NCBI RefSeq assembly: GCF_005239225.2
Contig: NC_133296.1
Span: forward strand, 6,262,001 to 6,326,000
DNA from: Populus alba
Taxonomy: Eukaryota > Streptophyta > Magnoliopsida > Malpighiales > Salicaceae
DNA: 64,000 nucleotides
Reading direction: 5' to 3'
The position numbers were made by a program, and so were the translations under genes. The notes under the pieces were generated by a model. That model was given only the letters and a program-made list of their open reading frames with translations, had not been told where the DNA came from and did no database searches. Within the stretch, counting starts at the first letter, position 1, and each line of letters starts with the position of its first letter. This document shows, piece by piece, positions 1 through 64,000 of the stretch.

Positions 1-1229
1 TAGCATAGTAAAAAAAATATTTACAAAAAAATAGTTTTTTTTTAATACATATTGGGTTTATTAGTCAATTTATTAAAGCCATAAGAACTTGGTCCACATT
101 TTAAAAAATACAAAACATATATTTTGTTCCTTTTAATATATGTGATTATGAACTTATATTTAGGATGTATTTACAATATTAAATAAAAATGCACTCCGTT
201 TTTATTACTATTATTTGTATGTTTTGAACTTTAGAATGGTTAGGTTTAACCAATAATCCATGGTCCACTCTAATAGGTGGATCGATTTTAACCAATAGAT
301 AGACCAATGGCTAGAAAACGTAATAATACTTTAGTTTATTTTAGACAAATAAGAAATGCTACTTACCTCAAGTAAAATGTATAAAGGTCGATACATATTT
401 CCTATATATAACCAGCCATTTTATTTAAACTTTGAGATTAATTAGGGTTTCTAGTGATCAAATTACTGGATGGAGACTACAATCCTTTTTTTTTTCTTTC
501 ATAAGAAACAAGAGTTCCTTATTCTTTCCACCCATTACTCCTGAGGATCCTAGCTCTAAAAAACAATCATCATGACGCCGCATATGGGCAATAAAATGAC
601 ACCTCTACTAGGGACACACGTGGACTAAGCTTTGTTTTTTTGTCTGATTATTGTGTTTTAATTATTATTTGATATGTGTTTTTTTATTTTTAACATGTTT
701 TTTCTTCAATTGTTTCTTGGATACTTTATTTTGTTTACTATTTGCTCATGCTTTTTTACTTTGGATATGGATTGATGTTTGCATGCATCACATCTTTATT
801 TTTCAAGATCACATACAAATTTCTAAGATAAATGAGGAATTAACGGTCTACTCTATAACTATCAGTTGGGGTTCAAGACTCGTGAAACACCCAACTCAGA
901 TCTAAGTGCTTGCTTGACAATGGTGGGTATACACACCTTAACCATTCCTTGCAACGTCCTCTTACTATCCTTAAGAGGGCCATCACTAGGCAGATCTGAA
1001 ATAATTTAAGACTAGGTAGAAAACCTATTCATGTTCACTTAACAAATAAAACCTATCATTGGGTTGTATATGTCATCTATAATTTTGCATCAAGTATAAC
1101 TATATGTTCACTGTACTACATGGCTTTGAACTAAAAATCATGACTTCTATTAAATCTTTTCAAGAATTTAGGCAAAAATATAAGCTGGCATAATTAATTG
1201 AGGGAAACTGTCTAAGAATCGACGCTAAT
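1..1229. other. AT-rich sequence, no gene recognised
   Basis: No coding pattern, RNA gene or repeat boundary could be supported. Short open frames such as 651-905 are low-complexity translations. The stretch adjoins an old Tat/Ogre-like ORF1 remnant, so part of it may be that element's leader or LTR, but no termini were found. Confidence 0.4.
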
Positions 1230-1613
1230 AGATTGCCATTCATTAAAAAGATAAATCATACAATGAATAACATGGATAAGCTATTACCTATCATGGGATA
1301 TGTGGATGAGATGTTTTTTTTACAAAGAATATAGAAGGATTGCACAATTGATGAGGTGCCCAATACAAGCATCAACTATAAAAGCATTACTAAATTTTTA
1401 GGATCCAAATTATTAGTGTTTTTACTTTTTGAAAACATCGATATGAGACCCACATTAAAAGACTATAGTAGGATCCTAAATTTTTCAAATGACTACCATA
1501 AGGTTTACTTTAGGTAGAGGTTTGAGGATACTACTTTATAGAAAATCAGGTTATTATACTTAGGAAAGGTCAATTAGTGTAGGATAGTTGATGAGGAATT
1601 CATATCGAAAAGC
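1230..1613 (+). pseudogene. 5' part of decayed Tat/Ogre-type ORF1 (DUF7745-like), split by Athila insertion
   Basis: Reading 1432-1613 in one frame gives a peptide containing NIDMRPTLKDYSRILNF, then three in-frame stops. This resembles the MRPTLEEYSRIL-type segment of the plant DUF7745 family, seen as an extra ORF upstream of gag in Tat/Ogre-lineage Ty3 elements; that assignment is from memory of the family. A weaker match (ALLNF.DP) lies just upstream. The frame is cut at 1613 by LTR A. If the inserted element and one copy of the AAAGC duplication are removed, the frame continues directly into the segment starting at 18247, which confirms both that this was one gene and where the insertion happened. 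Confidence 0.6.
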
Positions 1614-2407
1614 TGATTAGTACTTAAAAGTGCATGTTTATCAAGGTTTTATATCATCATTTTGCACTTGAAGTATCAATAACTCCTTAACTAAAGCATG
1701 TTTTATACTATAAGATACCTTAATTTATGGTAAATGCTCATCTTAAATGCAGGCCTATCACATAAATAAAAGGATTGATTAATGAGTTTAAGTATTGAAA
1801 GTGAAAGGACAAAGAGATGGCCAAACTTAGAAAAGAGATGCCGGTGCAGTCCACACCGGAACATTGCTCGGTAATTGGATCATATCTGGAGCTCTAGATC
1901 TTGGATTTAGGTCCATTTTATATGGATGGAAAGGTAAGACAAAGGCCTACAACTTTCATGGGAGCCCAAGATTTAAAAAGGCCGTTTTGAAGTCCAAACT
2001 GAAGGAACAACGAAGAAGTCCGAAGCTGTCCTGCAGCCCAGACACTATTTAGTGTTCAGCCCATATCTTGAGTTCTAGAAGTCCAAATGACCTCATCTTT
2101 TTTTTGTTGGAAAGCTGAGACAATTTCCTAGAACATTCCTGAGGATTCTGGGCAAATTATGATGTTAGCAATGACGTCTTGTTCAGACAAGAAGATAAGG
2201 ATTGTCACCAAGTCAAGATGTGGCCACCCACTCATCAATTAATTAACAAATCAATAGTTCCAAATTTTGGCCTATAAAAGGAGGCACTTACCATGTATTG
2301 AGGCATCTTGGTTTGCAGATCAAGATCATGCTCTTGCTTTCTCTCTTTGTATTGCTTATGTTTTGCTTTCATTAATATCAAGTTTATGCACTTCATTTCC
2401 TTTCCTT
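1614..2407 (+). repeat. LTR A, truncated 5' LTR
   Basis: It begins TGATTAG directly after the AAAGC duplication and aligns to LTRs B and C up to 2407, about the first 794 bases. The rest (R/U5 side) is lost. A TATA box (TATAAAAG) lies at 2273-2280. It groups with LTR C: both lack a roughly 15-bp segment present in B near 6495, and both carry CTTGGATTT and CTGTCCTGC where B has CTCGGATTT and CTGTCTTGC. Confidence 0.9.
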
Positions 2408-2494
2408 GAACATAATTTCTGCAAGACTCACATGTATCGTTGCATGTGAGTCATTTCCTTTCATTAATAGATGAACAAGATAAGAACATAAATT
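2408..2494. other. Scrambled deletion junction with palindrome and inverted filler
   Basis: Between LTR A and the resumed integrase sequence lie about 87 bases explained by neither. GACTCACATG (2425-2434) and CATGTGAGTC (2443-2452) form a perfect 10-bp inverted repeat. Bases 2467-2493 are the reverse complement of an LTR segment near 7222-7250 that is missing from LTR A. This looks like templated filler at a repaired double-strand break. Confidence 0.75.
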
Positions 2495-3511
2495 ATGTTC
2501 AAAGACTCACATGCATTCTGCAAGACTTGTGAAAATTGTTAAAAGTTGGGATCTATTTCAAAACGTCACATGATGCCTTTAAATCCTATTCTTGTCATTG
2601 AGATCTTTGATTGTTGGGGTATAGATTTCATGGGTCCATTTCCTCCATCATTTGGTTTCGTGTACATATTAGTCGCAGTAGATTATGTTTCAAAATAGAT
2701 AGAGGAAATTCCAAGTCGAAACAATGATCACAAAACAGTGATAAAGTTTTTGAAAGACAATATTTTGAGTCGATTTGGAATTCCTCGAGCCATAATAAGT
2801 GATGGTGGAACACATTTCTGTAACAAGCCATTTGCTTCTTTAATGAAGAAATATGGAATCACACACAAAGTTGCCACCCCTTATCACCCTCAGACAAGTG
2901 GACAAGTAGAGCTTGCTAATAGGGAGATCAAACAGATCTTGGAGAAAACGGTGAACCCTAATCGGAAAGACTGGTCTTTAAGACTTAATGATGCACTTTG
3001 GGCTTATCGAACTGCATATAAAACATCATTAGGTATGTCACCTTATAGACTAGTCTATGGAAAACCTTGTCACTTGCCTGTGGAAATTGAACATAAAGCT
3101 TATTGGGCTATTAAAGCTTTCAATTCAAACATTGATGATGCTAGTCAGCTGCGAAAATTGCAAATAAATGAGCTTGAGGAAATTAGAAATGATGCATATG
3201 ACAATTCAAGAATTCATAAAGCAAGAATCAAAGAGTTTCATGACAAGAAAATACTGAGAAAAACATTCAATGTTGGTCAAAAAGTCTTGCTTTATAATTC
3301 TCGACTCCATTTATTTCCTGAAAAACTAAGATCAAGATGGAGCGGTCCTTTTATTGTGAAACATGTGTATCCATATGGGGCCTGTGATATCGAGAATCCA
3401 AAGAATGGCAATGTTTTCAAGGTAAATGGGCATCGGTTGAAAGTTTATTTTGACAATTTTTCAGTTGAAAATGACTCTACTGAATTGAGTGATCCTGTAT
3501 ATAAAGATTGA
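2495..3511 (+). pseudogene. Integrase remnant of the left Athila unit
   Basis: Corresponds to 12609-13625 of the right unit at very high identity. It starts inside the zinc-binding region (CKTCENC), so the N-terminal His pair is gone. Two stops are visible: TAA just after CENC near 2541, and a TGG-to-TAG change near 2697 in the core. The core still shows the second Asp (ISDGG) and the Glu (QVELANRE) of the DD35E triad, followed by the C-terminal chromatin and DNA-binding part ending near YKD. It has no 5' coding partner and cannot make a complete integrase. Confidence 0.92.
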
Positions 3512-3654
3512 TTCTTTTTCTCACATTGTTTTGTGTTTGTTTTGGTGTATCTTTTGTTTTGCTAGTTTCTCTCACCCCGGTCAAATGGCGGATAACGGTA
3601 CTCCATGACTCTTAAGTCGGTTCTTTCAGTTTCCCATGATAACTGATATCTGTG

Positions 3655-3662
3655 TATATAAT
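3655..3662 (+). promoter_or_regulatory. TATA-like box upstream of extra ORF, left copy
   Basis: TATATAAT lies about 60 bases before the ATG at 3722 and is followed by a CT-rich leader. The same arrangement recurs at 13769-13776. It may be an internal promoter; its position and leader are the only support. Confidence 0.35.
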
Positions 3663-3721
3663 TGTGCAATTCTCTGCTCTTTCTTCTTTCTTTGAATCTC
3701 CCATCCAATTCTCATTTAAAA

Positions 3722-4270
3722 ATGGACACCACTCTTGAAAAATTGAAAAAGTATTTTCCCGCTCTGCCTCAGAATGCGATTACAAAAATTTACCGTGCTA
3801 GGTGTGAAAGATTGAGGTTGTTAATGAACTATGGAATTCCTGAAGATATTCGTTGGCTGGTTGAAGCAAAGGTCCGATTATCAGGTAAGTCCTCCAATTC
3901 TTTCATTTCACACATGCCTGGAACAGGTAAAAGCACTTTTGCAAAGAAACGTCGTGCAAAACGACTGAAAGTCTGTCACAGATGTGCCAGATGGACTTGT
4001 AATGCGACATGTCGTTCTTTAGGAATGGTATCTGTAAACCGTGAAGATAAGATACAATTCATGAAGGATGGCCTGAGTAAGGGGTCTTTGGATAATCTTT
4101 TGTTAACCCTTGAGACGCATCCTAGTGGAGATGTGCATCGTGTAATTCATGATTTATGGCCACAATTCCATAAAGAACATGATCGACTTAGTCTTGGGAA
4201 TCTGACTAAAAAAGACCCTGTTTGCCAGTTTTTAAGAAAACTGGATGGGAAGCCTATCCCCGACCCATAG
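3722..4270 (+). CDS. Extra Athila ORF, 182-residue cysteine-cluster protein, left copy
   Basis: An ATG-initiated open frame of 182 codons begins about 210 bases after the integrase stop, beyond the RT-IN frame. I do not recognise the function. Visible features: a lysine/arginine-rich stretch (about residues 76-84), then C85-x2-C88-x4-C93-x3-C97, which could bind zinc, then a helical acidic C-terminal half. The segment MPGTGKST near residue 65 looks like a P-loop but lacks the Gly/Ala at the required spacing. It differs from the right copy by six residues (for example Y/H, V/I, K/E) and about four silent changes, so there is no sign of strong constraint since duplication. A truncated third copy lies at 58275-58359. 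Athila elements often carry an extra ORF here; this one does not look like an envelope-type protein. Confidence 0.7.
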   Translation: MDTTLEKLKKYFPALPQNAITKIYRARCERLRLLMNYGIPEDIRWLVEAKVRLSGKSSNSFISHMPGTGKSTFAKKRRAKRLKVCHRCARWTCNATCRSLGMVSVNREDKIQFMKDGLSKGSLDNLLLTLETHPSGDVHRVIHDLWPQFHKEHDRLSLGNLTKKDPVCQFLRKLDGKPIPDP

Positions 4271-4436
4271 AGGGCGTTTAAGCCGTTCTTGGACGTAAAA
4301 CCAAGGGAAGATGTGAGCCACAATCACAACTACCTGTACATACATGCTTTGTCAAAATAAATAAATAAAGAGCGAGAGTGTGAGACTACAGTTGGCCTAC
4401 ATATAGGTGGTATGATTGCATTTTCACTTTTTCATC

Positions 4437-4443
4437 TATAAAT
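4437..4443 (+). promoter_or_regulatory. TATA-like box upstream of LOG-like segment, left copy
   Basis: TATAAAT followed by a CT-rich stretch and CATCAAA-type leader, as in many plant core promoters. The run of AATAAATAAATAAAG about 70-80 bases upstream could serve as a polyadenylation signal for the preceding ORF. The repeat in the right unit is at 14551-14557. Function is inferred from sequence alone. Confidence 0.3.
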
Positions 4444-4496
4444 TCTTCTCTTCCTTCCCTTCATTTCCACTCATCCCATACATTCATCAAATATAG

Positions 4497-5165
4497 AAGT
4501 GTGTAGAAACGGCAGATTCCTCAAGTCATCACATAAGAAATATTTGTGTTTTTCGGTGGATCCAGCCCTGGGAAAAGAGAAATAGTTTTTTAGAATCAGC
4601 AAATCATCTTGGTCAAGTACTAGCTGAGAGAAAGATTCATTTAGTGTATGGGGGAGGCAGCCTTGGGTTAATGGGAGGTGTTTCAATGGCTGCATTTTTA
4701 GGAGGCAGTCAAGTTTTGGGGGTTGTCCCCAAAGCTTTAGCAAATGGGGACATCATTGGAAAAACAATTGGAGAGGAACTACAGGTCCCAACAATGTCTG
4801 GCCGACTGAATACCATGTTTAACCATGTTGATGCCTTCATTGCCTTACCAGGTGGTCTGGGCACATTGGAAGAGATCTTTCATATTTCATCTTGGGCCCA
4901 ACTGCACATTCACCATAAACCTATAGGTTTGTTAAATGTTAATGGTTTTTATGATAAGTTGCTATCTTTCCTTGATCAAGCTGTGGAACAGGAATTTCTA
5001 ACATCTTCGGCACGACAAATCATAATCTCTGCTGCTAGTGCTGAACAATTGATTGACCAACTACAATTTTTCATCCCTGTCATTGATCCTTGCATGAGTC
5101 GCCTAGATTGGTCAGCTAAGGAAAGCCATAAAAAGCTTAGATTAGATTTGAGCCTTCATTTGTGA
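4497..5165 (+). pseudogene. LOG: Captured LOG-like cytokinin riboside 5'-monophosphate phosphoribohydrolase, left copy
   Basis: LOG enzymes release active cytokinin bases from their riboside monophosphates. From 4644 the frame shows the glycine-rich VYGGGSLGLMG loop, an Arg in MSGRLNTM, and the family hallmark PGGLGTLEE, then LNVNGFYDKLLSFLD, all in family order. It runs to a stop at 5165 with no intron, although plant LOG genes normally have several. The upstream part has three single-base insertions in homopolymers near 4550-4591 relative to the right copy. These scramble the first Rossmann strand (VFGGSSPG in the right copy) but leave the frame open back to a stop at 4494. There is no ATG before 4671, which lies inside the loop region, so a complete enzyme is unlikely. 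The two copies differ at five residues in the 3' 173 codons. Confidence 0.85.
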
Positions 5166-5300
5166 AACCTTGTGTCTTTTGTGTTATTAATAGCATATTA
5201 TTTTGTTTTGTTACTTCTTATATTTGTTTAAGTGTGTTTCAGGTTTGTGATTGTTCGCTGTTTCAGGTGATGTCTTCTATACTCTATCTTTCTACCTTAG

Positions 5301-5337
5301 GACATTGAGGACAATGTCTCGTTTTGGTTGGGGGGAG
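5301..5337 (+). promoter_or_regulatory. Hairpin plus first polypurine tract, left unit
   Basis: GACATTGAGGACAATGTC (5301-5318) is a short stem-loop, followed by TTGGGGGGAGA at 5328-5337. A GACATTGAGGACAATG-like stem ahead of a G-tract is familiar from plant Ty3 elements, where the tract primes plus-strand synthesis. A second G-tract lies right at the LTR edge (6389-6395), about 1.06 kb downstream. Confidence 0.5.
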
Positions 5338-5340
5338 ATG

Positions 5341-6397
5341 GTAGTAGTTAAAAAAAAAAAAAAACTAACCAACTAACTGTTTTGTTTTTTAAAAAAAGCC
5401 ATTTGGCAAAACTATTATTACTAGGATGGCAGAGTAAAGAGGAATTATTCTTGAGACGCATCTTAGTAAAAATTTTCTAATGGTTATTTGCAAGGCCTAT
5501 TAGAATACTTCTTGAAATATTCAGGTTTACAAACTCTCGCATTGTTATCACTTGATTCTGCTCATATACTCATTTAACAAGTATTATTAAACCTTCATTT
5601 TCACACACACACACTTTAACATATGATTGTGGGTTGCACATTGGATTATTACATTATTTATGTTCTTTTGTTGAAGGTAACAACTAAGGGAAAGGGATGT
5701 TATATAATTTGCAAAAAAAAAAAAAAAATGATAATATTGATGATAATAAAAACGTAGATAAGTTTGGTTTCGTAGCCTCCCTAACCTAAGCAATTAAGCC
5801 CGAAGGGGTGTTTTAACACCTAATACCCTAAAGTCAACTGACTTGGGACCTATTGGCCCAAAGCTTGTTACATGGGTTAAGGAGAAAAGCTTAAGGGAAT
5901 CAAACATTGCACTATCTACGTATCAGTATCTACAACCCGAGTTGTTAAGCTCGTAGGGGTGTCTCAATACCTAATGCCCTAAGACCAACTGGTCTGGGAG
6001 TCATTAGCCTAAAACTCGTTACATGGGTTAAAGATACATTATGTTGTATGTGTATATAAATAAAAATAAAAAAAAGAAAAAAAAGAAAAAAAAAAGTAAT
6101 AATAATAATAATCCTAACCCAAGGAAGTTCACCTTAAACATTTGAACATAATATTGTTTTCTTCCAACAAAAGCCCCATCATCTATGTTTTCATATATTG
6201 AGCACATAAAAAGAAGGTTTATTAATATCTTGTTTAAGAAGTATGAAGCAGTAATATAAATTTAATGAGAGTTTGTTTATCTGGATAGATTAATGGAAGT
6301 TGAATGATGAATGCCTTGCTTTGTGAAACTTGCAAATTGTTTCTCTATTTTAACGCTTTAGATTACTAGGGACTAGTAATAAGCTGGTTGGGGGGTG
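5341..6397 (+). other. 3' non-coding region of left unit with repeated hairpin module
   Basis: There is no coding potential. It contains poly-A runs and a 90-base module present twice, at 5791-5880 and 5941-6030 (offset 151). Each copy has a GGTGT...ACC stem-loop and a second stem: AAGTCAACTGACTT at 5831-5844 and AGACCAACTGGTCT at 5982-5995. The stems differ in sequence but stay complementary. The region ends GGTTGGGGGGTG immediately before LTR B. Confidence 0.65.
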
Positions 6398-8130
6398 TGA
6401 TTAGTACTTGAAAGTGCATGTTTATCAAGGTTTTATATCATCATTTTGCACTTGAAGTATCAATAACTCCTTAACTAAAACATGTTTTATAATAACAAGT
6501 TTGATACTATAAGATACCTTAATTTATGGTAAATGCTCATTTTAAATGCAGGCCTATCACATAAATAAAAGGATTGATTGATGAGTTTAAGTATTGAAAG
6601 TGAAAGGACAAAGAGATGGCCAAACTTAGAAAAGAGATGCCGGTGCAGTCCAAACCGGAACATTGCTCGGTAATTGGATCATATCTGGAGCTCTAGATCT
6701 CGGATTTAGGTCCATTTTATATGGATGGAAAGGTAAGACAAAGGCCTACAACTTTCATGGGAGCCCAAGATTTAAAAAAGCCGTTTTGAAGTCCAAACTG
6801 AAGGAACAACGAAGAAGTCCGAAGCTGTCTTGCAGCCCAGACACTATTTAGTGTTCAGCCCATATCTTGAGTTCTAGAAGTCCAAATGACCTCATCTTTT
6901 TTTTGTTGGAAATCTGAGACAATTTCCTAGAACATTCCTGAGGATTCTGGGCAAATTATGATGTTAGCAATGACGTCTTGTTCAGACAAGAAGATAAGGA
7001 TTGTCACCAAGTCAAGATGTGGCCACCCACTCATCAATTAATTAACAAATCAATAGTTCCAAATTTTGGCCTATAAAAGGAGGCACTTACCATGTATTGA
7101 GGCATCTTGGTTTGCAGATCAAGATCATGCTCTTGCTTTCTCTCTTTGTATTGCTTATGTTTTGCTTTCATTAATATCAAGTTTATGCACTTCATTTCCT
7201 TTCCTTTACTTAGTTAACTTCTTTCTCATTTATGTTCTTATCTTGTTCATCTATGTTTCTTTCTTTCATTATGTTTAGCTAAGTTAATTATGTCAAGGTG
7301 AAAAGGGTACACTAATGGTGTAAGAATAAGTATAATATAAACTTAAACATGGACCTTAACGTTGGATACTAACATGTTTTATATTTGTTATCTTGTTCAC
7401 TTTTTAATACTTTGCTTGTTAAATGGTTAATCTAGATTTATGTTGTATAACACTTGGTACAAACAAATACTTGGTACTTTCATAGCCCATACTGTATGGG
7501 TATAACCGACACCTGAGCTATGAAAGGAACTTGATTTGTTGTTAACATAAGTTATAATCATGAATGCCTGCCAACATTTACAAGTATTAGCTTTATTCGA
7601 ATAAGATAACTAATGTAATCATGTTAACAATTTATAATCTGATTGGAACCTCCTTTATGTGTGGTTTTCCAATTGAGTAATAAGAGTTTATACTATACTT
7701 GTTTGAAGTACCATTAGTGGATCCTCTAACCTTGACATTTATTTTTATCGTTGTTTAATCCTTACATTAATCTTTTCAACTCAAAGTTCTCATTAATTTC
7801 TTCCTTCTCTTCTTTATTATTGTTGTTGTTATTGTTATTATTATTTATTATTATCTGTTCATAAACTCAGTATATAGGCTGGAAACCTGTGACCCGATTT
7901 TTTAGATCATTTCTCAGGTATAACAACGCCACGTACTGAGTATTATTATTATTATTATTACTATTACTAGTACTACTATTGTTATTATTATTGTTATTGT
8001 TATTGTTGTGTTGTTATTTATAAATTTATACAATTAAACCTCTCTGTGGTTCGACCCCGGTCTTGCCGGGTTATTTATTACTTCGACACTCCTGCACTTG
8101 GGAAAAGACATCAAGCTTTTGATCGTGTCA
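6398..8130 (+). repeat. LTR B, middle LTR
   Basis: 1733 bases, from TGATTAG to GTGTCA. The TATA box TATAAAAG is at 7072-7079, and an ATT/GTT trinucleotide tract lies near 7935-8010. It has substitutions and a roughly 15-bp segment near 6495 not found in A or C. Across 7340-8040 it has about nine single-base homopolymer expansions relative to LTR C. At four of these sites the independent LTR at 61788-63706 agrees with C, so B carries the extra base. Confidence 0.93.
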
Positions 8131-8136
8131 AGTTTT

Positions 8137-8154
8137 TGGCGCCGTTGCCGAGGA
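8137..8154 (+). other. Primer binding site, tRNA-Asp type
   Basis: TGGCGCCGTTGCCGAGGA, six bases after the LTR, is complementary to the 3' end of plant tRNA-Asp with one mismatch. The minus-strand relative at 61764-61781 has the perfect version. This primer choice is typical of Athila. Confidence 0.85.
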
Positions 8155-8363
8155 GGTAAATTCTTGTATAAAATTATAATATTTAATTTATTTTCTCTTT
8201 TCACTTTTCATTTTATCTAACTTTTGTTTTCTTTGTTTTGTTTTGTTTCTTTTTCTTCTATTTTCTTTTCTTCCTTTTATTCTCTTTTTACACGTGCATG
8301 CGAGTTTGGTCACGTACATTAAGTGGTCGACTTTGTAGGGTATCCTCATCATTTTCAGAAAAT

Positions 8364-10655
8364 ATGGCCGAAGAAGATAATCAATCACTTCATAATGAGA
8401 ATAATGAGAATAACCGTATGAGAACACTTAGAGACCACATGAATCCCACAAGAACAAGTGCACCCTCATGCATAGTTTTCCCTCCTGATGCATCTCATTT
8501 TAATTTTAAGCCAGACATTATTCAACTTTTACCATCTTTTCATGGCTTAGATTTAGAAAATCCATACTTGCATTTAAGGGAATTTGAGGAGGTCTGTAAT
8601 ACATATAATGACTCAAATTGTAGCATGAACACCATTCGATTAAAGCTTTTTCCTTTTTCATTAAAAGATAAAGCTAAAACATGGCTATAAAATTTAAGAC
8701 CAGGACCCATTCGTGCTTGGGATGAAATGCAACAACAATTTTTAAAGAAGTTTTTTTCATCTCACAGAACAAATTCTTTCAAAAGACAAATCATCACTTT
8801 CACTCAAAAACCAGGAGAAACATTTTACCAATGTTGGGATAGGTATTGAGATTTGCTTAATACTTGCCCACATCATGGTTTTGAAACATGGAGATTGGTT
8901 TCACATTTTTATGAAGGTTTAACACCTAGAGATAGGCAAATGGTTGAATTGATGTGCAATGGAACTTTCGAAGATAAAGACCCTAATGAAGCAATGGAGT
9001 ACCTAGACTTGCTAGCCGAAAATGCTCAAAATTGGGATACCACAGGTACTTATGAGGCACCAAGTAAAACTCAACCTCATACATCTAGTGGAGGTATGCA
9101 CAACCTTAGGGAAGATCATGACCTCCAAGCCAAGTTTGCATCTTTAGCTAGAAAAGTCGAGGCACTAGAATTGAAAAAGAGTGGTCAATTAAAATCTGTT
9201 CAAGACATTGTGTGTCAAATCTGTGAAACAAATGAACATGCAACCAATGATTGTCCAACTTTGCCTTCTTTTAAGGAATGCCTCCATGAACAAGCCCATG
9301 CTTTAAACAGTTTCCAAAGACCCAACCATAACCCATACTCACAAACGTACAACCCTGGTTGGAGAAATCACCCAAATTTCAGTTGGAAGAGTGATAGAAA
9401 CAATGCACAAACTTCACAGCCACCGTTTCAAGCACATCATAATTTTCAAAATTCTCATGGATATGCACCTCCTTATGCTCCACCTCCTAGAAGAAATCTT
9501 GAGGAAACATTGCATGCATTCATTGAAAAGCAGGAGACAATCAACACTCAACTTGCTCAAAGCATGACAGATTTTAAAGATGCTCTTGCAAAATTAACAT
9601 CTGCTCTTAGTTTCCAAGAGAAAGGTAAGTTTCCATCTCAACCACAGCAAAATCCAAAAGGGCAATACAATGCAAATGCGAGTAGTTCTGGAAACCAACA
9701 CATGGATCAAGTCAAATCAATCATCACTCTTCGTAGTGGTAAGGTTATTGAAAAACCTATTCTTGAACCTTGTGAGAAAGATGATGAGTCTATCTCTGAG
9801 GGTAAGGAAGGGGTTGAACATGAACATTGCAAAGAGAAGGCTGATTCCCCGCCAGCACTTCCATTTCCTCATGCCATGACCAAACAAAGGAAAGTCAATC
9901 ACAACTCTGAAATCTTTGAAACTTTCAAACAGGTAAGGATCAATATACCTTTATTGGATGCTATTAAACAGGTACCTTCCTATGCTAAATTTTTGAAAGA
10001 TTTGTGCACTGTGAAGAGAAAACTGAATGTGAAAAAGAAAGCTTTTTTAGCCGAACAAGTAAGTGTCATTCTTCAAAACAATAATGCTTTGAAATATAAA
10101 GACCCTGGTTGTCCTACAATTTCTTGCTTTATTGGAGAACATAAAATTGAAAGAGTCTTACTTGATCTTGGAGCTAGTGTGAATTTACTTCCATATTCAG
10201 TCTTTCAAAGTCTCAATCTAGGTGAGTTAAAACCAACCACTATAACTCTTTTACTTGCCGATAGATCTGTAAAAGTGCCTAGAGGAATAGTTGAGGATGT
10301 GTTAGTACAAGTTGATAAATTCATTTATCCTGTGGATTTTGTTGTCTTGGATACACAACCTGTTGAAGCATGTAATTCAATTCCTGTCATTTTAGGACGT
10401 CCATTTCTTGCCACTTCTAATGCATTGATTAATTGTAGGAATGGACTGATGAAGCTATCATTTGGAAACATGACATTGGAGATGAATATTTTCAACATTT
10501 ACAAGCAACCTGGAGATGATAATGATTTACAGGAAGTGGACTTTATTGAAAAATTAGTTCATGATCAATTTCAAACCACTTCCAGTGAAACTGAGATTGA
10601 TGAATCTGATGATTTGCAAATGGTCTACTTTCAGGAATCAAAGACATGCAATTAG
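8364..10655 (+). pseudogene. gag-pro: Athila gag-protease, interrupted by stops
   Basis: It begins at ATG 8364 (MAEEDNQSLHN) after a 209-base leader. Capsid-like sequence is followed by the zinc knuckle C-x2-C-x4-H-x4-C at 9213-9254, a Gln/Asn/Pro-rich linker, and an aspartic protease with DLGASVNLLP (catalytic Asp codon 10164-10166) and ILGRPFLATS. Three stops break the single frame: TAA at 8688, TGA at 8847 (the minus-strand relative has CGA Arg here), and TAG at 10653 before RT. The TAA is also present in the relative near 61240, so it predates both copies. Without readthrough no Gag-Pol could be made. Capsid, nucleocapsid and protease would act in cytoplasmic particles. Confidence 0.9.
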
Positions 10656-13625
10656 AGACCACAAATTGAAGAATTGCCACCACGATCAATTGAGCCCATA
10701 CCCTCAAGTGTTCAACCACCAAAACCTGAATTGAAGCCGTTACCATTTAATCTCAAATACTCATTTTTGGGAGAAAATAAAACTTTTCCGGTAATAATCT
10801 CTTCCAAACTTAATGCACATCAAGAAGGTAAGTTATTACAGATTTTGAAAATACACAAAAATGCATTAGGATGGACCATAGCTGACATAAAAGGAATTAG
10901 CCCTTTGATTTGCACACACAGGATTTATTTGGAGGAAAATGCTAAACCCTCTAGAGAAATGCAACAAAGGCTTAATCCTAATATGAAAGAAGTAGTGAAA
11001 AATGAAGTCATTAAGCTTCTAGATAATGGAATCATTTATCCTATTTCTGACAGCAAATGGGTAAGTCCTACCCAAGTTGTACCCAAAAAGTCTGGAGTCA
11101 CTGTGATAACGAATGAGAAAAATGAGTTAATTCCAACTAGGACTGTTACTGGTTGGCGCATGTGCATTGACTATAGGAAACTTAATTCAATGACTAGAAA
11201 AGATCATTTCCCTTTACCTTTCATGGACCAAATCCTAGAAAGAGTTGCAGGTCATGAATTTTATTGTTTCCTAGATGGCTATTCAGGTTACAATCAAATT
11301 GAAATTGCATTGGAAGATCAAGAGAAGACTACTTTCACATGTCCATTTGGTACTTTTGCATATCGAAGGATGCCTTTTGGGTTATGTAATGCACCAGCCA
11401 CGTTTCAAAGATGCATGCTTAGCATATTCAGTGATATGGTTGAACGTTTTCTTGAAATTTTTATGGATGATTTTTCTGTTTTTGGTGATTCATTTAATGA
11501 TTGTTTGACTAACTTAGAAAAGGTTTTGAGCAGGTGTGAAGAGAAGAATCTTGCATTGAATTGGGAAAAATGTCACTTTATGGTAACAAACGGCATTGTA
11601 CTTGGTCATATTGTTTCATCAAAAGGAATTGAGGTTGACAAATCTAAAATCGAGTTAATTTCCAACTTACCAACACCAAAATCTGTTAAAGATGTTAGAT
11701 CATTCTTAGGACATGCTGGTTTTTACAGAAGGTTCATCAAAGATTTTAGTGTAATATCTAAGCCTTTGAGTAACCTTCTAACAAAGGATAATATTTTTGA
11801 ATGGACTGAACATTGTGAAGAAGCCTTTGTGAAACTTAAAAACTTGCTTACTTCTGCTCCTGTCATTCAACCTCCTGATTGGTCATTACCTTTTGAAATA
11901 ATGTGTGACGCTAGTGATTATGCCGTGGGTGCTGTCTTGGGACAAAGAAAAGATAAGAAACCTTATGTGATTTACTATGCAAGTAAAACTTTAAATAGTG
12001 CTCAAATGAATTACACCACCACTGAAAAAGAATTACTTGCAGTAGTATTTGCTTGTGATAAATTCAGATCTTATCTTGTTGGCTCACCTGTTGTTGTTTT
12101 TAGTGATCATGCAGCATTGAAATATCTTCTTTCTAAGAAAGATTCTAAGGCTAGACTGGTGCGGTGGATTTTGTTACTTCAAGAATTTGATATCACAATC
12201 AAAGACAAGAAAGGCACCGAAAATGTTGTTGCAGATCATTTGTCAAGATTGACAACAGATTCGAAATCTGACATCACACCAATCGATGACTACTTTCCCG
12301 ATGAATCTTTATTTTCCGTTTCTACGATGCCTTGGTTTGCTAATATTGTTAATTTTCTTGTTTCAGGACAATTGCCAGCTCATTGGAGTACCCAAGAAAA
12401 AAGAAAGTTCTTGAACGAAGTGAAGAACTTTTATTGGGATGACCCTTATTTATTCAAATATTGTCCTGATCAAATATTTCGAAGATGCATTCCTGACAAT
12501 GAGGTAAGTAGTGTCATTAAATTTTGTCATTCTGAGGCATGTGGGGGTCATTTCTCATCAAGAAAGACAACTGCAAAAATCTTACAATGTGGATTTTATT
12601 GGCCCACCATGTTCAAAGACTCACATGCATTCTGCAAGACTTGTGAAAATTGTCAAAAGTTGGGATCTATTTCAAAACGTCACATGATGCCTTTAAATCC
12701 TATTCTTGTCATTGAGATCTTTGACTGTTGGGGTATAGATTTCATGGGTCCATTTCCTCCATCATTTGGTTTCGTGTACATATTAGTCGTAGTAGATTAT
12801 GTTTCAAAATGGATAGAGGCAATTCCAAGTCGAAACAATGATCATAAAACAGTGATAAAGTTTTTGAAAGACAATATTTTGAGTCGATTTGGAATTCCTC
12901 GAGCCATAATAAGTGACGGTGGAACACATTTCTGCAACAAGCCATTTGCTTCTTTAATGAAGAAATATGGAATCACACACAAAGTTGCCACCCCTTATCA
13001 CCCTCAGACAAGTGGACAAGTAGAGCTTGCTAATAGGGAGATCAAACAGATCTTGGAGAAAACGGTGAACCCTAATCGGAAAGACTGGTCTTTAAGACTT
13101 AATGATGCACTTTGGGCTTATCGAACTGCATATAAAACATCATTAGGTATGTCACCTTATAGACTAGTCTATGGAAAACCTTGTCACTTGCCTGTGGAAA
13201 TTGAACATAAAGCTTATTGGGCTATTAAAGCTTTCAATTCAAACATTGATGATGCTAGTCAGCTGCGAAAATTGCAAATAAATGAGCTTGAGGAAATTAA
13301 AAATGATGCATATGACAATTCAAGAATTCAAAAAGCAAGAATCAAAGAGTTTCATGACAAGAAAATACTGAGAAAAACATTCAATGTTGGTCAAAAATTC
13401 TTGCTTTATAATTCTCGACTCCATTTATTTCCTGGAAAACTAAGATCAAGATGGAGCGGTCCTTTTATTGTGAAACATGTGTATCCATATGGGGCCTGTG
13501 ATATCGAGAATCCAAAGAATGGCAATGTTTTCAAGGTAAATGGGCATCGGTTGAAAGTTTATTTTGATAATTTTTCAGTTGAAAATGACTCTACTGAATT
13601 GAGTGATCCTGTATATAAAGAATGA
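10656..13625 (+). CDS. pol: Athila reverse transcriptase, RNase H and integrase
   Basis: An open frame of about 990 codons, in phase with gag-PR but separated by the TAG at 10653, so it has no start of its own. Order: RT with [36 protein letters not shown] and the active-site box FMDD at 11460-11471; RNase H with [14 protein letters not shown] and [11 protein letters not shown]; integrase with an HHCC zinc region (HSEACGGH...CKTCENC) and the triad Asp 12738, Asp 12915, Glu 13023, spaced D-x58-D-x35-E. The C-terminal part contains [15 protein letters not shown], a chromodomain-free tail typical of Athila. All catalytic residues I can check are present. It would copy element RNA into DNA and insert it if expressed as a readthrough fusion. 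Confidence 0.93.
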
Positions 13626-13768
13626 TTCTTTTTCTCACATTGTTTTGTGTTTGTTTTGGTGTATCTTTTATTTTGCTAGTTTCTCTCACCCCGGTCAAAT
13701 GGCGGATAACGGTACTCCATGACTCTTAAGTCGGTTCTTTCAGTTTCCCATGATAACTGATATCTGTG

Positions 13769-13776
13769 TATATAAT
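13769..13776 (+). promoter_or_regulatory. TATA-like box upstream of extra ORF, right copy
   Basis: TATATAAT, 60 bases before the ATG at 13836, identical in placement to the left copy at 3655. Confidence 0.35.
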
Positions 13777-13835
13777 TGTGCAATTCTCTGCTCTTTCTTC
13801 TTTCTTTGAATCTCCCATCCAATTCTCATTTGAAG

Positions 13836-14384
13836 ATGGACACCACTCTTGAAAAATTGAAAAAGTATTTTCCCGCCCTGCCTCAGAATGCGATTACAAA
13901 AATTTACCGTGCTAGGTGTGAAAGATTGAGGTTGTTAATGAACCATGGAATTCCTGAAGATATTCGTTGGCTGATTGAAGCAAAGGTTCGATTATCAGGT
14001 GAGTCCTCCAATTCTTTCATTTCACACATGCCTGGAACAGGTAAAAGCACTTTTGCAAAGAAACGTCGTGCAAAACGACTGAAAGTCTGTCACAGATGTG
14101 CCAGATGGACTTGTAATGCGACATGTCGTTCTTTAGGAATGGTATCTGTAAACCGTGAAGATAAGATACAATTCATTAAGGATGGCCTGAGTAAGGGGTC
14201 TTTAGATAATCTTTTGTTGACCCTTGAGACGCATCCTAATGGAGATGTGCATCGTGTAATTCATGATTTATGGCCACAATTCCATAAAGAACATGATCGA
14301 CTTAGTCTTGGGAATCTGACTAAAAAAGACCATGTTTGCCAGTTTTTAAGAAAACTGGATGGGAAGCCTATCCCCGACCCATAG
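13836..14384 (+). CDS. Extra Athila ORF, 182-residue cysteine-cluster protein, right copy
   Basis: Same protein as at 3722-4270, with six replacements. The cysteine cluster CHRCARWTCNATC and the basic stretch before it are unchanged. The start is the ATG of MDTTLEKLKKYF; an upstream in-frame extension (13776-13835) has no ATG and reads through leader sequence. Function unknown. It stays open in both long copies, which argues that it was intact when the element was active. A role as an accessory nucleic-acid-binding protein is conceivable from the basic and Cys-rich middle, but this is a guess. Confidence 0.7.
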   Translation: MDTTLEKLKKYFPALPQNAITKIYRARCERLRLLMNHGIPEDIRWLIEAKVRLSGESSNSFISHMPGTGKSTFAKKRRAKRLKVCHRCARWTCNATCRSLGMVSVNREDKIQFIKDGLSKGSLDNLLLTLETHPNGDVHRVIHDLWPQFHKEHDRLSLGNLTKKDHVCQFLRKLDGKPIPDP

Positions 14385-14550
14385 AGGGCGTTTAAGCCGT
14401 TCTTGGACGTAAAACCAAGGGAAGATGTGAGCCACAATCACAACTACCTGTACATACATGCTTTGTCAAAATAAATAAATAAAGAGCGAGAGTGTGAGAC
14501 TATAGCTGGCCTACATATAGGTGGTATGATTGCATTTTCACTTTTTCATC

Positions 14551-14557
14551 TATAAAT
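14551..14557 (+). promoter_or_regulatory. TATA-like box upstream of LOG-like segment, right copy
   Basis: TATAAAT followed by a CT-rich leader; counterpart of 4437-4443. Function inferred. Confidence 0.3.
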
Positions 14558-14610
14558 TCTTCTCTTCCTTCCCTTCATTTCCACTCATCCCATACATTCA
14601 TCAAATATAG

Positions 14611-15276
14611 AAGTTTGTAGAAACGGCAGGTTCCTCAAGTCATCACATAAGAAATATTTGTGTTTTCGGTGGATCCAGCCCTGGGAAAGAGAAATAGTTT
14701 TTAGAATCAGCAAATCATCTTGGTCAAGTACTAGCTGAGAGAAAGATTCATTTAGTGTATGGGGGAGGCAGCCTTGGGTTAATGGGAGGTGTTTCAATGG
14801 CTGCATTTTTAGGAGGCAGTCAAGTTTTGGGGGTTGTCCCCAAAGCTTTAGCAAATGGGGACATCATTGGAAAAACAATTGGAGAGGAACTACAGGTCTC
14901 AACAATGTCTGACCGACTGAATACCATGTTTAACCATGTTGATGCCTTCATTGCCTTACCAGGTGGTCTGGGCACATTGGAAGAGATCTTTCATATTTCA
15001 TCTTGGGCCCAACTGCACATTCACCATAAACCTATAGGTTTGTTAAATGTTAATGGTTTTTATGATAAGTTGCTATCTTTCCTTGATCAAGCTGTGGAAC
15101 AGGAATTTCTAACATCTTCGGCACGACAAATCATAATCTCTGCTGCTAGTGCTAAACAATTGATTGACCAACTACAATCTTTCATCCCTGTCATTGATCC
15201 TTGCATGAGTCGCCTAGATTGGTCAGCTAAGGAAAGCCGTAAAAAGCTTAGATTAGATTTGAGCCTTCATCTGTGA
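14611..15276 (+). pseudogene. LOG: Captured LOG-like cytokinin-activating enzyme gene, right copy
   Basis: The less damaged of the two copies. In one frame from 14611 it reads through ICVFGGSSPGK, the first Rossmann strand and phosphate-binding loop of LOG proteins, then a single TAG at 14695-14697, then open to 15276 through VYGGGSLGLMG, MSDRLNTM (Arg kept, the usual following Lys replaced by Leu) and PGGLGTLEE. The frame is bounded upstream by a stop at 14608, with no ATG before 14782, so the native start is missing. The only interruption besides the start is this nonsense codon. No introns are present. The two copies differ by six substitutions in the 3' 520 bases, all transitions, five of them replacements, consistent with neutral decay of methylated DNA. 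A sequence search should identify the donor LOG paralogue. Confidence 0.87.
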
Positions 15277-16535
15277 AACCTTGTGTCTTTTGTGTTATTA
15301 ATAGCATATTATTTTGTTTTGTTACTTCTTATATTTGTTTAAGTGTGTTTCAGATTTGTCATTGTTCGCTGTTTCAGGTGATGTCTTCTATACTCTATCT
15401 TTCTACCTTAGGACATTGAGGACAATGTCTCGTTTTGGTTGGGGGGAGAGGGTAGTAGTTTAAAAAAAAAAAAAAAAAACCTAACCAACTAACTATTTTT
15501 GTTTTTTTAAAAAAAAACCATTTTGGCAAAACTGTTATTACTAGGATGGCAGAGTAAAGATGAATTATTCTTGAGACGCATCTTAGTAAAAATTTTCTAA
15601 TGGTTATTTGCAATATTCATAACAAGGCCTATTAGAATACTTCTTGAAATATTCAGGTTTACAAACTCTCATATTGTTATCACTTAATTCTGCTCATATA
15701 CTCATTTAACAAGTATTATTAAACCTTTATTTTCACACACACACTTTAACATATGATTGTGGGTTGCACATTGGATTATTACATTATTTATGTTCTTTTG
15801 TTGAAGGTAACAACTAAGGGTAAGGGTTAGTATATAATTTGTAAAAAAAAAAAATGATGATAATATTGATGATAATAAAAACGTAGATAAGTTTGGTTTC
15901 GTAGCCTCCCTAACCTAAGCAATTAAGCCCGAAGGGGTGTTTTAACACCTAATACCCTAAAGTCAACTGACTTGGGAGGTATTGGTCCAAAGCTTGTTAC
16001 ATGGGTTAAGGAGAAAAGCTTAAGGGAATCAAACATTGCACTATCTACGTATCAGTATCTGCAACCCGAGTTGTTAAGCTCGTAGGGGTGTCTCAACACC
16101 TAATGCCCTAAGACCAATTGGTCTGGGAGTCATTAGCCTAAAACTCGTTACATGGGTTAAAGATACATTATGTTTTAAGTTGTATGTGTATATAAATAAA
16201 ATTAAAAAAAAAAAAAGAAGAAAAAAAAAAGAGTAATAATAATAATAATCCCAACCCAAGGAAGTTCACCTTAAACATTTGAACATAATATTGTTTTCTT
16301 CCAACAAAAGCCCCATCATCTATGTTTTTCATATATTGAGCACATAAAAAGAAGGTTTATTAATATCTTGTTTAAGAAGTACGAAGCAGTAATATAAATT
16401 TAATGAGAGTTTGTTTATCTGGATAGATTAATAGAAGTTGAATGATGAATGCCTTGCTTTGTGATACTTGCAAATTGTTTCTCTATTTTAACGTTTTAGA
16501 TTACTAGGGACTAGTAATAAGCTGGTTGGGGGGTG
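15277..16535 (+). other. 3' non-coding region of right unit with hairpin module
   Basis: Counterpart of 5166-6397. The stem plus G-tract recurs at about 15412-15448. The 90-base module is at 15920-16009 and 16070-16159, again offset by 151. The stems are AAGTCAACTGACTT (15960-15973) and AGACCAATTGGTCT (16111-16124). The GGTGT...ACACC stem of the second copy is fully paired here where the left unit has a G-U pair. It ends GGTTGGGGGGTG before LTR C. Confidence 0.65.
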
Positions 16536-18241
16536 TGATTAGTACTTAAAAGTGCATGTTTATCAAGGTTTTATATCATCATTTTGCACTTGAAGTATCA
16601 ATAACTCCTTAACTAAAGCATGTTTTATACTATAAGATACCTTAATTTATGGTAAATGCTCATCTTAAATGCAGGCCTATCACATAAATAAAAGGATTGA
16701 TTGATGAGTTCAAGTATTGAAAGAGAAAGGACAAAGAGATGGCCAAACTTAGAAAAGAGATGCCGGTGCAGTCCACACCGGAACATTGCTCGGTAATTGG
16801 ATCATATCTGGAGCTCTAGATCTTGGATTTAGGTCCATTTTATATGGATGGAAAGGTAAGACAAAGGCCTACAACTTTCATGGGGAGCCCAAGATTTAAA
16901 AAGGCCGTTTTGAAGTCCAAACTGAAGGAACAACGAAGAAGTCCGAAGCTGTCCTGCAGCCCAAACACTATTTAGTGTTCAGCCCATATCTTGAGTTCTA
17001 GAAGTCCAAATGACCTCATCTTTTTTTTGTTGGAAAGCTGAGACAATTTCCTAGAACATTCCTGAGGATTCTGGGCAAATTATGATGTTAGCAATGACGT
17101 CTTGTTCAGACAAGAAGATAAGGATTGTCACCAAGTCAAGATGTGGCCACCCACTCATCAATTAATTAACAAATCAATAGTTCCAAATTTTGGCCTATAA
17201 AAGAAGGCACTTACCATGTATTGAGGCATCTTGGTTTGCAGATCAAGATCATGCTCTTGCTTTCTCTCTTTGTATTGCTTATGTTTTGCTTTCATTAATA
17301 TCAAGTTTATGCACTTCATTTCCTTTCCTTTACTTAGTTAACTTCTTTCTCATTTATGTTCTTATCTTGTTCATCTATGTTTCTTTCTTTCATTATGTTT
17401 AGCTAAGTTAATTATGTCAAGGTGAAAAGGGTACACTAATGGTGTAAGAATAAGTATAATATAAACTTAACATGGACCTTAACGTTGGATACTAACATGT
17501 TTTATATTTGTTATCTTGTTCACTTTTAATACTTTGCTTGTTAAATGGTTAATCTAGATTTATGTTGTATAACACTTGGTACAACAAATACTTGGTACTT
17601 TCATAGCCTATACTGTATGGTATAACCGACACCTGAGCTATGAAAGGAACTTGATTTGTTGTTAACATAAGTTATAATCATGAATGCCTGCCAACATTTA
17701 CAAGTATTAGCTTTATTCGAATAAGATAACTAATGTAATCATGTTAACAATTTATAATCTGATTGGAACCTCCTTTATGTGTGGTTTCCAATTGAGTAAT
17801 AAGAGTTTATACTATACTTGTTTGAAGTACCATTAGTGGATCCTCTAACCTTGACATTTATTTTTATCGTTGTTTAATCCTTACATTAATCTTTCAACTC
17901 AAAGTTCTCATTAATTTCTTCCTTCTCTTCTTTATTATTGTTGTTGTTATTGTTATTATTATTATTATTATCTGTTCATAAACTCAGTATATAGGCTGGA
18001 AACCTGTGACCCGATTTTTTAGATCATTCTCAGGTATAACAACGCCACGTACTGAGTATTATTATTATTATTACTATTACTAGTACTACTATTGTTATTG
18101 TTATTGTTATTGTTATTGTTGTGTTGTTATTTATAATTTATACAATTAACCTCTCTGTGGTTCGACCCCGGTCTTGCCGGGTTATTTATTACTTCGACAC
18201 TCCTGCACTTGGGAAAAGACATCAAGCTTTTGATCGTGTCA
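16536..18241 (+). repeat. LTR C, 3' LTR
   Basis: 1706 bases, TGATTAG to GTGTCA, followed by the AAAGC target duplication at 18242-18246. The TATA box TATAAAAG is at 17196-17203. It shares the short form near position 90 and several single-base variants with LTR A. Confidence 0.93.
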
Positions 18242-18246
18242 AAAGC

Positions 18247-18980
18247 GTTGAAGCCAGAATGAAGAAAGACATGGAAGAGAAAATATTGGGAAATGAACGA
18301 TACAAGATAGTGGTGTTTGCTATATTTGGGTTAGCTTGTTCCCATCTAAAGCTGGAGTCATCAATTTGGAAGCCATGAATACATTTATGGAGTATGGGCA
18401 CCTTAAAATTAATCTTTCCACTACAATTTCAGCTGAAACCATGTTATCACTTAATGATTGTAGGATGCATAGTTGAAGGGTCATGAGATGTTGTGTTCCA
18501 CTGTTGTATCTCTAGATTATCAATCATATCGAGACATCGAGATATATTTTCAACAACTTCTGGTGGTTTAATCTATAACCATTAAAGATCGTTCTGGATG
18601 AAACTTGGAATAATATGTATGAGAAAGCATGGGTGGAGAAACATGTAGCATTACCGCAAAGCAACTTTAAATGGAAAACATAGTGGATGGATAATACATA
18701 TTGTATCACGAGTTGTGGTGGTAAAATATAAGTCTTTTTTATCAAAATCAGTTTCATTGGTTATGCTCCAGCATTGGTGATAAGACAGCTTTGTGGAATG
18801 CAGTATATGCCAAAAATCTTGGGTTTAACTTATTTCATTAGATCATTCAAGAGCCTGTTGTCATTGAAAGAGCTTAAAGTTATTATACAAGATTGGGGAA
18901 GACTTCTAATAATGAAGGATGAAAGAAGTGAAGGTGAATCATAATTTAGCTAAAACTTTTTGCCATCCGGAGAAATAATA
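18247..18980 (+). pseudogene. Continuation of Tat/Ogre-type ORF1 (DUF7745-like)
   Basis: It continues the frame cut at 1613: VEARMKKDMEEKILGNERYK, then VVFAIFGL, then after a frameshift AGVINLEAMNTFMEYGH, AETMLSLNDCRMHS, FNNFWWF, EKAWVEKHVALPQSNFKWK and SCGG. These blocks follow the order I recall for plant DUF7745 proteins found in Tat/Ogre-type retrotransposons. Several stops and at least two frameshifts show long decay. It is much older than the Athila copy inside it. Confidence 0.6.
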
Positions 18981-19039
18981 GGTTTTATGGAATGATTGAA
19001 TTTATGACTCCTAGAAACCTAAACATAGAGTTGCCACAA

Positions 19040-20110
19040 GTAACTAAAGAAGGATAAAAAAGAAAAAGGATTAATAAGGAAGAGCTGAGAAAATAGTTAG
19101 AAAAGTGTAGAATTAACCTCTAAAGCAACAAAAGACATCATCAACTCCTAGAAAAACAACTAGAAGAAGAAAATAAGATGAGAAACTTTTTGAACCAACA
19201 ACTTAAAGGAAAAGATGAATAATTAGTGACCCTAATAAAGGATCTTGAGATGACACAAGATATAAAAAGGTTGAGGTAGCCTAAGAAGTAGCCAAAGGGA
19301 TCTAAAATAAGTTAGGAACTCAAAAGGTTAACCATGATGAACTAGTCAATAAATGTGTGCATATAGAAAAAGAAAGGGTCAAGATCAAGAAGTTAGCTAA
19401 GAGCAAGATGAGTGTTGATAAGAAAATAATAGATTCCTTAAAAAAGGAAAATGATAACCTTAAAAAGAAATTAGATGATGAAAAAAAAAACCGGTTAGTT
19501 GAATTTGATATAGAAGAAAAAAGGAAGTGAGCCCAATATATAACATAGTTAGAGGAAGAAAGAAGTGATAGGAAAGCTGTTAATTCTAACATGAGTGACT
19601 ACAAGAAATGGATTGAGTATTCAAAAGAATAGCTCATAGTGTTACAATCCAAGCTAGAAATTTAAGAGGAACAATTGAGGGAGCTATAAGGCCAATACTT
19701 TTAAATAGAAAGGAATTGAATAGGTCCAAGTAAGAGCATCAATAATTTTGAGGTTAAAATTAACTCCATACTAGTTGAGCTTAACATTGAAAGGGAATAA
19801 CTATGATGAGCAAAGACTAAAGTAATTTATCTAGGAAACATAATACGAATGCTTAAAAGAAAAAATAAGGCTTTAGCTTTCACTAATGGCTTCCTAATCA
19901 CTACCAACACTTTATTACAAGATAAGACAAATGACAACACAAACTGAGAAAGTAGCACGCTAGGCTGAGATATTACAGCAACAGGGTACTTAGGTTGGAA
20001 ATGAAGCTATGAACTACAAAGAGCATTTGAAAGTGACTATCATTTTTATTAGAAATATAGTTAATAGAGGCAAATCTTTATATGAGTAATGATGTACAGG
20101 TTTTTCTTAC
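19040..20110 (+). pseudogene. Coiled-coil region of the decayed ORF1
   Basis: Translations are dominated by Lys, Glu and Leu, with fragments such as RINKEELRK and LEKQLEEENKMRNFLNQQL, and carry repeated stops. This matches the coiled-coil second half usual after the DUF7745 part. No intact frame is left. It lies between the ORF1 domain and gag, as expected for a Tat/Ogre layout. Confidence 0.45.
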
Positions 20111-20479
20111 TTTTCTAAGTTTAATTTATAAAAAAAATATAAAGTATTTTTATCTAATGAAAAAACCATGACTCGGTTTCTTTCTTATCTAATGTGTTTG
20201 GAATCCAATCATGATAAGAACTGGGAGAAATACTCGTTTACAACAATCAACATGAATAAAAAATCTTTCCCAAAATCAAGAAATTAAAGTCATGAATCAA
20301 GTTCAAATAAGCTAATCCATATCCAATTTAAGCATACATAAGCATCAATAAGCAAAAAATAATTGGTTTTTTACATGACATATATGCATATGTAGGAGTT
20401 GAAATATAAGTCCTCCTTATAAGTGAATTCATTACATAAAACCTAAAGAAAAACTAATGGAGAACGAAAAGCACACATA

Positions 20480-21203
20480 TTTTGAAGCTGAACATTAGAA
20501 AGAAATAAAGATCTTTAAGGGAGAAGTGGCAAGGTTAACTAACCCACTTGAGCAAGCGTTAAGGATAAGGTATGTGGAAGCTCTGGTTACTCAAACAACG
20601 GTAACCCCTCATCCAACAACTAAGGCTTCTTTTTAATTGCAAAATCCAAGCCCTAGTGGAACATCTCCAAAAAAGCCAGCTCATAGGTTTCCCATACATC
20701 CACTTGTTTTCCCTATAAGGCTACCTTATGTTGTAGATTTAATTGAAGAATAAGCTTCAAAAGAGAATCCTGCTAATATGGCTTATGAAAAATATGCAAA
20801 ATTGGAAGAAATAATAAAGGCAATTGAAGGGTCTAATCTATATAACCCAGTTAAAGCAACTAAAATGTGTTTGGTATCAAATGTCATAGTTCCAAAGGAC
20901 TTTTGAGAGCTTGAATTTTTCAAATACACGGGAACGCAATGCTTGCTGACTCACTTAAAGGTTTGCTATAATAAAATGGCTCAAGTACTCCATTATAAGA
21001 AACTAATTATCCACTTCTTCCGATATAGCCTTAGTGATGCTGCATTGACATGGTACATGAGGCTTAATAACACTGAGATTTGAGGGTGGAAAGACTTAGA
21101 GGGAACATTTATGAAATAATACAAATTCAACATGGACATAGCTCTAGGCATATCTAACCTTTTAATGATGGAGACGGGAAATAAAGAAACAATTTGAGAG
21201 TAT
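20480..21203 (+). pseudogene. gag: Decayed gag of the Tat/Ogre-type Ty3 element
   Basis: In one frame: a leader with GEVARLTNPLEQALR, a Pro-rich linker (PKKPAHRFPIHPLVFP), YEKYAKLEEIIKAIEGSNLY, and the gag core FFKYTGTQC...THLK..YNKMAQVLHY, LIIHFF.YSLSDAALTWYMRL. Stops interrupt it near 20752, 20906 and after 21080. This is the Retrotrans_gag region of the element whose ORF1 lies upstream; the capsid region breaks off at about 21203. Confidence 0.7.
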
Positions 21204-21254
21204 ACCTAGAAAAGAGAGAAGAGCATGCACAAAGAGAATTCTCAGCCACACTTT

Positions 21255-21509
21255 GTTTTATTGATGAAAACAAATTACACAATATTCTTTTATAAAATCT
21301 GAATTCACGGGCTTAATTACATCTTCCTCATCCATACTAGGTAAGATCAACACCCCCTTGAAAATACCTTTTTTTCCTATATACAAACCATTGCAATTCG
21401 GTGTCCATTTTCTATGATCCTCATTAGGCAATGGTAGAATCTTTCTTAACACCAGGTCACCTTTTTTGAATTCTCTTTGCTAGACTTTCTTGTCATATGT
21501 TTTCGCCAT
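21255..21509 (-). pseudogene. Inverted integrase C-terminal remnant (Ty3, Tat-like)
   Basis: On the minus strand: MAKTYDKKV, one stop, REFKKGDLVLRKILPLP, then WTPNCNGLYI, LILPSMDEEDV and PVNSDFIKEY. This is the integrase tail and following segment common in Tat-lineage elements. It is inverted relative to the gag just upstream, so the two pieces were joined by rearrangement or come from different insertions. Confidence 0.65.
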
Positions 21510-21612
21510 TATTTTTTGGTATCACTAGTGATAGAAGATTGCTGCTAGTCTTTTTTCACTAATCATGTTTAATTGTAAATAACTTATCTTTTCTCATTCA
21601 ACTTTTACCAAA

Positions 21613-21937
21613 TCAATTGGATCCAAATTAATTCTTAAACATAATTAAAATTTAATTTGACCCATGATTAAATCAAATTGGCATATTAAAAATTTAATTA
21701 TATCCTTGGACTTAATTTTTATACAAATTCATCCAATAATCATTTAATTTAACCTGAATTTGCATTTTTTTTCCTCCATTTTTGGGCATAATGGGTTACA
21801 ATTAGGCCTTGAATTTCCTCCAAAATTGTAGCTTGATTCCCCAGTTTGCTTTCTCTACATTGCCAATTTTTTATTATTATTATTATTTTGAAAAAAAAAT
21901 TGATTTTTAGGGAATAACCCAGAATTGGGTTGTGACA
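21613..21937 (-). repeat. Partial LTR, same family as the solo LTR at 28978-31417
   Basis: Aligns throughout to 31091-31417, and both end in AACCCAGAATTGGGTT followed by TGACA. Read on the minus strand it starts TGTCACAACCC, the LTR 5' terminus. It covers only the first 325 or so bases of the LTR. It lies beside the integrase tail on the same strand and may belong to the same collapsed element. Confidence 0.75.
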
Positions 21938-23043
21938 GAGGTGATAACAAAAATCACCTACACCTCGCATCTTGAGCTAACGTTTTAGCTATATGCATAA
22001 TCACAAACAGTAAGATTCACCAATCATCAATTTGAAGTCTTATAAAAAAATTCAAAATTATTACAATGAATGAGGATAAAAATTTATCAATTCAAACCGT
22101 TTATGCTTGAAATAAAGAAGGGCCATATTTTCTAATCAAGCGAACAAGCAATTGGGATCGATAAATGGAATCCTAAAAAATGCTAAAAACTTCATCATAT
22201 TTTTAGCATGGTAGGCAAATCTATTTCTTATTATTCATAAAAATAAAATGAGCATGCAAGAAAAAAACAAGCTTTTACCATAAAAACATGTACCAATTTC
22301 TGGTCATCTCACTATATACCTTTGCCAATTTCAAGCACCATTAAAACATAATGAAAACAAATCATTCCTTTTCAAAAACCTAAGGAATTATGTAATTTAA
22401 AGATGTTTTCTTAAGCTCACATCAAAGTCACTTGATTTTTTAAAACAAAAAAAAAAGGTCAAAAGTTTGACAACCATTATAAATAAGGTTTCTTTCAAAA
22501 TAAACCAACAAGATAAAAGGGGATTTTGAAAAGTGTCATTTACTCAAGTCACTGCCATAAGCATATTTAGAAGGATACAATAACAGACAGTCTCAAAAGA
22601 AATCTAAAGTTCTACCCATGACAATCAAAAAGGAAGGGGCAATTTTGTTTTGAACTCTTCCAGCCAACTACTTTTAAAGCATATAAAGATTTCCTTAAAC
22701 CTACAAGATCCGAAGCTCTTAAACAAGTCACTAAAGGCATAGTGAAAACCATGCAAAGACCTATAAGTTGGCTCAAGTAAGTTGGAAGCCAAAAAATCAA
22801 AAGGACTCAAGAAACTAATTAAAAAAGGCTTATATTTCAAAACAAGTAAAGTAGATACATAAGCATCATAAAGATATTTTTCAGCAATTTTTAGGAATTT
22901 TCCTCGAAAGCTACTAGAAATGTTCAACAAATATAAACCATTAAAAATTCAGTCCAAAGATAACTAAAAGTGCGTAAACAAAAGAAAATCAAAAGTTAGA
23001 TCATTTTAGAAGAAGGGAGCAAAACATTTCATATAAAGATCAA
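21938..23043. other. AT-rich sequence, no gene recognised
   Basis: No family match was recognised on either strand. The minus-strand frames around 22612-22930 lack recognisable domains. It lies between a Tat-like LTR fragment and a minisatellite, so it is probably transposon-derived non-coding DNA. Confidence 0.35.
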
Positions 23044-23735
23044 AGACATTATCATTTGTGAAGAATCTTGGATATTTTTAACACACGAGAAGGTTACCCG
23101 ATCATGAACCACGATTTGGTCAAATGAATAAAGACCATTCATGAAGAATCCTATATGTTTTTCATGGATGATTAGGTTATCTGATCATAACCACAAGCTA
23201 GTCATTGGAACAAAAACCATTTATGAAAAATTCTGGATATTTTTCACACTCGAGCAAGTTACCTAGTCATGAACTATAGGTTATTCATCTGAGTAGAGAC
23301 CATTCCTAGAAAATCTTGGATATTTTTCACACATGGGCAAGTTACTCGATCAGGAGTTCTGAGCCAATCGCTTGAACGAAGATCATTCATGAACAATCCT
23401 AGATATATTTCACGCACGGGCAAGTTGCTTGATCATGAACCACGGGTTGGTCACCTCAAATAGAGAGTAATCATGAAAAATATTAGATATTTTTCACACA
23501 CGGTAGGTTACCCGATCAAGAACCATGTACTGGTTACCCAAACAGATGCCATTTATGAAAAATACTAGACAATTTTCACTCACAAGTAGGTTACCCAATC
23601 AAGAACCAAGGGTTGGTCGTCCGAACAGAGACCATTCAAAAAAAATCCTAAATATTTTTCACACACAGGTAGATTACCTGACCACGAATCTCGAGATGGT
23701 CGCTCAAACAGAGACCATTCATGAAAGATCCCAAA
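23044..23735. repeat. Minisatellite, 8-9 units of about 83 bp
   Basis: A phrase like GACCATTCATGAAAAATC recurs near 23132, 23217, 23298, 23382, 23466, 23546, 23628 and 23712, each followed by a TTTTTCACACAC-like segment and a GTTACCCGATCA-like segment. Units differ from each other by perhaps 15-25 percent. Period near 84 keeps short frames open by chance. Confidence 0.8.
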
Positions 23736-23740
23736 TAGTT

Positions 23741-23990
23741 TTTAATTGATAATTATGTTATTTTATAACATAATCAATGATTTTGGGTTATTATTGATTA
23801 TGAATTGAATAAATTATGGATTATATTGAATTATATATAAAATAATAATATTAGCTATGAAATACATGAATTTGTTTGAACATTTTATCATGGTAGTTAA
23901 ATTTGATAAATTTAGGTGTTTGCCGATTAACAATTATTAAAGTTTTTTATTTTAATTGTTTAAACAACTAAATTGCTTGATTTACAAGGC
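23741..23990. other. AT-rich spacer
   Basis: Nothing recognised. Confidence 0.3.
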
Positions 23991-23992
23991 GG

Positions 23993-25591
23993 TGTTGTGA
24001 TGTCATGGTCGCACAAATTAATTACCCTAGTTTCAAACACAACACACAAGATAGTATAGAGCAAGCAAGGGGTTGATTCCATGAGGAAGGTTTAAATCAG
24101 ATTTTTATGCTAGATGATATGCAATTTAGGGGGGGTTTGGAAGTTATCTAGGCTAAAGCAAAAGAAAATAGAAAACTATCAAATGAAATTTAATAGAATC
24201 AAAAAATTATCAAGAGAACAAACCTTGGTCACAAGCACACATCTACCTACAGAAACCAGAACTGATCATGGAAATGAAACATCAATTTATATTCTGAATA
24301 TTTATCTCTTCATAAAATTGGTTAGTTAACAGATCCACCATATAACTAACCCTAACCATCAAACAACCACAATATATGCATTAGTAATTTAATTCAATAG
24401 CAGCCTTAAGAACTAGATAAATTGATTAATCAAGAAAACATAAATGTCCGCAGTCTATATTTGATTTGATTGAATGTTTTTCCTAAGATTAATAACGTAG
24501 ATCTGCCACAATTAAAACTCAATTGCTTCACAAGTTCATATACCACAACTGCAGTTTTGATATTAAACTTAGCAATAGATTGTCTACAATAATAACTTAG
24601 AGTCAGCTCTAACAATTAAAATAAACAATTATAGGAAAAATAAGCATAGGAGAACAAACATATTCATCATATAAATTGAAAAGAAAAGATAAAATAAATC
24701 TTATAGTTCTACAAATCCAAAGGTTTTTGTGTCCTTGCAACCAAGAAAATGGGTTTAGCCTTGTATATTTGTTGAACAACTAATCAAAAAGAAGGAGGAA
24801 TGCTTAATTTTAGGTTTCTTAAAGGAGGGGGGGCATTTTCTCCTCTTGGATGGTTGCTCCCCTTCTCTGCTCTTATTCTTTTTATATCCTAGGAGACCCT
24901 AGTCTCTATTTTACAAAATAGTCATTCCTTAAGTAGATTGTTTACATTTAAGTACTTCAATAACTATTTTCCTAAAAAAAAAGAAATAACCTTACGTGAA
25001 ATATTCAAGATTTGACTTACAGGAGCTAAATTGCTGAAATAAAAACTTGGATATCGGTTTAGATGCTTTGGAATATAATTTGGGCTTGTTTCTTTACAAA
25101 ACCTGTTTGTTGGCAGAATTCAATTGTCATATTTGAAAAATCATTTTTCCTTTATATGACATTGTTTTTTGCTAAAATTTGGAGCGTTGATAGGCACTTG
25201 AGTCAGTAATCCAACAAAATTAAGTTTGCATCAAGTGGACTTCCTTAGCTCCAGATATTTAAGTCAGAATGGTTGAAGATCAACACTAGCAGATTGTAAG
25301 ATTTGACTTTGAAGGCTGCAATTTCCAAGCTCTTCTTTTTCTTTTTTTTCTTGCCTTAGATTTTCATAAAGGTATAGACGTTGGCTTTTTAATTCCACTA
25401 GAATCACTTCATTTCGACTTCTAGAGCTCACGCTCTGCAAAAAACATCGGCTGAAGGTCAAATATGCCAATTACCTCCAATTTACTTTTTTTTTTGTATA
25501 TTTCATCCAAAAGTGCCTTTAAAACATAAAACAAAGAAGGCAAAACACTAGTTAAATATGGGTAAAACTATCAAATAATATGGTTGCATCA
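23993..25591 (-). repeat. Candidate solo LTR interrupting a plant mobile domain pseudogene
   Basis: The segment can be bounded by TG near 23993-23998 and by GGTTGCATCA at 25591, about 1.6 kb. Its text (for example the 24005-24150 stretch with AGCAAGCAAGG and a G-run) is of a non-coding, LTR-like kind. The candidate flanks (GGCGG and AGCGG) match at four of five bases only, so the boundaries are uncertain. Confidence 0.35.
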
Positions 25592-25912
25592 GGTGGTGAT
25601 TCTACAACACCTTGACAACATTCTTTGATAAGGTTGCATGAGTGTATCTACCTTGTAGTTATCGACGTTGGTTTTTATAAGATCAGTCAATTACCTCTAA
25701 TTTACTCCTTTTTGCATCTTTCATTCAAAAGTGCCTTCAAAATATAAAACATAGAAGGCAAAACACTAGTTAAATATGGGTGAAACTATCAAATAATATG
25801 GTTGCATCAAGCGGTGATTCTATAACACCTTGACAACATTCTTTGATGGGGTTGCATGAGTGTATCTGCCTTGTAGTTATCGACATTAGTTTTTATGAGA
25901 TCAGTCAATTAC
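25466..25912. repeat. Tandem duplication, period 218 bp
   Basis: TGGTTGCATCA occurs at 25581 and 25799 within two near-identical units. Each unit holds the last 120 or so bases of the candidate LTR plus the start of the adjoining plant mobile domain sequence (CTTGACAACATTCTTTGAT), so the duplication happened after the LTR arrived. Confidence 0.8.
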
Positions 25913-27442
25913 ATGGTAAACATCTTGACCATGCATTGATTGTAGTTTTAGTTGAGCTATGGAGGCGCAATATACATACCTTTCATCTATGTGTTGGTTT
26001 CATAACACCCACACTCCAAAATGTCGCTATTTTGACCAGTCTTTTGATAAATAAAACCCTTGTGACAAGACATGAAAGGTCAATTGATAAAGATGTTTTA
26101 TGTGATTATCTATTAGGATGAATGCCTCTAGCCAATGTTTTTATGGGGAATGCATCAAATTGACATGGTTGAACATAAATTTTAAAACCCCCTCGCAAAT
26201 GCGATAAAGGACCAATTGATTATATATGTTCAGGCATACATATTACATATATTTAGAGGTTTTATACTGTTGGCATTATAGTACCGTTGTTCTTTCTGAC
26301 ACTACTTGAGGATTTTCAATCCATTCCTAATTACCAATTGATTATATATATTCAGGCATACATATTACATATATTTAGAGGTTTTATACTGTTGGCATTA
26401 TAGTACCGTTGTTCTTTCTGACACTACTTGAGGATTTTCAATCCATTCCTAATTACAATTGGGGATGGTATATACTTTCATATCTATACCGATAGCTATG
26501 TAAACATGTTTAAAACAATGAAGACAAATTATCAAATATATATTATTTCTTCAAGTATAATTATTTTAAATTATTTGAATATTAGAATTAATTACATTTT
26601 AAATACTAACCTATAATTATCAATGCTGATTAATATAACTCTAGGCATGAGAGGATATTCATATAAAGCTTCCAAAGAGCTGAAATAATAATATGTTTGA
26701 TATTGTCACTTAGAATCCATTGGTTCTAGGTAAAAAAAAATATGATAACTTTGTGGCTTGTCATGTTAGATGATGTGGGGCTAGACATTTCAAAGTAAAT
26801 CTCACTTATGTCAACGAGTTTTACTAGGATGAGTTGGATGCGTAACAACCATATCAAGTATGCGTTACAAATGCATTGAATTTTTTATTATTTGAATCTG
26901 AATTTTTTAGTTTTGATTTGTTAGCTAATATAATTCTTTCATACATTTTGATAGGTTATATTGATATCATATACATAGGACTTGATACTTTTAGCTTCAC
27001 CTATATGTCGTGAGGGATCTTACCTTTGGTTAGCACAAGTCTCGTTGTATTGCTTTGACATTGTTGATATACATTGTCCAAATTGGGTAATGCAACAGTT
27101 TGGATTATCTTAACATATACCAGTATATTGATATTGGTTATGAGCTGCATAATAGTAGTTACCAAGTTAAGCGTGAGGGGAATTGGTTAGTGAGTTATGT
27201 ATCTTACCTAGATCTATGAAAAGCTAAAAGAGATCGTATTTTTAAGGAGTGACATCTGATAATTCATGTAGATAGTTAAATGAGATGGTATATGTCCATT
27301 ATTCATCATTTTTATCCATGTAATCTAATGTATTTTGCGCCCCAATATCTGAAACAAAATCAATTGATATGCAATATTGTTTTACATATAACATTTATTA
27401 AATATCATATTAATGTTACTATGGATGATGCCTACTTATTTG

Positions 27443-27483
<41 letters not shown>

Positions 27484-27707
27484 TGGTATTGGAGGCTCGA
27501 AAAGTAGCAATAGTTATCCATGAAAGTGTCGATGAGATGATACCTCGTGTAGCCAATATTACACTTAATTTATATCATGGTAGACTTCAAGTGGTTGGGC
27601 AAGCTGAGCATCTTAAAGTGGCATTAATGGAGGATGAGATTGCTTATCGTGGGAGTGTTGGGGATGCAGGCCCATCCACAAGCATCCCAGGTCAATGCAC
27701 GAGCTAG
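25592..27707 (+). pseudogene. Plant mobile domain (MAIN-like) pseudogene
   Basis: Fragments in family order on the plus strand: LDHALIVVLVELWRRNIHTFHL and TPTLQNVAILTSLLI (25920-26060), AYILHIFRGFIL (26230 and again 26352), LRIFNPF, SLYCFDIVDIHCPNWVMQQFG (about 27040-27110), then a RWYMSIIH-like segment and an open tail 27483-27707. This is the plant mobile domain found in MAIN-like proteins and in several transposon groups. Two tandem duplications (218 and 122 bp), frameshifts and a long TA run at 27449-27479 destroy it. It could be a decayed host gene or a transposon-borne copy. Confidence 0.6.
26211..26454. repeat. Tandem duplication, period 122 bp
   Basis: Units 26211-26332 and 26333-26454 are identical except for about one base (ATGTTCAGG versus ATATTCAGG). 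The near identity means it is recent. As 122 is not a multiple of three, it shifts the plant mobile domain frame. Confidence 0.9.
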
Positions 27708-28863
27708 GATGATATTGGTCCTTGTCACACATGCATGGATATTACAAACTTGTCCTCAAGTTGAACAAGTTGGGGTAATGCTTCAAACCTGTCCACGAGT
27801 GCTCTAGACCCTTCTACAAGCTAGGGCAATTATTAGATATAGTTGCATGTTATTATATATTATGAGAATTATGAATAGATGTATAGTTACTTTAATTTTA
27901 ATAAAATATTATGTTATGTTAATTATCGGTTTAATTTTGTTACTTATGAATGAAGATGTTATTTGTGTTGTTTATGTGAATTATGTAAAGATGCTAGAAA
28001 AGTGGTTATTTAAATTGTATGAATTGTGGGTTTTTTGGGTAAGGAGTTAATGACAGCAGAAACTATCCCAGGGTGAGTCTATTAATCAAGTCACAGATAA
28101 CATGTACGACTCTTGAGTCACATATGAAAAACATGATTATCAAGTGACATATGATATCTCTAACTTAATCAACTTGCTAAACCCCTAAATTTTTTGCATT
28201 TGTGCTATATTAATAAAACAAAATAAATTGTGCTAAGTTTTCAAAATACTGTATTTACCTCCCCCTTCCTTTCCTTTTATTTTTTATTTTTTATTTTAAG
28301 CTTTAAAACACAAGAAAAAGATCTAACCAGTAGATTAAAACACCCAAAGCATCCCAGTTCAGAAAAACCTAAATAACCACAACAATTAAAACTAGCTTTA
28401 GGATAATCCTGACCGATGATTCAGATGTTTGACTAGGCTCACCCATCCCAGATCACATCTCAAATAACCATAACCATTTGATCTAGTCATAAGATCAGCA
28501 TGATCGTTGGTCTATGAGACTGATCTAAGCTCATTCACGTCGTATCAAAGCCCAAACAACCTACAACAATCGAATCCATCCATAAAACATCTCAATTGCT
28601 AATCAATGCAGTGTAATGTAAGCTCGCATAAACCAAAACACAGACCAAACCGATCTCATCTATTGTTCGGTTTCAAATTTGGACTGTTAATCAAATCCAA
28701 TAGATTTGTACAACTAAATCAATACAAGCTCACATACCTTCATAAATCTAGTCGTATCTGATCGCAACTCATGTCTTATCTCGCTCCTTCCAATGGCAAA
28801 TCCAGTTGTCATTTCTCCAATATCTGACCACCAAACACCTTAGGATTACTATAGAAATCAAAG
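27708..28863. other. Non-coding sequence, no gene recognised
   Basis: It begins with a small GTCAATGCACGAG/GTCCACGAG-like repeated text (27690-27830) after the plant mobile domain tail, then AT-rich DNA. No family was recognised. Confidence 0.35.
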
Positions 28864-28977
28864 TGACATGACCAAAAGATTGATGTCTTATCCCAAGTGC
28901 AGGAGTGTCGAAGTAATAAATAACCCGGCAAGACTAGGGTCAAACCATAAAGAGGTTAACTATATGATGATGATGAT

Positions 28978-31417
28978 TGTCGCGGGGCGCAGGCGATGCG
29001 ACGTCGTCTGGCTATGGCGGAGGCTACTGTCGTGCCTCCTGTGTGAGGTGTTGTGTTTAGAAAGGGTTTTCATCATAAAATTATGATTAAGGTTCAGGAG
29101 TCGCCACCTAGTACTATGGTCACTAGGAACCTTTGGTCTGCGAGAGTCTGAGCAAGGGACTGGTTGTGCAAAGGGAAGACGCATCACCCCCAGTGCACCC
29201 TACCTAAGGTAAGCTGCATTGTTGTTTGATTGTTTTTTTCTAAGTCGAGTTTCTGTTGGTCTTTTCTAAGGCTCAAGGCAGATCTCTCTTCATGAGAAAT
29301 TTTCTACCTTATTGGGTTAAATCATAATTGTTTTAAAGTCTAAATTTTAGCATCGCATTTATTTACACCTTGTATCTTTAATACTTAAAGGTGTACTTTA
29401 TCGTGTAATTTTACAACCCACAAATATTAAAGTATACATCTGGATCCTAAAACAAAAATTGGAAAAATATGCAAATTTTTCTTTTTAATGAAAAAAAAAT
29501 ATGCTTGGAAAAATTTTATGATTTGACCGTATGCAACAATATATATATATATAAATGTTTTGGAATTTTTTATTTTATTTTTTGAGAAATATTTTGGAGA
29601 AAACCAGTATTTTATTACCGGATTTGTAATTTAAAGTGTAAATATACAACCCGATATTATGCAATATTGGTAGAAAAATATGAGAGAAAATCACATTTTT
29701 GAAATGATTTTGGGCTTTTTTTATTTTTTTATTTTTTATTTTTTAAAATATTATAATACACACACACATATATATATAATTCACGTCCTACATGAACAGT
29801 AGGACGTGAATTATATTTCACGCCTACTGTTCATGCAGTAGGAAAGGAAGAAGAAGAAGAACAAGAAGAAGAAGAAAAAGAAGAAGGAATGGAAGGGAGG
29901 CTCACCTGGTTGAAGGGGTCGTGGCTGCTATGATGAGGTGGTTAGGCCGGTGGTTGTAGCGATGGAGTTGGAGGAAGAGACATTGATGGCGTCGGTTTCC
30001 TGTGGCAGAGGAAGGAAGAAGAAGAAAAAATACGGGGGAGGGGCTGCAGCGAGGAGAGAGAAACCGACGGTGGCTCTTGGTGGTCGGCTGGTGGTTGCGT
30101 TGGTTGCCTGTGGTGGAGATGATGGTGGGAAGACCGGTGATGATGGTGGTGGTGGCTGAAGGCCACGGTGGAGAGAGAAAGAAAGAAGAAATGTGCAGAA
30201 ACCGGAAGAAAAACTGGTTTTTTGGCTGACTTTGGACCCGATTTTCTCCTCCCTTTGGACATGAAATCCACCTCTATTTATAGGCGGTTGAAGAGGGCAA
30301 TCTTGTCTACATTGAGGAAAAATTTGAGCCCTTGATTCAGTTGGGAAGGATCCCAACCATTGGCTCAAAGTAGGTATCATGAGTTGAAAATCTGCAGACA
30401 AAAGCTGATTGGGAAGGCCTCTTTAGGCTGTCACCAGTGCTAATATATTGTCATTTAGCCCAAACTGATCACATGGGGTTGTAGAAAAAGTGCAGAGGAT
30501 CATTTTCGTATAAGATTTGTCAAATTTGGTGGACGTTAGGTACATTAAATGCAGCTGCAAAGTAGTCAACCAGACCAGCTTTTTCATAAAAAAAAAAAAG
30601 AATAAATAAGATAAAATCTGCAGACCAAAGCTCATTGAGTAGGCCACTTTAGGCTGTCACCAGTGCTAATATATTGTCATTTAGCCCAAACTGATCACAT
30701 GGGGCTGTAGAAAAAGTGCAGAGGATCATTTTCGTATAAGATTTGTCAAATTAGGTGGACGTTAGGTACATTAAATGCAGCTGCAAAGTAGTCAACCAGA
30801 CCAGCTTTTTCAAAAAAAAATAAAGAAGATAATGAACAGTGATTTTTGGTCAAAGTTCATTTCAGTCCTCTTTTTCAATTGAGCCCTAATTGACCCTAAA
30901 CCTTTTTTGTTTAATGCAATTACGCCCCTAATTAACTTGGTAAAAATTAAATTTGGTCTCTTAAAACTCGGATCTTCTCAATTAAGCCCAAATTAAACTT
31001 CCAAACTTATTTTTTCACCAATTAAGCCCCAAATAAAATTAATTTGACTCATTTAAAGTATAATTAAGTCCTTGCACTTAATTAAATCCTTCAATTGGAC
31101 CCAAATTAATTCTTAAACATAATTAAAATTTAATTTGGCCCATGATTAAATCAAATTGGCCCATTAAAAATTTAATTATGTCATTGGACTTAATTTTATG
31201 CAAATTCATCCAATAATCATTTAATTTGACCTTGAATTTGCATTTTTTCTTTATTTTTGGGCACAATAAGGTACAATTAGGCCTTGAATTTCCTCCAAAA
31301 TTGCAGCTTGATTCCCCGATTTGCTTTCTCCACATTGTCAGCCTTTATTTTATTTTTTTATTTTTGAAAAAGAAATTTATTTTTTTGTTGGGATTAACCC
31401 AGAATTGGGTTATGACA
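28978..31417 (-). mobile_element. Solo LTR of a Tat-like Ty3 element inside the Athila solo LTR
   Basis: 2440 bases bounded by TGTCGCGGGG and TTATGACA and flanked by ATGAT at 28973-28977 and 31418-31422. Read on the minus strand it starts TGTCATAACCC and ends CCCCGCGACA, like Tat/Retand-type LTRs, and its AGGTGGCGACTCC text near the 3' end fits the same group. There are GC-rich coding-like but non-family frames at 29928-30401 and a 226-bp tandem duplication inside. Confidence 0.85.
30387..30822. repeat. Tandem duplication, period about 226 bp
   Basis: AAAATCTGCAGAC starts both units at 30387 and 30613. The shared text runs through CTGTCACCAGTGCTAATATA to an A-rich tail (CTTTTTCATAAAAAAA and CTTTTTCAAAAAAAA). 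It lies within the Tat-like solo LTR. Confidence 0.9.
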
Positions 31418-32696
31418 ATGATGATGATGATGATGAGGACTTTGAAATGTAAGATTAATGTGAAGATTAAACAAGGATTAAATAATTGTTAATGTTAAAG
31501 GATCCACTAATAGTATTAGAAATAAGTATAGTATAAACTATTTTTATTAATCAACTAAGAACCACACACAAAGGAGGTTCCAATCGGATGATTTATCCTT
31601 AATAGTTCATTATAAATTTTTAACATGATCATATTAATTATCTTATTTTAGTAACACCATACTTTTAAATATCATTAAGAATTCATGATGCTAACTTATA
31701 TTAACAATAAATCAAGTTCCATTCATAGCATAGGTGTAGGTTATACCATACGGTTGGCTATGAAAGTGCCAAGCATTTGTTGTACCAAGTGTTATATAAC
31801 ACAAATCTAGATTAACTATTTAACAAGCAAGGTATTAAGAATTAGTAAGACAAAAAGATAAGACATGTTAATAACAAACTTTCTTGGATATAAACATTGA
31901 AGTCCATGTTAAGTTTATATTATACCTATTCTAACACCATTAGTGAAACCTTTTCACCTTGACATAATAAACTTAGCTAAACATAATGAAGAAGAGAAAC
32001 ATAAATAAACAACATAAAAACATAAGTATAGTAAAGGAAATGAAAAGTATAAACAAGAGATTAAGAAAAATATAACATAAAATAGAATTTAAACATTACA
32101 AAAATATAAAGAAATAAATAAAGAACATGATCTTGATCTGAACAACCAAAATGCCTAAATGCATGGCAAATGCCTCCTTTTGTAGGCCAAAATTAAGGTC
32201 ATTTGGACTTCTAGAACTCAGGATATGGGTTAAACACTAAATAGTGTCTGGGCTGCAAGACAGATTCGGACTTCTCCGTTGTTTCTATAATTTGGACTTG
32301 AAAACGACTTTTTTTAAATCTTGGACTCCACATGAAAGTTTTAGGCCTATGTCTTAACTATCCATCTATATAAAGCAGATCTAAATCCAAGATCTACACC
32401 TCCAGATATGACCCAATTACCGAACAGTATTCCAGTTAGGACTGAACCAACATTTCTTTTCTAAGTTTGACCCTCTCGTTGTCCTTTCAATTTCAGTGTT
32501 TAAACTCATCAATCAATCCTTTCATTTATGATAGGTCTGTATTTAAAATGAATATTTACCATAAATTAAAGGTATCTTATATTATTAGATATGTTATTAT
32601 AAAACATGCTTTAGATAAGGAGTTATTGATACTTCAAGTGCAAAATAATGATATAAAACCTTGATAAAAATGCACTTTTAAGTACTAATCACAAAG

Positions 32697-33038
32697 CCTC
32701 TTCTTTCTAACCAACACCTAACCAGAATCCAAAAACAAAGACGCCATTAAAAGCCAAAAACATTGAAGAGTCAAGTCGAAGCTTTGTCGCCACTGATCTC
32801 CCTCCCTATTTGTCCGCAAGACACATGGCAACCACTAGTGGATGAATAAGGTTGAGATCTACCTGAGGAGCTAGTAGACATGGAAAAATCATATTGTAAC
32901 ATTCATCGGACCGCCACTAGTGGCGGCACGCGCTCCACAAGCATCGTTTGAACAATAAGTTTCTGTTAGGGGCATTTCAGTAATTTCCCCATCTAACCAG
33001 GGGCAAAAGTAATTTCTCTTTAACCAAGGGCATTTCAG

Positions 33039-33074
<36 letters not shown>

Positions 33075-36000
33075 GTTTGATTGAATTAAATGTGAGTTCC
33101 TAACTCGAGGGTTCTAAGACCCTTATGTTATTTTGAGGGGAGCTAAGTACAAGATTAATGTTCTGCAATGGATTTGAAGAATTGAAATTATGGTTTTCTT
33201 TAAGAATTATTCGATAAGAGTGTTAGTGCTAGAGTTTACTAAGTTGATACCTAGATAATTGATTGATTATGGGTTTACATGATTGATTACCTAATTAATT
33301 GTTGTCATGTGTGATTATCTAATGATTTATTGATTGATTGTGTGTTATACATCTTTGTGAAATGTTTTGTCAAATTAAATCCATGAGTTGTTCATTTTTG
33401 ACCAATCATTTTAAGAAAATCCTATGTTTATTTGGTTTATCCATGAGCAGTTAGTTTGATTAATTCTTTCTTTTTTTAAAAAAAAACTTGTGTTTATTTG
33501 GATCACCTATGAAGAGTTCATTTTGACTAGTTGATTTTAAAACTTATGTTTCCTGATTGGTTCACTCATAAACAGGTTGGTCTTCGATTGATCCTTTTTA
33601 AAATCTTGTGTTTAATTGATTTGACCATGAGCAACTTGTTTTGATTAATTAATTACAAAACTTGTGCTTCTCCAATCGATTCGCCTATAGGCAATCTATT
33701 TTTAACTGGTCCTTTTTAAAACTTATATTTTATAATATTTTCCACATCGTATTTTGATACACGCATTTCCCATTTATGAAATTAATTGTTGCATGCTTTA
33801 TATATATAGTTTGTTATTGCTGATGATATTTTATGTGTAGTCTGTGTCCATTTCTATCAAGATCGATGTCTCACTTTACTTTAAAAGGGTGGTAAAAATC
33901 AAGAATCTTATCCCTTGCATTCAATAATTAAAATCTTACATGTTTATGTGTTTATTGCATTGTGCGCAATATCAAGTTTTAAGGCCACCATTTTTACAAG
34001 GAATAGATTTCTAGGTACTAGTCTTTTTCTAATATGTTTTACACTTTTCCCTTATTGAATTATAACCACATATTTTGTTCTATGATTAATGTGTGCACTA
34101 TAGTTTGCAAGTCAAACATTGAAAAGGTATTACTGGTTGAGTTTATTTGTCCTCCATACAACCAATTCCTTACCTAAACTTTGGCAGATCAATTATTAGG
34201 TTCTTAGGATTGTTAACTCTAAGTGACAACTCCTTTACTTGATTGTGTGATGTGTAATCATCATTTTCTCCTCTAAGGGTTCTATTTAAGAAGAAACCGT
34301 AAGAGATCCCAAGGGAGCACACAAGGGTAGACTAGATTTGGAGGGTTAAGGCCACTAGTAACAACCTTTTTTTCATTTCAATTTTAGTTGGTTATCTTTT
34401 ATTAGTGTTTGTACACACCAATGCTATGACTCGTATATGTACATTTATAGCAAGTGGATGATCTTTAGATTATTATGATTATGCATTTTTTAGAATGTAT
34501 TAAAGAGGCCAATACGCCTAATTGTTTAGTGAATATTAGACATTGACATCTTTAAAACTTATATATATTATTTATTTTTATTTGAAAAGCAAAAAGGTGA
34601 GTTACTTCTTTTAATATCATAGGTAATGGGCCATATTGACTCCATTTACCTTAAATAATAAAAGTGAATAGCAAGACACATTTTGAAATAAATGTTTTTA
34701 GAAAAAAAATAATGATGGTTTTTTTTTTTTTTTAAGTTTGGGATGCCGGTTTATTATGCCTTTTAATATAGGACAAGACCCATTAGGCTTAACAAGCTAG
34801 TTTCAAAGCTCACAAATGCATGCATGTTGGGTTTTGATTGTTTTTGTTGAAAAATCAAATAAGATAATCTTTGAATTATATTTTTAGATTCTCCATTATC
34901 TTATTTGCTCATCTAAAACTTTGATTATTATTTTGGTTCTTTTTTTCTTACTTGTCGTTCTAATCTATAATTTTTATTATTATTATTCTATAAAACTTGT
35001 CACATAAAACAGAATAAAAAAAGTGTCAAAATCAATAACTAAGTTGACTGAATTGAAAATTTTTATTTATTTTAAAAAAGGTAAAAATGGGTTATGATAC
35101 TAATTATGAAAAACTTTCAATTAGTGTTAGTATATAGATATATTTTTATTGTTATCTGATTTTTATTATTTATTTTTAACTAACATGTTTTCATTTGTGT
35201 TTTATTGAATTTACCTTTCTCGTAAAAAAAAAAAAAACTAATTTCACCTTAATATAAAGAAAAAACACTAAAATGGAAAGGTGTTTTGAATGGTGACAAA
35301 ATATTTTAGCCCTAAACTTCGGTTTATTATTAATTACAACAGTAAAATTAGTATTTTGCTCTTCTCACAATAAAACATATGGCCTGATTTCTAGGAATAA
35401 TAAGGTCTTTTCATACTTTATCACAAAAGCATAGTAAATTGATCTTGGAATTAGAAATTCCACTACTTTTGTTCATGGATTTTGTCATCTTTTTACCCTT
35501 AGTTTTTTGTTATCTTCACAAAGACTAGGGGGGAAATTAGTATTTTAATAGATAACAAATATTATTAAGAAAATGTGGTTGATGCGTGTGTTGCATGCAT
35601 GGTTTATTGTACGCTATTTAAATGGCTCTTGTGGTGCCACTTGGTAATTAAACACAGGTTTCTAGGGCAGAGATCAAATCAATTTGATGGAGCCCCCATC
35701 CTTGGATTATGCATGTTCATTTCTCCTTGGTTTCCATGTTTGGCCCTCCAAAACTTAAAGCAACCCTTTAATTATTTTTCATTCAAGTTAGGTTCTTGTT
35801 CTTCTTATAACTTTTTATATTATATGAGAATATTTATATAATTAGAATTTTGTTTCAATTTCATCCTATAAATTTTTTAAATGACAAATTTAATTCATAT
35901 TTTTTTTTTATTGTTTTTTGTTCTATTTTAGTTCCTTTTCTTAATTGAATTTTTTATTTATTTCATCCCTCAGTATTTAATTTTATTTTACTTTTATATC

Positions 36001-36572
36001 AAATTTTGTTCTTATTCTTTTAATTACTTTTTGTATTACTTTGACAACTTTTTTAGATTTAATTTTTTTTATTCCAAACTTCAACATTAAATTAATTAGG
36101 AAATGATCTTCTTGGTTGAACCCAACTCTAAGATTTCACAAGTTGCGAGTTTAAGAGATTAACTTGGGGTTGCTTTTATTTAAAAAAAAAACTTATTATT
36201 TTTCAATTTCATCATTCAATATTTATTTTATTGGAGATTAGGCTTTGTTATTTTTTTATTTGCTTTCTGTAGATTTTTTCACTAATTTTAAAAATAAATC
36301 AAGTGTTTTCTATTGTTATTTTTTATTAAATTTAGCTTTTTAAAAAGAATTTTTTAAAAAAATTAATTTAATTAATTGATTTAATATAAATATGAGATAT
36401 TCACTTAATTATATTTTAGTTGGTTTGTTTTTTAAATTGCTACTCTAATAACTTGCATGACCTGTTTTTAGTATCAACCTTTATTAAGGTGATAAAACTC
36501 TTTCGATGAGCTTTTGTAATGGTGGAATTGTGTCAAAGTAAAGTGAAAATGAGTTTTCAACTTCCTATTCTT

Positions 36573-36609
<37 letters not shown>

Positions 36610-37260
36610 CATTCAACTTATTTTTTATCCTTAATTATTATTAAAAAAATATTTTATTCACTGTCTTTTTTTTATTATGTTATTAAACTAATCCATCTGA
36701 TCGGATTTAGACAAGTAAATCACCATTATCTCAAATCTTTCTCACTTCTTTAAATATACTTATACCTTTATACAAGCAAAGGACATTTCAGCCAAATGTG
36801 AATAACTTTTAATTTATATAACCATCACTAGACGCTAGCTACTGATTTAACTAATATAATTACATCATTTATTTATTTTTTATGAATTGTTTGTCACCTT
36901 ATGAATATCAATAATTTAAAGGAGGGGCCCACCCTTATCATAATTACTTTCAATAGCTATGTACAGTAAAATGACAACTCATCATCTTGCCATCCTACGG
37001 TGAAGGACTTGACAACTGCACACGGTAATTATTCATGTAAGAGCTCTCATGCGGTCTAGTCAACCACATGGGACCTCTCTGGCCCACCACCACGCCACCA
37101 TTCTTAGGTGGTGTGATGCCAGGTTGGACATCACATCACCTTAGAATATTTGCCAGATCAGACAAGAAAAAATGCCAAAAAGCGAAAAAGGATTGCGTGT
37201 TCTTAATTTCTTATTATAGACCCCAGTACTTGTCACCAAGATTTTTGAATTTCACTTTAG
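32697..37260. other. AT-rich intergenic DNA with simple repeats
   Basis: No gene is supported. TA runs lie at 33042-33071 and 36575-36607. A degenerate repeat of about 60 bp (phrase like AACTTGTGTTTAATTGATTTGACCATGAGCA) spans about 33360-33730. The GGGCATTTCAGT motif occurs near 32970 and 33029. The frame at 35575-35841 matches no family I know. Confidence 0.45.
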
Positions 37261-37261
37261 C

Positions 37262-37925
37262 ATGTGTTTGACGTTTTGATAGCCTTCGTTATTATTGCTT
37301 TAGAAATTAGATTTAAGAAAAAAAATTAATTGTAATTTTAAAAAATAGGTATAAAAATGATGTGTTTTTGTTAAAACTTATGCGAGATGAATTTTATATA
37401 TAAAATTTAAAAAAAATAGATTTTTTAAAATAAAAAACAAGTTATTTTTTGTTTTACAAAACCAAGGTTTGAGATACAATTGTTTTTATGTTTTAAAAAT
37501 GTTTTTTTTTTAAATTGAATTTTATTTTATTTTTTTAATTTGTTTTAAATTAATAATATTTTGTGCATTTAAATTATTTTGATGTGTTTAATGTCAAAAT
37601 TAATTTTTTTTAAAATAAAAAAATATTATTTTAAAATATATTTGAGTGAAAAACACTTTAAAAAGCAATCGAAACCACACTTTTAGACATGTTCATATGA
37701 TGTCCAGTACGAAAAGCAAAAGTTGCACTTGTTTGTTTTTACATTTCAAAAGCTTTTTTAAAAAAATTTGAAACTTTTATTTTTTTTATTTGCTTAAAAT
37801 TAATATTTTTTATTTTTAAATTATTTCGATATGCTGACATTAAAATTTTTTTTAAAAAAATATTATTTTAATATATTTTTAAATAAAAAATATTTTAAAA
37901 AACAACCATAACTATCCTCTCAAAC
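37262..37925. repeat. Two copies of a dispersed MITE-like AT-rich repeat
   Basis: The core ATTATTTTGATGTGTTTAAT is followed by GTCAAAATTAATTTTTTT and, about 60 bases on, AAAACACTTTAAAAAGCAA. The core recurs in the second copy (about 37700-37925) and at 38560-38700, 47085-47285 and 49700-49915. Such repeats are abundant in poplar-like genomes, by memory. Confidence 0.55.
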
Positions 37926-38559
37926 ATCCTAATCAAATGATTTTCTCTTTGTGATTGGGCAAAAAACAAAAACCACCATAATATTAAACAATCTCTTGGA
38001 AAAAGAGAGAAGCAACCCAAAATTTAAATATTTATATTCTTATTACAAATAAAATTAAATTACTTCGTTATCATAAAGCATAAACAAATTATCAATCCTC
38101 TTAAATAATTTTTTTACTTTAACATTTAATAATAATATGTTCATTTTAGTACCAAAATTCAATATAATTTATTAATTTTTTTAAGGATAAGAATATTATT
38201 AGTTTGATAACAGTGTTTCATACTATTTCTAGATAAAAAAAAATCAAGTCATTTAAATTATTTTATTGTATTTTTTTAATACAGAAAATCCACTCTAAAA
38301 CTATTTTATAAACATATTTATTTAAATTTATATTTATGTCTCTTTAATAAAATATATTTTTATCTTCAATATATTTATTTTTCTATCAAGGATAAAAAAC
38401 CAAAATCTAATAAAAATGCATCTTTAAAATCATTTAGAAAAACTTAATTTCAATTAAGATATAATTTGATTTAAAAATACTTTCATATTAAAAAAAAAAA
38501 AAGATTTATACGCACCAACACTTATGACACAGTAGAGATCCTTAAAAGTTTTTTTCATT

Positions 38560-38700
38560 TAAAATTAATATTTATTTTTATTTTATTTTTTGATATTTTA
38601 ATATTAAAAATAATTTTTAAAAAAATAAAAAATAACAATTTAATATATTTTTAAAATAAAACATACTTAAGAAAAACAACAACCTCAAACTTCCCAACAT
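38560..38700. repeat. Partial copy of the dispersed MITE-like repeat
   Basis: Shares the TTTTGATATTTTAATATTAAAAATAATTTTT core and the AAAACAT...AAAAACAAC end with the family described at 37262. About 120 bases before the MLO TATA box. Confidence 0.45.
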
Positions 38701-38817
38701 GAAAATTACTGTGTTCTAAATATCTTTCTCTCCAAAAGTCACACAACACAGACCACATGAGTAATGACAACTGTCTCCATCTCCATCTCCATCTCATCAG
38801 TGACTTAAATACAGAGA

Positions 38818-38826
38818 TATATAAAA
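38818..38826 (+). promoter_or_regulatory. TATA box of the MLO gene
   Basis: TATATAAAA, 188 bases before the MLO start codon. The leader has a (GA)n run at 38962-38991, just upstream of the ATG at 39006; GA/CT runs in 5' leaders are common in plant genes. Confidence 0.6.
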
Positions 38827-38958
38827 GTATCTACTTCGAACTGGTAAGATTTTTATTACTTCGTTAAATACAGAACTACACTATTTGAAACAGCTTCGTG
38901 CTCGTTATTTGTCTTTTAGCCTGCCTCCCCTGGTATTGAACAAAACTCCGATAGTGGT

Positions 38959-38994
<36 letters not shown>

Positions 38995-39005
38995 GTGAGT
39001 GGGAG

Positions 39006-42000
39006 ATGAGTGGTGGAAGTGAAGGAGAGACGCTTGAGTACACACCCACATGGGTGGTGGCGGCTTTGTGCACTGTCATAGTCGCCCTTTCTCTTGCTGT
39101 TGAAAGACTTCTTCATTATTGTGGGATTTTTCTCAGGAGGAAGAACCAGAAACCCCTCTATGAAGCCCTTCAAAAAGTTAAAGAAGGTCTCCTTTTCTCT
39201 ATCCATGCATTCACATTTAGCTTTCGTGTCTCTACCCTTTTGCGTTGTTGCATCGTATTCGCTTAATTACATGGGAATGACCCTAAATTTCCCACCTTTT
39301 TCCCAAGTCCGAGTACAATACCAGGATTTTCTGGGGAATTGGAAACTGGGTCCTTTTCTGTTCTTTTTTCTTTTGATGATTAAAAGGATCTTGGTAAAAT
39401 AATGGAAAAAAGAGACTCTTTGCATTTTACTGTCTGACAAACGAATCTGTCCATTTAATGCTGTCTTTCTGAGAGTTATGTGTTTATGCTTTGCATAGAC
39501 AAACATCATTAACGGTTTACCTGTGTGTTTTGATTGAGTTTTTGTTTTTTTTTGTTGTTGACAGAGTTGATGCTTTTGGGTTTCATATCTCTATTGCTGA
39601 CAGTTTCCCAGAACATCATAGCTAAAACATGTGTGCCAGAGAATGTGGTTAACGACTTGCTTCCCTGTCGCCTTAGTGAAAAGCAAAAAGAAAAAGGACA
39701 TGAGTCCTATTCTACGACTACAACTAAACATTTTCAAAGCTTCTTTCCTGGTACCATTTCTGGCACTTTTAGGCGTCTTCTGGATGAAGCACCAGAAGCC
39801 AATCATGGTTATTGTGCCAGAAAGGTAACATTTATTTATTTCCTCAACTATTATTGTTGTTGTTGTTCTCTGTAAACGTTAACTGGAAGAGAGGTTTGAA
39901 GAGTAGAGAAGTTCTATTATTCTTAGAGATACATATGATGTATGCCATGTATGGTATTTAAATACAAGCTCTCCATTACTTCCTCCTATACATAAGCTAT
40001 TCAAAAATCAAAAACATTATCACAATCGTATCAAAATATCAGTTACAACGTTTTCTGTTTTGACTGGATACTCTTGTTCCCTTGGCTGCCACTGTGTCAA
40101 TAGAATCAGATTTAGTTTTATCTCCAATTTATTGATACACACTTGGGATTAATTTAGAACAGCAAGAGTTCTTCAATATCATTGTTTATTGAAAGGGAAT
40201 TCTATGTTAGCGAGATTCATTATATTTGCAGTATGTTTGATGGTAGGAAAAAAAAAAGGAATATGATCAACCATTTACTGCTATATTCTTGAACTAATCT
40301 GCGTAGCTATAACCATGTGAATTTCAATTTTATATAGCATCGATTTTCATAAATTTTATAAAAAGAATTGGATTATAATCATTGTTTTTGTCCGTTCATT
40401 CTATTTATCATCATTCTTAAATGCTAGTGGTAAGAAAAAATGCCAATATTAACTGCTCTTGAGCTATACACCTGATTAAAGATGACATGAGTTTTTAGTG
40501 ATGTCTATTTCATTTCTTAAAAATCAATTTTCAATAAGGTGTATTCCACGTTAAGATAATGATGGTAGAATTTGTTTATTTTTTCCATGCTTCCTGATTG
40601 ACTTTCTTGTTTCAATTATATGTGTATAGTATGGTCTTATTGAACTCCTTATTCTGTAAACTTGTATAACAACTGGGACATACAAGGTAGATGCTGATAG
40701 TGCTGTGATATCACCCAGTACATATAGGTATAAATGCTGGCCAAATTAACAAAGTTCTAAGGTAAAAGGTGAAGCAAGAATGTAATGAGGGAAAAGAAGA
40801 ACAGTTTTATAATTTCTTCTTTCAGATTGTGTTGTGGCACAGTGATATGGTCTGATCCTATGCATTTGATTTGCAATTCATGTTTTCTTGACACTCTAGG
40901 TTTCTGCATCTGTGCTGATAAATCACAATGATTTCCCCCTCATCATTTTTCTCTTTTATTCCCTTTCTTCAGGGCAAGGTACCGCTGTTATCTTTGGAAG
41001 CCATACACCATCTACATATCTTCATCTTTGTCCTGGCCATTGTCCATGTAACTTTCTGTGTTCTCACCATTCTTTTTGGAGGTGCAAGGGTGAGAGAACC
41101 TAATACTTTTCTTCAGTTTTTGTTTAAATTTTAAGGCGGTCAGGGTACTTAATTTTTCTTTCTCAATGTTTATGATTCATTTGTGATCAATTGCCATGAT
41201 CTAGATTCGTCAATGGAAACACTGGGAGAATGAAATTGCAAAAGATCGCTATGATACAGAGCAAGGTAAAGATATGTGGCAAATGTTTTTGCACCTTTGT
41301 CTTTGATTTGCGTTATAATTAGCTGCTGCATCTATCATTAATTTTTCTGGATACCTTGAAAACATTGTTGCTCACAAACTTTTAGTTGTCACTGGAATTA
41401 GAGCTCGGGCTGATCAAACAATGCCTTATTCCAGATTAACTTCGTGTGGATGAGGGGAAAAAACTGGCTGACACAATCAGTTTCCCTTGCCCAATTTCTT
41501 GGAAAACCATTTTTAGCAGTTAGTTTTCCTCATTGCTTCTAATATGAGAGCTTTGATCTTGCAGTTTTGAAAAAAAAAGTTCACCCATGTCGAACAACAT
41601 ACTTTTATCAAGGAGCATTTTTTGGGAATTGGTAAAAATTCAGCTCTGCTAGTATGGCTGGTAAGCCCCCCACCCCCCTGTATTTTATCCTGCTTTCTTC
41701 AGCAATGAGTGTCTTTCAATGGGACCTGTGGACATTTAAGAGGCATCACATCATATGGTTTAAGAACCTCTTTGCCTTGGCTTGGAGTTTGGAGTGGATT
41801 GACATGTTTAATAATATTCAGAAAGTTATGCCAAACTGGGTTCTAATTATGGAAAGCATTTCAAAACAAGATATATATTCTCTATGGGGTAAGTCATCTG
41901 GGTAATAATTCTACCCTTACTTTATAGAGGTAGCCCAAATCCAAATCGGTATACTCATAAGGAAATCCCATAATAAACATAGACAATCCTACTCCAGATG

Positions 42001-45000
42001 AGAATATTCTCTAAAAAAGGAAATTCAAAAAATGAGTTGGAACTTGAAATGAATCCTAAAACAGATTTGGACTCAGGGTAGTCTAATTTGTGCGGGTTGG
42101 GGAGTTGGCTTCTTTAAGCCATCAAATAAAGTTGCCTGGTCAGACAATTCATTTTGCAGGTCATTTGGCTACATGATTCTGGTGCAATCATCATCTGCAG
42201 ATCTTATCATTTTCATATCCTCCCAAAGAAAAATGTAGCTCTTCCCTACTTTGACATTTAACCAAAAATCTAATCATCATTCTTCTTTTCATTATCTTGA
42301 TATCAAAAACAAAATAAAGCACGTTCCTCATGAGGAAATAATTTTAATGTTAACTACTAAAAATGATTTGAGGAGAACAACTATCAGTATCTTTTTAGCA
42401 ACTCAAGGAACCATGTCCTGATCTCGATTTTTTTTGTTTCATCTCATTTTTGTTTGTCTCTTCAGCATTCCTTTTTCAAGCAATTCTATACGTGTGTGAC
42501 CAAGTCAGATTACATAACTTTACGGCTAGGATTTATCATGGTAAAGTATTTCATGCAAGGTCAGATTTGTCTTACAATCATTAGCTTGTATCTTCATATG
42601 TTGCATTTAATTACTTGTTTCTCTGTGTATTTGTTGGTTATTCTGCAGACACATACCAAAGGAAACCCAAAGTTTAATTTTCACAGATACATGGTGCGTT
42701 CCCTCGAAGATGACTTTAAGACAGTTGTTGGTATAAGGCAAGTGATGTCCAAGAATACCTTTTTAAGGCTAGCCATTCATGTTGATTGTTTTGCTTGTTC
42801 TTAGTCTAATTACATTTCTTATATTTATTTGCTCATTTATTCACTCAATTCCATGGCTGCAGTTGGTATCTTTGGGTTTTTGTGGTCATCTTCTTATTGC
42901 TGAATATCAGTGGTATGCTCTTCCTCCATTGATTAATTTGTAGACCATATTACTTGATATTTGTGCCAGTTGTCAAGTGTTGTTGCATCTCTCCTGTTTT
43001 AATTTTAAACTTGCGTTCTCACTACAGAAAATCAATCTAGGTTCTTCCAAGCAAAATTTAATCATACCTTTTTGGTGTTCATGTTTTTGTTTTTTTCTTT
43101 TGAATTGTTAAACTACCAGCCAACATATTCTGTACTCATTTTGTTAAATTTCTTCGATCGATCCTCATTATTATTTCCCTGAGAATATACTATAAGTCTG
43201 TTCCACAATTTCTTATTCTGGATCACTGATTTATATGAACCTACTACCCATTGGATTGAATTAATAGTCATATACTTTGTTTTTTGAAATTGGACTATGG
43301 CGATTTGTCCCCTTTTTTTTTGTTCTCCTGCTTGATGTGGATCATCTATCGCTATTTCTCCTGGCAATAGCTTGTAAGGTGGTGGTAGTCATCAATATAT
43401 AAAATATTTAACTTAGAAGGTTGGTTCAACAAGGCAAGTTTATAAATGTACTATGTAGTCATGATGTCTCTTTTACCCTGTAAGGGTCAAAGAAGTTAAT
43501 TTATTGAAGACAAGGCTTCTAAATTCCCAAAGTTACTGTTTTTGGAGGAATACCAGAGTTTTGTAGCATGAATCCTGCAATTCTAGACTGCATTCCTAAG
43601 GCCATATATAGATTTCCTAACACAAAGGAAAAATTGAAATCTGATAACTGTTGCATATGGTTTTTGCTGTCTCTGCTCATTTTGGGATATATCTGTTAGA
43701 TGTGATTTTTCTCTTTTTTCTCATGCAGGTTGGCACACATATTTCTGGATAGCATTCATTCCTTTAATTGTGAGTAGACTTGTACTCTTTAATTATATTT
43801 CTACCAATTTACATGTGCCTTCTTTCTTTGTCCTCTCCTAAGAATTTTTGTGGTGTTTTAATGTACTTTATTGTTTCAGCTACCTCAAAAAAGATCACAC
43901 TAATTCATGAAACTCTTAAATCAGAAAATGTTGTGATGTTCTGGAGGGAGATTGATTAGAGGAAAAATGCAGAAACATGCTTAGAAAATATTCTCTCTCT
44001 TCTTGCAGTGAACATGCAATGCCCTAGTTCTTCCAAACTTTCTTACATACAAAGTCATGAACATGCTTGAGTCTATATACAAGAATTATAATTCCTGAAT
44101 CCAAGTCATTAATGTTATAGTTTTTGTTTTAGAGAGTTACATTGACAATAGTTTTTGAAACATGACCTGCTTCTGCCTACCCCAATTTTCTAAAAGGTTG
44201 ACATTATTTGGACGAGTGTCCAGTTTGTTGAGTTCCAATTGGAGTGTGGTTTTTTGTTAATGCTTCCTGCCTATGTCTTCTACCATAAATTCAGTCACTC
44301 ACATGAAACAGCAGCATTTTTCTAGTTTGATCATCATTGGTTTCCATCTTGAATGCAATCCTTAAGAGATGTGGTATTGTTACAAAAGAAGATAAACTAA
44401 CTTAGATGTCTTGTGATTACTTCTAAACTACAAGTTATTGCTTTAATGGAACATGGAGGACATAGTATTGTGGTTGAATCAGGGACAGCATCTTTTTTTA
44501 CTATCAGATTTTTTTTGTGACAAGTTGTTACCTTTCTTATTGACAATTAACTAAGACTCGTTTGGATCTTTAGATAGCACAGTGGTTGATGCATGGAGTT
44601 TCCTCAAAGTGGAAACCGTTGATCATACCCTTTAACATTTAGAGATGTAGATGAATCCACAAACAATTTTAGATCTCCATGAGCACCAAACCCCTGGCTA
44701 CTCCTTGGTGTCAGATTAATATTGTGAGTTAACCCAAATGAAACTTCAAATGACTATCATCCACATAGAAATAGTCATCATAGTGATATGGTTAATTTTT
44801 AATGTAATGTATATGAACTATTTCTTGCATTTATGCACCCTTGCACTTCTGTATTTTCTTGTAATCAGTTTTTCATATGAATGTATAGCATGTTTATGCA
44901 AACTTGGCTTGCAATGAGAAACATTTTGGATTCATAGGAGACTTGAACTCAAGTCTTGTAAGTTGATCACCTGTTGATTGAGCTAGCTCATTGGCTTTCT

Positions 45001-46086
45001 ATAAGAAACTGCAATTACCTTGGTGTGGGTTTTTTTCCACTTTCCTACGTCTTGTTACTCCTATTCCAAGATTCATGTAATCAATTGTTTTTCAGCTTCT
45101 TCTCGCTGTTGGCACTAAGCTGGAGCATGTAATTACCCAGTTGGCATACGAGGTTGCTGAGAAACATGTAGCAATAGAAGGGGAACTAGTAGTTAAACCA
45201 TCAGATAATCACTTTTGGTTCCACAGGCCTGGCTTTGTCCACTTATTGATCCATTTCATCCTCTTCCAAAAATGCTTTTGAAATTGCATTTTTCTTTTGG
45301 ATCTGGGTAAGCTGATCTTTTGTGGTGTGTTTTCATCATGGATTCATTGAGATGGACTTGATAATATCAATAACAATATGTTACTATCCATCCACAGGTT
45401 CAATATGGCTTTGATTCCTGCATAATGGGACAAATCAAATATATTGTTCCACGGCTAATTATAGGGTAGAAACTGCTGACCTTTTCTCCTCTGAAATCCT
45501 GTACTACTTTGGTTGAATAACTCTCCCTGCTAATCAATAAACACCATTGTTCAATTCAGGGTATTTATTCAGGTACTCTGTAGCTACAGCACTCTTCCCC
45601 TTTATGCCCTTGTCTCGCAGGTGGGTAACGATGTGTTTAAATGTAACTGTGCCATTGCTTGTGAAACTTTTCAGCTTGACTTTCTTTTTTTTTTTCCCTG
45701 AAAAGATGGGAAGTACTTTCAAGAAATCAATATTCGAGGAGCATGTGCAAGTAGGCCTTGTTGGTTGGGCTCAAAAGGTGAAGAAAAAGAGAGGGCAAAA
45801 AGGTTCAACGGAAGGATCTAGCGAAGCAAGTTCCCATGCTTCTGCTGGGGGGCTTCAGCTGGAGAGGCTGAAACGGTTAAAAGAAGCCAATGAAGGTTCC
45901 ACTCAATCCAGTTCTCATGAAGGTTCTACTTTGGGAAATAATGCTTCTGCTCCTCCTTTTCAGCTGGAGAGACTGAAAGGGTTAAAAGAAGCCAATGAAG
46001 GCTCCGCTCAATCCAGTTCTCATGAAGGTTCTACTTTGGGAAATAATGCTTCTGCTCCTCCTTTTCCTCGGGAGGCTGAGCCTTGA
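39006..46086 (+). CDS. MLO: MLO family seven-transmembrane protein, MLO1/13/15-like, 13 exons
   Basis: Exons: 39006-39186, 39565-39824, 40973-41089, 41205-41265, 41565-41660, 42466-42540, 42649-42737, 42863-42912, 43729-43769, 45096-45306, 45398-45465, 45560-45620, 45706-46086; about 562 residues, normal for the family. MLO proteins are plasma-membrane proteins with seven helices and a cytosolic calmodulin-binding tail; family members act in mildew susceptibility, root responses or pollen. Evidence: N-terminal TPTWVVAALCTVIVALSLAVERLLHY helix region, KGKVPLLSLEA-type loop, LRLGFIM, GNPKFNFHRYM, EDDFKTVVGISWYLW, KLEHVITQLAYEVAEKHVAIEG, then the calmodulin-binding segment VGLVGWAQKVKKKRG. Exon phases agree at every junction except for one extra A in an A9 run (41570-41578) and in an A5 run (45268-45272). 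Intron 7 uses a GC donor (AG|GCAAGT). Sequence type matches Arabidopsis MLO1 best by memory. The two +1 shifts may be assembly errors. Confidence 0.92.
45856..46065 (+). repeat. In-frame 105-bp tandem duplication in MLO C-terminal tail
   Basis: Units 45856-45960 and 45961-46065 encode 35 residues each, beginning QLERLK and ending NNASAPPF, and differ by only a few bases. The repeat extends the cytosolic tail beyond the calmodulin-binding segment. Confidence 0.93.
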
Positions 46087-47084
46087 GTTGCTTCTGGTAG
46101 GAACTGTATAGCTCACAACTAGGATGGCTGCAGTTGTATTATGGGCAAGCCTTCCAGCATCATAAATATTTTTGTTTATTTTCTTTCCAATACTTAGTAG
46201 CAATTATGTACGAAGGCATATTGATACTGAATTGCATGTCATCGTGAGCATCTTATAGCTTTGTATTCAGCTATTCAGCTAGCATGTCTGTATTTTCAAA
46301 TGAGTGTTATGTAAGATCCATTACCATATAAACAACTATTATTTTTCAGTTTCCTTTTTGCATTCCCATGAATCTGATTCGAGTGCATCATGTATCTTTA
46401 CAATTTCATGTGGAACTTTGGTTTGCTTGGTAGGTCAATTGCAGGGTTACAGTACCACATAACAAAGTCCAGTTCCAGCTGCAGATGAAATGGTCTCAGT
46501 TTTTGGCTTCAAATCGGTAATAGCTTGTCTTCTCCGATGGAACATGGGCAAATATCAGTTTAGATGGCATTATTGCAGACGTTCTTTCACCATTTGTACT
46601 TTTGTATACTACAGACTCATGAAACTTGGTGCCTCAACCTTCCAACTCTTTAAATAACGAGATAAGAAAACGGTCAGAATTTTCCTCTTCCAGAACTTCT
46701 CTGCTGAACAAATCTTTCCATTCCAAAACATTTACGGTACCTCTTCAATTATTAGGACTAGGGTTGTTCATTAAATTATCAAACAGGGGTTTGGTTTGCT
46801 TTTGTTCCTTAAAAGACATCATGGTTTAATTTATGATCTAAATTGTATTACATCACATGTTTGATTTAAATTTACAGTTTCACGTGTTCTTAAGTACGTA
46901 CTAGAAATTCAACGACAAGTGGAGAGACAGATTCAAAGGAACGATGAGCAGTTTCTGGGGCAAAATCTCCTGCAAAAGAAAAGCCTTTGCCTTTGCTTTT
47001 TATATCCAACTGCATGTCAACTTTCACCTGGTTTCAAAAGAAAATTTTTTTTATCCTATTTCAATTATGTGTTTCAGCCAAATT
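46087..47084. other. MLO 3' UTR and downstream flank
   Basis: Follows the MLO stop. Sequence to about 46340 is likely 3' UTR. No second gene is supported in the rest. Confidence 0.4.
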
Positions 47085-47285
47085 TCCAACAAAACAGGTT
47101 TAGAACGTTTAAAAATGCGGCTGTATCTGTGAATTTAAAAAAATTATTTTTTTTTATATTTTTAATTATTTTAATACGCTGGTCTCAAAAATAATTTTTA
47201 AAAAATAAAAAATATATAATTTTTATATATTTTGGTATGAAAAATAGTTTAAAAAAAATCATAATTATATTTCCAAATATACTTT
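47085..47285. repeat. Copy of the dispersed MITE-like repeat
   Basis: Same core as the 37262 copy: TTTTAATACGCTGGTCTCAAAAATAATTTTT followed by GGTATGAAAAATAGTTTAAAA. Confidence 0.5.
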
Positions 47286-49375
47286 TAATTTGTGCTCGGA
47301 AAAAAAGCAACAAATTTCCTATATCTTAATTTGTACATTACAATCTTTAATTTCCTTCAAATTTCCTATTTCAATTAGCTTTTCCCCTCTCTCAGTTGAC
47401 AATGCAGAAAGAAAGAGAGAAATTAACAGAGAAGAGAGAATGCATGGGAACCGTGACAAGAGGGGAAAAAAAAAATTCATCAGCCATAACTCATCAACAA
47501 TCAAGAGATATTATGAATGAATCGCACCGTTGGATTTGAGATGACGAAATATAAGATCCCACGGTAACCATTTTTGGCTAAGAAAAAAGTCTCCACCAGT
47601 CAAAGTTACTGGTTACTATTCATACATAACAGTAAATTTTACAATTTCTAATTTAGTCCCTAAAATATATAATTGTTTTAAAATTGGGTATTGAACTTTG
47701 ATTTATCATTTGATTTGATTAATTTTCAATCAAAATTGGTCCGAAATTTCCAAATTTGACAATTATATTTTATTTTCACCGTAGAAAAATATCTATATTA
47801 ATTTATTGTGATAATCTAATATTAGTTAAATGGTACTAGTTTGTGTGAAATTGCAAGCAACAATGCATTATTTTTGCTAATATATATATATATAACTCTT
47901 ATCAAGTCATCACAAATCAAATTCAAGGAAAGGATAGAAAATTGTTTTATTATTTTATAAGAATATTTCAAATAGAAGATTGTATTCAATCATGTATTTT
48001 AATTCAAATTTTATACACATTTGCTTGCTTAATTTTCAAGTGCTCAAATTTGTGTCCGCATGAGGTTTGGTAAATTTGGTTCTAAAAATCTTTTTTTGCA
48101 TAAAAATACCTAATAATATTCTACAAACTTCAATAATCCCATTTTCAACTTCAAGTATCTTTAAACCGGTTTAAAACTCAAAATAAACTCGAGTCAAAAT
48201 ATTTTTTTTGGATTTATATATATACTCTTTCAAAACATGAATTAAAGGCCTAAACCACTTTCATCAAATTCTCATCTTCAATATAAACCAATCAAAACCA
48301 AAATTAGCTTTTTGTAGTAAGGATGGGGCTAGCCAAAATATTTATCTATCCCCTTCTTTTCCAACAATTTTTTTCTTTTCTATTTAAAGTCTTAAGGACT
48401 AAAAACATAAGATAAATAAAGTTTTTATGACAAAAATGTACGAAACTAAAATTATAAAAAACTAAGGATGGAAAAAACACTTCAAGGACCATATTGTAGG
48501 TTTTGGAACTTAATTGAAATTGCAATGTGTAGATGTACAATAACGTGAACAAGAAAAGCCTTCATGTAGGAAAAGTCTTCCCATTTTAGCTTTAGTTTTA
48601 ACTAGACATGGCTTGTCCTATGTCGTGTGGTGGTAATATTATTTTTTTAATACAAAAATGATGTGTATGTGGTGCAAGCGTGATTTAAAATGAGAAGAAT
48701 CCAAGACTCACATAGATTATACTGGGTTAAATAAGTTTTTTTTTTTTTTTTTAATTAGATAATAAAAAAATTAAAAATAATAGTAAATAAACCAAAAAAA
48801 ATTTTAAAAAATCACAATAACTTAAGAAAAAAATTATTTTTAAAAAGAGAAAAAAAATGTAGTTCATTTTCCAGCCAATTAAAAATGAAAGAATAAAATT
48901 GGGTAAAAAAAGAACCAAAAAAAGTAGTTCGAATCAACCCGAGTTAGCATAACAAACATATAACCTGGATAATAAAAGGCGAGTAAAGTCAGGTTAACTC
49001 GTAGTCCAAGTCATGATATCAGGATAACCCAAAAGAAAATAAATTGAAAAAAACCATAAAACTCATTAAAAAAAAATAAGGTTGAATAATGAAATAAAAA
49101 AAGAAACTAAGTTAAAAAACAAAACAATATCATTCTGCATTAACTTTTTTAAACTTGTAATCTTAGATCTTTAGACTGGAAGCACCATGCATGAAAAAAC
49201 CGCGAAGCTAATCTCAAACCAATTAAATATTGAAGGACAAAATCAAAAAAAAATTCAATTATACAAAGGGATTCAAAATAAAAAAAAAATAGAAATTAAA
49301 AAAAAATAAGGATCAAAATTGTAATAAAAAAATAAATTAAAAGAAAAATTACTTTAACAAAAGGACAAAAATATC
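47286..49375. other. AT-rich intergenic DNA
   Basis: A-rich low-complexity stretches occur from 48740 on. An ACCCGAGTTAGC/GGTTAACTCG-type repetitive text lies near 48930-49030. No gene was recognised. Confidence 0.4.
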
Positions 49376-49600
49376 AAAAGAATGAAAACTAAATTGGAAA
49401 GAAAATAATATATCATAAATTTGGATTGAAGAATGAAATTGAAAACAAATAGAAATTGTATAAAATGCTAAAAAATTAAAAATCAAAAGAATAAGAACTA
49501 AATTGGAGAAAAAAAAATATATCATAAATAAGGATTGAATGATGAAATTGAAAATAAATAAAAATTTTACAAAAAAACATAAAAAAAATAGAAATAAAAA
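49376..49600. repeat. A-rich tandem repeat, period about 110 bp
   Basis: AAAAGAATGAAAACTAAATTGG near 49376 and AAAAGAATAAGAACTAAATTGG near 49485 start two similar units, each with ATATATCATAAAT and GATTGAA.GAATGAAATTGAAAA. Confidence 0.65.
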
Positions 49601-49699
49601 AAAATAATAACCGAAATTGAACTATCAATAACTAAGAAAACAATAATGAAATTTTGAATTCTTAGCGTGATTTTTTAGGGAAAAGAGAAAAAAAACCCC

Positions 49700-49915
49700 A
49701 CAATGGAATCGTTTGGGAACGCGGTTGAAACCGCGTTCCCACAAAATTTTAATTTTTTTTTTTGCTAAAATTTAATACGGTTTGTATGTTTTGGATAGTT
49801 TTGATGTGCTGATGTCAAAAAATAATTTTTTAAAAAATGAAAAAACATCATTGACATGCATTTCGGCACAAAAAGTTATTTGAAAAGCAACCGCTACCAC
49901 ACTGCCAAACATACT
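49700..49915. repeat. MITE-like repeat with a 13-bp foldback
   Basis: TGGGAACGCGGTT (49714-49726) and AACCGCGTTCCCA (49729-49741) are perfect reverse complements separated by two bases. The remainder carries the family core TTTTGATGTGCTGATGTCAAAA and ends GCAACCGCTACCACACTGCC. Confidence 0.6.
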
Positions 49916-50129
49916 CAATGACTATTTGTTGTACCTCCACTACTACGTAGCCACCCCATTTGGAGAAAGATATCACAATGATTTCAATGGCATGATAAAA
50001 TCATATTTTTGGCTACTAAGAAACAGCATATGCTATGCAAAAAGTCATAGGCACTTTCCACACGCTAGAGCGTGCAATGCACGTGCTAATCACATTTTCA
50101 TTTTATTATGAGATTGTTATAATTCTATA

Positions 50130-50521
50130 AAAACAAATCAAAACAAATTATAAAAATCTAAATTCTCAATCAACCTAATGTTAAAGGATGAAGTTGGAAA
50201 ATGTGTTCTTGAAAAAGGATAAAAAAAACCCGAGTTAACCTGAATAAACCTATCAAACTTGTAAACTAGGTCAAAAGACTAAGATAAACATATAAAAAGT
50301 AAATCAAAACAAATTATAAAATTTATTTTTAATTAATTCAATATTAAAAGATGAAATTTAAAAAAACTTAATTAAAATAGGACAAAAAAAAGGAAAGACT
50401 CTCATCAACTCAGATTCACTCGCCAAACTTGTAACCTAGATAATGAAACTATGATAATTTTATAGAAAATAATTAAAAATAAATTGTGAAGTTTAATTAT
50501 TAATCAAGCTAATGTTAAATG
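50130..50521. repeat. Degenerate tandem repeat of about 165-175 bp running into the gap
   Basis: AAACAAATTATAAAA.TTT..TT...AATCAACCTAATGTTAAA-like text recurs near 50132, 50306 and 50470, the last broken off by Ns. Confidence 0.6.
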
Positions 50522-51021
50522 NNNNNNNNNNNNNNNNNNNNNNNNNNNNNNNNNNNNNNNNNNNNNNNNNNNNNNNNNNNNNNNNNNNNNNNNNNNNNNN
50601 NNNNNNNNNNNNNNNNNNNNNNNNNNNNNNNNNNNNNNNNNNNNNNNNNNNNNNNNNNNNNNNNNNNNNNNNNNNNNNNNNNNNNNNNNNNNNNNNNNNN
50701 NNNNNNNNNNNNNNNNNNNNNNNNNNNNNNNNNNNNNNNNNNNNNNNNNNNNNNNNNNNNNNNNNNNNNNNNNNNNNNNNNNNNNNNNNNNNNNNNNNNN
50801 NNNNNNNNNNNNNNNNNNNNNNNNNNNNNNNNNNNNNNNNNNNNNNNNNNNNNNNNNNNNNNNNNNNNNNNNNNNNNNNNNNNNNNNNNNNNNNNNNNNN
50901 NNNNNNNNNNNNNNNNNNNNNNNNNNNNNNNNNNNNNNNNNNNNNNNNNNNNNNNNNNNNNNNNNNNNNNNNNNNNNNNNNNNNNNNNNNNNNNNNNNNN
51001 NNNNNNNNNNNNNNNNNNNNN
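50522..51021. other. Assembly gap, 500 Ns
   Basis: Exactly 500 unknown bases, probably a fixed-size placeholder rather than a measured distance. It follows a tandem repeat, which is the likely cause. Confidence 0.97.
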
Positions 51022-51756
51022 ACAAGTCGGAAAAATTTAGGTTTGAAAGATTAAAAATTAGAGGGGAAGTTATAGGGGACAATGGGTTTCCTATCCATGA
51101 GCGCACAGTCCTAGTTCTCAAAGCAAAACAACGTGTTTCCTTGCAAGCCTAGTCTTTATTATCATTATTTATTTTTTTTATCAATTTAATTATAAATTTT
51201 TGTTCAATTTATTTGGTTAACTGATCATACATCCATATAAAAAAACGATTATATTTTCAGGTTTTAGATTAAATTTATGTTCTAATATCACTCATATTAT
51301 TTAAAATTTATTCCTTCAATTTCTAATCTTATGAAAAATTAGTGTTCAATTTATTTTTCTCCTTTTTTTATTTTTTAGGAAATTTTATTTTCTAAGAATT
51401 ATTATTATTACTTTTCTTTATGTATGGGTTTTGGAATAAAAAAAATTTAGAACATGATTAATTTTTTCTTTTTTTAAAAGATAAATCAATATAGCTTAAT
51501 TATAAGAAAGATTCTCGAAATTTAAATGAAAGTAACATGGCTTTAAATATATATTTAATATAAAAGTTAAAAAAATATTGCGAATAATCAATCTGTCCTA
51601 ATTTTTTTTGAAGAACAAATCTAAAAATAATTTAATAATAATTGAAAGCAAGAAGTAAAAACAAATAATATTTGATCTATGTGTGAAGCTCATGTACAAG
51701 GACTAGTCCATAGGGCCTATAATTAAACGAAAAGGAAATTAGAAAAAGAGTAGCGT
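51022..51756. other. AT-rich sequence, no gene recognised
   Basis: Nothing recognised. Confidence 0.3.
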
Positions 51757-52515
51757 CTTGGCTGGTAGTTGCAAACTTAGGTTTTTTATTTTCAAATTGG
51801 CAGTTGCAAGCGATTAGTTGAACACGTAAAGTGCATTAGCTGGATATCAAATTCCAGTTCGTGAATAACTTGTAATTACTAAACTAGGGAAAGCCAAATA
51901 CTAGTTAGTAACTAAAAAAAGTTAGCATGCGCTAGCTTAATCTAACAAAGATAAGGATTATCTTCCTTCGACAGGTTGCTGTACGTTCGAAATGAAGTTA
52001 GGGCTCCTAATCGAATACACGGGAATTTGGTAGCAAATGGGAGAGACGACGAAGGATGAAATGATGCCTAAATTCCCTAAAAGAGTACATGTCTTGGTTT
52101 TTAAATTGGTAATTACAATTACTAGATCTTTGCAAAATGATTCTGAGATAGTATTTGCATGGAATTATTGAATGAAAATGGGATGGTCTGTGTGAACCAT
52201 TCCATCATCTTGGTCTCTTTTTTCTTTCTTTTCTAGACTAATGGTTTATTGCTGCGTGCCATTGAAGAGACTGGAAAAATTGATTTCCTACTGGAATCAG
52301 TCTCTTGGTACCAGTCTTCCTCCAAAGGTTTGAATCTTATAATCACTGGAGTTCCTAGCTTATGATATATAATATATACGTAATATATACGAGAGGATGA
52401 TAATATCCTATTATGTAGCTTGAAATTTGTTGACACTAGCGGTCTGAATGTCATAGAATGAAGGGGAACAACATCGTCACTACTCGTTTATACTAATTAA
52501 GGAAAAGCAGAACAA
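51757..52515. repeat. First copy of a 0.76-kb direct duplication
   Basis: Pairs with 53035-53804. Shared landmarks in the same order: CTTGGCTGG.AGTTGCAAACTTAGG, GATAAGGATTATCTTCCTTC, GAAGTTAGGGCTC, GGAATTATTGAATGAAAATG, GATAATATCCTAT, TTGTCACTACTCGT (ATCGTCACTACTCGT here). Indels of tens of bases separate the copies, so it is not very recent. Confidence 0.85.
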
Positions 52516-53034
52516 GAACATGAAATGTTTAAACAAATAAAAACAGGAAAGGGAAAGTAGGCATAACACTCTTTATAATTTGCATGCGTACCTGTTAAGA
52601 CTGAAACAGGTTGAAGCTCACTGCGCTTCAGCCTTGGATTATTGTCGACTCGAGAAATGGAAAAAGCGAGAAGGGAATGCGTCTTTGTTAACAAGGCAGT
52701 AGCAACTAGCCAGAGTGCAAGATACTGACTTATGGACGGTAGTGAGAAGATGTAAATGTCCAATAAAACTACTAGGGATAAACCAATATTGTAATCCTAC
52801 GGCCTTGGTTTGTTCTGTGAGAGATAGATACATGAGATTTTAACTTCAAACCAAGGCCGTAGGATTACAATATATATATATTGAAGATCTAAAGAAAGCC
52901 GACGCCCTCATATCTCTGTGTCCATTAAGATTACTTGGAATAAACCAGAGTGGGCCTTGGTTTGTTCTGTGAGAGAGAGATACATGAGGTTGGGTTGAGA
53001 AAGAGCAAAATGAAAGCGTAGAAGTTGCATTCAT
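52516..53034. other. Spacer between duplicated copies, with hairpin
   Basis: Contains the perfect hairpin at 52786-52873. A direct repeat of its loop side (GGCCTTGGTTTGTTCTGTGA, at 52801 and 52953) also lies here. On the minus strand, 52763-52592 reads as an uninterrupted hydrophobic-led peptide followed by a plausible GT donor (ACAG|GTACGCAT), a possible exon remnant with no recognised family. Confidence 0.5.
52786..52873. repeat. Perfect 27-bp inverted repeat with 34-base loop
   Basis: The arms 52786-52812 and 52847-52873 are exactly complementary, with loop 52813-52846. A transcript would form an uninterrupted 27-bp stem. It may be a small foldback element or a hairpin RNA source. Confidence 0.9.
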
Positions 53035-53804
53035 CTTGGCTGGCAGTTGCAAACTTAGGTCTCGTTTTTCAAATTGGTAGTTGCAAACGATTACTTGAGC
53101 ATTTAATGTATTCTCCACGACACGATAAGCTCATAAATGTAGATTACATTTGTGACCAACTTGTTAAGCAAGGGAAACCAAATACTAGTTTACGTGTGTG
53201 GTTAGTGACGAAAAAAAGTAGCATGCGCTTGATCCAACGAAGATAAGGATTATCTTCCTTCAATGATTTGAAAAATGGTCGTCATCAGTTCAAAATGAAG
53301 TTAGGGCTCGTAATCGCAAGGAAATGGGAGAGATGAAGTATGAAATGATACTCAAATTCCCTGGAAGACATGTCTTGGCTTTTTAACCAAGTAATTACGT
53401 AAAATGACTCTGAGATAGTGCGGAATTATTGAATGAAAATGAGATGCTCCATGTGAACCATTCCATTTCTCTTTCCCTTTTATCATCTTGGTCTCTCTCT
53501 CTCTACTACTGTCTTGTTGCTCCTTGCCAAAGATGAGATTGGCAAAATTGATTTCAGAAAAATTGGTTTCCTACTGGCTCTAATAATAATATCAGTCTTG
53601 TTCCAAAGGTTTGACTCTTATAATAATATAATATTTAAGAGGGGATAATATCCTATAATGTGTCTTGAAATTCGGAGACCTTAATGTCGCAGAATGAAGC
53701 AGAACTAACAACATTGTCACTACTCGTCTATATATGTGCACTATAAAAGGACCACATTTGTATTAATGGGATGAAATATATAGTTAAGGAAAAGCAAGCA
53801 GAAG
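53035..53804. repeat. Second copy of the 0.76-kb direct duplication
   Basis: See 51757-52515. This copy keeps CTATAAAAGG near its end (53741-53750), a TATA-like sequence absent from the first copy. Confidence 0.85.
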
Positions 53805-53820
53805 TTAGAGTAATGTCCAC

Positions 53821-53852
<32 letters not shown>

Positions 53853-54499
53853 CGTTGGGACACCTGGGTAGGAGTGCAGTGTGTCTGTTTTCTCCCTGTT
53901 CTTTCTATGGGTATATATTCATTTATTAGAAAATCAAAAATTGGTGAATAGATAAAGAAAAGGGAGAAACGAAGAATGGTTGGTGGCTTGTTCGTTGATG
54001 GAAGAATGTGTGCGAACAATCCAATCTACAACTTGTATATTAGATAGGTAATTAAAGAGAATTTTATTTTATATTAAAGAAATAAGATTTTATAATGCGA
54101 TGAACTCCAAATCAATAAATTTAGATGTTGCAAGAAAAATTGAAAAGGAAAAACTAAAATTGATATATATATTGTACTTCGCACTTGATGTTGTATAATA
54201 TTATGGTATAACATAATGATATGATGCCGAAATTCCATGGAAGCAGCGGCGGATCTGTAACATGTGCTCGGAAAAAAAAAAAAAAACTATTTATTTGCTA
54301 TTCAAGTTGTATCTTCACTAACTAGAATAATAATAATGGTACTGGAGCATTCCACTATAACATCAACATTTAAACAATTTAATACTATAAAAGGAAAGGA
54401 TAAAGATTGCTAACAATAAAACAATTATTTTTTATGCTCTCTAAATAGTCAATTCTACATAAACTCAAACGTTTATTGTCTCTCCTTAAGGAAAGAGAC

Positions 54500-54587
<88 letters not shown>

Positions 54588-54859
54588 ACACCTTTATATA
54601 GAAATAGTTATTATATATATTACATTACATCATTGTACAAAAGAATAGTTGCTTTTATGGACAATCATCATAATTAATACAAAGACAATCTCTCAACAGA
54701 ACTTAACTTTGGTAGTAGAGCCGCAAAATAATCTAGCAATCTTCCTCCTTGTATCCGATCTTCATCTTCTTCTTTAGACCAAGTTGTACCTTTTCTTGCT
54801 AAATAGACAACCAAGAACTTCAACAATCTTCTGTTGCTGCATAAGCTCTTCAGTCTTTT
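53805..54859. other. Non-coding DNA with microsatellites
   Basis: (AG)n lies at about 53820-53846 and a long (TA)n at 54502-54584. No gene was recognised. Confidence 0.45.
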
Positions 54860-56266
54860 TTCTCCCCTGTGACACCATTAGTTACCTATGGTGCATCCAC
54901 TACTCATGCCATCATACCTCTTCCTCATACACAGCAGGTAATCTCTTTAAAACTCTCCAAAACCATCATACCTCTTCCTAATGACACATCACCATAACCT
55001 CCTTCTCATATGGTATCTACTACGACATCTTCATCGTCTGTCAATCTTGCATACTTATCATAGAAGCAGCAAGATCACTTAAGCATGAGCTCTCTCTTAT
55101 CTTCTCTTTATGTGGAAGTTTTGCACTTAGTTGTGGATTGTAAGACCTCCCATGACATCTGGACAAGGCTGAAAACAGCCCTAGCCTCTCTTTCCAACTC
55201 GCGGATTATGCAACTCCACGTTTCATTCCAAGATTTACGACAGAATGATGATTCTGTCAGCATCTATTTGCAGAAGTCAAAGGCCTTATTTGATGAACTT
55301 ACTACTGCTGGCAAACCAATCGTCATGGAAAAATTCAACTTGTATGTGTTTTGGGGTTTACGTAATGATTTTAAGGATCTTGTCACCAGCTTGTCTACCA
55401 AGGTTGATCTCATCTCCTACACTAATCTTCATAACAATCTCCTTACACATGAGTTTCTCCACAAAACTTCTCTCTAACCTGTCATAACAAGTCCTCTCTT
55501 ACCACCTCCAACATAGCAGTCATCTGTGTTTTTTGTGCAACACCATTCTGGCTTTAGTACTGGCAGAAGGGGTCAGTTTTGTGGAGGCTGGAGGCATAAC
55601 AATTACAGCAACTATTATCATGGAAGTTATGGCAATGGCTCAGCCGAGAACTTCAACACTCACAATTATGCTTCAGGCCAGCAATTTGAACAACAGGGAA
55701 ATCGTTTCTCCTATGGTTCTCCCTTTTGAACTACAAGCAATTTGGGTAGCAAGGTAACCATTTTGGTGGTTACATTCGCATCGTGATGTGTCAGTTGTGT
55801 TATGAATATGGGCATACTACCCAACAGTGTTCTCAGTTGGCTACTTATCCTCTCCAAGCTAATGTCAATCTCACATTTAATAATGCCCCTACAACCACTC
55901 TTGTTACTTGGTTTCCTGATACAAGTGCAAATCATTATGTGACGTCAAACCTTGTAAGTATAACTAGTTCAGAACCTTACCTTGGTAATGATCATCTGCA
56001 TGTTGGTAATGGTAAGAGCCTTATTATTTTGAATATTGCTCACCCTAAAATTCATTCACCCAAATGCACGTTTATTTTATCCAATATTTTACATGTTCTT
56101 GACATTAAAAAGCCTTTGCTATTTGTTCAAAAAAAATTTCTTAAGAATAACATCTTTTTAAAAAAATTTATTCCTTTTTATTTTATGTTAAGGATCTCAT
56201 GACAAAGGAAGTGCTTCTTTCTAGTCAGAGTAGAGATGATCTATATGTTTTGTTTGAGTCGTCTGC
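54860..56266 (+). pseudogene. Ty1/copia gag-protease remnant
   Basis: QVISLKLSKT (about 54936) begins the copia gag. After a deletion, 55040-55477 gives SSLLSSLYVEVLHLVVDC, HDIWTRLKTALASLSNSRIMQLH, LKQ.DDSVSIYLQKSKALFDELTTAGKPI, LVTSLST and LLTHEFLHKTSL, the UBN2-type gag domain. A Gly/Asn-rich linker (55526-55729) follows, then the knuckle CQLCYEYGHTTQQC and the protease segment WFPDTSANHYVT, then a pre-integrase segment. Stops and frameshifts are scattered. It is cut at 56266 by the CACTA terminus; the integrase, RT and LTRs are not in the window. Confidence 0.85.
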
Positions 56267-58261
56267 CACTACCAAAAATTCGCTTAATAGCAACGGATTT
56301 ACCGACGGAATATCTTTGTCAGTAATTTGAGGTCGAAATTACCGACGGAATTTATCCGTCCATAATTCGGTCGATTACCGACTGAATTACGGACGGAAAG
56401 TTCAAAATTAAAAAAAAAAAAAAAAAAAGGCGATTGCTGACGTGGAAGTTTTGGCAAGGAAGTTTTTTTTATGGAATCACCGACGAATTCAAAACAACAG
56501 GCCCGTATAGTGACGCGACTGGTTCACCATTGAAAATAACGACGGAATCACTGACAAATTTTAAATGGCTAATCCGTACGGTTATATGTCTATTTTCCCG
56601 ACAGAAAAGCCAACGGATACACCGACGGATATTTTTGTCTGTGAAACCGTCGGAAAAAGTTAATATAATTCCATGTTTCCAACCCTCTCCTCCCCTATTT
56701 CCCTTTCTTCTTTCTAATCCCAACTCTCCCCATTTGCAAACAGCCAACACCCAAACAAAAATTCCCTCATCTCAGCACAACAAGTTATATTTCTTGAAGT
56801 TTTGTGATCACAGCATCCGTGTTTTGATTTTCCGATGGATTTTATCAATTTTTTATAAGTAATTCTATCTTTTTAAATTTTAAAAATATAAATTTTCAAT
56901 TTTTTTATTTATTTTAGTATATGTATTTTGTTAGTAGATGTACATGTTTTATTGTTATTTCTCAAACAAACTTGTAGTATATGAATGTATAATTTTATAC
57001 CTGTTATGGTTTATTTTAGATTTTGTAAGATTGTATTTGTTTGTAAATCGTTAAAACTTTATGGAATTACCGAATTACATGTGTTGTTTTGAAATAATTG
57101 TGTTGTTTTTGAAATAATTAATAGCTTGCTTAATGGGTCCATTTTAAGTTTTATCAATGGTATTGCGGAGTGGTAATTTCTGTAAATTTATATATATATT
57201 AACTTGTATGTATATATGGACGTTAAATAAATGTTCATAATGAATATTTAATATTTATGAGAAGTTGTGATTGGTTTGTTGGATAATCTCGAGGTAAAGT
57301 AATATTTTTGCAAGTTTATTTACCTTAGTTAAGTAATATATGATGTCATCATAATTTTGTAGAGGTTCGATATAAGTCATGGATGATCGTTCATGGATGT
57401 ATCGAGATTCACCCCAAGAATTATGGAGGATGGATTATTGTAACGGGGTTCAGGGTTTTATTAATTTCATAACATCTATTCCCAGAAATTTTACTGGAGG
57501 CGATATTAGGTGTCCATGCAAGAAGTGTCAAAATAAAAAGTATTTGCATCTAGATATTGTAATGATGCATCTTCTACACAAAGGGTTTATGGAGAATTAC
57601 CAGTGTTGGTATGCACATGGAGAAGTATTTGTTAGTAAGAGGAGAATGGGAGAAACGGTGGTTAGGTCAACTTTTAATGCTGGCAACGTGCATGAAGTGG
57701 CAAATGACAACACTAATTTTTATAGAAATATGGTTATGGATGCAATGAGAATAAATCAATGTAATGTCAGTTAATGTCCAATCATAGAAGAAGAACCTAA
57801 TGCAGATGCAGCTAGGTTTTTTGATTTGTTGAAAGATTCTAACGAACCATTATGGGATGGCTGCACAAACCACTATAAATTATCGGCCATGGCACAGGTG
57901 TTCACCATCAAGTCAGATCACGGGTTAAGTGAGGCCGGGTATGATAAAATTATTGAATGGGCAAGAAGCATTTTACCTGAAGGGAGCAGGCTGAAAGAGA
58001 ATTCTATGTTGCAAAGTCCATAATGAAACCCCTCGGTTTAGGATACTAGAAAATTGACATGTGCCCTAACTTCTGCATGTTATACTACCTTGAAAATGCT
58101 GAGATGACTGAGTGCATGACACGCGGGCATTCCCGTTACAAACCCAGAACTGGCAGGGGAAAGACTCTGGTGGCATATAAAAAACTTAGATACTTCCTGA
58201 TCACACCAAGACTGTAAAGGTTATTCATGTCACCAAGGACTGCTGAGCACATGACATGGCA
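56267..58261 (+). mobile_element. 5' half of a CACTA (En/Spm) transposon inserted in the copia remnant
   Basis: It begins CACTACCAAAAATTCGC at 56267 directly inside copia coding sequence. A subterminal region to about 56655 is rich in ACCGACGGA-type units in both directions, as in CACTA elements. A leader and intron-like AT-rich stretch precede the transposase-associated ORF. The 3' half is missing, replaced by the Athila-family element at about 58262. Confidence 0.85.
57379..58261 (+). pseudogene. CACTA transposase (TNP2-type) N-terminal fragment
   Basis: ATG 57379 opens MDDRSWMYRDSPQE, then IRCPCKKCQN and LHKGFMENYQCWYAHGE: the transposase-associated zinc domain. A stop at 57772 interrupts the frame, which then continues with EEEPNADAARFFDLLKDS, LWDGCTNHYKLSAMAQ and YDKIIEWARSILPEG. 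After a frameshift near 58015 it reads MCPNFCMLYYLENAE, RYKPRTGRGKTLVAYKKLRYF and LFMSPRTAEHMTWH, the TNP2 start. The DDE core is beyond the truncation. The enzyme would cut at CACTA ends; this copy is dead. Confidence 0.88.
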
Positions 58262-58274
58262 CCAAGCACATGAT

Positions 58275-58359
58275 GGCACCAAGCACAGTAAATTTTTGTA
58301 ATCACATTCTGAGACAGAGCGGGAAAATACTTTTTTAATTTTTCAAGAGTGGTGTCCAT
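58275..58359 (-). pseudogene. Truncated extra Athila ORF
   Basis: ATG at 58359. The first 28 or so codons match the 182-residue protein (MDTTLEKLKKYFPAL), with Ser, Val, Cys and Trp replacements further on, before diverging at the CACTA junction. The GGTCAAATGGCGGATAA leader is conserved upstream (58481-58500 on the complement). Confidence 0.75.
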
Positions 58360-58576
58360 TTTCAACTGAGAATTGGGGGAGAGATTCAAAGAAAGCAGAA
58401 AGAGCAAAGAATTGCACAAATATATACACAGATATCAGTTATCATGGGAAACTGAAAGAACCGACTTAAGAGTCACGGAGTACCGTTATCCGCCATTTGA
58501 CCGGGGTGAGAGAAACTAGCAAAACAAAACTCACACCAAAAAGGAACACAAAAAAAAAATTGTGAGAAAAACAAAA

Positions 58577-59352
58577 TAATCAACCTTTATCTAAAAGATC
58601 ATTCAAACCAATGGATTCATTTTCACTAGGAAACTCATCAAAGTAAGCTTTCAAACGATGTCCATTTACCTTCAAAACATTGTCATTCTTTGAATTCTCA
58701 ATATCAAGGGCCCCATAAGGATACACATGTTTCAAAATAAATGGACCGCTCCATCTTGATCTTAATTTTTCAGGAAATAAATGGAGTCGAGAATTATAAA
58801 GCAAAACTTTTTTACCAGTATCAACTTTTTGACAATTTTCACAAGTTTTGCAGAATGCATGCGTGTCCTTGAATATGGTGGGCCAATAAAATCCTTTTTG
58901 TAAGATTTTTGCAGTCGTCTTTTTTAATGAGAATTGACTCCCACATGCTTCAGAATGATAAAGTTTAATGACACTACTTACCTCATTATCCGGAATGCAT
59001 CTTTGAAATTTTTTATCAGGACAATATTTGAATAAGTTAGGGTCATCCCAATAAAAGTTCTTCACTTCGTTCAAAAACTTTCCTTTGTCTTCAGTACTCC
59101 AATGAGCTAGCAAATCTCCTGAAGCAAGAAAATTGATATTTTTAGCAAACCAAGGCATTGAACTAAGAGAAAGTAAGGATTCATCAGGAGAGTAATCATC
59201 AATTGGTGGGATGTCAAATGTCAAATCTATTGTCACTCTTGACAAAAGATCGACATCAACATTTTTGGTGCCTTTTTCATCCGTGATTTCTTCCTGAGAA
59301 TAAATCATTTGCAAATCTTCAGATTCATCCAACTCAATATTACTCAAAGTAG
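58577..59352 (-). pseudogene. Collapsed RNase H-integrase fragment
   Basis: The minus-strand frame joins the protease-RT linker ([11 protein letters not shown]) straight to the RNase H end ([15 protein letters not shown]), deleting RT. It continues through the integrase zinc region (HSEACGSQF, where the second His is replaced by Gln, then CKTCENCQK), then jumps to the integrase tail ([32 protein letters not shown]). The DD35E core is missing. The deletions are clean and in frame. It ends near 58577 with LLDKG. Confidence 0.88.
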
Positions 59353-59359
59353 ATTCAAG

Positions 59360-61564
59360 TTAATCATGAACTAATTCTTCAATATGATCTACTTCTTGTA
59401 AATCATTATCATCTCCAGGCTGCTTGCAAATGTTGAAAATATTCATCTCCAATGTCATGTTTCCAAAAGATAACTTCATGAGTCCATTCCTACAATTAAT
59501 CAATGCATTAGAAGTTGCAAGAAACGGACGTCCTAAAATAACAGGAAATGAATTACATGCTTCAACAAGTTGCGTGTCCAAGACAATAAAATCCACAGGA
59601 TAAATGAATTTATCGACTTGTACTAATACATCTTCAATTATTCCTCTAGGCACTTTTACAGATCTATCGGCAAGTAAAAGAGTTACAGAAGTTGGTTTTA
59701 ACTCACCTAGATTGAGACTCTGAAAAACTGAATATGGAAGTAAATTCACACTAGCTCCAAGATCAAGTAAAGCTCTTTCAATTTTATGTTCTCCAATAAA
59801 GCAAGAAATTATAGGACAACCAGGGTCTTTATATTTCAAAGCATTATTATTCTGAAGAATAGCACTTACTTGTTCGGCTAAAAAGGCTTTCTTTTTCACA
59901 TTCAGTTTTTTCTTCACAGTGCATAGATCTTTAAAAAATTTAGCATAGGAAGGTACATGTTTAATAGCATCCAACAAAGGTATATTGATCCTTACTTATT
60001 TTAAAGTTTCAAGGATTTCAGAGTTGTGATTGACTTTCCTTTGTTTGGTCATGGCATGAGGAAATGGAAGTGCTGGCGGAGAATCAGTCTTTTCTTTACA
60101 ATGTTCAAATTCAACCCCTTCCTTACCCTCAGAGATTGACTCATCATCTTTCTCACAAGGTTCAAGAGTGGGTTTTTCAATAACCTTACCACTGCAAAGA
60201 GTGATGACTGATTTGACTTGATCCATGTGTTGGCTTCCAGAAATACTTGCATTTGCATTGTATTGCCCCTTTGGATTTTGTTGTTTTTGAGATGGAAACT
60301 TACCTTTCTCTTGGAAACTGAGAGCAGATGTTAACTTTGCAAGAGTATCTTTAAAATCTGTCATGCCTTGAGCAAGTTGAGTGTTGATTGTCTCTTGCTT
60401 TTCAATGAATGCATGCAATGTTTCCTCAAGATTTCTTCTAGGAGGTGGAGCATAAGGAGGTGCATATCCATGAGAATTTTGAAAATTATGGTGTGCTTAA
60501 AACGGTGGCTGTGAAGTTTGTGCATTATTATTATCACTTTTCCAACTGAAATTTGGGTGATTTCTCCAACCAGGGTTGTATGTTTGCGAGTATGGGTTAT
60601 GATTGGGCCTTTGAAAATTGTTTAAAGCATGGGCTTGTTCATGGAAGCATTCCTTGAAAGAAGGCAAAGTTGGACAATCATTGGTTGCATGTTTATTTGT
60701 TTCACAGAATTGACACACAATGTCTTGAACAGATTTTAATTGACCACTCTTTTTCAATTCTAGTGCCTCGAATTTTCTAGCTAATGATGCAAACTTGGAT
60801 TGGAGGTCATGATCTTCCCTAAGGTTATACATACCTCCACTGGATGTATGAGGTTGGGTTTTACTTGGTGCCTCATAAATACCCGTAGTGTCCTAATTTT
60901 ATGCATTTTCAGCTATTAAGTCTAGGTATTCAATTGCTTTATTAGGGTCTTTATCTTCAAAAGTTTCATTGCACATCAATTCAACCATTTGTCTATCTTT
61001 AGGTGTTAACCCTTCATAAAATTGTGAAACCAATCTCCATGTTTCAAAACCATGATGAGGGCAAGTATTAAATAAGTCTCGATACCTATCCCAACATTGG
61101 TAAAATGTTTCACTTGATTTTTGAGTGAAAGTGGTGATTTGTCTTTTGAAAGAGTTGGTTCTGTAAGATGGAAAAAACTTCTTTAAAATTTGGTGTTGCA
61201 TTTCATCTCAAGCACGAATGGATCCTGACCTAATATTTTATAGTCATATTTTAGCTTTATCTTTTAATGAAAAAGGAAAAAGCTTTAATCTAATGGTATT
61301 CATGCTACAATTTAAGTCATTATAAGTGTTACAAACTTCTTCAAATTCTCTCAAATGCAGGTATGGATTTTCTAGATCTAAGCCATAAAAAGAAGGTAAA
61401 AGTTGAATAATGTCTGGCTTAAAATTAAAATGAGATGCATCAGGAGGGAAAACTATGCATGAGGGTGCACTTGCTCTTATGGGATACATGTGGTCTCTAA
61501 GTATCCTAACACGGTTATTATCATTATTCTCATTATAAAGTGACTGATTATCTTCTTCGGCCAT
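59360..61564 (-). pseudogene. gag-pro: Athila gag-protease of the minus-strand element
   Basis: ATG at 61564 (MAEEDNQSLYN). The gag part has stops near 61248 and 61240; the second is the same TAA found in the right tandem unit. It has the knuckle C-x2-C-x4-H-x4-C (CQFCETNKHATNDC, about 60678-60720), the linker with QQNPKGQYNANAS, and a protease with LLDLGASVNLLP and ILGRPFLATS. The frame is broken near 60895, 60500 and 59995 by point changes. The protease frame is open from 59977 to 59363 and ends in a TAA where the relative has Gln. Confidence 0.9.
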
Positions 61565-61763
61565 ATTTTCTGAAAATGATGAGGATACCCTACAAAGTCT
61601 ACCACTTAATATACGTGACTAAACACTCATGCATATGTAGAAAGAGAATAAAAGGAAGAAGAAAACAAAAGAAAAAGAAACAAAACAAAAGAAACAAAGT
61701 TAGATACAAGAAAAGTGAAAAGAGAAAACAAAAGAAATACTATAATTTGTACAAGAATTTACC

Positions 61764-61781
61764 TCCCCGGCAACGGCGCCA
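61764..61781 (-). other. Primer binding site, perfect tRNA-Asp match
   Basis: The plus strand reads TCCCCGGCAACGGCGCCA, the 3' end of tRNA-Asp including CCA, so its complement is an exact 18-nt primer site. It lies six bases inside the LTR, as in the tandem. Confidence 0.9.
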
Positions 61782-61787
61782 AAAACT

Positions 61788-62168
61788 TGACACGACCAAA
61801 AGATTGATGTCTTCTCCCAAGTGCAGGAGTGTCGAAGTAATAAATAACCCGGCAAGACCGAGGTCGAACAACAGAGAGGTTAATTGTATAAAATATAAAT
61901 AACAAAATAACAACAACAACAACAAGAATAACAACAACAATAACAATAATAGCAGTAATAGTAATAGTAATAGTAATAGTAATAGTAATAGTAATAGTAG
62001 TAATAATAATAATAATACTCAGTATGTGGCGTTGTTATACCTAACAATGATCTAAAAGATCGGGTCACAGGTTTCCAGCCTATATACTGAGTTTATGAAA
62101 AGATCAAAGAGATATATTTATATAATATAAACATAATGTAAATAATAATAATAGTAATAGTAATAGTA

Positions 62169-62199
<31 letters not shown>

Positions 62200-62220
62200 T
62201 ATAATAGTAGTAGTAGTAGT

Positions 62221-62264
<44 letters not shown>

Positions 62265-63706
62265 AAAGAAGAAGATGAAGAAATTAATGAGAACTTTGAG
62301 ATGAAAGATTAATGTAAGGATTAAACAATGATAAAAAACAAATGTCAAGATTAGAGGATCCACTAATGGTATTTCAAACAAGTATAGTATAAACTCTTAT
62401 TATTCAATTGGAAACCACATACAAAGGAGGTTCCAATCAGATGATTTCTCATTAATAGCTCATTATAAATTATTAACATGATATATTAATTATCTTATTT
62501 ACATAACACCAAAATTTTAAATATTATCAGGAATTCATGATATTAACTGATGTTAACAACAAATCAAGTTCCTTTCATAGCCCAGGTGTAGGTAATACCA
62601 TACGGTTGGGCTATGAGAGTGCCAAGCATTTGTTGTACCAAGTGTTATACAACACAAATCTAGATTAACCATTTAACAAGAAAGGTATTAAGAATTAGTA
62701 AGATAAAAAGATAAGACATGTTAATATTAAACATTAACGTCCATGTTGAGTTTACACCATACTTATTCTTACACCATTAGTGTAACCTTTTCACCTTGAC
62801 ATAATAAACTTAGCTAAACATAATGAAGAAGAGAAACATAAATAAACAAAACAAGAACATAAAGAAAATACAAGTTAACTAAGTAAAGGAAAGGAAATGA
62901 AAAGCATAAACAAGATATTAATGAAAGCAAAACTTAAAAATTACAAAAAAAATATAAAGAAAGAAATAAAGAGCATGAACTTGATCTGAACAACCAAGCC
63001 CCTAAATACATGGCAAATGCCTCCTTTTAGAGGCCAAAATTCAGAATTATTGATTTGATGACTAATTGTTAAGAGGGTGGCCAACTCTTGACTTTGTGAA
63101 AATCCTTATCTTCTTGTCTGAATAAAACGAAAATGCTAGCATCAGAACTGGGTCCACTTGAAAACATGAAAGTTGCAGGAAATTGTCTTAACAAATCTGT
63201 GTAAACATTTGAGGTCATTTGGACTTCTAGAACTCCAGATATGGGCCAAACACTTAACAGTGTTCAGGCTGCAGGACAGATTCGGACTTCTCTGTTGTTG
63301 CTATAATTTAGACTTGAAAACGGCCTTCTTAGATCTTGATAAAAACATGAAAGTTGTAGGCCTATGTCTTACTGAATTTGTGTAAAAATGTGAGGTCATT
63401 TGGACATCTAGAACTCGAGATATGACCCAATTACTGAACAGTGTTCCAGTTTGGACTGTATCAACATCTATTTTCTAAGTTTGGCCCTCTCTATCTCCTT
63501 TCAATTTCCATACTTGAACTCATCAATCAATCCTTTGATTTATGTGATAGGCCTTCATTTAAGATGAACATTTACCATATATTAAGGCATTTTATAATAT
63601 TAGACTTGTTATTATAAAACATGTTTTAGTTAAGGAGTTATTGATACTTTAAGTGCAAAATGATGATATAAAACCTTGATAAATATGCACTTTTAAGTAT
63701 TAATCA
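61788..63706 (-). repeat. 5' LTR of the minus-strand Athila-like element
   Basis: 1919 bases. On the minus strand it starts TGATTAATACTTAAAAGTGC at 63706 and ends GTGTCA at 61788. It is longer than LTRs B and C because of expanded TAG/TAA trinucleotide runs (61905-62020 and 62140-62270) and an extra copy of a roughly 180-bp segment containing GAGGTCATTTGGAC (63211 and 63391). Confidence 0.92.
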
Positions 63707-64000
63707 CCGGGTCTGGCCCATACAAAAATAGGAGGTCTTGTTGGGCCAAGATCGACCCAACCCTTTTTGGGCTGAATCCGGCCCAGCCCTTTTGGGGCTG
63801 AGTACGGCCCAATTAGTTGAGCCAGCCCAGCCCACCTAATATTATATATTATTTATTATAATGTTTTTATATTATTTTATATATATAGATATATCCAAAA
63901 AAAATTTCAAAACATTCTGAAAAATCCTTGAAAAGTATTGTTTATATTCCTACATATTTTTATCAAAATTGCTTAATATTGGTTTGTATTTTTATACCGT
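63707..64000. other. Flank of the minus-strand element, repeat-like
   Basis: GGCCCAGCCCTTTTGGGGCTGA-like phrases recur several times in 63725-63835, followed by AT-rich DNA. The paired sense of GGGCTGA and TCAGCCC suggests foldback potential. No gene was seen. Confidence 0.35.

Follow-up and report, generated by a model that had tools for sequence, protein, structure and literature searches.

Retrotransposons are usually treated as needing gag-pol alone. Extra open reading frames (ORFs) between integrase and the 3' LTR are, of course, a placement typical of Athila elements, and Steinbauerova et al. are said to have noted, in 2011, a similarity to LOGL4 in two Athila-like elements. In 2022, a LOG domain (YgdH) was reported in Gypsy consensus sequences of Citrus sinensis and C. 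clementina, and, with one filter off, in a Gypsy consensus of P. trichocarpa as well; the available text of that paper credits Steinbauerova et al. (2011) for the YgdH domain in elements (PMC9289625). The same source describes orchid Ty3/Gypsy elements that captured an AlkB m6A demethylase (PMC9289625). In the available part of a review of extra ORFs, no mention of LOG was found (PMC7264820).

Thus, a LOG cargo is not itself new, because the YgdH domain in Gypsy elements is already in print. The original prediction, made from the DNA considered here, held that a hormone-activating enzyme as a resident passenger would be notable. That novelty has to be qualified, given the earlier report of the domain (PMC9289625). 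In the open-access literature, supplements aside, no report was found of selection on an element LOG, or of a single LOG clade with relatives in Xanthoceras, Acer, Reevesia and Parasponia. Nor, within the same scope, was any report found of a changed pocket (Lys100, Glu125) combined with kept Arg and Glu and a basic/LxLxL tail, or of an element ORF matching plant-virus nucleic-acid-binding proteins.

A LOG gene resident in a Ty3 family

Here, the window (the whole stretch of 64,000 nucleotides of Populus alba that was analysed) holds an open frame of 222 codons at 4497-5165 on the forward strand. It matches Pfam Lysine_decarbox (E 4.7e-37) and NCBIfam TIGR00730 (E 9e-44), and a search of PDB sequences returned Arabidopsis At2g37210 (E 2.9e-55); the segment has both a family profile match and the LOG fold. 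Chance similarity to LOG was considered as well and is ruled out by profile, structure and genome-wide evidence. A second copy, 93% identical over 222 positions, lies at 14611-15276, the two being spaced by 10,114 bases. Both sit between integrase and a 3' LTR, inside the boundaries of a Ty3 element, as had been proposed.

The element has LTRs and the gag, protease, RT, RNase H, integrase order of Ty3 LTR retrotransposons; "Athila" is a label that we assume for it. In unit 1, a truncated LTR (1614-2407, forward strand; the 5' part, by blastn 99% identical to LTR 16536-17330 and 97% to 6398-7206) is followed by most of integrase (2495-3511, forward; tblastn to POL residues 652-989 at 97%, Pfam rve), an ORF resembling viral nucleic-acid-binding proteins (NABP-like), LOG, and the LTR that separates unit 1 from unit 2 (6396-7866, forward, 3' end approximate), which the purine run TTGGGGGG precedes. 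Everything from mid-LTR to integrase is missing, including gag, protease, RT and RNase H, and the gap is bridged by 87 bases of other sequence that link the truncated LTR to integrase. This short filler at the junction (2408-2494) contains an inverted repeat seen by eye.

Unit 2 is more complete. Gag and protease (8187-10655, forward) occupy open stretches at 8187-8690 and 8850-10655, with Pfam Asp_protease_2 and a tblastn identity of 90% to a third copy; the first stretch, without a Pfam match, is assigned to gag from its position. Pol (10656-13625, forward) follows, with RT, RNase H, integrase zinc-binding region and integrase core in Ty3 order (Pfam RVT_1, RT_RNaseH, Integrase_H2C2, rve). 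Then come the NABP-like ORF, LOG, and the 3' LTR (16534-17980, forward, 3' end approximate), after which the leader of a further unit runs to 18242. The K2P distance between this LTR and LTR 6396-7866 is 0.0091. Sequence differences between the two units amount to 0.4-3.3% in the stretches compared; the units therefore belong to a single array and cannot count as two independent lines of evidence.

The third, divergent copy (58267-63707, reverse strand; blastn 79-91%) comprises an LTR, gag-protease and parts of pol. It breaks off inside the NABP-like ORF (residues 16-51, at 78%), and no LOG match lies at that place in the window. An isolated LTR of the same kind at 31433-32693 (reverse; blastn 78-88% to the array LTRs, no element match on either side) is likely a solo LTR. 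Outside the element lie two short tandem duplications (25491-25912 and 26211-26461, copies 218 and 122 bases apart). The window also has 500 N at 50522-51021, either an assembly gap or a withheld stretch.

Both LOG copies of the window are broken. The start position reads ACG in each (4509-4511 and 14623-14625). The unit 2 gene (14623-15276, forward) has an in-frame TAG at codon 25, and the unit 1 gene (4509-5165, forward) departs from it by three one-base length differences within 4549-4586, leaving about a dozen residues near the first strand scrambled and out of register. The absent start codon and the damaged first strand had both been read correctly from the sequence.

The agreement of two units had been taken to show that the segment is a resident of the element. 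As evidence, this agreement is weak, because the units belong to one array and unit 1 lacks everything from mid-LTR to integrase, but residency is upheld by a survey of the genome. When the genome was searched with the LOG protein, 1787 candidates came up at first look and 150 of them were scored; each of the 150 covers the full query, and 136 are free of in-frame stops. At 30 loci taken with 1.5 kb flanks, the NABP-like ORF lies upstream in the same orientation in every case, integrase was found at 25, the start of a downstream LTR at 28, and all three features at 25. The order of the extra ORFs after integrase, NABP-like and then LOG, holds in 30/30, on many contigs. When copies were instead ranked by the 216-base spacer between the two ORFs (1211 candidates, 40 of them scored), 39 of the 40 adjoined a LOG. 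Since these 30/30 loci and 39/40 spacer copies share their context, the LOG segment is a fixed part of the element. It is the resident, intronless gene of a high-copy Ty3 family with the order integrase, NABP-like ORF, LOG, 3' LTR. The search had been proposed with the original prediction, and it turned up neither a lack of other copies nor a segment lying outside element boundaries.

It had also been supposed that a master copy may be intact, and intact copies do exist. Among the best 70 of the 150 scored by protein, 67 start with ATG and 62 are open from the ATG to the tail, a share biased upward because the ranking is by protein score. Among the 39 spacer-ranked copies, 36 start with ATG, 21 are open from ATG to end, and 18 are not intact; this share is free of protein-score bias and favours young copies. 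The samples overlap by about eight sequences, and both include the two window copies. With host-type queries of 80 and 48 residues, the genome yielded no host donor LOG. Of the 1159 and 1114 candidates, 150 were scored, and the matches had 48-52% and 65-69% identity, as would be expected for element copies. This search says nothing about the donor's identity, because intron-split host exons would score lower.

Selection, relatives and the neighbouring reading frame

Mutations that arise after insertion are expected in one copy only; changes passed through transposition are common to several. In the 65 protein-ranked LOG copies, private changes (26 synonymous to 66 nonsynonymous) differ from those common to at least three copies (24 to 12; p=0.0001). 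In the spacer-ranked sample the counts are 24 to 69 for private and 16 to 14 for common changes (p=0.0072), or 39 to 120 and 19 to 18 before the register filter (p=0.0023). When the same alignments are read in frames +1 and +2, the effect is gone (p 0.33 to 1). With codon position 3 alone, the spacer-ranked sample gives p=0.19, which is not significant.

These samples were reduced in known ways. Five of 70 protein-ranked copies were lost for an extra codon; among spacer-ranked copies, 1/40 had no LOG match and 8/39 had a match not beginning at the expected distance. The register filter then kept 65/65 protein-ranked, 26/31 spacer-ranked and 48/50 NABP-like copies. The variant counts treat related copies as separate events and ignore gene conversion, and the spacer sample is small. 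Some stop variants recur, in two copies for LOG and in up to five for the NABP-like ORF, and the lost LOG ATG is common to both window units. Pairwise dN/dS averages 0.23 for LOG and 0.26 for the NABP-like ORF, and close copies give higher values than distant ones. Private LOG changes look neutral, and shared ones are depleted of amino acid changes in the coding frame alone; these are signs of purifying selection.

The NABP-like ORF shows such signs across its copies as well (48/50 copies: private 22 to 74, shared 23 to 14; p=3e-5). It reads 182 amino acids from an ATG in both units, at 3722-4270 (forward; Pfam Viral_NABP 4.4e-7, Carla_C4 4.5e-6, both above the gathering score) and at 13836-14384 (forward; 1.8e-7 and 5.9e-6, both above the cut-off). 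At E 0.001, Viral_NABP matches 33/35 and Carla_C4 29/35 of its aligned homologues; 504 relatives were found, 120 of these being listed. Full-ORF alignments were obtained for 52 of 70 copies, and 36 of the 52 contain no stop. A PDB sequence search gave no match up to E 1, and the AlphaFold model (pLDDT 53) is too poor for fold comparison. Viral proteins of this kind are reported to act as silencing suppressors, and p12 of chrysanthemum virus B, in the available text of the same source, as a transcription factor causing hyperplasia (PMC12172455).

Each ORF may also have its own promoter. TATAAAT stands before LOG in both units (4437-4443 and 14551-14557, forward), in unit 1 starting 72 bases ahead of the start position and followed by a pyrimidine-rich stretch, in unit 2 at the same relative position. 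It recurs in 70/70 copies, at 72 bases in 60 of them (shuffle chance 7%; the copies are closely related). A similar TATA-like box with a pyrimidine-rich stretch lies ahead of the NABP-like ORF, near 13770. Separate transcripts for the two extra ORFs are, from these motifs, possible.

Intact LOG relatives of 212-217 amino acids, at about 60% identity and mainly from Populus, occur among the matches listed (the best 120 of 7803 and of 7999). Sources named besides Populus are Xanthoceras, Acer, Reevesia and Parasponia, the Acer and Parasponia records being shorter; some Populus relatives are annotated as LOGL10 genes. Full-length LOG frames on short metagenome contigs would fit an absence of introns. 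A maximum-likelihood tree of 59 rows places the element-type LOGs in one clade against 10 plant host LOGs, with support 100/100; when 13 bacterial rows were tried as outgroup and 11 were used, support is 99/95. The label "element-type" rests on direct context for P. alba, on indirect context for Xanthoceras, and on clade and tail for the other rows. In Xanthoceras, gag-like pieces were spotted by eye in gene models P0213 and P0225, and a LOG (P0254) and an NABP-like protein (P0086) have adjacent locus tags and equally long contigs. Three further LOG/NABP-like pairs (P0058/P0275, P0007/P0290, P0118/P0267) come from the same source on equally long contigs, where coincidence is possible.

A single LOG capture would be the simplest reading of the tree, which has few host sequences and a long element branch. 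A scan of bacterial and archaeal genomes gave, for the 80 of 239 relatives that were kept, bacterial titles throughout and 35-46% identity, and this gap between bacterial and plant LOGs argues against a recent transfer from bacteria. Part of the tree's outgroup was drawn from these rows. No relative turned up when viral contigs were scanned with the alignments of the NABP-like ORF and of LOG. Presumably, a spliced plant LOG mRNA was taken into an element, probably once for the element-type LOGs sampled. Later evolution inside elements would have added a basic and LxLxL tail, and in the main clade the base pocket would have lost its canonical Lys and Glu.

Active site, tail and possible roles

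The catalytic Arg and Glu are kept in 36/36 element-type rows. The PGGxGTxxE motif is altered in its PGG triplet in three of the 36 and in its second Gly in one. The base/prenyl pocket proposed for the Corynebacterium LOG, whose residues were inferred from structure, consists of Met96, His97, Lys100, Glu125 and Trp129 (PMC4979012). In the eight Populus rows, Met and Trp are kept without exception and the other three are changed without exception: His97 is replaced by Ser (or Phe), Lys100 by Leu or Met, and Glu125 by His (or Tyr). In Sapindales-type element LOGs, all five are kept (6/6 rows).

Most element-type LOGs outside the Sapindales-type group also end in a tail, a basic stretch followed by LxLxL or DLNxxP. 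It is present in 131 of 178 listed rows (the 47 without it include truncated and fused models as well as Sapindales-type rows), in 21/25 full-length representatives below 80% identity, and in 0/8 host LOGs. By shuffling, LxLxL has a chance of 1.3%; in the predicted LOG model the tail is disordered. The LxLxL tail has the look of an EAR motif, a type of sequence to which TOPLESS-type corepressors bind, and the basic stretch is a possible NLS that could bring the protein into the nucleus.

The original prediction called the gene cytokinin-activating. As stated this is not supported, because the base pocket is altered: the catalytic pair is kept, but the three pocket equivalents are changed throughout Populus. 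A repurposed LOG fold appears at least as likely as cytokinin activation, and we incline, by a little, to an element LOG that is a repurposed nucleotide phosphoribohydrolase or has a mixed function. Intact copies would make a LOG-fold nucleotide phosphoribohydrolase with the Arg/Glu pair, whose disordered tail resembles a nuclear-import and an EAR-type corepressor-binding motif. By cleaving or binding a nucleotide, this protein would change the host state in the cell making element RNA. The nucleotide would not be, or not only be, the classical cytokinin ribotide. Together with its virus-type zinc-finger neighbour, the LOG might form a small host-manipulation module. Residency, intact copies, signs of selection, the LOG fold, the kept catalytic pair, the changed pocket and the recurrent tail were established computationally, and enzyme activity, substrate, nuclear action and benefit to the element are inferred.

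A bolder form of this reading, which we put forward tentatively and regard as doubtful, describes a rosid retroelement lineage with a virus-like host-manipulation module next to gag-pol. In it, a zinc-finger NABP homologue would accompany a LOG rebuilt as a nuclear, corepressor-recruiting nucleotide glycosidase that acts on something other than cytokinin, such as an immune signalling nucleotide or another N6-modified AMP.

Unlikely, though to be taken seriously, is classical cytokinin activation, where free cytokinin released from its ribotide would bring a division or meristem state to the cells that pass on new copies. The conserved fold and catalytic residues, selection at the protein level, and the complete pocket of the six Sapindales-type rows would all be expected of such an enzyme. 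These Sapindales-type LOGs could themselves be ordinary cytokinin enzymes, because their pocket is canonical and they have no LxLxL tail. The changed Populus pocket speaks against it, as does the report that Ala substitutions at the AMP-binding and catalytic residues, with the exception of Ser19, almost abolish activity (PMC4979012). A changed pocket is, however, no proof of a changed role, because a mycobacterial LOG has other residues at three of these pocket positions (PMC4979012). Further, LOGs with identical key residues can, in the available text of another report, differ in product (PMC11593424).

Rather improbable is a use without catalysis, in which the LOG fold serves as scaffold or nucleotide sensor and takes the basic/LxLxL tail to the nucleus. 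The altered pocket and the recurrence of the tail in 21 of 25 divergent representatives would suit it, but a pure scaffold would have no need of the Arg and Glu kept in all 36 rows.

An inert passenger, a processed LOG copy inserted once and hitch-hiking without function, would account for the broken window copies and the 18 broken spacer-ranked ones. It is very improbable given the depletion of shared amino acid changes in the coding frame and the intact relatives at about 60% identity, some from other plant families. That a host LOG gene or an assembly artefact was mistaken for element cargo, as the LOGL10 annotations might suggest, is scarcely credible against the same element context at all 30 loci on many contigs, the lack of intron breaks and a clade separate from 10 host LOGs. 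Even jointly, inert passenger and artefact deserve very little weight.

Comparison with known systems

The LOG of this element is a host-derived enzyme fold apparently kept by selection on the element, with at least 150 full-length scored copies in one genome. It has relatives in several plant families, and its neighbour is homologous to viral proteins known elsewhere as silencing suppressors. With a selected LOG beside a viral-type ORF, the question whether plant retroelements act on hormone, nucleotide or silencing pathways in the manner of viruses becomes directly testable. Among the annotated "LOG genes" of Populus, and probably of other plants too, some are element genes.

The Gypsy elements of Citrus and P. 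trichocarpa share with the P. alba element the YgdH domain, the superfamily and, in part, the host genus, and they are probably of the same lineage. Their report, in its available text, is a line of domain detection, whereas intactness, selection, phylogeny, pocket, tail and neighbouring ORF are considered here. The cysteine-rich nucleic-acid-binding proteins of carlaviruses, allexiviruses and mandariviruses resemble the neighbouring ORF in having a basic stretch followed by a Cys/His cluster and in matching both Pfam profiles. The element ORF differs from them in its location in a retrotransposon and in N- and C-terminal parts without a match; it is known here by its sequence.

The plant enzymes At2g37210 and At5g11950 share with the element LOG its fold, the PGGxGTxxE motif and the catalytic Arg and Glu. 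The element LOGs, in contrast, are intronless and form their own clade in the sample; in most of them the base pocket is altered and the C terminus extends into an additional tail. The orchid AlkB elements offer the same overall design, a plant Ty3 element that has fixed a host enzyme for modified adenine in RNA or nucleotides. The enzyme is a different one, and in vitro activity is on record for the orchid AlkB, whereas the LOG is known here as a sequence.
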